Shown here in pieces: positions 1 through 32,930 of a stretch of DNA of 32,930 bases. The stretch is taken from positions 1 to 32,930 of the IMG/VR virus record IMGVR_UViG_3300005518_000162; one strand, given 5' to 3'. Position numbers and translations under genes: made by a program. The notes beneath the pieces were generated by a model. That model made no database searches and had not been told where the DNA came from. It saw only the letters and a list, made by a program, of their open reading frames with translations. This stretch comes from a virus. Numbering within the stretch: position 1 is the first letter of the stretch; each line of letters opens with the position of its first letter.

Positions 1-429
1 CGGCACGATCCGCGCGAGCTGGTCATCGCGCGTGAGCTTGATTTTCGTCCAAGCGTCGTCGTACTCGTACCGAACTGCGCCTGTGTAGTCGAATTGCGCG
101 TGGCGTAGAGCCTCAGCCTCAACCGACAAAGGCTCCGGCTCGAAGGGCCGTCCCATGAGTTTTTCGTACGCGCGCCTTTGTGCCTCGGCACGACGATCGT
201 ACGCGCCGTAGCTGCGCCCACCGAAGTAACCGAGTGTGACTAGCTGGGCATACTTCCCCGGGAGCTTTGGTGCCTTGCGCTTGTGGCTTTTCTTCGGTGT
301 GTGAACGGCGCAGCGCCGCACGAACTCGACACGGTTCGCCACGCGGTAATGAAACTGTCCATTCAGATGCGCGCCGTAGCCTGTTCCGACCGTGTACGCG
401 CATCCGCACGGCATTTCGTGCGTCTCCAT
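1..429 (-). CDS. hypothetical protein, C-terminus cut by window edge
   Basis: This leftward frame is open from an ATG at 429 to the window edge (143 codons, no stop), so the C-terminus is missing. An AAAGGA Shine-Dalgarno lies 8 to 9 bases upstream. The product starts METHEMPCGCAY and has several Cys and His residues near the N-terminus (C8, C10, C41, H43), then a basic KKSHKRK stretch and a Tyr/Arg-rich middle. A small metal-binding site is possible but not shown. It is the last visible gene of the leftward group. Its leader shares the CCCGCCAG element found before the genes starting at 826 and 1118. I do not recognise a family. Confidence 0.7.
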   Translation of the reverse strand, partial: METHEMPCGCAYTVGTGYGAHLNGQFHYRVANRVEFVRRCAVHTPKKSHKRKAPKLPGKYAQLVTLGYFGGRSYGAYDRRAEAQRRAYEKLMGRPFEPEPLSVEAEALRHAQFDYTGAVRYEYDDAWTKIKLTRDDQLARIVP

Positions 430-493
430 GTAGATGTCCTTTCTGGCGGGTTGACGTTCCGGCGCGTCGCTCCGAAGAGCGACCGCCACAGCG

Positions 494-826
494 TCAGTCC
501 TCGCTCTCAGCCGTCATGAGCTGGTCTACGTAGGCCCGCACGTCCTGCGGCCGATATACGTATTCCTTCAGTGCATCGGCGAGCTTTGACAACTCGACGT
601 AGCCAAGGTTGGCGTTCCAGCTTGTGAGATTGCGGGCGGCTTGCTCGGCCCAATGGATCGTCGGGCCGTAGATGACCGTCCCCAGCTCATCGTCTGACCA
701 TCCGATCATGTCGAGAAAGAGCGAGAACGGGCCATTTCCGGTGTCGTAGTTTGTGCTCCAGTCGTACAGACTTGCCACGTCTTCGGCGTACTCCGGCGCG
801 TTGTCGAGCAGCTCGTACACGTCCAT
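494..826 (-). CDS. small acidic phage protein, unknown function
   Basis: A 110-residue leftward gene. I chose the ATG at 826 because an AGAAGGAG ribosome site lies just upstream; the frame is open further 5' but that part is Arg/Pro-rich and looks non-coding. The product begins MDVYELLDNAPEYAEDV, is strongly acidic, and has a C-terminal part with the pattern GYVELSKLADALKEY, which resembles small acidic hypothetical proteins common in actinobacteriophages (impression from memory, no search). There are no membrane segments or Cys clusters. It shares its leader element with both neighbours, which suggests co-regulation at the mRNA level. Confidence 0.75.
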   Translation of the reverse strand: MDVYELLDNAPEYAEDVASLYDWSTNYDTGNGPFSLFLDMIGWSDDELGTVIYGPTIHWAEQAARNLTSWNANLGYVELSKLADALKEYVYRPQDVRAYVDQLMTAESED

Positions 827-888
827 GTCTTCTCCTTCTGGCGGGATATGACCTACCGGCCAAGGCTCCGTGAGCCCCAGCCGCTGGG

Positions 889-951
889 TCAATCGAGCGC
901 TATCCGTAGGTACAGGAAGCCGATGAGCGGAAGTAGGACAAAGGCAATCAC
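889..951 (-). CDS. possible 20-residue hydrophobic peptide
   Basis: A very short frame starting at GTG 951 and overlapping the stop of the gene starting at 1118 in a GTGA arrangement. The product (MIAFVLLPLIGFLYLRIALD) is almost wholly hydrophobic and would be one membrane-spanning helix. Because the upstream product also ends in a hydrophobic stretch (GWLCIFVLGAAS), the two may be one membrane protein interrupted by a frameshift, either programmed or an error. Chance is a real alternative at this length. Confidence 0.35.
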   Translation of the reverse strand: MIAFVLLPLIGFLYLRIALD

Positions 952-1118
952 GACGCTGCACCGAGTACGAAGATGCAGAGCCAACCGGAACCCGGCGAGC
1001 GAGTCTCGGCCTCACGAAGCGCCGCGGTAGTGGCTACGCGCTCCGACCGAGCGCGGAGCGCTACGTCCATGATCCGGCCTGCAGCTGACTGCAAGCGAAT
1101 GTGAAAGAGCGGTTGCAT
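948..1118 (-). CDS. small protein with hydrophobic C-terminus, unknown
   Basis: A 56-residue leftward gene starting at ATG 1118, preceded at ideal distance by a near-perfect AGGAGG site. The product starts MQPLFHIRLQ, has a basic, Ala-rich helical middle, and ends with a short hydrophobic run that stops abruptly at TGA. The next frame (889-951) continues as hydrophobic residues through a GTGA overlap. The leader carries the CCCGCCAG element shared with the genes starting at 826 and 429. The strong ribosome site argues the start is real. Function unknown. Confidence 0.55.
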   Translation of the reverse strand: MQPLFHIRLQSAAGRIMDVALRARSERVATTAALREAETRSPGSGWLCIFVLGAAS

Positions 1119-1333
1119 GTTTCCTCCTGGCGGGAAGTGACTAGGCAACGGCGCTTGTCGCCGCTCCCTTCTCACTTCTGTTGACGCTGCTCCCGACCTC
1201 TGACTACGAGCAGCGCCGAATCGTCTTGGTCAGCAGCGGCAGTAGTCGGTACCGGGAGGGAACGATCCCTCGCTAACCACCTTCCCCTAGTTGCCATCCC
1301 GTTGTCTCTCGGTCTAGGTTGGGCTCGCTGACA

Positions 1334-1368
1334 TAACGCATCTAAGCAGCGATGCGTTACCGTGTCAA
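1334..1368 (-). promoter_or_regulatory. leftward promoter with palindromic operator
   Basis: On the minus strand a consensus -35 TTGACA (1368-1363) is followed by a perfect 9-bp inverted repeat: GATGCGTTA at 1351-1359 and TAACGCATC at 1334-1342, with an 8-base spacer. The -10 candidates (TTAGAT at 17-bp spacing, TAGATG at 18 bp) fall inside the palindrome. A repressor dimer bound here would cover the promoter. It lies upstream of the leftward genes starting at 1118, 826 and 429, leaving a leader of about 215 bases. The -10 is weak, so the exact start point is uncertain. Confidence 0.6.
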
Positions 1369-1423
1369 CCCTTGGCACAACATTCGCCTCAAGCTCTACT
1401 TGAGGGTTCGCCGAAACTCCCTG

Positions 1424-1618
1424 CTAATCGGTAGTTTCTGAGCGCTGCAGCACGCGCCAGATCTGGGTCTGTGAAACGCCCGCTGCGTCACCAATCTCGC
1501 GCTGGGTGGCCCCGAGCTGCCACGCCTCCTGGACGGCCGCTTCATACGCTTCCAGCGCCGCTAGTAGTGCTTTCCGGCGCTTGCGCACTTCGTCTAACTC
1601 AGCGCTCACCATCGACAC
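1424..1618 (-). CDS. small helix-turn-helix DNA-binding protein
   Basis: A 64-residue leftward gene. Residues 1-35 are a charged helix (ELDEVRKRRKALLAALEAYE). Residues 36-58 form a clear HTH (LGATQREIGDAAGVSQTQIWRVL) of the Hin or sigma-region-4 kind that is common in small actinobacterial and phage regulators. The start is ATG 1618; an in-frame GTG at 1609 is possible. No strong ribosome site is visible. A palindrome 40 bp upstream (1658-1681) and the operator palindrome downstream (1334-1359) are candidate binding sites. It is probably a transcription regulator of the leftward group or of the divergent region; the target is inferred. Confidence 0.75.
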   Translation of the reverse strand: MSMVSAELDEVRKRRKALLAALEAYEAAVQEAWQLGATQREIGDAAGVSQTQIWRVLQRSETTD

Positions 1619-1657
1619 TGTAACGCGCCGATAGCCTGCGCGATTCCGTGCCTGGAT

Positions 1658-1681
1658 GGATCGGCCGTACGGTACCGATCC
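1658..1681. promoter_or_regulatory. interrupted palindrome upstream of the HTH gene
   Basis: GGATCGG (1658-1664) and CCGATCC (1675-1681) are perfect inverted arms around a second perfect palindrome, CCGTACGG (1665-1672). Another CCGATCC half-site occurs at 2116-2122. The position directly upstream of the HTH gene start (1618) suggests an operator, perhaps for autoregulation. No clear -35/-10 pair could be placed here. Confidence 0.45.
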
Positions 1682-1706
1682 TGTCGCCTATGGTGACAAC
1701 GCTGGG

Positions 1707-1747
1707 CCTACGATCTGTTCGGCGTAACTCCTACGATCTGTTCAGCG
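1707..1747. repeat. 18-bp direct repeat, 23-bp period
   Basis: CCTACGATCTGTTCGGCG at 1707-1724 recurs at 1730-1747 with one mismatch (G to A). The start-to-start distance is 23 bp, about two helical turns, so proteins bound to both copies would sit on the same face of the DNA. This is operator-like or iteron-like. Only two copies are visible. Confidence 0.6.
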
Positions 1748-2182
1748 GGCAAGGCACAGCACTACATTCCAGTGCCCAAACGCTCCATACGCTCATCTCA
1801 CATCGGCTCATGTAGTCAATATTGGCAACGGATGGGCACGGCTCAGATCGGATCAGCGTTGCCAAGACTGACAATGCCGGCAGCTCTTTCGGCGTATGCT
1901 CGAGGCGAAGGGCAAGGCCCCCTTAGGTACTTAGGTCTGTGCACGAAAAGCCTGCAAATACCCGAAGGTGCCCTAAGGAAGTCCACAACAACTACGGTCA
2001 GATCCAAGCCCTCCGAGCATTCCCCCGGCTATCAGAAATGGGCTGATCGGGCGAGGAGGGCTACCTCGTCATGAGAGCGAGCTTTGCGAGCGTGATAGGG
2101 CTCCGTCGACCGGCACCGATCCGGGCTCCGACCGTCAGGACATGGTGCCCTGGTTCGCCAATGGGCCTCTCAGGACCTATTC

Positions 2183-2213
2183 CCTGACTTAGGGCTCTTC
2201 GAGCCCAGTCAGG
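2183..2213. other. strong hairpin in non-coding DNA
   Basis: CCTGACT (2183-2189) pairs with AGTCAGG (2207-2213), and GGGCTC (2192-2197) pairs with GAGCCC (2201-2206), leaving a TTC loop and a 2-base bulge. There is no T-run on either side, so a standard intrinsic terminator is unlikely. It may be a protein-binding cruciform, an RNA processing site or part of an origin. Confidence 0.45.
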
Positions 2214-2473
2214 TCAATACTGAACAAATAGTAAATGTCCTATATAGAGGCACGACCCCGGCTAGAGAGGGCGGATTCGGCGCGAGAAGCCGGCGTTTCA
2301 CGGGCCCCGTCGGCGGCCCCAGGCCGCAACGACGGGTGCCAGGGCGGACAACATGACCCCACAAAACCCCTGCAAAGGGGCAACTAAACTTGAACAAGTG
2401 CTTTTTGTCGTTTTACTTAGTGAGACCCCGTTTTCGGCGGACGGCGGACGGGGTCGATTCTTCAACGCGGTGG

Positions 2474-2731
2474 ATGCCGCAGAAAGGGGAGCGGACGCTC
2501 TCTCGTATCAGGCTGGACGCTTTCGGGTTGACGCCCGCAGCTGTCACGGACACGCTCTATCCGCATGCCGACCTCATCCAGGAGATGATCGGCAAGGAGG
2601 TTAGCCGTGGCGAGTTCGTCGTTTCGCGCAACCTCGAGGAGCCGATTGACAGCGACTTAGCGTTCTCAGGCCGACTCATTCTTCACGTTCCGCTCGATGT
2701 GGACCTGAATCCACATCTGCGGAGCGAGTAA
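2474..2731 (+). CDS. hypothetical protein
   Basis: An 85-residue rightward gene ending just before tRNA-Gln. From about MPQKGERTLSRIRLDAFGL onward the translation looks like a real small soluble protein, with an acidic C-terminal half (SDLAFSGRLILHVPLDVDLNPH). The start is uncertain. ATG 2474 has no clear ribosome site. A TTG at 2390 has AAAGGGG upstream and would add 28 residues, but that extension is Arg-rich with atypical codons and contains a perfect 8-bp inverted repeat (2424-2431 with 2448-2455). No family recognised. Confidence 0.5.
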   Translation: MPQKGERTLSRIRLDAFGLTPAAVTDTLYPHADLIQEMIGKEVSRGEFVVSRNLEEPIDSDLAFSGRLILHVPLDVDLNPHLRSE

Positions 2732-2775
2732 GCCAGCTCGGGGTGAGCTGAACGGTTCGGAATCACCCCACCCAC

Positions 2776-2847
2776 TGCGGGCTCGTCTAATCGGCAGGAC
2801 GCCTGGTTCTGAGCCAGGTAGTCGAGGTTCGAGTCCTTGGCCCGCAG
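2776..2847 (+). tRNA. tRNA-Gln (anticodon CUG)
   Basis: A full cloverleaf can be drawn. The acceptor TGCGGGC (2776-2782) pairs with GCCCGCA (2840-2846), followed by discriminator G. The D arm is GTCT/GGAC. The anticodon stem CCTGG/CCAGG encloses the loop TTCTGAG, giving anticodon CTG. The T arm CGAGG/CCTTG encloses TTCGAGT. CCA is not encoded. CAG is the main Gln codon of the phage's Gln-rich structural proteins (portal, scaffold, internal proteins), so the tRNA may support late translation. Confidence 0.92.
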
Positions 2848-3279
2848 CTTGGGATGGCCTGTCCGGAGGCTGGGCGCACTGGCGCACGGCATGGTTGAAG
2901 GGTCTACGTCGCATCAGTGCTGCGCTGTGAAGGCGGGGGCTTCGACGTGGTCTGCTCGTGAGAGCGGGCTGCGGCGGGGTCGTACGCTGGATCGGCGCGG
3001 CATGGCGATACGGGGCTCGCCTGGAGTACAGGCTGGCACATGAAGGCGCAGGGCTGATCCGTGGCGTAAGTCGCGGGGTAGGTCCACCGCGTTCGAGTGT
3101 GCCGGCGGTGGGGATGCGGGCTGCAATCCGCCTCTCTGCCACTCCTTGATCTCAACTGTGTCGGTTCGCGACAGAGTTCCCGGCCGATGGTTGGCCGTCC
3201 CATTTCTAATTGCCCCGGCAGCTAACGACTAGCGCCGGGGCGCTTTTCCTTCATCTCACAAGTCCTCGAAAGGAGGCAC
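2848..3279. other. gene-free stretch with several hairpins
   Basis: No frame on either strand has a convincing start and protein-like composition. Several foldable elements occur: CCACCGC/GCGGTGG around 3084-3113, GCGG/CCGC around 3118-3133, CGGCC/GGCCG around 3181-3197, and a possible long-range pairing of GGAGT plus GGCA (about 3031-3047) with TGCCACTCC (about 3138-3147). The stretch ends in a terminator (3212-3247) and the leader of the gene at 3280. A structured non-coding RNA downstream of tRNA-Gln, or a packaging (cos/pac) region in front of the late genes, would both fit. Confidence 0.4.
3212..3247 (+). terminator. rho-independent terminator before the late genes
   Basis: GCCCCGGC (3212-3219) pairs with GCCGGGGC (3234-3241) around a 14-base loop and is followed by GCTTTTCC. 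It would end transcripts of the small gene and tRNA-Gln upstream and so insulate the late operon that starts at 3280. Confidence 0.7.
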
Positions 3280-3651
3280 ATGGGTCGTGTAGCAAGCGCT
3301 TCTGTGAACGCCGCAGCCACCCTGAATCAGGACCTGAACACGGGCGCGGAAGAGTGGCTGACCGTCATCGCTGTGGTCGGCACTGTCGCCAACGCGGCCA
3401 CTGCCGCGGGCGATGTCGTAGTCAACGTGCTGCCGTATCTGGATGACGCCACTTCAGGTGTCCAGGGCGCATCGCCTTCGCTCGCCCCACTCCCGTTGAC
3501 GCCGGCGGACACTGTCGCCGCAGTCCTTAGCAACAGCCGTGCGTACATTCTCGCGCGCTACCGGATCGCGGGCCTGAGCAAGGTCCAGATCCAGGCGAAG
3601 AACAACAACGCGGCAGCCAAGCCCGTCGAGATCAACTACACCACTGGCTAG
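3280..3651 (+). CDS. hypothetical protein, first gene of late cluster
   Basis: A 123-residue gene with an AAAGGAGG site 5 to 6 bases before ATG 3280. It is rich in Ala, Val, Thr and Asn. Residues 24-52 are mildly hydrophobic (WLTVIAVVGTVANAATAAGDVVVNVLP) but broken by polar residues, so this is not a clear membrane helix. The C-terminal part (RYRIAGLSKVQIQAKNNN) looks like beta structure ending in a flexible tail. The strong ribosome site and the position after a terminator suggest an abundant late product, perhaps a minor structural or decoration protein, but the role is not established. Confidence 0.7.
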   Translation: MGRVASASVNAAATLNQDLNTGAEEWLTVIAVVGTVANAATAAGDVVVNVLPYLDDATSGVQGASPSLAPLPLTPADTVAAVLSNSRAYILARYRIAGLSKVQIQAKNNNAAAKPVEINYTTG

Positions 3652-3655
3652 CCCG

Positions 3656-3832
3656 GTGTCCTTCAACATCGGCCACGTCGACGGCGGCACCCACGCCGGG
3701 TGGCGCACCGTCAACGCGCAGTCGAAAGAGGACTGGGTCTGCCCCACCTGCGGAAAGTTGCTCCGCTACTACTGGACGAGCTGCCCGAACGACAGCTCAC
3801 CACGTCCCGAGAACACGAACGGAGGTCGCTAG
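3656..3832 (+). CDS. small zinc-knuckle-like protein
   Basis: A 58-residue gene starting at GTG 3656, four bases after the preceding stop, so translation is probably coupled. Its TAG shares one base with the next GTG (TAGTG at 3830-3834). The product has a CPTCGKLLRYYW motif followed by another Cys (C-x2-C-x10-C), like half a zinc ribbon; a fourth ligand is not obvious. The rest is polar. Function unknown; similar Cys-bearing small proteins often sit beside terminase genes in phages. Confidence 0.6.
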   Translation: MSFNIGHVDGGTHAGWRTVNAQSKEDWVCPTCGKLLRYYWTSCPNDSSPRPENTNGGR

Positions 3833-4026
3833 TGGCCACACTGACGATGCACGCACGCAAGATGCTGCGGCCCGACGACTTCGCCGTCCCGGAGAAGGCT
3901 CCGGGTCCATGCTCGCTACCGATCCCCGACATGGGGCACGCCAAGGCCGCTCGCGAACTCTGCGGCAAGTGCGGACCTGGCGCGTGCGCCAAGGTCGAGG
4001 AAGCGATCAAGCGCAAGTTCGGCTAA
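3832..4026 (+). CDS. small phage protein with LPI-D-H motif
   Basis: A 64-residue gene starting at GTG 3832 with an ACGGAGG site upstream and a one-base overlap with the preceding stop. It contains ARKMLRPDDFAVPEKAPG, then LPIPDMGHAKAA and a C-terminal AKVEEAIKRKFG. This order (FA-PE, (Y/L)PI-D-(A)H-A, K-V-AI-R-F) matches a widespread family of small phage and plasmid proteins whose function is unknown to me. Here the middle is Cys-rich (CGKCGPGAC), unlike the usual members, and could bind metal. It lies directly upstream of the large terminase. Confidence 0.65.
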   Translation: MATLTMHARKMLRPDDFAVPEKAPGPCSLPIPDMGHAKAARELCGKCGPGACAKVEEAIKRKFG

Positions 4027-4041
4027 CCCCTCAGGAGGTAC

Positions 4042-5595
4042 ATGGACTTCCGTTCGCTGACGGCGGGTGGCCGTCATCGAGCAGACGCCCTGACCGCCGA
4101 GTGGCTCGGCCCGCTGGTCGAGCGCTACCCCGTCAAGTTCTACTGGTTCCTCCAGCACGGCTACCGGCCGCACATCTGGCAGGCCCTCTTCCACGGCGCC
4201 ACGCGGGGCGACACGCTCACGCGCTTCCGCCATCTCGTTGCGGGTCGGCGCGGGGGCAAGACGTTCTCTGCGGCGTGGGAGGTCATCTTCTACGCGATGC
4301 ACCCGGAGGAGTTCCACTGGGATGCGCACGGCGAGGAGAACGGTCGGCCGCTCTGGATCTGGGCGCTCGCTCGAGACAACACGCTCGGCCGCGCCTCGCT
4401 GAACACCTTCATCGAGGTCATCCGACAGGTCGGCCTCATCAAGGACCGCGACTACCGCTTCAACAAGACGGAGAAGGTCTTCGAGTTCTACCGCGGCGAA
4501 GAGCTGCTCTCGACGGTCGAGTTCCGCTCGGCTGACGATCCGCAGCGGCTCCGCGGCGCGGGCCTCGACATCCTCTGGATTGACGAGTCCGCCTTCATCC
4601 CGACACGGGATGCGTGGGACGTAGTCCGCCCGGCGCTCTCCGACAAGCTCGGGATCGTCCTCACCACGACGACGCCGAATGGCAAGAACTGGTTCTACGA
4701 GCAGTTCTTCGTTGGGGAGACGATGAGCGACCCGAATCAGTTCCGGGTCGAGTACACGAGCATCGACAACCCCTACTTCGCACGCGAGGAGTGGGAGGAC
4801 GCTCTTCAGACGTACCACCCGATCATGTTCCGCCAGGAGTACATGGCGGCCTTCGACGCGCTCGCCGGCATCGCCCTCTCAGGCGACTGGCTGAAGTACT
4901 ACGTCCTCGGCAACCCCGACATGCAGGCTGACGAGATCGGCGTCCCCAAGAGTGCCGACGACGGCACGGGGCGCCTTCGCTACGACCTCGACCTCTTCAT
5001 GGGAATCGACCCGGCCATCTCGCTCCGCGAAGACGCGGACGACTTCGCGATGGCCCTCATCGGCATCACCAAGGACAGGACGCAGGCCTACCTGCTCGAC
5101 TACTACCTCGGGCACATCGCTTTCCCGGACCAGCTCGACAAAATTCGCGAGTGGTTCCTCAAGTACCGGCCGCAACTCATCGGCATCGAGTCGAACGCCT
5201 ACCAGCGCGCGCTCCTGCAGATGACGGCCCGGATGGAGGGGCTACCGAACGCGGTGGCTGTCGTCTCCAAGTCGAAGAAGGAAGAGCGCATCCTCGGCCT
5301 CGGCCCGCTCTTCAAGACCGGGCGTATCCGCATTCGCCGGTCCCAGCGCGAGTTCATCGACCAGTGGGTCTCCTACGACCCCGCGATGAAACACCAACAC
5401 GACGACCTCCTGGACGCGGTCGAGATCGCGCTCGGGACCGCCGGCGTGCTCCTGCCTGTCCGTCCCGACGCTTCGGCGTTCGGCGAGGACCGTCGACCGA
5501 AGACGCTGGATGAAGAGGCGTGGCTCGCCGTGCGGCGGGCTCTGAACAAAGGAAAAGACAAGGCCTACGACCCCGAGCTAGGGGATCAGGCCTAG
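4042..5595 (+). CDS. terL: terminase large subunit (packaging ATPase-nuclease)
   Basis: A 517-residue protein that pumps DNA into the prohead and cuts it. The ATPase part shows Walker A at 66-74 (VAGRRGGKT), Walker B at 174-182 (GLDILWIDE, with D181/E182) and the coupling motif TTTPNG at 208-213. The RNase H-like nuclease part shows D323 in GIDPA, E383 in IGIESN and the C-terminal acidic cluster HDDLLDA near 453-459. Length and motif order are normal for the family. ATG 4042 follows a CAGGAGG site. It is the first clearly assignable late gene, and the small-subunit candidate is not upstream but after the portal gene. Confidence 0.95.
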   Translation: MDFRSLTAGGRHRADALTAEWLGPLVERYPVKFYWFLQHGYRPHIWQALFHGATRGDTLTRFRHLVAGRRGGKTFSAAWEVIFYAMHPEEFHWDAHGEENGRPLWIWALARDNTLGRASLNTFIEVIRQVGLIKDRDYRFNKTEKVFEFYRGEELLSTVEFRSADDPQRLRGAGLDILWIDESAFIPTRDAWDVVRPALSDKLGIVLTTTTPNGKNWFYEQFFVGETMSDPNQFRVEYTSIDNPYFAREEWEDALQTYHPIMFRQEYMAAFDALAGIALSGDWLKYYVLGNPDMQADEIGVPKSADDGTGRLRYDLDLFMGIDPAISLREDADDFAMALIGITKDRTQAYLLDYYLGHIAFPDQLDKIREWFLKYRPQLIGIESNAYQRALLQMTARMEGLPNAVAVVSKSKKEERILGLGPLFKTGRIRIRRSQREFIDQWVSYDPAMKHQHDDLLDAVEIALGTAGVLLPVRPDASAFGEDRRPKTLDEEAWLAVRRALNKGKDKAYDPELGDQA

Positions 5596-5607
5596 ATCGG
5601 AGACTCA

Positions 5608-5802
5608 GTGGCTCTTCACGCACTACTCCAGAACCATCTGGACAAGGTAGTCGGCACGTCCGGCTACACCGTGTCCGGCGCTGTCGCGACGGTCACGGCG
5701 TCACTCGACCATCGGCGGATGCAGGAACTGCTCGATGTCGCGACCGAGCTGAAGCACGACGTCAGCCTCGTGGCCGGCGTTCCCAAGGTCACCCCGAGGT
5801 AG
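5608..5802 (+). CDS. hypothetical protein between terminase and portal
   Basis: A 64-residue gene from GTG 5608 with a GGAG site upstream. The product MALHALLQNHLDKVVGTSGYTVSG is followed by a Val/Ala-rich segment and a helical stretch (RMQELLDVATELKHDVSLVAG). No Cys, no membrane segment, no motif that I recognise. The TAG at 5800-5802 is followed after two bases by the GTG of the next gene, so the pair is probably translated together. Confidence 0.6.
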   Translation: MALHALLQNHLDKVVGTSGYTVSGAVATVTASLDHRRMQELLDVATELKHDVSLVAGVPKVTPR

Positions 5803-5804
5803 CG

Positions 5805-6137
5805 GTGCGTCTCGTCCGCAAGAACCGCGAGCAGCTCCTCGTTGACCTCTACGAACAGAGGCTTGAGGAACGCGACCGGCTCGTCCGCATCCTGGCCGAA
5901 CAGATCGAGTACCTACGCGGCCAGCTCCACGCACCCACTCACACCGTCGGCATGGCCTTGGCTCCGCAGACCCCACTAGCAGGGAACGTCACGGACCAGA
6001 CGTTCGACGTGATCCCCGCCTTCGGCGGCGATGACCGCGACGAACTCGATGCCATGCGCCAAGCAGGCGTCATCTCCGAAGAGGAGTTCCAGGAGTCCCT
6101 CGCCGCGCTTGTGGCGGGCAAGAACATCATCGAGTAG
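5805..6137 (+). CDS. coiled-coil protein upstream of portal
   Basis: A 110-residue gene from GTG 5805; the GAGG inside the end of the previous gene is its likely ribosome site. The frame is open further upstream, but that part overlaps two other genes and is Arg-rich, so I reject it. Residues 6-43 form an amphipathic coiled coil (NREQLLVDLYEQRLEERDRL and on). The middle is Pro/Thr-rich. The C-terminus (DELDAMRQAGVISEEEFQES) resembles the short helical hairpin (SHOCT-like) in which a residue pair follows a LKELLDxGxIxxEEF-like pattern. The role is unknown; an accessory head or packaging protein is plausible from position. Confidence 0.65.
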   Translation: MRLVRKNREQLLVDLYEQRLEERDRLVRILAEQIEYLRGQLHAPTHTVGMALAPQTPLAGNVTDQTFDVIPAFGGDDRDELDAMRQAGVISEEEFQESLAALVAGKNIIE

Positions 6138-6150
6138 CTGAGGGGGTGGC

Positions 6151-8697
6151 ATGGCCGACAACCGGCTTCAGGCTCAGACGCCCCTGAGCATCAAGAATCT
6201 GGGCGACGCGGCGGCCCTTGCCACGAAGCGCCGCGAGCTGGAGACCCTCCGGCACCGCGACAAGATCGACTGGACACTGAACCGCGAGTTCTATCGCGGC
6301 AACCAGTGGGCCTTCTGGAACAAGGACTGGCCCGGCGGTGGAAAGCTGCAGACCGATCCTCTCGATGAGGGCGATCAGCCGCGCTACAAGGTCCGCCTCA
6401 CCGCGGACGAGATCAAGCCCGGCGTCAACTACTACGTCGCGCAGCTCACCAAGAACCGCCCGGTCATCAACGCCGAGCCGGAGACGGGCAGCTGGCGGGA
6501 TCTCAAGGCCGCGCAGATGGCGCAGGCGCTCTATGAGTACTGGTGGCAGCCCGACCAGCTAGCGCTGGACGAGAAGCTGCAGGACGCGCTCTTCAACGCC
6601 TCACTCTCCCAGGGCTACTGGCACATCACCTGGGACGCGCTCGCCGGCAAGCAGCTCTCCTTCATGGTCGCTCCGACAGGACAGCCGCTCATCGGCTGGC
6701 CGGACGACGATCTCGACATCTATCGCGACGAGCTGCGCCAGCAGGGCTTCGACCCGAAGCAGTTCCAGCGCAGCGTCTACGTCGGTGAGATCAGCGTAGA
6801 TTCGATACCTGGCGAGAACGTGCTCCTCGATTCGGCTGCGAAGTCGTGGGAGGACGCGAACTACGCCATCGTCATCGAGCACATGGACCCGGACGAGGTC
6901 AAGGCGCGCTACCCGAAAGCGCCGGACAACCTCACCCCGGACTCCGTGCCGGGCGAGGACTCGACGTACATGCAGGGCATCATGGGCTCTCAGGATCAGC
7001 GACCGCAGACGGTCCGGCGGGTGTACAAGATGTACGTCAAGCCGAACCCCGTCGTCCCGAAGGGGCGTGTGGTCTGCTGGATCGAAGGGCCCGACAAGAT
7101 CCTGGACGACAGCCCGTGGCCGTTTCCCTTTGACGATCTTCCCATCATCAAGTTCCCCGGCATCAAGCGTCCGGGTCATCCGCTCGACATCCCCATCGTC
7201 ACGGCCGCGAGGCCGTTGCAGAAGGAGATCAACCGCACGATCTCCCAGGTAGTCGAGCACAAGAACCTGACGATGAAGCCGCAGCTACTCGCCCCGCGCG
7301 GGTCGCTCGACGGCGAACGGCTCAACAACGAGCCAGGCCGCATCTTGACCTACAACCCGATCAACGGTGCCGTGCCGCAGTGGCGGGAGCTTCCGAACCT
7401 GCCGCCGTACGTGTACGAGCACCTTGGCGACGTCACGCAGCGGATGTTCCGGCTCTTCAACCGCATCCCCTCCGCTCGCGATCAGCTACCAGCCCGGATC
7501 GACTCGGGGTCGAGCATCGACCTAATCCAGGAGTCGGTCTCTGACCAGCTCTCTCCGGTCATCATCCGGATGGAGGCTGCGCTCGCGCACGCCGGGATGT
7601 TGATGGTCAAGCTCGCGCAGAAGTACTACACCGAGCCTCGCATGCTCAAGATCCGCGGCGCCAACGGCGGCGTCCAGATCGAGAAGTTTATGAACGCCGA
7701 TATCGACGGGGGCTTCAGCTTCAACTCCGTCATCGGCTCAGGACTTCCGCGCACGCGGGCGGGCAAGCAGGCTCGAATCGAGTTCCTCCTACAGAACCAG
7801 CTCATCGACCAGAAGCAGGCGATGCGCTACCTCGACGTTTCCGACATGAACGGGCTCATGGCCCAACAGCAGTCGGACGAGGAGCAGGCGTACCGCACCA
7901 TCGACAAGCTGAAGACCGGGCAGCCCGTCAACGCCCAGGCCTACCAGCAGGCGGTGCAGCAGGTTCAGCAGGTCATCGCGCAGATGCAAGCGGGGCAGCC
8001 CGTCGACGTCGACCAAGATGGCCAACCGGATTCGCCGCAGCAGGTGCAGCAGTGGGCTCAGCAGACGCTAGAGCAGGCCGCTGTTCAGCCGGCGATGTAC
8101 GAGGACTACGAGACGCACATCGACGTGCTCAAGCGCTTCATGACTAGCGCCGAGTACGAGCAGCTCGATCCCCCGACGCAACAGCGCTTCATGGACCGCT
8201 TCCAGGCTATGTACCAGGCGATGTACAACTTGCGCCTCGCGTCGATCATGCCTGAGGCTCCACGGACGACGTACCAGATTCGCTCTGGCGTCAGCCCGGA
8301 TGCCGCGGCAGCGATCCTGAATCGCCAGGGTGTGCAGGTCACGCCCGACCAGTTGTCGGAACCGCCTATCGACACCTGGGTTGTGGATGACCTGACGAAG
8401 CCCGAGGTTCAGGACTCCGGAGACCCGACGCATCCCGATCAGCAGGCCCAGATGCAGGAGATGCAGCAGGCCGCTGACAAGCACCAGCTCGATCAGGCTA
8501 AGTCGGTCCACGAGACCGCACTAGCCCAACATCGGGCGACGCAGGCCGAGATCGCCAACCGACAGGCAGTGGAGAAGCACGCGCTCGAGCAGTCCCGCGC
8601 GGAGCAGCTTCACGCTGAACAGGTGCGACTCGCCCAGGCCCGCCTAGCGCAGGCCAAGCGCCCTCCGGCGAAACCACAGGCGAAGAGTGGCTACTAG
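6151..8697 (+). CDS. portal protein with long coiled-coil C-terminus
   Basis: An 848-residue protein that should form the dodecameric ring through which DNA enters and leaves the head. The N-terminal 480 residues carry typical portal features: DWTLNREFYRGNQWAFW near 30-46, GVNYYVAQLTKNRP near 91-104, a KFPGIKRPGHPLDIPIV stretch, and a long helical stem region with SGSSIDLIQES near 452-462. From about 580 the protein becomes Gln/Ala-rich, with helical segments and a final coiled coil rich in HALEQSRAEQ-like repeats, which probably extends into the head as a barrel. It is longer than the 725-residue P22 portal. ATG 6151 is preceded by GAGGGGG. The last 11 bases overlap the next gene. Confidence 0.9.
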   Translation: MADNRLQAQTPLSIKNLGDAAALATKRRELETLRHRDKIDWTLNREFYRGNQWAFWNKDWPGGGKLQTDPLDEGDQPRYKVRLTADEIKPGVNYYVAQLTKNRPVINAEPETGSWRDLKAAQMAQALYEYWWQPDQLALDEKLQDALFNASLSQGYWHITWDALAGKQLSFMVAPTGQPLIGWPDDDLDIYRDELRQQGFDPKQFQRSVYVGEISVDSIPGENVLLDSAAKSWEDANYAIVIEHMDPDEVKARYPKAPDNLTPDSVPGEDSTYMQGIMGSQDQRPQTVRRVYKMYVKPNPVVPKGRVVCWIEGPDKILDDSPWPFPFDDLPIIKFPGIKRPGHPLDIPIVTAARPLQKEINRTISQVVEHKNLTMKPQLLAPRGSLDGERLNNEPGRILTYNPINGAVPQWRELPNLPPYVYEHLGDVTQRMFRLFNRIPSARDQLPARIDSGSSIDLIQESVSDQLSPVIIRMEAALAHAGMLMVKLAQKYYTEPRMLKIRGANGGVQIEKFMNADIDGGFSFNSVIGSGLPRTRAGKQARIEFLLQNQLIDQKQAMRYLDVSDMNGLMAQQQSDEEQAYRTIDKLKTGQPVNAQAYQQAVQQVQQVIAQMQAGQPVDVDQDGQPDSPQQVQQWAQQTLEQAAVQPAMYEDYETHIDVLKRFMTSAEYEQLDPPTQQRFMDRFQAMYQAMYNLRLASIMPEAPRTTYQIRSGVSPDAAAAILNRQGVQVTPDQLSEPPIDTWVVDDLTKPEVQDSGDPTHPDQQAQMQEMQQAADKHQLDQAKSVHETALAQHRATQAEIANRQAVEKHALEQSRAEQLHAEQVRLAQARLAQAKRPPAKPQAKSGY

Positions 8698-9193
8698 AGC
8701 GACGTACACCCAAGAGGACAAGGCTCGGGTGTACGTCGTTCTCACCGCGAACGACGGGAACGTCAAGCGGACGTCACGCGAGACTGGGGTTCCGGAGAAC
8801 ACTGTCCGCCGATGGCGTGACGACTTCAAGAAAAATCCGCCCTCGGTCGAGCTGATCGAGCACGCGGCAGGCGACTTCGTCGGCGAGGCTGATGAGATCC
8901 GCATGATGGGCCTGACGGCCCTGCGCGGGAAGCTCGAGCAGCTAGTCGCGAATCCGAAAGACGTGAACGTTGGTCAGGTCACGACCATGATCGGCATTCT
9001 CACGGACAAGATAGACCGCGCGTCCGGCCTTGCAGATCGCAGGGTCGAGCACGAGCACAGACTCAACTCTGGCGACATCCGCGATGCCCTTGTGGGCTTC
9101 GTGTCGGACATGCAGCAGCTTGCTCGGTCGCGCGAGTATGAGATCCAGGAAGCGGAGATCATCGAGCAGCCCGCCCTCCCAGCCGGGAGCTAG
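8687..9193 (+). CDS. terS: HTH protein, probable terminase small subunit
   Basis: A 168-residue gene starting at GTG 8687 inside the portal gene's end. Residues 24-50 make a clear helix-turn-helix (DGNVKRTSRETGVPENTVRRW), as in small terminase subunits and transposase-like DNA-binding proteins. The rest is helical and includes LRGKLEQLVANPKDVNVGQVTTMIGILTDK (split here by ordinary loops), which fits the oligomerisation part of a small terminase. The function is inferred from the fold and the packaging neighbourhood. The position after the portal rather than before the large terminase is unusual. A regulatory HTH protein is the alternative. Confidence 0.65.
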   Translation: MATRATYTQEDKARVYVVLTANDGNVKRTSRETGVPENTVRRWRDDFKKNPPSVELIEHAAGDFVGEADEIRMMGLTALRGKLEQLVANPKDVNVGQVTTMIGILTDKIDRASGLADRRVEHEHRLNSGDIRDALVGFVSDMQQLARSREYEIQEAEIIEQPALPAGS

Positions 9194-9233
9194 GGATTCG
9201 AACCTCCCTGACTAAGGAGTACCCATTTCCGAA

Positions 9234-10229
9234 ATGTCGTTCGAGGACGCTGTAGCGGAACTCGGAGCGAGCATTGAGTCTGACGTGTCCGGTGATGCAC
9301 CGGCACCGATGGCTCCGGCTCCTGCCGAGCAGGCCGCCCCGTCCACGACTCCCGAGGGGCAGAACGAACCCCAGGTGCAGCCGCAGTACAACCGTGACGA
9401 CGCGGGGCGCTTCGCGCGCCCGGCCGAGCCGGCAGCTACGGACACCTTCGATGGTGGCAAGTTCGACCCCGACACGTTGGCGCCCGAGCTTCAGGAGGGC
9501 TGGAAGCAGCTACAGGCTGCGTTCACCCAGAAGACTCAGGAAGTGGCGGCCCAGCGTAAGCAGCTCGAGCAGTTCGGCGACCTCAACCAGGTCGCGCAGG
9601 CTGTTCAGCTCATGCACACGCTCCAAGACCCTCAGGCGCTGACACAGTTCCACTCGGAACTGACGGCGCATCTGCAGGCGCAGGGACTTACGCCGGTGCA
9701 GGCATCGGCGGAAGCAGCCCGTCAGATTGAGGACGCTCAGGCTCCGGCCGCGGCGCCCGACGCTGACCGCTTGCGGGAGGAGTTCCCGGAGCTGGCACCG
9801 TTCCTCGAGAACCAGCAGCGGCTGGAGCAGCGCCTCTCTCAGTTCGAGGCGCAGGCTCAGCAGCAGCAGGAGGCTCAGGAGCTTGCCTACACGCAGATGG
9901 CTCTTGCGGGCGAACTGCAGCGCCAGGAGATGGCGATTCGTGAATCGAACCCGACCTACAAGGACGAGGACCTCGACGCGATCTACGAGCTGTCGTCTTT
10001 CTACGACGGCAACCTTCTCACGGCGCAGCAGCGGTACGAGCAGATCGTGTCTTCACGAATCTCGGCGTACCTGTCTGATAAGCAGTCTGCGAGCGAGACG
10101 AGCGGGCTTGGTCCCGCTGCGGGTGCGGGTCTGCCGAGCGAACAGCCGGTAGCACCGCAGACGCTCGAAGAGGCCCAGAGGGCAGCCATGCGCTACCTCG
10201 GTGAGGCCGGTATCGACACTCTCGTCTAG
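9234..10229 (+). CDS. capsid scaffolding protein
   Basis: A 331-residue acidic, Ala/Gln/Pro-rich protein directly before the capsid gene, as expected for a scaffold that guides prohead assembly. It has a disordered N-terminus (SDVSGDAPAPMAPAPAEQ), long coiled-coil stretches (about 95-220, with QFEAQAQQQQEAQELAY) and a Pro/Gly tail. ATG 9234 lies 14 bases after AAGGAG (9214-9219), too far for good initiation; an in-frame ATT at 9225 lies exactly 5 bases after it and would add three residues (MSE). I keep ATG for the coordinates but consider ATT the better-placed start. No protease domain is present in this gene. Confidence 0.8.
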   Translation: MSFEDAVAELGASIESDVSGDAPAPMAPAPAEQAAPSTTPEGQNEPQVQPQYNRDDAGRFARPAEPAATDTFDGGKFDPDTLAPELQEGWKQLQAAFTQKTQEVAAQRKQLEQFGDLNQVAQAVQLMHTLQDPQALTQFHSELTAHLQAQGLTPVQASAEAARQIEDAQAPAAAPDADRLREEFPELAPFLENQQRLEQRLSQFEAQAQQQQEAQELAYTQMALAGELQRQEMAIRESNPTYKDEDLDAIYELSSFYDGNLLTAQQRYEQIVSSRISAYLSDKQSASETSGLGPAAGAGLPSEQPVAPQTLEEAQRAAMRYLGEAGIDTLV

Positions 10230-10296
10230 GCCCTGTCTATCCGCCGGGGCGGTGGCCGAACACTGACCACCACTACCCCAAGGGAGTTCGTAACAG

Positions 10297-11535
10297 TTGG
10301 CTGGAGCAACGCTCTCCACCCTGTCGAACATCATGAAGAACTTCTACCTGGGCCCCGTCCAGGAGCAGTTCAACAACGACATTCTCGTCCAGCAGCTCCT
10401 CGGCTGGACAGCTGAGAATCTCGAAGGCCTCAAGGCGGTTCTCCCTCTCCACAGTGCGCGCTCCGGTGCGTACGGCTCTCGTGGCGAGCTTGAGAACCTG
10501 CCGACGGCCGGTTCGCAGGGCTACGCACAGGCGACCTATGACCTCGCATACCACTACGGCGTTGTGCAGGTCTCGGGTCAGGCCATCGCGAAGACGAAGT
10601 CGAATGCAGGCGCATTCCTGCAGGCGATGAAGTCCGAGCTTGATGGCATCCGCTCCGACATGGCGCTGCAGTTTGCTCGCCAGGTCTACGGCGCGGGTGA
10701 CGCAATCCTCTCCCCTCTCGCGGCTAACACCGCGGTAACCACGCTGGTTCTGCCGTCGGCTGAGCCCATCGTCAAGGGCTTCGTCCACGTCAACCAGGTC
10801 GTGGACATCGGCGACACGACGAACCCGATCTCCGTCGCTCAGGCGCGGACGATCACCGACGTCGACCCGGTTGCGGGGACCGTCACCATCTCCGGTGCGA
10901 CCGTCACCACGACGACTTCGCACAACCTCTACGTCACGGGCGACGCAGGCCCCTCGACCACGTACACCGTTCGCGAAATGGACACGGGCCTCACGAAGGC
11001 CATCTCCACGGCTGCGAACACGGTCGGCGGCATCAACGGCGCGTCCGCGGGCTCGAAGTTCTGGCAGAACATCGCCAACACGACGGGCGGCGCGGTCAGC
11101 CTCTCGGTCCTGATGCAGGTTCTGAACCAGTCTCAGGCCGCGGGTGCCAAGCCTAGTGATCTCGTGACGATCACCACTCCGGGCCTGACCCGGCGTCTCT
11201 TCGAGACGAGCGACTTCAAGTCGCTGATCCAGTTCATCAACCAGACCGACTTCAAAGGCGGCTTCTCCGAGATCGCGTTCATGGCGAACGGGGCTGCGGT
11301 CAAGCTGTACCCGGATCGGCACGCTCCGTGGGGCAAGATCCTCGGCATTCACAAGGCGCATATGCGTCTGTTCTCGCCGGCGGATTGGGACTTCATCTCG
11401 CGTGACGGTCTCACGGTCCGGTGGGTACCTGGGATCGACGCCTATCAGGCGGCGCTCTTCAGGTACGCGAACATCGGCGTTGATCGTCGTAACACTCACT
11501 TCGTCGTGAGTGGCTTGACCGACACCGGCTTTTAG
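10297..11535 (+). CDS. major capsid protein
   Basis: A 412-residue protein starting at TTG 10297 with GGGAG 10 bases upstream. It begins with MAGATLSTLSNIMKNFYLG, a common start of HK97-fold capsid proteins that lack a cleaved N-terminal domain. It contains AYHYGVVQVSGQAIAKTKS (E-loop/P-domain region), a long helix DGIRSDMALQFARQVYG, an Ala/Thr-rich beta insertion (about 140-240) and an A-domain-like C-terminus ending HFVVSGLTDTGF. The place after the scaffold supports the call. The gene is followed by two tight hairpins (11532-11549 and 11566-11606) that could limit read-through or protect its mRNA. I see no separate cleaved delta domain. Confidence 0.88.
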   Translation: MAGATLSTLSNIMKNFYLGPVQEQFNNDILVQQLLGWTAENLEGLKAVLPLHSARSGAYGSRGELENLPTAGSQGYAQATYDLAYHYGVVQVSGQAIAKTKSNAGAFLQAMKSELDGIRSDMALQFARQVYGAGDAILSPLAANTAVTTLVLPSAEPIVKGFVHVNQVVDIGDTTNPISVAQARTITDVDPVAGTVTISGATVTTTTSHNLYVTGDAGPSTTYTVREMDTGLTKAISTAANTVGGINGASAGSKFWQNIANTTGGAVSLSVLMQVLNQSQAAGAKPSDLVTITTPGLTRRLFETSDFKSLIQFINQTDFKGGFSEIAFMANGAAVKLYPDRHAPWGKILGIHKAHMRLFSPADWDFISRDGLTVRWVPGIDAYQAALFRYANIGVDRRNTHFVVSGLTDTGF

Positions 11536-11549
11536 AACAGCCGTTCTAA
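11532..11549 (+). other. hairpin overlapping the capsid gene stop
   Basis: TTAGAAC (11532-11538) and GTTCTAA (11543-11549) are a perfect 7-bp inverted repeat around a 4-base loop. The capsid stop codon TAG (11533-11535) lies inside the left arm. No T-run follows. Together with the larger hairpin at 11566 it forms a double 3' structure on the capsid mRNA. Confidence 0.6.
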
Positions 11550-11565
11550 CAGTCCTTGTGTCACT

Positions 11566-11606
11566 GCCCGGCTGGGCCTCGGCTCCAAGCTGGGGCCTGG
11601 CCGGGC
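11566..11606 (+). terminator. 19-bp hairpin after capsid gene
   Basis: Bases 11566-11584 pair over their whole length with 11588-11606 (15 Watson-Crick and 4 G-T pairs) around a 3-base loop. The following CCCTTCTTCACTTTC is pyrimidine-rich but has no clean T-run, so it may be a partial terminator or an mRNA-stabilising or processing element. Its place between the capsid gene and the next gene would let the phage make more capsid than downstream proteins. Confidence 0.6.
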
Positions 11607-11640
11607 CCTTCTTCACTTTCTACGTCCGCAAGGGAGGCCC

Positions 11641-12072
11641 ATGTCTGTTCTCGATCTGACCCCCTCGCAGCTATGGCTGCCGGGGACGGGCTTCGTGCCC
11701 CAGCACATCCGGGAGGCAACGAAAGCCGTCGAGGACTACGACGCGAACCTCTCACTCGGCCGCCACGAAATGACCGGCGACTGGGTCGTTTTGCTCAAGC
11801 GCCCCAACGGCGAGACGGTGCCGATCTTCGGACTTGGTCCCGAGTTGCCCTCACGGGATCAGATCACCGAGAAGCTCTACAAGTCGGACGTGCGCCGCCA
11901 CGGCGGCAAGATCGCGGAGGCCATTGAGCGCCGCTCTCGTGAAGCACAGCGCGACCAGGAACGGAAAGCCAGCGACGCGGCCGGAGAGGCTGCCGAGGGC
12001 TTCGCCTGGGCCGCGCGTAAAGACGGCACACACCCGAGTCCCCGCATCTTCGTACCAGGAGGGAGGCCCTAG
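11641..12072 (+). CDS. hypothetical structural-region protein
   Basis: A 143-residue gene with an AGGGAGG site before ATG 11641. The N-terminal half (LTPSQLWLPGTGFVPQHIREATKAVEDYDANLSLG, shown here as seen but interrupted by loops) is followed by GDWVVLLKRPNGETVPIFGLG, probably a beta hairpin. The C-terminal half is a charged helix (EAIERRSREAQRDQERKASD) and a Pro/Gly tail. Similar small proteins lie between capsid and adaptor genes in other podovirus-like genomes. No enzymatic motif. It overlaps nothing; the next ATG follows its stop directly. Confidence 0.65.
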   Translation: MSVLDLTPSQLWLPGTGFVPQHIREATKAVEDYDANLSLGRHEMTGDWVVLLKRPNGETVPIFGLGPELPSRDQITEKLYKSDVRRHGGKIAEAIERRSREAQRDQERKASDAAGEAAEGFAWAARKDGTHPSPRIFVPGGRP

Positions 12073-12621
12073 ATGGCCGTTTTCGCACCCGTCGACCAGT
12101 CCGGTCCGGATGCGCGCCGCAAGCAGCTGATCGCGAAGCTGATGGGCCAGGCGCAGTCCAACACCGCGCAGGGTCGCGCCGCTGTGGGTCTTATTGGTGC
12201 CGCTGGTCCGACGTTCCACGGCGGACAGTTGGCGCTGGCACGGCCCGCGGCCACGCAGGACTCGAATGTCATCAACTCGGCTCTCGCGAACCTCGGCGGG
12301 GCAGGAATGCCCACGCTCCCGAGTCAGGCTGTCCCCTTCCAGCTCCCGGTTGATCCGCACGCATCCGCGCATGCCGTAAGCGGGGGCGTGGGAATGCCCA
12401 CTGGTAGCCCCACGGGCCCAGCGGCAGCAGTGACCACCGCCGCCGCCGATCCAGGAACGTCAATCGTTCCGAGTTCCCCCGTGACCCAGCTACTTGCAGT
12501 TGATCCAAACTCCCCCGGCTACGTGCCTCCCGGCTATGTCCCTCTGGGCGGCGGCCATTTCTACGATCCAAGTACCAACGCGGTTGTCGCGCCGGGCACG
12601 CTCAGAGCCGCGGGGTTCTAG
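12073..12621 (+). CDS. hypothetical Ala/Pro/Gly-rich protein
   Basis: A 182-residue gene that begins directly after the previous stop; the AGGAGGGAGG inside the previous gene's end is its ribosome site. It has a helical N-terminus (DARRKQLIAKLMGQAQSNTA), then low-complexity Ala, Pro, Gly and Thr-rich sequence with Tyr/Pro repeats near the end (PGYVPPGYVPLGG). It is probably extended or disordered. A minor virion or assembly protein is likely from position only. Its stop is immediately followed by the ATG of the adaptor gene. Confidence 0.6.
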   Translation: MAVFAPVDQSGPDARRKQLIAKLMGQAQSNTAQGRAAVGLIGAAGPTFHGGQLALARPAATQDSNVINSALANLGGAGMPTLPSQAVPFQLPVDPHASAHAVSGGVGMPTGSPTGPAAAVTTAAADPGTSIVPSSPVTQLLAVDPNSPGYVPPGYVPLGGGHFYDPSTNAVVAPGTLRAAGF

Positions 12622-13272
12622 ATGACGCCGCAGGACATCTACAACGAGCTGAGCGATTTCGGCTACGCCGACCTCGGCTCGACCGCGCTGATGCGCGTCA
12701 TCAACTACGCGATCAAGAACGTCGTCAACCGCGAGCCCTGGCCCTTCATGGAGAAGGTTTTGACGCTCACCTTCGACGGGATCAACGCCACGCCCTCGAA
12801 CGCTCCCTCCGATCTGCGCGCCGTCATGAAGGTCATGGATACGACCACTGGCAAGCGCATCCACTTTAGGCGCACGGACGACATGGAGGAGCAGTACGGC
12901 TCGGCGCTGACAATGGCCGGAACGCCGTTCTACTACTACTTCGAGGGTGGCGTGATGAAGTTCTACCAGGTGCCTGCGGCCACGCAGACACTGCGGCTCC
13001 GCTATCTGCGCTCGCACCCGACGGTCGCGCAGGCCGACCCGGAGAGCGCCATCCTCATCCCGCCGGACTTCCACGAGGCCATCGCGCTCCGTGCTCTGGT
13101 TCGGATCTCGGACCAGGATGACGACCCGGCTGTGTCAGCTCGGGCCGAGGCGCACTACGAGAACGTCCTCGCCCAGATGCATGACGCGATGTGGGCCCAG
13201 CAGCACGACGAACCCGAGTACGTCCACATGATCGACCCGGACGACTTCGACTACTACTGGCCGACTTACTAA
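12622..13272 (+). CDS. head-to-tail adaptor protein (P22 gp4-like)
   Basis: A 216-residue helical protein. The order MTPQDIYNELSDFGY, then a helix (ALMRVINYAIKNVVNREPW), a beta region (LTLTFDGINATPSNAPSDLRAV near 50-70) and a long C-terminal helix (EAHYENVLAQMHDAMW) is typical of adaptor proteins that dock below the portal in short-tailed phages. The place between head genes and the large tail-hub gene supports this. It ends with an acidic, Tyr-rich tail (DPDDFDYYWPTY). It starts directly after the previous stop, so coupled translation is likely. The exact family is inferred. Confidence 0.72.
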   Translation: MTPQDIYNELSDFGYADLGSTALMRVINYAIKNVVNREPWPFMEKVLTLTFDGINATPSNAPSDLRAVMKVMDTTTGKRIHFRRTDDMEEQYGSALTMAGTPFYYYFEGGVMKFYQVPAATQTLRLRYLRSHPTVAQADPESAILIPPDFHEAIALRALVRISDQDDDPAVSARAEAHYENVLAQMHDAMWAQQHDEPEYVHMIDPDDFDYYWPTY

Positions 13273-13283
13273 GGGGGTGAGCC

Positions 13284-15533
13284 GTGGCGCAAGTGAATCC
13301 CGCCCTGCCGGCGGGTTATGGGGTCACGGCTGATCCCGGCATCCTCACCGAGACCTTCGAGGGTGCGCCGGACGGAATGAACCTCGCCCTCCCCGCGCAG
13401 GAGTTGGCGGACACCGAGGCCCAGTACATCCAGGATGCGCTCCTGGACAAGCCGGGCCTCACTCGCAGGCGCGGGCCGGTCCAGTCCGTCTCGAGCATCG
13501 GCTTCAAGCTGAGCTTTCCCGGCACGGGTCTCGTCATGACGCTCAACCCGCAGGGCATCCAGAAGTTCGCGGCCCTCAACGGGAACGCGGGCAGTGGCCT
13601 TTTCAGTGTCGCTTCCGACGATCTCAGCGCGAAAGTCGACCTGACCTGGCCGCATCCCTTGCCGACGGTCCCCGACAGCGGGGCGCCGTATCGGATCGTG
13701 GACGCGAAGCCCGCGCTCAACGGGGGCCTCTTGGTCGGCGTCTCAAGCGCATACGACTCCAACTCGCCGAACCAGGGCCTGGCCTACTGGCTGGGCGCCA
13801 ACAAGGCGAACTGGTCCCCGGCATCCGTCACGGTCGCTCGGGGGTCCACGGCTCTGACTGGGTCGGGCTTCCTCGCGAACGCCTCGGTGGGGCACTGGAT
13901 CTTCGCCAACACTGACGAGGGCTACACGAGCACGCTCATCGGCTACGTGAAGAGCATCAACTCGGACTCGAGCATCACGCTCTCACAGGCGAGCCCGTAC
14001 GCGATCACGGCCAAGGGCGCTACCTTCCAGGCCCTTCGCGGCCTTGCGCCGCGGGTGGTCACAGGTCGACTCACCGTCGACAGTACGAGCGCCACTGTTT
14101 CCGGCGGCGCCACGAAGTTCATCAGCCAGGGCCTGAGCACGGGCACTTGGCAGATCTACAGAGCCTCGGACATGGCCTTCGTCGGGAAGGTCCTCTCAGT
14201 TCAGAGCGAGATCGCTCTAACGCTTGCCGCTAATGCGGCAGTCGCGCTCGCCGACGATTCCTACGTCGCCTTGCGCGCGGATGCGGATTGGAGCATCCCG
14301 ACCACTGCGAACACGCAGAAGGTCGGCTTCCTCACCGCTGCGTACGCGGGACTCCAGTGGTACGCGAACAACGGCTCCGACTTCTCGAAGACGTCGAGGC
14401 TCTGGTTCAGCGAGGCCGACGATCCCGAATCGCTCGACCTCAGTACCTTCGACGGCAATTGGTTCGACATCATCAGCTCCAGCAGCGTGAACGAGCCGAT
14501 CCGGGCTATCGCCCCAGCACTCACGGGCCTGGTTGTGCTCAAGGAGACCGAGGCCTTCATCATCACAGGCAACTCGCCCTCGACCTTCACGCCGAAGAAG
14601 CTCGAGGATGACGGCGCGATCTCCGGCATGTCCGTCCAGCAGTACGGGGGCGGCGTCATCTGGGCCGGTCGTGAAGGCATCCACTTCTACGACGGTATCC
14701 AGGTCCGCAGCCTGACGAACGACCCGGCGAAACCGAAGCTCGGCGACTACTGGAAGAACTCGGTTCGCAGCATCGACCCGAACACGTTCCGAATGTGGTC
14801 GATGATAAATCGCGACCACTACTTCCTCTTCATCGAGCGCGCGACGCCGACGGTCCCGGTCATCAAGGGCACGACGTCCACGACGCCGAACACCCTGACA
14901 GTCGTTGTCAACCTGAACACGCTCGCGGTCACGATGGGCACGAATCTGCACATCCGTGGAGCAATCACGCTCCCCGCCAGCGCGAGCAAGACGGCCTGGT
15001 ATCTCGTCAACGGTCGTAAGACCGGAGACGCGAGCGACATCGGCTACATCGCCGACGGCGAGGCGCTGTTCAACCAGGAGGGCGTCGATCCGATCACCTG
15101 CGACGTCAGCCTCGGCAACACCGCGGGGCCGGACTTCTACTTCGAGTCGAAGAAGTTCGACGGCGGCGACTCTACGCGCCTGAAGAAGTTCAAGCAGTTG
15201 ATGCTGCACTACCTCGTCCAGGGCGGGTCTATCAACGTGGACACGGTCATCGGCCTGAACGACATCGGCCAGCAGCTGAGCAGCTCGTTTTCCAGCTCGA
15301 CCTACACCTGGGACACGTTGCGGGCAGCGATCACGAACTGGGATGCGCTCAAGGGCGCATTCCCTACGTGGGATCAGATCGTGCAGGGCGTCTTCATCCC
15401 GAAGCGGGTGAAGTTCCAGCGCGGCTCGACGCACCTGTCCTTCCGGCTCTACCAGTCGAGCAGCTCGATCCAGCGTCTACAGATCGGCCCGTATCACGTC
15501 GGCTACAAGCTCCTCCGACCTGGTCGTGTGTAG
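13284..15533 (+). CDS. large tail hub / DNA-stabilisation-like protein
   Basis: A 749-residue beta-rich protein starting at GTG 13284 behind AAGGGGG. The composition (Ser, Thr, Gly, Asp) and recurring blade-like segments such as RLWFSEADDPESLDLS, VVLKETEAFIITGNSP and YGGGVIWAGREGIHFYDG suggest a beta-propeller, as in the large tail-hub or packaged-DNA-stabilisation proteins that follow the adaptor in P22-like and related podoviruses. The C-terminal 130 residues look like another beta domain. No enzyme motif was seen. The call rests on length, order and composition, not on a sequence search. Confidence 0.6.
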   Translation: MAQVNPALPAGYGVTADPGILTETFEGAPDGMNLALPAQELADTEAQYIQDALLDKPGLTRRRGPVQSVSSIGFKLSFPGTGLVMTLNPQGIQKFAALNGNAGSGLFSVASDDLSAKVDLTWPHPLPTVPDSGAPYRIVDAKPALNGGLLVGVSSAYDSNSPNQGLAYWLGANKANWSPASVTVARGSTALTGSGFLANASVGHWIFANTDEGYTSTLIGYVKSINSDSSITLSQASPYAITAKGATFQALRGLAPRVVTGRLTVDSTSATVSGGATKFISQGLSTGTWQIYRASDMAFVGKVLSVQSEIALTLAANAAVALADDSYVALRADADWSIPTTANTQKVGFLTAAYAGLQWYANNGSDFSKTSRLWFSEADDPESLDLSTFDGNWFDIISSSSVNEPIRAIAPALTGLVVLKETEAFIITGNSPSTFTPKKLEDDGAISGMSVQQYGGGVIWAGREGIHFYDGIQVRSLTNDPAKPKLGDYWKNSVRSIDPNTFRMWSMINRDHYFLFIERATPTVPVIKGTTSTTPNTLTVVVNLNTLAVTMGTNLHIRGAITLPASASKTAWYLVNGRKTGDASDIGYIADGEALFNQEGVDPITCDVSLGNTAGPDFYFESKKFDGGDSTRLKKFKQLMLHYLVQGGSINVDTVIGLNDIGQQLSSSFSSSTYTWDTLRAAITNWDALKGAFPTWDQIVQGVFIPKRVKFQRGSTHLSFRLYQSSSSIQRLQIGPYHVGYKLLRPGRV

Positions 15534-15536
15534 GTC

Positions 15537-16037
15537 GTGGCAGCTGACAACTCTCAGCCGCTCAGCGGCCTCACTGTCGACTGGCTGACGCGGTTCCTGC
15601 GCCAGCAGCAGCAGATCTACCCGACGCAGTTCGTGGAGGACTTCGGCTCGAACACCTTGACGGTGGTGAAGAAACTCATCATCGAAGACCAGGTCGAGTT
15701 CAAGAAGTACGGCGACTGGCGCTACTTTGGCTCGCAGGGACAGCCGGCGTACACGAACAGTTGGGTGAACTACGGGGCGCCGTATCAGAGTGGCGCGTTC
15801 ACGAAGACGGCGGACGACGTCGTGCTCCTGCACGGGGTCATCAAGTTGGGCACGGTCGGCCAGGCGGCAGCGCAGTTGCCTCCCGGCTACCGCCCTGACG
15901 CGCTGATCTCGCTCGGGACGCTCTCCAACGGCGCCTTCGGCCGCGTAGACATCGACAACAGCGGCGTTATCACTCCGCAGGCTCCTTCGAGCAACCTCTC
16001 GGTCTCGCTCGACGGACTCTGGTTCCAGGCCCGGTAA
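15537..16037 (+). CDS. minor tail / fibre-like protein
   Basis: A 166-residue gene starting at GTG 15537, three bases after the tail-hub stop. After a short helix (DWLTRFLRQQQQIYPTQF) the protein is beta-rich. The C-terminal part (GTVGQAAAQLPPGYRPDALI, then GTLSNGAFGRVDIDNSGVIT and LSVSLDGLWFQAR) is the pattern seen at the receptor-facing ends of actinobacteriophage tail proteins, with a conserved GYRP and a V-I-GV-P core. It is therefore likely a small virion protein on the tail, perhaps a receptor-binding head. Function inferred. Confidence 0.65.
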   Translation: MAADNSQPLSGLTVDWLTRFLRQQQQIYPTQFVEDFGSNTLTVVKKLIIEDQVEFKKYGDWRYFGSQGQPAYTNSWVNYGAPYQSGAFTKTADDVVLLHGVIKLGTVGQAAAQLPPGYRPDALISLGTLSNGAFGRVDIDNSGVITPQAPSSNLSVSLDGLWFQAR

Positions 16038-16069
16038 CGCGGCCATCACACTTCTAGGAAGGAGGCCAC

Positions 16070-16885
16070 TTGGCGACTGACGCCACGGGCACGCCTACGT
16101 CTCCGGACAACATCCCGAAGTTCAACACGAGCGCGGATGCGCCGTCGGGTCTTGGTGGTAACGCGCAGATGGACGCGATCCAGGCCGCACTGAGCACCCG
16201 GCTCTCCACCCCGGCTGGGATTGTGACGGGCGAAGTCCCGGTCTGGAACGGCTCGACCTGGGTTCGCTCAAGCGTGCTCGGCCTGAGTCCCAGCGGTATC
16301 TCCGGCTACCCGAACGACGCCACCAAGTCCCTGCGCGGCGACGGCTCGTGGGGGAAGACCTCTGAGTTGCTGTGGGACTCGGTCGACGCCGCGGTCACGC
16401 TCCCGGCCGCGACCATGACCACGACCTCACTGCCTCAGACGTTCAAGCATCTGCTAATCGAAGTGAGCGCGCGGGGCGACGTTGTGGCCTTGGCCGCCGC
16501 GCTGCGTATGCGCGTGAACGGAGATTCAACCGCAGCCTGGGACTGGCAGCAGCTGCAGGCCTCTGCAACAGCGGTCACCGCCTCGGAGGGACTCACGGAC
16601 ACGAGTGCGTACGTGGGCGATATACCCGGCGCTAGCGCCGGTACGTTTCGCTTCTCGACGCACACCATCCGCATCGCTGACTACGCGGGCGCGAGCAAGA
16701 GGCATTCCTACACCGGACATTCCAGCGCGGCCGAGGGTAACGGCACGAACGCCTCCGGTGTGACGATCATCCGCCAGTTCGGCGGCACGACCGACAACAG
16801 CACGGCAATCACGACGCTGACGTTCCTGCTCTCTGCGGGCAACTTCGTCGCAGGCACGCGCATCTCGGTCTACGGAGAGGCGTAA
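16070..16885 (+). CDS. tail fibre / receptor-binding protein
   Basis: A 271-residue gene starting at TTG 16070 behind a strong GGAAGGAGG site. The N-terminus (TPTSPDNIPKFNTSADAPSG) is the virion-attachment type found on many actinophage fibres. The middle carries VTGEVPVWNGSTWVRSSV and ATKSLRGDGSWGK, motifs of short repeat-like fibre segments. The C-terminal 150 residues are a beta domain ending TRISVYGEA, which is typical of tail-tip lectin-like domains. It should bind the cell surface as a trimer. Host range would be set here. Confidence 0.72.
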   Translation: MATDATGTPTSPDNIPKFNTSADAPSGLGGNAQMDAIQAALSTRLSTPAGIVTGEVPVWNGSTWVRSSVLGLSPSGISGYPNDATKSLRGDGSWGKTSELLWDSVDAAVTLPAATMTTTSLPQTFKHLLIEVSARGDVVALAAALRMRVNGDSTAAWDWQQLQASATAVTASEGLTDTSAYVGDIPGASAGTFRFSTHTIRIADYAGASKRHSYTGHSSAAEGNGTNASGVTIIRQFGGTTDNSTAITTLTFLLSAGNFVAGTRISVYGEA

Positions 16886-16889
16886 CCCC

Positions 16890-17549
16890 GTGGCTGATCC
16901 TCTCGTCACGTCGCCGGTTCCGGGCGTCGGCGGCTATGAGCAGGCCGACGTTCTCGCGACGAACGCCTACAACAATGCGCTCGCCAGGATCAACCAGCAG
17001 CGCATGTCCACGCTTCAGCAGTACGGCTACGGCGGATCCGTCGACCCAACCAGCGGCACGATCACGGGTGTCCACGTAGACCCGAACAACCCATACGGAA
17101 ACTTCCAGACGATGCTGCGGGGCGCTGCTCAGCAGTCGATGCAGGATCAGATGGCTAATCAGGAGCGCGGACTCCACGGCGGTCTGGCGAACCAGGCGCT
17201 CTCGGCCGACAAGTACGTCTTCGGCGGCCAGTCGGCTCAGCTCGGTAGCGCGCTCTCCGACGCGCTCTCTGGCCTTCAAGACCAGCAGGACACGGCGGGA
17301 TACACGCGCGACTCAGCGCTCTGGCAGGCAGAGCAAGCCGCGGCAGAACAGGCCATCGCGCAGGGTCAGTTCGACACTCCCAGCTATGACGGAGTCCCTG
17401 TCCCCGACTACGGGAACACTGGCGCGAACCCGAATCCGCCCGCACCCCCCGCTCCCAAATCGAGAGCGGGCACGAACCCGCGCGCTCAGCGAATCATCGC
17501 GCAGCGCACAGCGAGAGCAGCAGCCCTCAACAGAAGGAGGCCGAGCTAA
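16890..17549 (+). CDS. probable internal or minor virion protein
   Basis: A 219-residue gene starting at GTG 16890, four bases after the fibre stop. It has Gln/Ala-rich helices (NNALARINQQRMSTLQQYGYG; RGAAQQSMQDQMANQERG) and an Arg/Pro-rich basic tail (NPRAQRIIAQRTARAAALNR). Such composition is common for proteins stored in the capsid and ejected with DNA; the basic tail could touch DNA. No catalytic motif. Its TAA overlaps the next ATG by one base. Confidence 0.6.
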   Translation: MADPLVTSPVPGVGGYEQADVLATNAYNNALARINQQRMSTLQQYGYGGSVDPTSGTITGVHVDPNNPYGNFQTMLRGAAQQSMQDQMANQERGLHGGLANQALSADKYVFGGQSAQLGSALSDALSGLQDQQDTAGYTRDSALWQAEQAAAEQAIAQGQFDTPSYDGVPVPDYGNTGANPNPPAPPAPKSRAGTNPRAQRIIAQRTARAAALNRRRPS

Positions 17550-18946
17550 TGCCACCTGGATCGGCGTCTCCTAAGCAGTACTACGTTCCCGGTCGGCGGC
17601 CTCTCGTCGGTGGTCCCACTCTCGGGGTGCCCAACCCCGCCGGGGACATCCTCAAGCGGCTCACTGGTGGTCGGTCGAAGACGGTCGATGCCCACGGCCT
17701 GCCCATCGGCACGCTGAACATCGAGGGCCTGCGTCGCATGTTGATCGCGCACGGGTACCACATCCCCGCCAGCGGCAACGGCGTCGGCAAGGTCATGAAG
17801 TCCGCACTGGGCGACTTCCTCAACCCGAAGAAGTTCGACTCTGGCGGACCGCTCGGCCGCATCCTCACGGGAACGCACATCACCGGCGCTCGAGACCCGG
17901 AGGCGTGGAACAAGCGCTTTGGGCTCGCGGACAAGGATCGCTCAGTCGTCACCCTGCCGCCGAGCAAGACGCTCGACAGCAAGGGCAACTCGCAGCCGGG
18001 GAACGCCGAGCAGCGGACTCCCGGCGGTAACGGCGGTACGGTGAACCTTCAAGGTCTCACGCGCATCGCGCAACAGACCGGCATTCCGATCCCGACCTCC
18101 CTGGCGAACAAGCTCGCCGAGGCCGAGGCCGGGGCGCAGTTCGATCCGCAGATCCATGACGTACAGGGGCTTCTCGCCCAGGCACCCACGGACTCCGCGC
18201 AGCACCAGCACGACATCGGCCACTGGTACGGCCAGGTGCAGAAGGCGCTCGGCACGGCAGGCACTCGCGACACTGCGGCAACGAACGCCGGCGTCGGCTC
18301 CATGAAGGACGCACTGGCGGCCATCACGGCGTCTCTCGGCGGCGCGGCTAACGCAGGCGCGGCAGACGTCGGGGCGGCGGGTCTGAACGACATCGGCACG
18401 TTGCAGGCGCTCGGCACGTCCCAGGACATGCTGAACAACGATCTGGCCCCTGTCGTGGACCAGGAGAAGGCCGCGGCAGCCACGAACCAGTTGAACACCG
18501 ACGCCTTGGCGAAGTCCAAGCTGCAGCAGCAGCTCGAGGACTTGCAGGGGCAGCGGGGTCAGACGTTGTCAGGCACGCGCGCGAGCACGCTCATGCAGAT
18601 CCTGGGTCAGAACAACCAGTTGGCTCAGCAGCAGTTCCAGGACAACATGTCCGTGCAGCAGGCTGGTGAGGCGGCGCAGCTCAACGGCCTGAAGGCCCTG
18701 TACTACGCGAACAAGGGGAACGCCCCCGTCCGCGGCTCATTCGGCTACGCGACCCCGTCGGACATCAACAACGTCCAGAACGCAGTTCTGAGTCACATCC
18801 TGGATGCGAACGGCAACCTCAAGCCGGGCATCACCATGCCGAAGGCAGTCGCTCTCGCTCGCACCGTCGCGGGGACGTACTTCCCGAACGGCGGTCTTCC
18901 GCAGGGCTGGGCACAGAGCGTCGTCAGCCCGTACTTCAACGGCTAA
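17549..18946 (+). CDS. probable internal virion protein with peptidoglycan-binding-like segment
   Basis: A 465-residue gene whose ATG overlaps the previous stop, preceded by GAAGGAGG. Residues 46-92 (LPIGTLNIEGLRRMLIAHGY and following, ending near KSALGDFLNPKK) resemble the three-helix peptidoglycan-binding fold (LQ..L...GY...G..G..T..AV..F). A second weaker copy may lie at 155-185 (LQGLTRIAQQTGIPIP). The rest is Ala/Gln-rich coiled coil (KLQQQLEDLQGQRGQ, then NNQLAQQQFQDNMSVQQAG). This suggests an ejected internal protein that engages the cell wall. The domain call is an inference from pattern only. Confidence 0.55.
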   Translation: MPPGSASPKQYYVPGRRPLVGGPTLGVPNPAGDILKRLTGGRSKTVDAHGLPIGTLNIEGLRRMLIAHGYHIPASGNGVGKVMKSALGDFLNPKKFDSGGPLGRILTGTHITGARDPEAWNKRFGLADKDRSVVTLPPSKTLDSKGNSQPGNAEQRTPGGNGGTVNLQGLTRIAQQTGIPIPTSLANKLAEAEAGAQFDPQIHDVQGLLAQAPTDSAQHQHDIGHWYGQVQKALGTAGTRDTAATNAGVGSMKDALAAITASLGGAANAGAADVGAAGLNDIGTLQALGTSQDMLNNDLAPVVDQEKAAAATNQLNTDALAKSKLQQQLEDLQGQRGQTLSGTRASTLMQILGQNNQLAQQQFQDNMSVQQAGEAAQLNGLKALYYANKGNAPVRGSFGYATPSDINNVQNAVLSHILDANGNLKPGITMPKAVALARTVAGTYFPNGGLPQGWAQSVVSPYFNG

Positions 18947-18964
18947 CACTGAGAGGGGGTCACG

Positions 18965-21307
18965 TTGAGCGGCGGTAACTACACCGGCTTCGGCTCGGGT
19001 AAGGCAACCTGGGGCGTGGCCCCCTCCACGGCTGCTCCGAAGCCTCACGGCGTCGGCGGCTTCCTGGACAACCTGCTCGGTGACGTCCGCGATGCAGCGG
19101 TCGGCCTGCCCGAGGGCTTGATCCAGACTGCGGAGCACCCGATCCGCTCCGTCGAGCTGGGCGCTAAGGCGACGTGGGCCGACTGGTCTCCTCTCTTCCA
19201 CGGCCACGCCGGACAGTGGTGGCACAACACATACAGCCACCCGCTCGCTCCGCTCCTCGACCTCGCCACCGCCTTCACGGCTGGCGGCGCTGCGGCGGGG
19301 AAGCTCGCGGACCTCGGCGTACTCGGCGAGGAGTCGCGGCTCGCAGCTACGGCCGCGAACACCACGCGCACGCTCAAGGACGTGACCGAGGCTGGTCGCC
19401 CGGACATGCTCAAGTACCTCTCGAGGAACCCGGCCACACGGCTGCGGCAGAACGCGACCTTCGCGCTGACCTCGCACCTGGCCGACCATCTGCCGAACTG
19501 GTTCGGCGACCACATCGTCGGGCCCGGCGCCTCCTACGAGCGCTCCTACTCGAAGTTCATGACGCACCGCTCCGCGGCGCACGGCGAGATCACGTCGAAG
19601 CTGATGCAGGCCGCTGGCGACCACGCGCAGATCGGCGAGGCACTGAGCAAGCTGACCTCCGATCAGGCGAAGAGCCTGCCGGACTGGGCTTCTGCCGCGC
19701 ACGCTCAGATCGCCGCCGAGCTGCACGCCGGGAAGTCTCTCTCAGAGATCGACACGCGCAAGATCATCGAGCCCGCCCTGTACAAGTACAACCTCGACAA
19801 CTTCCACCGGAACGCGATTCCGTGGGAAGAAGACAGGCCGCTTCCGAAGGGCTACGGCTACGTGAAGCAGCGCAGCCTGTCCGAGAAGCTCCTGAAGTTT
19901 CACCCCGCCGAGGGCGACTTCGAGCACAAGATGGAGCGCTGGGGCGGCATCACCATGACTCGGCAGTTGAAGCGTGCGGCGCGGAACGGCGACGGCAAGC
20001 TCCTGATCGCCCCGACCAAGGCCGCGTACGCGCTCGGCCATGAGGCCGCGAACTCAACACGCTTCCTCAAGAGGCTCTGGCGCACGCCGAGCACGGTCTG
20101 GAAGTACGCGCTCGTCGGCTACTCGCCCCGCACAGTGGTAGATAACGGCATCGGCAACTGGACCATGCTCGCGATGCGACAGGGCGGCCACAAGCTGCTC
20201 CCCGGCCTCGTGGACACCGTCAAGCAGCTCAAGGGCGCACACGATGCGACGAAGATGCTCAAGGTCTCGGGGCTCAGCAACCACTGGACCGACAAGTACT
20301 TCCTGGACGAGCTGAACGCCGGCTTTGCGCACTCGCTGCAGGAGCCTGTGACGACGAAGGGCAACCGCCTCGTCCGCACGGCGCGCCAGGGCTTCTACCC
20401 GCTCGTTCACTCGCTGGCCGATCAGCCGATCCGGCGCACGGCGCTGAACGCCTTCATGCACGACTCGCCCGAGGTCAAGGCGATCATGCGGCAGGGCGAG
20501 GGTTTCGATCAAGCCGTCGAGTCGGCGCTGGTGAAGCATCCCGAGCTGCGGGGGCGGGCCGTCGACCACATCCGGAAGATCGCCGGCGACTACACCGGCC
20601 TCACGCCAACGGAGCAGGCGGTGCGGAACATCATCCCGTTCTACACCTGGGATCGTCACATCGTCAGCCATGTGGTCGACATGTTCGGTGAGCACCCCGG
20701 TCGCCTCGCGGCGGCGCAGCAAGTCTCGAACATCGGCGTCGACAAGACGAAGAAGGCCTTCGGCGTCAACCTGCCGGACTTCCTCCTCGGCGATGTCCCG
20801 CTCGGCAAGGCCTCAGGGCCGCAGGGCCGAATCTCGGCGCTCGCGACCACAGGCCTGAACCCGTACTCGACCGTGCCGGACGTGGCTCAATCGCTCGCCG
20901 CCTTGGTGACGAAGGGCAACGTCAGCCCTGGCGAGACCATCGGCGGCCAGTTGAACCCGATCATCTCTGGTCTGGTCGAGCAGTTGAGCGGCACGCGCAT
21001 GGGCTCTACACAACCCATCGCCACGCACGGGGGCGTCATCCCCTCCATCGCGGTCAACACCGCGGAGGGAATCCCCTACGCGAAGCTCATCTCCTCGCTC
21101 ATCGGCAGCGGTCAGCCGTCGACCTACACGAGCCGCGGCAAGACGGAGCAACACCTGTACCAGGGCGACCCGTCCGAGACGTGGTCGCAGCTCCTCGGCT
21201 TCCCGCGCAAGCGTGTGAGTCCGGCGGCGGCAGAGCGGCTCTACAAGCAGCAGCAGCCGAAGGCGAAGTCGAGCAAGAAGAAAAAGACCAGCCTCACCGG
21301 CTTCTAG
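18965..21307 (+). CDS. large internal virion (ejection) protein
   Basis: A 780-residue gene starting at TTG 18965 behind GAGAGGGGG. The protein is mostly helical and Ala/Leu/His-rich. It contains a region near 385-420 (WKYALVGYSPRTVVDNGIGN followed by WTMLAMRQGG) that I associate with large phage proteins of the internal-virion or polyvalent type, and it ends with a Lys/Ser-rich basic tail (AKSSKKKKTS). Size and place before the virion lysin fit a DNA-ejection protein. No transglycosylase or protease motif is visible. There is no tape-measure-like heptad pattern over the full length, consistent with a short tail. Confidence 0.6.
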   Translation: MSGGNYTGFGSGKATWGVAPSTAAPKPHGVGGFLDNLLGDVRDAAVGLPEGLIQTAEHPIRSVELGAKATWADWSPLFHGHAGQWWHNTYSHPLAPLLDLATAFTAGGAAAGKLADLGVLGEESRLAATAANTTRTLKDVTEAGRPDMLKYLSRNPATRLRQNATFALTSHLADHLPNWFGDHIVGPGASYERSYSKFMTHRSAAHGEITSKLMQAAGDHAQIGEALSKLTSDQAKSLPDWASAAHAQIAAELHAGKSLSEIDTRKIIEPALYKYNLDNFHRNAIPWEEDRPLPKGYGYVKQRSLSEKLLKFHPAEGDFEHKMERWGGITMTRQLKRAARNGDGKLLIAPTKAAYALGHEAANSTRFLKRLWRTPSTVWKYALVGYSPRTVVDNGIGNWTMLAMRQGGHKLLPGLVDTVKQLKGAHDATKMLKVSGLSNHWTDKYFLDELNAGFAHSLQEPVTTKGNRLVRTARQGFYPLVHSLADQPIRRTALNAFMHDSPEVKAIMRQGEGFDQAVESALVKHPELRGRAVDHIRKIAGDYTGLTPTEQAVRNIIPFYTWDRHIVSHVVDMFGEHPGRLAAAQQVSNIGVDKTKKAFGVNLPDFLLGDVPLGKASGPQGRISALATTGLNPYSTVPDVAQSLAALVTKGNVSPGETIGGQLNPIISGLVEQLSGTRMGSTQPIATHGGVIPSIAVNTAEGIPYAKLISSLIGSGQPSTYTSRGKTEQHLYQGDPSETWSQLLGFPRKRVSPAAAERLYKQQQPKAKSSKKKKTSLTGF

Positions 21308-21327
21308 TACGTGGGTGGCTTTTTTTT
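21291..21327 (+). terminator. weak terminator with T8 run
   Basis: An imperfect stem (GCCTCACC around 21291 against GTGGGTGGC at 21311-21319) is followed by eight T (21320-21327) and more pyrimidines. The stem has mismatches, so this is either a leaky terminator inside the late operon or simply a T-rich spacer. The next gene starts at 21447. Confidence 0.35.
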
Positions 21328-21446
21328 CTTTCTCTCTCAAGGTGAAGAAGCTGCCGAGGATCGTGCCTCCCGCAAGGACGATGAGCACGACCAACCCGAT
21401 GATGGCGCTGGCGTCCATAGCGCCAGTGTAGAAGAAGGAGGTCTCT

Positions 21447-22391
21447 GTGGCGAACCCTCGCGCGGCTCTGATCGCGCAGATGGCCCGTGCCCGCGGCCTC
21501 GACCCAGCGGCGGTGCTCAGCATCGCCTCTGTCGAGGGCGGCTTCAACGGCTCCGTCGGCGACCACGGGACCTCCTTCGGGCCCTTCCAACTTCACGTCG
21601 GCGGGGCGCTTCCTCGGGGCATCGGGAATCCGAACCAGTGGGCGAACAGCCAGGCCGGCATCGGCTACGCGCTCGATCACATCGCGCAGGTCGCAGGCGG
21701 ACTTCACGGCCAGCAGGCGATCTCTGCGATCAGCGCGCGCTTCGAGCGACCGGCGGACGTTGCGGGCGAGATCGCCAAGGCGTCGGGGCGTTACGGGCAG
21801 TTTGCTGGCGGCAAGTTGCCGGCGGGCTCGAGCCCAGTAGCTCAGCAACTCCTCGGCCAGGTCAGCGCCGGAGCCGGGGGAGCCAATCTGGCCGCGCTCA
21901 GCCTCCTCGCTCAGTCGGAGGTTTCCTCTGGCAACACCGCAGGCCTCGGGCTACTCCAGCTCCTGGCTCAACGCCAGCAAGCGCAGGCTGCCCAGAACGT
22001 CTTCGGTCCTTCACCTACGAAGGGCCCGCTGGTGGATGCTGGCGCACCCAGCTCTCACGACGGAAGCTACTCGAACATTCGCGCACTTCCGGGCGTGAAC
22101 ATCTCCAAGGTCGACCCGAAGCTGCTCAACGCGGTCAATGAAGTCGCACGACAGCGCGGAGTCACGGTCACGATCAACTCCGGCTACCGCAGTCCTCAGC
22201 ACTCAGTCGCGGTCGGCGGCTTCGCCAACGACCCGCACACGCAGGGTAGGGCGGTAGACGCTTATGTCAACGGCAAGCCCATCGGCGAGGTCTTCGGACC
22301 GTCGATCTGGAAAGCCCTCGGCGTTACCTCGGGCGACGTCCCGAACTTCTACAACGGCTCGCCCGATCCAGAGCACCTGCAGATCGGCTAA
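21447..22391 (+). CDS. two-domain virion lysin: transglycosylase-like plus M15-like peptidase
   Basis: A 314-residue gene starting at GTG 21447 behind AAGGAGG. Residues 1-115 are a lysozyme-like/transglycosylase fold: catalytic Glu candidate E30 in SIASVEGGFNG, then GTSFGPFQLH (41-50). Residues 225-314 match the LAS/M15 D-Ala-D-Ala peptidase pattern: SGYRS, then H264-x6-D271 (HTQGRAVD) and a C-terminal H310 in PEHLQIG as the zinc ligands. The two halves would cut glycan and peptide bonds of peptidoglycan. Placement among internal proteins suggests a virion lysin used at entry, though help at lysis is possible. Confidence 0.8.
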   Translation: MANPRAALIAQMARARGLDPAAVLSIASVEGGFNGSVGDHGTSFGPFQLHVGGALPRGIGNPNQWANSQAGIGYALDHIAQVAGGLHGQQAISAISARFERPADVAGEIAKASGRYGQFAGGKLPAGSSPVAQQLLGQVSAGAGGANLAALSLLAQSEVSSGNTAGLGLLQLLAQRQQAQAAQNVFGPSPTKGPLVDAGAPSSHDGSYSNIRALPGVNISKVDPKLLNAVNEVARQRGVTVTINSGYRSPQHSVAVGGFANDPHTQGRAVDAYVNGKPIGEVFGPSIWKALGVTSGDVPNFYNGSPDPEHLQIG

Positions 22392-22407
22392 CTAGAAAGG
22401 ACATCTC

Positions 22408-23073
22408 TTGTTCCTACCCGCTCCTCAGCCGGCTCAGAGCCCGCTCTCGGCACTCCTGCAGCAAATCCTGCAGGGTAACGGTGCCAACTTCCCCGGAGGG
22501 TTTCAGCCCGGCGGTCCGGTCGGCTCCTACGGCAGCAACCTCGGTCAGGGCAACGTGACGCGGCCACTTCCGGGCCAGGGACCCGGCATCCACTACTTCG
22601 GCCCTGGCGGAGCTGGGGTTGGCTATCCCCAGCCTCAGCCTCAGCCGCAGGGTGGCGCTGGTTTCCCCGGCGAGTTCATGCCCGCCGATCCCTCAGGCCC
22701 GGCTCAGGTATTCCCTCAGCCGCAGCCCCTGGGGGGCGGCCACTTCCGCGGCCAGCTCCAGGGTGCGCCGGGCGACCCGCAGCAGTTCCGCCCAGCCGAC
22801 CTTCTGCACGCCGCGGGGCATGACCAGGCCGCGTCCGCGGTCTACCTCCAGCACCATCCCGGCTTTATGCAGGGGACTGCTCGGAACGTCCCCGGTTACG
22901 TCGGCAAGGGCGCCGTGGGCGCCGTCCAGCACGCCACTCAGGGCGTGGGCGGTCAGTCTTCTCGCAACATCTTGGACCAGCTCGCCCATGCTCGCGCCGT
23001 CGCTCAGACGATGCAGCACCTGCGCCGCCTTCGCCCCGCTACCCGCCCCAATGATCCCTCAACGGGTTACTAA
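22408..23073 (+). CDS. Pro/Gly/Gln-rich hypothetical protein
   Basis: A 221-residue gene starting at TTG 22408 behind AGAAAGGA. The first 120 residues are low complexity (GYPQPQPQPQGGAGFPG; QVFPQPQPLGGGHFRGQ) and probably disordered. The C-terminal 100 residues are Ala/His/Gln-rich and helical, ending in an Arg-rich tail. It probably belongs to the virion or is an assembly factor; the family is unknown. The stop is followed directly by the next ATG. Confidence 0.55.
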   Translation: MFLPAPQPAQSPLSALLQQILQGNGANFPGGFQPGGPVGSYGSNLGQGNVTRPLPGQGPGIHYFGPGGAGVGYPQPQPQPQGGAGFPGEFMPADPSGPAQVFPQPQPLGGGHFRGQLQGAPGDPQQFRPADLLHAAGHDQAASAVYLQHHPGFMQGTARNVPGYVGKGAVGAVQHATQGVGGQSSRNILDQLAHARAVAQTMQHLRRLRPATRPNDPSTGY

Positions 23074-23391
23074 ATGGAGGCAGCAAACGAGCGGATCACT
23101 GTCTCTCGCGAAGCACTTCGCGCTGAGCTTGGTGAGCTAGAGCTTCGGCTCGTAGATCGTCTAGCCGACGCGATGGAGCTGAAGGCCGACGCGAAAGAGG
23201 TCGACCAGCTCAAGGACCGAGTCCAGTCACTGGAGCTGGCTCGGGCCGCACGCGAGGAGATGCCGCGCGAACTGTTGACCCTCACGAATCGGGTGGGGGC
23301 GCTTGAGCGCTTTCGCTATGCGTTCCCGAGCCTGGCCGTCGTGAGCTTTATCGCCTCGGTAGTGCTGGGCGTCCTCGTCTACTTCCACTAG
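23074..23391 (+). CDS. XhlA-like membrane-anchored coiled-coil protein
   Basis: A 105-residue gene. Residues 10-77 are a charged coiled coil (ELGELELRLVDRLADAMELK and on) and residues 83-103 are one membrane helix (FPSLAVVSFIASVVLGVLVYF). This is the architecture of haemolysin XhlA-type proteins that accompany holins in phage lysis cassettes. It stands just before the endolysin region, so a lysis role is likely. Its TAG is in the same frame as the next gene (23401), with only three codons between the stop and that gene's CTG. Confidence 0.72.
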   Translation: MEAANERITVSREALRAELGELELRLVDRLADAMELKADAKEVDQLKDRVQSLELARAAREEMPRELLTLTNRVGALERFRYAFPSLAVVSFIASVVLGVLVYFH

Positions 23392-23400
23392 GAGGCACCC

Positions 23401-23664
23401 CTGTCTGAACTCACTCCGGAGCCGATTCCGGTCCCGTCCGTTACCGCGGGCGGCGTCTCGTTTCCGTGCCCCTGTGACTGCTCCAAGCGGTCGTTTCTTC
23501 CTCGCGTAGGCAAGGCGGTGCTTCGGATTCTCCATGACCGTCCCGTCGAGGATGGTCTGAAGAAGCTCGCACCGATCCTCGTCACGCGCGCACTGCTCGC
23601 AGCCGGTGCCGGCGACGGGCTGGTCCAGCTATCGAAGGTCGTGCTCAAGGCGGCGGGGGTCTAG
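23401..23664 (+). CDS. small lysis-region protein with CTG start
   Basis: An 87-residue gene with no ATG, GTG or TTG before residue 41, but an AGGAGG (23390-23395) lies exactly 5 bases upstream of an in-frame CTG at 23401. The product would be MSELTPEPIPVPS, then a Cys cluster (FPCPCDCSK, three Cys) and an amphipathic helical C-terminus (KLAPILVTRALLAAGAGDGL). It stops with TAG directly before the endolysin ATG. The alternative is TAG read-through from the XhlA-like gene, since the frame is shared. Function unknown; position suggests lysis. Confidence 0.65.
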   Translation: MSELTPEPIPVPSVTAGGVSFPCPCDCSKRSFLPRVGKAVLRILHDRPVEDGLKKLAPILVTRALLAAGAGDGLVQLSKVVLKAAGV

Positions 23665-24351
23665 ATGTCTAGGCTCGTTGACGTCTCGAACAACAACGGC
23701 AAGGTCGATTTCAGGGCGGTCAAGGCGCAGGGCGCCGATGGCGTCTACCTGAAGGTCACGGAGGGCACGAGCTTCGTGGACCCCACCTACGTCGCGAACC
23801 GCGCCGCTGCTAAGGCTGCGGGTCTGCGCGTCGGGGGCTACCACTTCGCCCACCCGAAGAACGACCCCGCGGCGGAGGCCGCGTTCTTCCTCTCGCACCT
23901 GATGCTAGAGAAGGGCGATCTTCTGCCCGCACTCGACATCGAGGTCACGGACGGACTCATTGGCACGAAGGTTCACCGCTTCTCGGTGGCGCTTGTCGCG
24001 GCCGTGAAGGAGAAGATCAAGGCCGACCCCGTCACCTACAGCGGCTGCTTCTTCATGCGCGACAACGGACTCCTGGCGCTGCCGGGGCCGAAATGGGTCG
24101 CGTCATACGGCGCTAAGCCCGCCTGCCCCTGGCACGCTTGGCAGTCCACGGACGGTCAGGCGCGCTACGGCGCCAACGTCGACCACCTGGACACCAGCGT
24201 CGTGCCGAGCCTCGCGCTCCTCACGTACAAGGCTCCGCGTCTCAAGAGGGCCATCGGTCATCTGAAGAAGTTCGTCACCGTCGCAGGCTTCCGGGTCCGT
24301 CTCGGTAGTCGGGAATGGCGCTGGATCTTGAAGAACCATCTGAACAAGTAA
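23665..24351 (+). CDS. GH25-family endolysin (lysozyme)
   Basis: A 228-residue gene whose ATG directly follows the preceding TAG. It matches the glycoside hydrolase 25 pattern: LVDVSNNNG (D6) at the start, GVYLKVTEGTSFVDP near 26-40, GGYHFAHP near 57-64, and the catalytic pair D91/E93 in LPALDIEV, with WQSTD near 157-161. It should cleave the N-acetylmuramic acid-N-acetylglucosamine bond of peptidoglycan. The C-terminal 45 residues are basic and could bind the cell wall. No signal peptide is visible, so it would depend on a holin. It is the last gene before the late terminator. Confidence 0.9.
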   Translation: MSRLVDVSNNNGKVDFRAVKAQGADGVYLKVTEGTSFVDPTYVANRAAAKAAGLRVGGYHFAHPKNDPAAEAAFFLSHLMLEKGDLLPALDIEVTDGLIGTKVHRFSVALVAAVKEKIKADPVTYSGCFFMRDNGLLALPGPKWVASYGAKPACPWHAWQSTDGQARYGANVDHLDTSVVPSLALLTYKAPRLKRAIGHLKKFVTVAGFRVRLGSREWRWILKNHLNK

Positions 24352-24363
24352 GTAGCAACGCAC

Positions 24364-24412
24364 AGGCCCCTGGCCTGCCCCTAAAACGGGGTAGGTCGGG
24401 GGCCTATTTTTT
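24364..24412 (+). terminator. strong rho-independent terminator of the late operon
   Basis: Bases 24364-24381 pair fully with 24388-24405 (18 bp, including three G-T pairs) around the loop TAAAAC, followed by A and six T (24407-24412). This is the strongest terminator in the window and marks the end of the late operon, 12 bases after the endolysin stop. Confidence 0.92.
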
Positions 24413-24524
24413 CGTGGTATGTGCCTGCTTTGCAAATGACCCATTCGGGGTACAGCGGGTGTCCCCACGAGCCGATACATTCGGTCCTTGCCCCGCACCG
24501 CTTCGCTCATCATGAAGGAGTCAT

Positions 24525-24881
24525 ATGTCGCGCACGCTTCGCCCCACTTGGTCGCCGAAGGTGCGCTGTCGCACTTTCACAGCGCAAATCCTCGGACTCA
24601 GCCCTGACCGATCAGTGGGCGCGCTCAAGCAGTACCTGTACCAGGCCGAAGCACTACCCAGCCCCGAGATAAAGCTCGACCTCATCATGGTCGAAGACTG
24701 CGCCCACCTGAGCGAGATGGTGGCGCAGGAAGGCTTTCCACTCATGCGCGGCGAGTGGCCGCGGACAGTTCGTTACGTCCAAGTGCAGCGGCACTGGTTC
24801 TACGCCTTCCTCTCGATGCTGCCGCTCCTTGTTCTCTTCGGCGGAGAGGGACAGCTCTGGGACGTCTTCCCGTGGAAGTGA
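24525..24881 (+). CDS. small protein with C-terminal membrane segment
   Basis: A 118-residue gene with GAAGGAG six bases before ATG 24525. Residues 1-85 are soluble (TFTAQILGLSPDRSVGALKQ; LDLIMVEDCAHLSEMVAQEG). Residues 88-104 are a hydrophobic, membrane-like stretch (WFYAFLSMLPLLVLFGG). It stands alone between the late terminator and the tRNA/integrase segment, where phages often keep genes expressed from the prophage, so superinfection exclusion or a similar role is possible, but nothing in the sequence proves it. The stop abuts the 3' end of tRNA-Thr on the other strand. No clear promoter was found in 24413-24524. Confidence 0.65.
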   Translation: MSRTLRPTWSPKVRCRTFTAQILGLSPDRSVGALKQYLYQAEALPSPEIKLDLIMVEDCAHLSEMVAQEGFPLMRGEWPRTVRYVQVQRHWFYAFLSMLPLLVLFGGEGQLWDVFPWK

Positions 24882-24954
24882 AGCCGAAGGTCGGACTCGA
24901 ACCGACGACCCCCGCTTTACGAGAGCGGTGCTCTACCAACTGAGCTACTTCGGC
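24882..24954 (-). tRNA. tRNA-Thr (anticodon CGU)
   Basis: On the minus strand the acceptor GCCGAAG pairs with CTTCGGC and is followed by discriminator T. The D arm holds GCTCAGTTGGTAGAGC. The anticodon stem CCGCT/AGCGG encloses CTCGTAA (anticodon CGT). The T arm GTCGG/CCGAC encloses TTCGAGT. CCA is not encoded. All stems pair well, so it looks functional. It lies 188 bp before the integrase start. tRNA genes are frequent attachment sites, so this may be, or contain, the phage attachment site. Confidence 0.93.
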
Positions 24955-24978
24955 GCCGCCCCAGCATAGCCCCGTGAC

Positions 24979-25024
24979 GGGCCAGTAGAGTGTTACCGGA
25001 CACGCTCCGTACACCTGCTGGCCC
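24979..25024. repeat. 10-bp inverted repeat between tRNA and integrase
   Basis: GGGCCAGTAG (24979-24988) and CTGCTGGCCC (25015-25024) are inverted copies with one mismatch (G-T pairing in RNA) and a 26-base spacer. The place between the tRNA and the integrase suggests an integrase arm site, an excisionase site or a regulatory element. Confidence 0.4.
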
Positions 25025-25086
25025 AGACGGTCCAGTACGAAACGAGTGCAATAACGCAAGTGGACAGCTTCTGTACGGGTGCGAGC

Positions 25087-25114
25087 TAGACAAGATGCAA
25101 AATCTGGCTACACT
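25087..25114 (+). promoter_or_regulatory. integrase promoter
   Basis: TAGACA (25087-25092, five of six matches to the -35 consensus) and TACACT (25109-25114, -10) are separated by 16 bases. The predicted start near 25121 leaves a leader of about 20 bases carrying the AGAGGAGG ribosome site of the integrase gene. The same -10 (TACACT) occurs in the promoter at 26437-26465. Confidence 0.6.
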
Positions 25115-25142
25115 GTGGTCAGACCCCGTCAGAGGAGGCAGC

Positions 25143-25997
25143 ATGGAACTGATCTTCGAGCAGTACGCAGATCGCCTGCGGCGCAAGGCGGCGAAAGGTA
25201 AGCGCAGTCCCCACACGATCACCGGCTTCACGACGGCCGCACGTCGGCTTAGCGAGTGGCTCGCCGACCAGGGCCTGACAGTCGAGACGGTCACGCCTGG
25301 GCTTCTCGAAGAGTATTTCGACACCCTGCCGCTGTCCGCCAGCTCGCAGGCCACGCACCTGCGGCACATCCGGGCGGCCTACAACTACGCGGCCACGAAC
25401 GGCCGCATCACGCGGAACCCGTCGAGCGATCTCGAGCCCGAGGAGGGCGAGCCTCGCGACATCAAGATCATCCCCGTCGAATGCCTGCGGGTGATTCGCG
25501 ACCGCATCCGGCTCGAGCGGGACTGGCTGTGGTTCCACCTGCTCGCCTACACCGGCATGCGCCGGGCAGAGATCATTGGCCTGCGCTGGGAAGAGGGGCC
25601 CGCTGGCGCCTCAGTGCTCGACCTGTCGACGCAGACGATTCGCGTGATCGGCAAGGGGCGAAAGCTGCGCTTGGTCCCGGTCCACCCCGAGCTTGGGGAC
25701 GTGCTCACGCCGGCCCAGCGGGAGGCGGGGAAGTTCGTGATCCCGAGCGACGGCAAGAACGGTGTCGCCGCGCAGACAGTGCAGGAGATGGTAAAGCGTC
25801 TGAGCCCGATCTACACGCCGCACGATTTCCGCCGCACGGTGAACACGAGCCTGCGACGCAACGGCGTGGACGAGAGTGTCCGGAACCGAATCATGGGCTG
25901 GGCACCGAAGGACATCTCGGGCCGCTACTACGACAACGTGGCGGACCCAGAGCTTCACCGCGGAATCCTTAGGCTCTACGCCGACGATCCGCTGTAA
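25143..25997 (+). CDS. int: tyrosine recombinase, phage integrase
   Basis: A 284-residue gene. I chose ATG 25143 because AGAGGAGG precedes it; the frame is open further upstream but crosses the promoter. An N-terminal SAM-like DNA-binding domain (about 1-100) precedes the catalytic domain. Catalytic residues are visible: R140 in TGMRRAEIIGLRW, K171 in GKGRKLR, H227 and R230 in HDFRR, W253 in GW (the usual second His replaced by Trp, as in several recombinases) and Y262 in SGRYYDNV. It would integrate and, with a partner, excise the phage. No excisionase gene is evident nearby. The length is short but complete. Confidence 0.9.
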   Translation: MELIFEQYADRLRRKAAKGKRSPHTITGFTTAARRLSEWLADQGLTVETVTPGLLEEYFDTLPLSASSQATHLRHIRAAYNYAATNGRITRNPSSDLEPEEGEPRDIKIIPVECLRVIRDRIRLERDWLWFHLLAYTGMRRAEIIGLRWEEGPAGASVLDLSTQTIRVIGKGRKLRLVPVHPELGDVLTPAQREAGKFVIPSDGKNGVAAQTVQEMVKRLSPIYTPHDFRRTVNTSLRRNGVDESVRNRIMGWAPKDISGRYYDNVADPELHRGILRLYADDPL

Positions 25998-26106
25998 CAA
26001 AGGGCCCGTAGTAGAGACGGGGCCGGAGAGGCTTCCAACCCCGCACCAACGGAGTCATCGCCTCGGGCCGACCCCGCGCCGGTAACACTACTAAACAAGT
26101 CGGAAC

Positions 26107-26141
26107 AAAAATAGAGCCCCCCAGCCGAAGCTGAGGGGCTC
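26107..26141 (-). terminator. leftward rho-independent terminator
   Basis: GAGCCCCCCAGC (26114-26125) pairs with GCTGAGGGGCTC (26130-26141) with one mismatch around a CGAA loop. On the minus strand it is followed by TATTTTTG, so it ends leftward transcription of the early operon after the winged-helix gene and keeps it out of the integrase. There is no T-run on the plus side. Confidence 0.85.
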
Positions 26142-26182
26142 GTGTCTTCCCGCCAGAGGGAAGAGGCCTGAGCGTAGCGGAG

Positions 26183-26413
26183 CTAGGCCGCGTACGCCAA
26201 GGTGTAGAGGTTCGCTGGACGCCCGAAGGAGGGGTCTTCGCGCCCAACGAGGACGATGTCGCCGGCAGCGGCGAGCTGGTACAGCGACGTCCGCGTGGTG
26301 TTGAGGTTCAGTCCTGCGCGATCTGCGATGGCGGCGGCGGTGAGGCCGCGCTTAGGGCCGCGCTTGAGGACTGAGATGATCGCCTCGGGGGCGGTCTTCG
26401 TTGTGCGAGCCAT
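26183..26413 (-). CDS. winged-helix DNA-binding regulator
   Basis: A 76-residue gene with GAAAGGAG before ATG 26413. Residues 8-50 are a helix-turn-helix (PEAIISVLKRGPKRGLTAAA, then IADRAGLNLNTTRTSLYQLAAAG) and 51-74 a wing (DIVLVGREDPSFGRPANLYTL is partly loop). This is the MarR/ROK-like small wHTH type. It has its own promoter candidate (26437-26465) with an inverted repeat and is the last gene before the leftward terminator, next to the integrase. A repressor or lysogeny switch role is plausible but not shown. Confidence 0.75.
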   Translation of the reverse strand: MARTTKTAPEAIISVLKRGPKRGLTAAAIADRAGLNLNTTRTSLYQLAAAGDIVLVGREDPSFGRPANLYTLAYAA

Positions 26414-26436
26414 TGGCTCCTTTCAGTCAGAGAGTG

Positions 26437-26465
26437 AGTGTAGGACCATTCAGGCGAAAGGTCCA
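26437..26465 (-). promoter_or_regulatory. promoter of the winged-helix gene with inverted repeat
   Basis: On the minus strand TGGACC (26465-26460, four of six -35 matches) and TACACT (26442-26437) are 17 bases apart. The arms GGACC/GGTCC (26443-26447 and 26460-26464) form a 5-bp inverted repeat covering the spacer, a candidate autoregulatory operator. It lies in the 55-bp gap between the protease and winged-helix genes. Confidence 0.5.
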
Positions 26466-26468
26466 GCG

Positions 26469-27143
26469 CTATTCGACTCGGTCCACGAATCCGAGACTCA
26501 GCGCTTCCTCAGCCGACATCCAGTCGTCCGTCTTCTTCCAGCGCCGCTTGATCTGTGTCTTCGTGAGCGTGCTCCGCTCGGCAAGAAGATCGAGCAGACG
26601 ATCCTGGAGCTTGCCGATGAACTTCAGCTCGTCCTCGATCTCCGAGGTCTTGCCCCGTGCTCCGGCGCTGATCTCGTGGATCATGAACCAGGCGTTCGCG
26701 TCCAACACCCGCTCGTCCCCAGCCTGCATGAGGATGGTCGCCATCGAAGCGATCATCCCGATGCCGTGCGTCGTGATGTGGTGGCCCTTGCGCTTCAGGC
26801 GCAGGATCGTGTCGAGCAGCGCGAAGCCGTCGAGCACGTCACCGCCGGGGGAGTTGATCCTGATGACGATTGGCTCCCCGGGGTCGCGCCGCTCCCAATG
26901 TTCAAGCATGTCGATCCAGGAGTCCACGGCGTTGCCGTAGATCGGAGCGAAGATGTTGAGCTGCCGATAGGTGCGGCTGCCAGGCTTCGCGAGGCGGTCG
27001 GCCTCGGCATCGCGCATCTTCGCCAGCTCCATCTCATGCGCCTCGGCGCTCGCTGCCTCGGAGCGGACTTCGTGCTCGAGCTTGGCGATCTTCAGCTCGG
27101 TCTCTCTCGCCCGCAGATCGCGCAGCGTGTTCAGGTCGGTCAG
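26469..27143 (-). CDS. ClpP-like serine protease (S14 type), CTG start
   Basis: A 224-residue gene if it starts at CTG 27143, which follows AAGGAGAGG and overlaps the previous stop as CTGA. The next in-frame ATG is at residue 38, just before the protease domain. Residues 5-55 are a charged helix or coiled coil; 60-224 are a ClpP fold with INSPGGDV (97-103), nucleophile S133 in GMIASMATIL, H156 in AWFMIHE and D206 in KKTDDWMSAEEA. All three catalytic residues are present. In phages this family is usually the prohead protease beside the capsid gene; here it is in the early operon on the other strand, so another substrate is possible. Confidence 0.85.
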   Translation of the reverse strand: MTDLNTLRDLRARETELKIAKLEHEVRSEAASAEAHEMELAKMRDAEADRLAKPGSRTYRQLNIFAPIYGNAVDSWIDMLEHWERRDPGEPIVIRINSPGGDVLDGFALLDTILRLKRKGHHITTHGIGMIASMATILMQAGDERVLDANAWFMIHEISAGARGKTSEIEDELKFIGKLQDRLLDLLAERSTLTKTQIKRRWKKTDDWMSAEEALSLGFVDRVE

Positions 27144-27514
27144 TTCATCCTCTCCTTCAACTTGGTCAGTAGTCGTCGCCCGAGACGTACGACTCGAAAG
27201 CGCCACCACATTTGGTGCTTCCAGAAGCGAAGCGTGAAGTGGTGCCAGGACAGGCGCGCCGTCTCCGGAGTGCTCAGAAACCCGAGAACTCGGAGGAAAA
27301 TCATGAAGCGCCAATAGTTCATCGTGATGAAGTTGCGGCCAACGCCCTTCACGATTCCGGTGAAGGTGAGTGGCCGCACATCCCAGGCGTCGTACGCGCT
27401 CAGCCATCTCTGGCCGCTGATGTAGAAGTGCTGTGGCCAGGGTGTGTGCGGTACTTCGCGACCGTCTACCGTCGTGAATACGATGTCCTGGTAGCCGCGC
27501 GGTAAGGCCCTCAC
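27140..27514 (-). CDS. hypothetical basic, Trp-rich protein
   Basis: A 124-residue gene. I chose GTG 27514 because GGGAG precedes it and it overlaps the exonuclease stop as GTGA. The longer open frame upstream overlaps the exonuclease gene in Arg-rich shadow sequence. The N-terminal half looks soluble (RGYQDIVFTTVDGREVPHTP; GQRWLSAYDAWDV). The C-terminal half is rich in Trp, Phe and Arg (WHHFTLRFWKHQMWWRFRVV), perhaps membrane-associated or nucleic-acid-binding. No family recognised. Confidence 0.6.
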   Translation of the reverse strand: MRALPRGYQDIVFTTVDGREVPHTPWPQHFYISGQRWLSAYDAWDVRPLTFTGIVKGVGRNFITMNYWRFMIFLRVLGFLSTPETARLSWHHFTLRFWKHQMWWRFRVVRLGRRLLTKLKERMN

Positions 27515-28089
27515 GGCTCCCAGAGGGTCGGTGGTTTCAGGATTTCGGCGTCGAGCAGGGCCTGACGCATCTCCTTGTGCATGACGACGTCCTGTGTGAC
27601 GCGCTTCAACGTCAGCGCCACCCCGTCGGGGCTGAGGCGCGTGGCCCTGCGCCACTTGGCATCGTTCATCTTGAACTTCGATTCCGCGAGGTCGAGCATC
27701 TCAGCCAGGTTCTCCTGCGACTTGCTCAGTCCGGAGAACTCGATCAGGTCGATCTTCGTGTCCTGTGCGAGCTTCTTCTCAAGCGGCGCGAGGCCGTACT
27801 CGATCAGTGCGCCGTTGATGAGGGGCAGGTCGAACTTGCGGATGTAGTGACCCGTCACGATGTCAGCCTCGGCGTACAGGTCGGTGAAGTAGAGAAGCAT
27901 GTCCACGACGTCGTACTCCGGCTGCGCCCAGACGTGGACCTTCTTCTCGCCGACGAACGAGGCAGCGATAGCTGTGGGCTCACTGCCCTTCGGGGAGAAG
28001 CGGCCAGCTTCGTAGAAGCCGACGAGCCGCGTTTCGATGTCGAAGTCGAGCACCTTCAGCTCGCGCTTCGGAACGAGCAAGCTAGTCAT
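27511..28089 (-). CDS. DEDD-family 3'-5' exonuclease
   Basis: A 192-residue protein from ATG 28089, whose start overlaps the previous stop. It carries the three exonuclease motifs of the RNase H-like DNA polymerase proofreading type: Exo I VLDFDIETR (D17, E19), Exo II TGHYIRKFDLPLI (D87) and Exo III RVTQDVVMHKEM (D167). No polymerase domain is fused or seen next to it, so it is a stand-alone exonuclease, as in many actinobacteriophages. It could proofread the phage or host polymerase, or act in recombination. The longer upstream frame is rejected because it runs into the previous gene. Confidence 0.85.
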   Translation of the reverse strand: MTSLLVPKRELKVLDFDIETRLVGFYEAGRFSPKGSEPTAIAASFVGEKKVHVWAQPEYDVVDMLLYFTDLYAEADIVTGHYIRKFDLPLINGALIEYGLAPLEKKLAQDTKIDLIEFSGLSKSQENLAEMLDLAESKFKMNDAKWRRATRLSPDGVALTLKRVTQDVVMHKEMRQALLDAEILKPPTLWEP

Positions 28090-28378
28090 CTCGGTCGCAT
28101 TCCGACTGTGCCACCCCACCGGGCTTAGAGAAGTCGAAGCAGTCCAAGAACTTCTCCAGGTCCTGCCCTATAACGTGCAGGACGGCCCTGACAGCCTTCA
28201 ATCCTGCGACGAGTTCTTCTGCATCCTCTCGATTCTTCGCGTACTTGTAGAAGACAACGTCCACCGCTCCCTCAGCGTTCTTGCGCCCAATCTGGCCATC
28301 TCTATCGAGCAGTAGACGAGCAACCTGAGGCTCTAGATGCAGACGGCTGTAGATGAAGTGCTCATCCAACAACGGCAT
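28082..28378 (-). CDS. hypothetical protein
   Basis: A 98-residue gene with CGAGGAGCTGG before ATG 28378. The product is mixed helical with LHLEPQVARLLLDRDGQIGR, a segment FYKYAKNREDAEELVAGLKA, and a charged C-terminus (SECDRDD). No Cys cluster or membrane segment. It overlaps both neighbours by a few bases, as usual in this operon. Unknown function; location next to the exonuclease suggests a DNA-related role. Confidence 0.62.
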   Translation of the reverse strand: MPLLDEHFIYSRLHLEPQVARLLLDRDGQIGRKNAEGAVDVVFYKYAKNREDAEELVAGLKAVRAVLHVIGQDLEKFLDCFDFSKPGGVAQSECDRDD

Positions 28379-28607
28379 CCAGCTCCTCGGCGATGACCGC
28401 CTCGATCTGAGTCAGATGCGCCGGGCCTAGCTCGAGCAACTGGCCCGCACTCAGCGCCGACTCGAACTCATCCTGCAGCGGGGGCAGAATCCGGTTCAAG
28501 GCGCGAGCCCTGGCCTGAGACGTCCGCATGTTCGCGATGAACTGAACCGTCGTGCGGATCTCGTTCCACGCAATCTCTGCTTCGGTCTTTTCGGTGTAGC
28601 GGCTTAT
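28362..28607 (-). CDS. small helical protein with apparent ATA start
   Basis: An 81-residue gene. The frame has no ATG, GTG or TTG until an ATG at residue 27. A GGAGG lies 4 bases upstream of an ATA at 28607, which overlaps the preceding TAA as ATAA, the same arrangement as the ATGA, GTGA and TTGA overlaps around it. The translation from ATA is coherent (SRYTEKTEAEIAWNEIRTTV, QFIANMRTSQARARALNRIL) and helical, Ala/Glu-rich. If the ATA is not used the protein would be 55 residues from ATG 28529. Function unknown. Confidence 0.55.
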   Translation of the reverse strand: MSRYTEKTEAEIAWNEIRTTVQFIANMRTSQARARALNRILPPLQDEFESALSAGQLLELGPAHLTQIEAVIAEELDAVVG

Positions 28608-28873
28608 GCGTCCTCCAGTTTCGGTGTGGTTCTCTTCAGGAACTCGTTCAGCCTGAAGCGACGGGCCCTAGCGCGGCCCTTCTCGGTCTGTAGCAGGGCA
28701 CGGTCCTTCGCCCTCTTGCGGTCGCGCAGGGTCTCCTCGTACCGCTCTAGGCCCCGGCGGACGGTGGCCTCGTTGACGCCCAGTAGGCGGGCGACCTCAC
28801 GGTTCGAGCGGCGGGATCGGCTTCGGCCAGCGAGCGCGGCGTAGACCTGCGGCTCGAAGGTCGAGCGCCTCAA
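28604..28873 (-). CDS. HTH DNA-binding protein
   Basis: An 89-residue gene starting at TTG 28873, overlapping the previous stop as TTGA. Residues 21-46 form an HTH (RRSNREVARLLGVNEATVRR). The remainder is very basic (RDRKRAKDRALLQTEKGRAR). It follows directly the two sigma-like genes, and could be a transcriptional regulator or a DNA-packaging or replication accessory protein; the basic tail favours DNA binding. Confidence 0.7.
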   Translation of the reverse strand: MRRSTFEPQVYAALAGRSRSRRSNREVARLLGVNEATVRRGLERYEETLRDRKRAKDRALLQTEKGRARARRFRLNEFLKRTTPKLEDA

Positions 28874-29190
28874 GTGCCCTCGGTCATGTGGTAGGCGACC
28901 TCCTCGATGGCGTAGCGGTAGCGCTTAGTCACGGCGGTCTGGCTGATCTGGAGAAGCCGGGCGGTTTCGTATGTCGTGAAACCGATGAGGCCTGCGAGAA
29001 GCACGACCTCCCAGTACTCGTCAGAGATCAGCTCCAGCGCGCGGTCAAGATCACTGCGTCGAGCGAGCCATTCGAGACCGCGGGGACGTGTGCCCTCCAG
29101 CTCTCTCAGGTGCTCGTAGTGCTCGATCAGTGCCCGAACTTCGTCCTCCGAATACCTACCCGCGCTCGGCTTCGATGCCACGGAAGTCAT
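28870..29190 (-). CDS. sigma-factor region-4-like HTH protein
   Basis: A 106-residue gene from ATG 29190; the frame is open further upstream but overlaps the previous gene. Residues 13-50 are helical; 50-98 look like sigma region 4: ALELISDEYWEVVLLAGLIG (in place of L-ERE-VL-L-Y) then FTTYETARLLQISQTAVTKR (HTH, 71-90) and RYAIEEVAYHM. It lacks region 2, which is encoded by the overlapping upstream gene. Together they may form a split phage sigma factor, similar in idea to Bacillus SigO-RsoA. No ribosome site was seen, so translation is probably coupled to the upstream gene. Confidence 0.65.
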   Translation of the reverse strand: MTSVASKPSAGRYSEDEVRALIEHYEHLRELEGTRPRGLEWLARRSDLDRALELISDEYWEVVLLAGLIGFTTYETARLLQISQTAVTKRYRYAIEEVAYHMTEGT

Positions 29191-29461
29191 CGAGCGATAG
29201 GAGGGTTTCGTAGGCGAGCGGTTCGCCGTTTCGGTTGCGGCCGACCTGAGCGCCCTCAAGACGCACGTACGACCTCATCCGGTACTCGATCTGTTCAGTG
29301 CTCGGATCGACGCCCCGTGCGAGGCTCTGCCAGATGTGGATGAGGCCTTCCTGTTCGAGATCATCCACCTGCACGCCGATCTGAGCAGCCACCGCCCCGC
29401 GCGATATGCGCAGAGCGATGGCCTGGACCGCCTCGCGGTATCCCGCGATTGCGGCGTCCAT
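29156..29461 (-). CDS. sigma-factor region-2-like protein
   Basis: A 101-residue gene from ATG 29461. Residues 8-47 match sigma region 2.1-2.2: YREAVQAIALRISRG, then VDDLEQEGLIHIWQSLARG (33-49, the D-L-QEG-I-LW-A motif). The next part (IEYRMRSYVRLEGAQVGRNR) follows region 2.3-2.4 in place (F-YA-RIR-AI). There is no region 4 or HTH; the next gene (28870-29190), overlapping by 35 bases in the +1 frame, supplies it. The pair probably directs host RNA polymerase to phage promoters. Whether it binds polymerase on its own is unknown. Confidence 0.65.
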   Translation of the reverse strand: MDAAIAGYREAVQAIALRISRGAVAAQIGVQVDDLEQEGLIHIWQSLARGVDPSTEQIEYRMRSYVRLEGAQVGRNRNGEPLAYETLLSLDDFRGIEAERG

Positions 29462-29473
29462 GCTGGTCAGTGC

Positions 29474-29848
29474 TTAGAACGGAATATCGTCCTCGTCCTC
29501 AGCGTCGGCGGCCGGCTCGTCAGTGTTGACGGTCTCGACTTCCTGACCCGCATCGAGCGTGCCGAGGTTGAGGATGTTGGTGACGGAGAGGTTGTTGTAC
29601 GTGACCTTCTCTCCCTGACCGTTCGTGCCTTCGTTGCGCGAGAACTTGCCTTCGAGGACAACGAAGTCACCCTTGCCGACCTCGACGTGCGCGTGGGACG
29701 GCCAGAGAGTGGCGCCGACCCGGAGCGACTGCTCCTTCACGCCGCCGGTGCGGACGGTGATGTTGCGAACGTCCTTGCCGCCAGCCTGCCCCTCGCGGGG
29801 GTCAAACTGGACCACACCGATAAGGGTCCGGTACTGATTTTCAGCCAA
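29474..29848 (-). CDS. ssb: single-stranded DNA-binding protein
   Basis: A 124-residue gene starting at TTG 29848 with AAAGGA upstream; the longer upstream frame is rejected as it overlaps the nuclease gene in shadow sequence. The body is an OB fold (RTLIGVVQFDPREGQ; GDFVVLEGKFSRNEGTNGQG; VTYNNLSVTNIL). The C-terminus is acidic and ends EDEDDIPF, the classical SSB tip that recruits replication proteins. It would protect single strands during phage replication and recombination. It lies between a PDDEXK nuclease and the sigma-like genes. Confidence 0.85.
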   Translation of the reverse strand: MAENQYRTLIGVVQFDPREGQAGGKDVRNITVRTGGVKEQSLRVGATLWPSHAHVEVGKGDFVVLEGKFSRNEGTNGQGEKVTYNNLSVTNILNLGTLDAGQEVETVNTDEPAADAEDEDDIPF

Positions 29849-29852
29849 GTGG

Positions 29853-30266
29853 CTAGTCCTTTCTGTAGAACTCGTCGTAGAGGCGGACGAAGTAGTCCCA
29901 GTCCATGCGGGCGACCTCGTCTCCATCAACTTCGTGCGTGGTGACTTCCCCGAAGGCGTCCATGCCTCCGGTCATCGCGCCGGTCTCGAGCATGATCCAG
30001 AGCGCTGAGTGCATCTGCACCCTGTCGCGCCCGTTGTGGCCGCGCTCCTTCAGCGCCAGGACCGGGTGTTGCCCGACCTTCTCGGCGTTCTCCTTCGCCT
30101 GGCGCCAGTCCTCGGTCAGCCAAACGAAAGTCTTGTAGCTCTTGACCTCTAGGCCGACGCAGATGTCCACGCAGTCCGGGAGATCGCGGCCGGTTGGTCC
30201 GGTTCGTTCGCCGCCCAGCTCGCGGCACTTCTGTAGCTCGATGACCTTCCAGCGCTTACTCGCCAT
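29853..30266 (-). CDS. PDDEXK-type nuclease, Holliday-junction-resolvase-like
   Basis: A 137-residue gene from ATG 30266. It shows a PDDEXK core: E10 region (WKVIELQKCRELGG), PDCVDI with D31/D34, then LEVK with E40 and K42, and a Q-containing helix (DWRQAKENAEKVGQHPVLAL). The RELGGERTG start resembles phage resolvase-like nucleases in this operon position. It likely resolves branched DNA or trims recombination intermediates. Its start overlaps the small membrane gene by 11 bases. Exact substrate unknown. Confidence 0.72.
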   Translation of the reverse strand: MASKRWKVIELQKCRELGGERTGPTGRDLPDCVDICVGLEVKSYKTFVWLTEDWRQAKENAEKVGQHPVLALKERGHNGRDRVQMHSALWIMLETGAMTGGMDAFGEVTTHEVDGDEVARMDWDYFVRLYDEFYRKD

Positions 30267-30432
30267 CGCACTTCCGGCACTTCTCGGCGATCAGGCGCCA
30301 GCCGATCAAGACCATGACGGCGATGAGAAGCGCCGCGAAGAACACGAGCCGCCCGTCGACCGGGTGGAAGTAGAGATGCGGGGAAGGGCCTTGTGCGGGA
30401 TGACCGAGCCCGCGAGGCACAAAGCCCGACAC
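30256..30432 (-). CDS. small single-pass membrane protein
   Basis: A 58-residue gene from GTG 30432, whose first base is shared with the previous TAG (TAGTG). A Pro/Gly/His-rich N-terminus is followed by one hydrophobic helix at about 30-45 (LVFFAALLIAVMVLIGW) and a Cys-containing charged end (EKCRKCDGE, a C-x2-C pair). It may be anchored in the membrane with the CxxC tail on the cytoplasmic side. No family recognised. A membrane protein inside the replication operon is unusual. Confidence 0.6.
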   Translation of the reverse strand: MSGFVPRGLGHPAQGPSPHLYFHPVDGRLVFFAALLIAVMVLIGWRLIAEKCRKCDGE

Positions 30433-30845
30433 TACGGGCCTGCCAAGCTGGACAGGTCCTCGTCGCTCAGCGTGGTGCTGAACGGCCGGACGTAGTAGCG
30501 CCGCTTCGCGTAGCTGTAGGTCTGTGTCTCGAAGACCTGCTTGCCTATCTGAACGAGGTCTCCAGGCTGTAGCCGGCGCTGAACGCCGGCCTGGATGATC
30601 TCGTGGGACGAGAGGTAGTACTGGTCGTTCTCGATGAACGCCTTCACGCCTTCGAGAACGGGGATCTCGGGGATCTCAGTCTCGCCCCGGACGATGCGTT
30701 CCTGGTGTCGAACGATGTTGCTCTCCCAGTGCTCGTCCGGCTCAGCGTTCGAGATGTAGTCGGTGCGCTCTCCGCAGACGGGGCATGCCTGGAACTTGAA
30801 GTCAATCGGGAATGACCCGTGCAGCACGCAGCGGCGGGCAGCCAC
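30432..30845 (-). CDS. hypothetical protein with zinc-ribbon-like N-terminus
   Basis: A 137-residue gene starting at GTG 30845, directly after the primase-helicase stop. The N-terminus has C6, C21 and C24 (CVLHGSFPIDFKFQACPVCG), a zinc-ribbon-like arrangement with H9 as possible fourth ligand. The rest is mixed (HWESNIVRHQERIVRGETEI; KQVFETQTYSYAKRRYYV) and ends acidic. A DNA-binding accessory to replication is plausible from position; no family recognised. Confidence 0.65.
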   Translation of the reverse strand: MAARRCVLHGSFPIDFKFQACPVCGERTDYISNAEPDEHWESNIVRHQERIVRGETEIPEIPVLEGVKAFIENDQYYLSSHEIIQAGVQRRLQPGDLVQIGKQVFETQTYSYAKRRYYVRPFSTTLSDEDLSSLAGP

Positions 30846-32204
30846 TTAGAAGGGATCGTCCTCCTCAGGTAGTTGGACCCGAACCTCGCCCTTCTCCACA
30901 TCGCCGACGATCTGCGCGTGTAGGTGCGCCGTCTGTCGGCGGGGCTTGCTCGGGAAGATGTTCAGGATTCCGGTTTTGTTGCCCTTGCGATCCTCGGCAG
31001 CGATGACCGAGATTTCCTGGTCGGAGGCGTTTCGAATCGCTCCGGCGCCTCTCGACCCGCCACCGCCCTTCACCGAGTGGTGGACGACGATGACGCCGGC
31101 GTTCGTCTCACGCGCGATGGGGATGACGCCGCCCTTCATGAGCAGTGTCATGGCGTCGTTCGAGTTCTCCTCCGCGCCGAGAGCGACACGACTCAGAGAG
31201 TCCACGATGACGAGCGCAGGCTCGATCTCGATGGCCTCCTCAAGCAGCTTCTCCGGCTCGTGGATGAGGTCAACTCCGGCGTACCAGATGTACTCCAGAT
31301 CGGAGTGCTTCTTCGGGTCGTAGCCGAGGGCATGCAGGCGCTGGTGGGCCAGCGCCCGGCTGTTCTCCTCGTCCACGTAGATGACCGGGCCGTGCCGCTT
31401 GATCGGCAAGCCCAGGAACGTCTCGTCCCCGCCGGTGACGGCCAGGGACAGGGCCTGCATCAGGAACGTCTTGCCCACCCCGCCGTCGGCAGCGAGGACT
31501 GTGGCCTCGTTCGCCACGACGAAGTCCTCCACGATCCAGTCCGTGTCGGGCACGGGCTGATTCAGGTTGAGGCGCGGGTAGTGGCGGACGGGCTCACCCG
31601 CCCGCTTGAGCAGGACGTGGAACGCGGCCCAGTCATAGGTCTGAAAGAACTCGGCCGCATCGCTCGTACCCTTCGGCAGGCGCACGCGCCGGGCCTTACG
31701 GCCCAAGCTCGCCTTGACCTTCTTCCAGCCGCGCTCGACGGACTCCGCGGCGTCGGGGCTCTCGTACGGGTCATCGTTGTCGGTGACGAAGAAGACACGC
31801 TTCGCCTTGCCGAACAGCTCCTCGGCGTACTCGTCCTTCCAAGCGTCCGTCCCGGACATCCCCAGCACCCTGGTCTTCCAGGTGTCGGTGGCCGCCTGCC
31901 AGGCTGCCATCGTGTCGGTCTCGCCCTCGAAGACGATCAGCTGCGAGGCGTCGTTCTCGAAGTGCGGCGGCAGGAACGGAACCTGCCCCGGTGTGGTGCG
32001 GTTGCCTGCGGCATCGGTCCACCAGAACTTCCGGCCGTCGCTCTTCTCGAAGCCCTTGCGGAACTTCGTCATGCCGCGCGGGTACGGGATGATGGTGAGG
32101 TCGGGTTCGTCAGTGCCGGATGTGAGCCCGAAGGCCTCTAGCGTTTCTCGGCGGATACCCCGCCGATCATCGAACCAGCGGAGCGCCGCGGGGCTAAGCC
32201 CCAG
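30846..32204 (-). CDS. Toprim primase - RecA-type helicase, CTG start
   Basis: A 452-residue gene if it starts at CTG 32204, with AAAAGG six bases upstream. The frame's first ATG (32072) would remove 44 residues that match the usual start of such proteins (SPAALRWFDDRRGIRRETLE, then IIPYPRG). The Toprim part shows E93 in VFEGETD and D142/D144 in VTDNDDP. The helicase part shows Walker A AADGGVGKT (238-246), Walker B LVIVDS (331-336) and a VVHHS motif (374-377). It should unwind DNA and perhaps synthesise primers at the fork. The N-terminal zinc-binding and RNA-polymerase domains of full primases are not visible. The C-terminus ends EEDDPF, like an SSB tip. Confidence 0.82.
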   Translation of the reverse strand: MGLSPAALRWFDDRRGIRRETLEAFGLTSGTDEPDLTIIPYPRGMTKFRKGFEKSDGRKFWWTDAAGNRTTPGQVPFLPPHFENDASQLIVFEGETDTMAAWQAATDTWKTRVLGMSGTDAWKDEYAEELFGKAKRVFFVTDNDDPYESPDAAESVERGWKKVKASLGRKARRVRLPKGTSDAAEFFQTYDWAAFHVLLKRAGEPVRHYPRLNLNQPVPDTDWIVEDFVVANEATVLAADGGVGKTFLMQALSLAVTGGDETFLGLPIKRHGPVIYVDEENSRALAHQRLHALGYDPKKHSDLEYIWYAGVDLIHEPEKLLEEAIEIEPALVIVDSLSRVALGAEENSNDAMTLLMKGGVIPIARETNAGVIVVHHSVKGGGGSRGAGAIRNASDQEISVIAAEDRKGNKTGILNIFPSKPRRQTAHLHAQIVGDVEKGEVRVQLPEEDDPF

Positions 32205-32406
32205 GGCCGACCTTTTCTAGCCGCATCCAAGCAAGGCCCTTCGTTGTCACGAACAGAGTGCCTCCATCCGTTGTCTGCACTAGAAGCACGTCCCCGCCAT
32301 TCAGGTACAGCGGCCAGTAGTTGTGGGCAACCTCGTAGCGCTGTGGCTGCAGGCCTCCGTATGCGAGGGTGAGGCTCTTCGGCGGCTTGCTACGCCGCCG
32401 GAGCAT
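32194..32406 (-). CDS. small hypothetical protein
   Basis: A 70-residue gene from ATG 32406, overlapping the previous gene by 17 bases and the next by 11. The translation is coherent (KSLTLAYGGLQPQRYEVAHN, WPLYLNGGDVLLVQTTDGGT) and mainly beta-like, with no Cys or membrane segment. No ribosome site is obvious, so translation may be coupled. Unknown function; position between the coiled-coil gene and the helicase suggests a replication role. Confidence 0.6.
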   Translation of the reverse strand: MLRRRSKPPKSLTLAYGGLQPQRYEVAHNYWPLYLNGGDVLLVQTTDGGTLFVTTKGLAWMRLEKVGPGA

Positions 32407-32635
32407 CGGTCAGGATTCGCTGTGCGCGCACGGCCGATGAGTGCGGGTTGCCGGGCTCGCTGACGAGAGCATGTAGGGCCTGCTCGACGCGCTCAAGCCG
32501 TGTGCGCAACTGGCCCTCGACGCCGACCCAGGGCTCGTGGCTCTGGATCTGTCTCTCAAGTCCGTCGACACGGGTGTCGAGTTCGTAAACGAGTGCCGCG
32601 ACTTCTGCGAACTCGCTCGGGTCGATCCAGCTCAG
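32390..32635 (-). CDS. coiled-coil protein with CTG start
   Basis: An 81-residue gene with no ATG, GTG or TTG in the first 45 codons, but AAGGAGG lies 7 bases upstream of an in-frame CTG at 32635, which overlaps the previous gene's TGA as CTGA. The product (SWIDPSEFAEVAALVYELDT, then RVDGLERQIQSHEPW and a helix RTRLERVEQALHALVSE) is a charged coiled coil with a flexible end. Structural or scaffolding role in the replication complex is possible; not recognised. Confidence 0.65.
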   Translation of the reverse strand: MSWIDPSEFAEVAALVYELDTRVDGLERQIQSHEPWVGVEGQLRTRLERVEQALHALVSEPGNPHSSAVRAQRILTDAPAA

Positions 32636-32930
32636 GTTGTGACCTCCTTGTTCTGATCGAACGCAGGGAACTGCGGTGCCTCACCTTGGAGGCGCATCAG
32701 GATTTTCGCCGTGACCTTGGACCAGCAGCGCTTGCAGCCGCCGTACCGCTCGGCCTTGTCGTCCACGTACACGCTGCCCCCCGGCTTGCCTTCCTTTGTC
32801 CAGATATCCACGAAGGTCAGGCCGTGCTGATCGAGCAGGTCGCGGATGTACTGGATCTCGTTGGCGACGATCTCGGGGGACCGACGCTCCGATGTCCAAG
32901 GATCGTACGGGGACAGGCGGGCGCTGAAGA
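32632..32930 (-). CDS. HAD-superfamily protein, C-terminal part
   Basis: The frame is open from the window edge to TGA at 32632-32634, so the N-terminus is outside. The visible 98 residues contain IQYIRDLLDQHGLTFVDIW, then TKEGKPGGSVYVDDKAERYG. The order (helix with hydrophobic Ile/Leu, W-T-KGKP, VYVDD-A) fits the end of HAD-like phosphohydrolases, with VYVDD as motif IV and the Lys in KGKP as motif III. A Cys pair (GGCKRC) follows. Substrate cannot be told from this part. It is the furthest upstream gene visible in the early operon. Confidence 0.6.
   Translation of the reverse strand, partial: FSARLSPYDPWTSERRSPEIVANEIQYIRDLLDQHGLTFVDIWTKEGKPGGSVYVDDKAERYGGCKRCWSKVTAKILMRLQGEAPQFPAFDQNKEVTT

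Follow-up and report, generated by a model that had tools for sequence, protein, structure and literature searches.

CTG, ATA, ATC and ATT probably serve as start codons alongside ATG, GTG and TTG in a family of uncultured phages

The window, by which we mean the whole stretch of 32,930 bases analysed here, is the IMG/VR virus record IMGVR_UViG_3300005518_000162. It has a GC content of 64% and encodes a terminase, a portal protein, podovirus-like structural genes and a lysozyme-like gene, together with an integrase that adjoins a tRNA-Thr, and its minus strand carries a packed replication operon. An earlier note on this DNA had proposed that four of its genes begin with CTG, at 23401 (plus strand) and at 27143, 32204 and 32635 (minus strand). 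All four CTGs lie in the sequence as described, and their Shine-Dalgarno (SD) sequences and spacings were confirmed. The SD is strong, as had been stated for every site, at 23401, 27143 and 32635, but the AAAAGG at 32204 is just moderate. The CTGA stop-start overlaps described for two sites are present at 27143 and 32635.

The small gene at 23401 (23401..23664, plus strand) encodes 87 amino acids of no family, and its start is supported by homology and by the upstream stop. An in-frame TAG lies 3 codons before the CTG, the SD AGGAGG (23390..23395, plus strand; spacing 5) is embedded in the TAG of the upstream gene, and the next ordinary start is a GTG at codon 40 of 87 (23518). The predicted N-terminus is (M)SELTPEPIPVPSVTAGG... 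The sole homologue, in a relative designated L013 or G008, shows 38% identity across the full 87 amino acids; its ATG aligns exactly with the CTG (MSEV.. versus LSEL..), and both genes have an SD. The second small gene (32390..32635, minus strand; 81 amino acids) overlaps the upstream stop as CTGA and is preceded by AAGGAGG (32643..32649, minus strand; spacing 7), with an in-frame stop about 16 codons before the CTG and the next ordinary start, a TTG, at codon 43 of 81. No protein homologue of this gene was found, and its support is a comparison of junctions: after gene 32632, four phages (the window, G006, G008 and G009) read GGAGG-N7-CTGA, and a fifth, G007, reads ATGA. This junction bears out the expectation that CTG would recur at the same positions in related phages; elsewhere the relatives have ATG, GTG, TTG or ATC.

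The primase/helicase (Toprim_2 and AAA_25 domains, 452 amino acids; 30846..32204, minus strand) has an in-frame TAG 4 codons before its CTG and the SD AAAAGG at 32211..32216 (minus strand; spacing 6). Its next ordinary start is an ATG at codon 45 of 452, so that without the CTG the helicase would lose 44 residues and, as had been argued, the two small genes about half their length. The codon aligned exactly with this CTG is ATG in L054 (TAG GGA GGT GAT ATG), GTG in L014 and ATC in L012 (TAA ACC ATC), and the helicases of L003, L010 and L013 begin no more than a few codons from its position. The ClpP-like head maturation protease (PF00574, phrog_94; 224 amino acids; 26469..27143, minus strand) follows AAGGAG (27152..27157, minus strand; spacing 8), and its CTG overlaps the upstream stop. 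The first ordinary start downstream is an ATG at codon 38 of 224, and the frame is also open upstream, which gives an alternative longer ORF of 312 amino acids from an ATG at 27407. The warning that software would truncate such proteins thus needs amending here, as over-extension to the ATG at 27407 is as likely as truncation. The relatives start within about 3 codons of the CTG, with ATC in L003, GTG in L012 and ATG in L013; in L003 the ATC after AAGGAGG is the most likely start. Starting the window gene at an ATG would delete an N-terminal stretch that is partly conserved with L003. Wherever a CTG has homologues, these begin at it or within about 3 codons of it and keep the N-terminus, the opposite of the shorter, later-starting homologues that the earlier note had named as a refutation, and comparison with relatives supports each of the four CTGs as a putative start.

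A fifth near-cognate start in the window, absent from the earlier list, is the ATA at 28607. It opens an 81-amino-acid gene, g28362 (28362..28607, minus strand), behind a GGAGG at 28612..28616 (minus strand), and overlaps the upstream TAA as ATAA. Homology covers four phages, and all four that carry the gene (the window, L003, L012 and L013) have ATA, which overlaps the preceding stop as ATAA or ATAG. Protein conservation (43-65% identity) begins at the ATA residue, and the start finder described below gives this site a posterior of 0.93.

Among homologues the rare codon is conserved for g28362 only (4/4); the other sites switch codon. The terminase large subunit (4042..5595, plus strand) begins with ATG in the window, and the aligned codon in its orthologues is ATG, GTG, TTG, CTG, ATT or ATC. 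In the group defined by the N-terminus M[DN][FY]RSLxAGG, the start is ATG in the window, G001, L096, L124 and L126, GTG in G006, L006, L097 and L098, TTG in L091, L005 and G007, and CTG in G008, L090 and L094, while L106 (CTG) and G010 (TTG) start one residue earlier; in several members an in-frame stop precedes the start by 0-5 codons. In a second group (MPxFHSR), ATG is found in L130, G016, L149, G017, L144 and L140, GTG in L143, TTG in L119, CTG in G009, L109 and G011, ATT in L114, and ATC, or ATA immediately before it, in L134 and L135. The tail-region gene at 16070 (16070..16885, plus strand), an orthologous boxed site, starts with TTG in the window, G001 and G017, ATG in G006, G013, G016 and L099, ATC in G008, ATT in G009 and ATA in G011, and at most of these sites an in-frame stop lies 0-5 codons upstream. 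The SSB gene has TTG in the window, ATA in G001 and G007 and CTG in G008, and the C-terminal half of the split DNA polymerase (PolA) has ATG, GTG, TTG, CTG and ATC among relatives. Where single sites vary in this way (terminase, SSB, 16070), an SD often accompanies the nearby in-frame stop. The earlier note understated the case: judged by these alignments, ATA, ATC and ATT are apparently used besides CTG.

Start codons were next counted with a start finder that allows any sense codon and learns codon, SD and spacing by expectation-maximization (EM) together with coding potential. The five closest phages (340 genes) were compared with seven control phages (the mycobacteriophages Bromden, D29 and Ariel, phiC31, phiKMV, P23-45 and a Rhodobacteraceae phage; 505 genes). 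In the close phages the finder assigned 128 starts to ATG, 54 to GTG, 48 to TTG, 24.2 to CTG (2.6-fold over background) and 10.8 to ATA (12-fold), against 0.1 to the synonymous CTC. In the controls CTG received 0.1, ATC 0 and ATT 0.1, and ATA received 9.8 (3.3-fold), about the level of the noise codon TTA (4.0-fold); given this mild enrichment, homology speaks more strongly for ATA than the EM does. Codons with a position-2 mismatch to ATG were rare, with AAG and ACG near zero and AGG at 1.6. Forbidding CTG as a start cost the model 14.4 ln units for the close phages, 9.4 for the other high-GC relatives and 0 for the controls, in line with the view that CTG starts here are notable beyond chance. 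The corresponding costs for ATA were 19.6, 8.0 and 4.5, and forbidding CTC had no cost in the close phages. In a coding-extent test free of SD and codon assumptions (loss >6 nats), 28 of 304 genes in the close phages had no ATG, GTG or TTG start that fits the coding extent, compared to 7 of 430 in the controls. In the low-GC relatives, CTG starts were essentially none (0.1 of 382 genes by EM). Noise codons reach 2-4-fold in the EM, and the calls of the low-count codons ATC and ATT rest on the boxed orthologous sites. The EM posterior exceeds 0.6 at just two of the five window sites, 28607 and 32204; for the other three window CTGs the support comes from homology and junctions, not from the EM. 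Four EM calls were rejected on inspection: a CTG at window position 29130 (implausible), an ATA at 9173 of G006 (an ATG lies beside it), an ATA at 14038 of G008 and a GTA at 40429 of G001. Gene calls in G010 were likewise rejected as apparent wrong-strand calls, and G010 was left out of the last EM run. About one gene in ten in these phages appears to begin with CTG, ATA, ATC or ATT, codons that hardly ever open a gene in bacteria.

An SD of at least 5 bases precedes 91% of 22 listed near-cognate starts (one of which, in G008, was entered at 29587 although its ATC lies at 29596) compared to 73% of ATG starts; a listed site at 9438 of G008 lacks an SD. All five window sites are at most about 11 nt from an upstream stop, and several overlap it as CTGA, ATAA or ATAG. 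Over the list, 15/22 near-cognate starts and 53/108 ATG starts lie near an upstream stop (-30 to +15 nt), and against all canonical starts the difference in coupling is not significant (Fisher P 0.26). Coupling shows no significant excess at near-cognate starts, so it may help initiation there but need not be peculiar to them.

The helicase, ClpP, portal and terminase, used as queries in IMG/VR, returned a large family of uncultured relatives, of which 12 near-full-length records or large pieces were read. The phenomenon spans a phage family of dozens of contigs from soil-type, uncultured bacterial viruses. The helicase had no match among 50,697 phage records, and the terminase had only remote matches among cultured phages, none close to the window. 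The sole GTDB match is an 8.5 kb phage contig inside a Dehalococcoidia MAG, and at E<=1e-60 the terminase occurs in no other of 393 Dehalococcoidia genomes. The tRNA-Thr beside the integrase gives matches in Chloroflexota of 89% at best; together with this lone contig, it makes a Chloroflexota/Dehalococcoidia host no more than a possibility. No tRNA with anticodon CAT (tRNA-Met) was present in the window or in the 7 relatives scanned (5 more distant relatives lay outside the scan), and a phage-supplied altered initiator tRNA was rejected for the phages scanned. A search for known RNA elements that covered the window and parts of three relatives gave only tRNAs.

We propose that the four CTGs and the ATA at 28607 are probably genuine fMet starts, and that the family uses GTG, TTG, CTG, ATA, ATC and ATT with appreciable frequency as starts that are rescued by the SD in a host that is probably lax. 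Position, interchangeability, the SD, the virtual absence of position-2 mismatches and, in the phages scanned, the lack of a tRNA with anticodon CAT emerge directly from comparing the sequences, and from these we infer fMet at the N-terminus, a role for coupling and a lax host. A long, well-placed SD, usually beside or overlapping an upstream stop, would hold the 30S subunit, and the ordinary fMet-tRNA (anticodon CAU) would be accepted despite one mismatch at codon position 1 or 3, while the middle U pair would be kept. Mismatches at just positions 1 and 3 together with a strong SD are what pairing with a normal CAU anticodon predicts, and infC, ccpN and cvfC1 of S. aureus offer a parallel (PMC13009471). 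The host initiation machinery may be less discriminating than that of E. coli, for example through weaker IF3 proofreading. Because the terminase, SSB and helicase swap ATG and near-cognates freely among relatives, the start codon is seemingly under weak selection, and a start codon that is near neutral in essential genes leads us to prefer a permissive host. A fact that counts against this explanation is that E. coli ribosomes start poorly on CUG (PMC11497404). It is conceivable, though we hold this only tentatively, that a bacterial lineage and its phages are natively relaxed, with the six position-1/3 codons in routine use because IF3, the initiator tRNA or the P-site check by 16S rRNA is altered.

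Near-cognate starts could instead be selected brakes on particular genes in a host of normal stringency, as for infC, pcnB and ccpN. In S. aureus, AUA and AUU starts with an extended SD are conserved and give about 10-30% of AUG expression (PMC13009471), and the ATA of g28362 is likewise conserved in four phages; in most genes (terminase, SSB, helicase and 16070), however, the codon is not conserved and there is no obvious gene-specific pattern, which makes attenuation unlikely. The closeness of the five window sites to upstream stops, with several overlaps, would also suit pure termination-reinitiation, in which a ribosome restarts at whatever codon adjoins the stop and codon identity matters little in packed operons. 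We regard this as improbable, since near-cognate starts are not significantly more coupled than canonical ones, four of them (G001 638, G006 12029, G007 17824 and G008 4186) have no called stop nearby, where an upstream gene may have been missed, and CTG starts are absent from control phages even though these have overlapping genes. CTG is common in DNA of 64% GC and SD-like strings arise at random, so the CTGs might be ordinary leucine codons upstream of true ATG, GTG or TTG starts, but homologues begin at or beside them and keep the N-terminal residues, coding potential begins at the CTG, and the synonymous CTC gives no signal, so that chance is very improbable. Every sequence is a metagenomic assembly, yet independent contigs from many samples agree site by site in their codon classes and have intact frames, and sequencing or assembly errors or gene decay would have no reason to favour start-codon positions 1 or 3; the likelihood of this explanation is negligible.

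Starts of this kind are known, and infC of E. coli begins with AUU. In S. aureus, near-cognate starts are AUA in infC, ccpN and citZ and AUU in cvfC1 (PMC13009471). The phage sites resemble the infC/ccpN type in their position-1/3 mismatch, their strong or extended SD and their use of AUA and AUU. They differ in number and behaviour: the S. aureus study lists four non-canonical starts in a whole genome and describes them as conserved regulatory brakes (PMC13009471), whereas the window alone has about 5 in 33 kb. These belong to structural and replication genes, and their codons switch among relatives. Like the GTG and TTG starts of high-GC bacteria and phages, they share one site architecture and are interchangeable with ATG, but in this family CTG, ATA, ATC and ATT join the exchange. 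The CTGA, ATAA and ATAG overlaps, with the SD inside the upstream gene, recall ATGA/GTGA/TTGA coupling, except that the restart codon is not ATG, GTG or TTG and coupling shows no significant enrichment specific to these starts. In published exchange data on 68,906 ancestral starts, CUG was the new codon in 4 switches and AUU in 2 (PMC5622118). No report of comparable near-cognate density or free exchange in phages was found, and the density and free exchange across a virus family are without precedent in the open-access literature searched.

These starts bear on how such genomes are read. Gene callers such as Prodigal take ATG, GTG and TTG only, and the proteins of such phages would be systematically truncated, over-extended or missed by annotation. 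Bacterial start-codon stringency, which is regarded as nearly universal, would be loose in a natural virus family, and matched orthologues with differing start codons could provide a measure of what a start codon is worth. If the tentative reading of a natively relaxed lineage is true, these phages would be the visible sign of a host lineage with relaxed start selection.

The family A DNA polymerase is encoded by two separate genes in all 12 uncultured IMG/VR relatives read (G001, G006-G014, G016 and G017; handles L061, L062 and L072 included). In each of the 12, the break falls at the identical motif (..TGRMSS / xNFQNIPRDD..), and other genes sit between the two halves. A LAGLIDADG-like ORF adjoins the break in one relative, G014, and no known intron family was found at the split in the three regions searched. 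In three genomes, the C-terminal half shows a frame change close to the gene start, near 6866 in G001, 13068 in G010 and 24910 in G013 (coding-strand coordinates). The G013 site, TAT TGA C, is reminiscent of +1 frameshift sites, and these frame changes may be assembly errors.

Genes for sigma-factor-like proteins, as judged by eye, have a near-cognate start in each of four relatives, CTG in G001 (638, minus strand), G007 (17824, plus strand) and G008 (4186, plus strand), and ATA in G006 (12029, minus strand). No upstream coupled gene was called at any of these four.

As for tRNA genes, an array of 18 is present in relative G014 (L073, 9631-12354), none of which is tRNA-Met. The window carries a complete tRNA-Thr(CGT) gene (24882-24954, minus strand), and similar tRNA genes are present in some relatives. 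The window gene adjoins the integrase, and is likely an attachment site.
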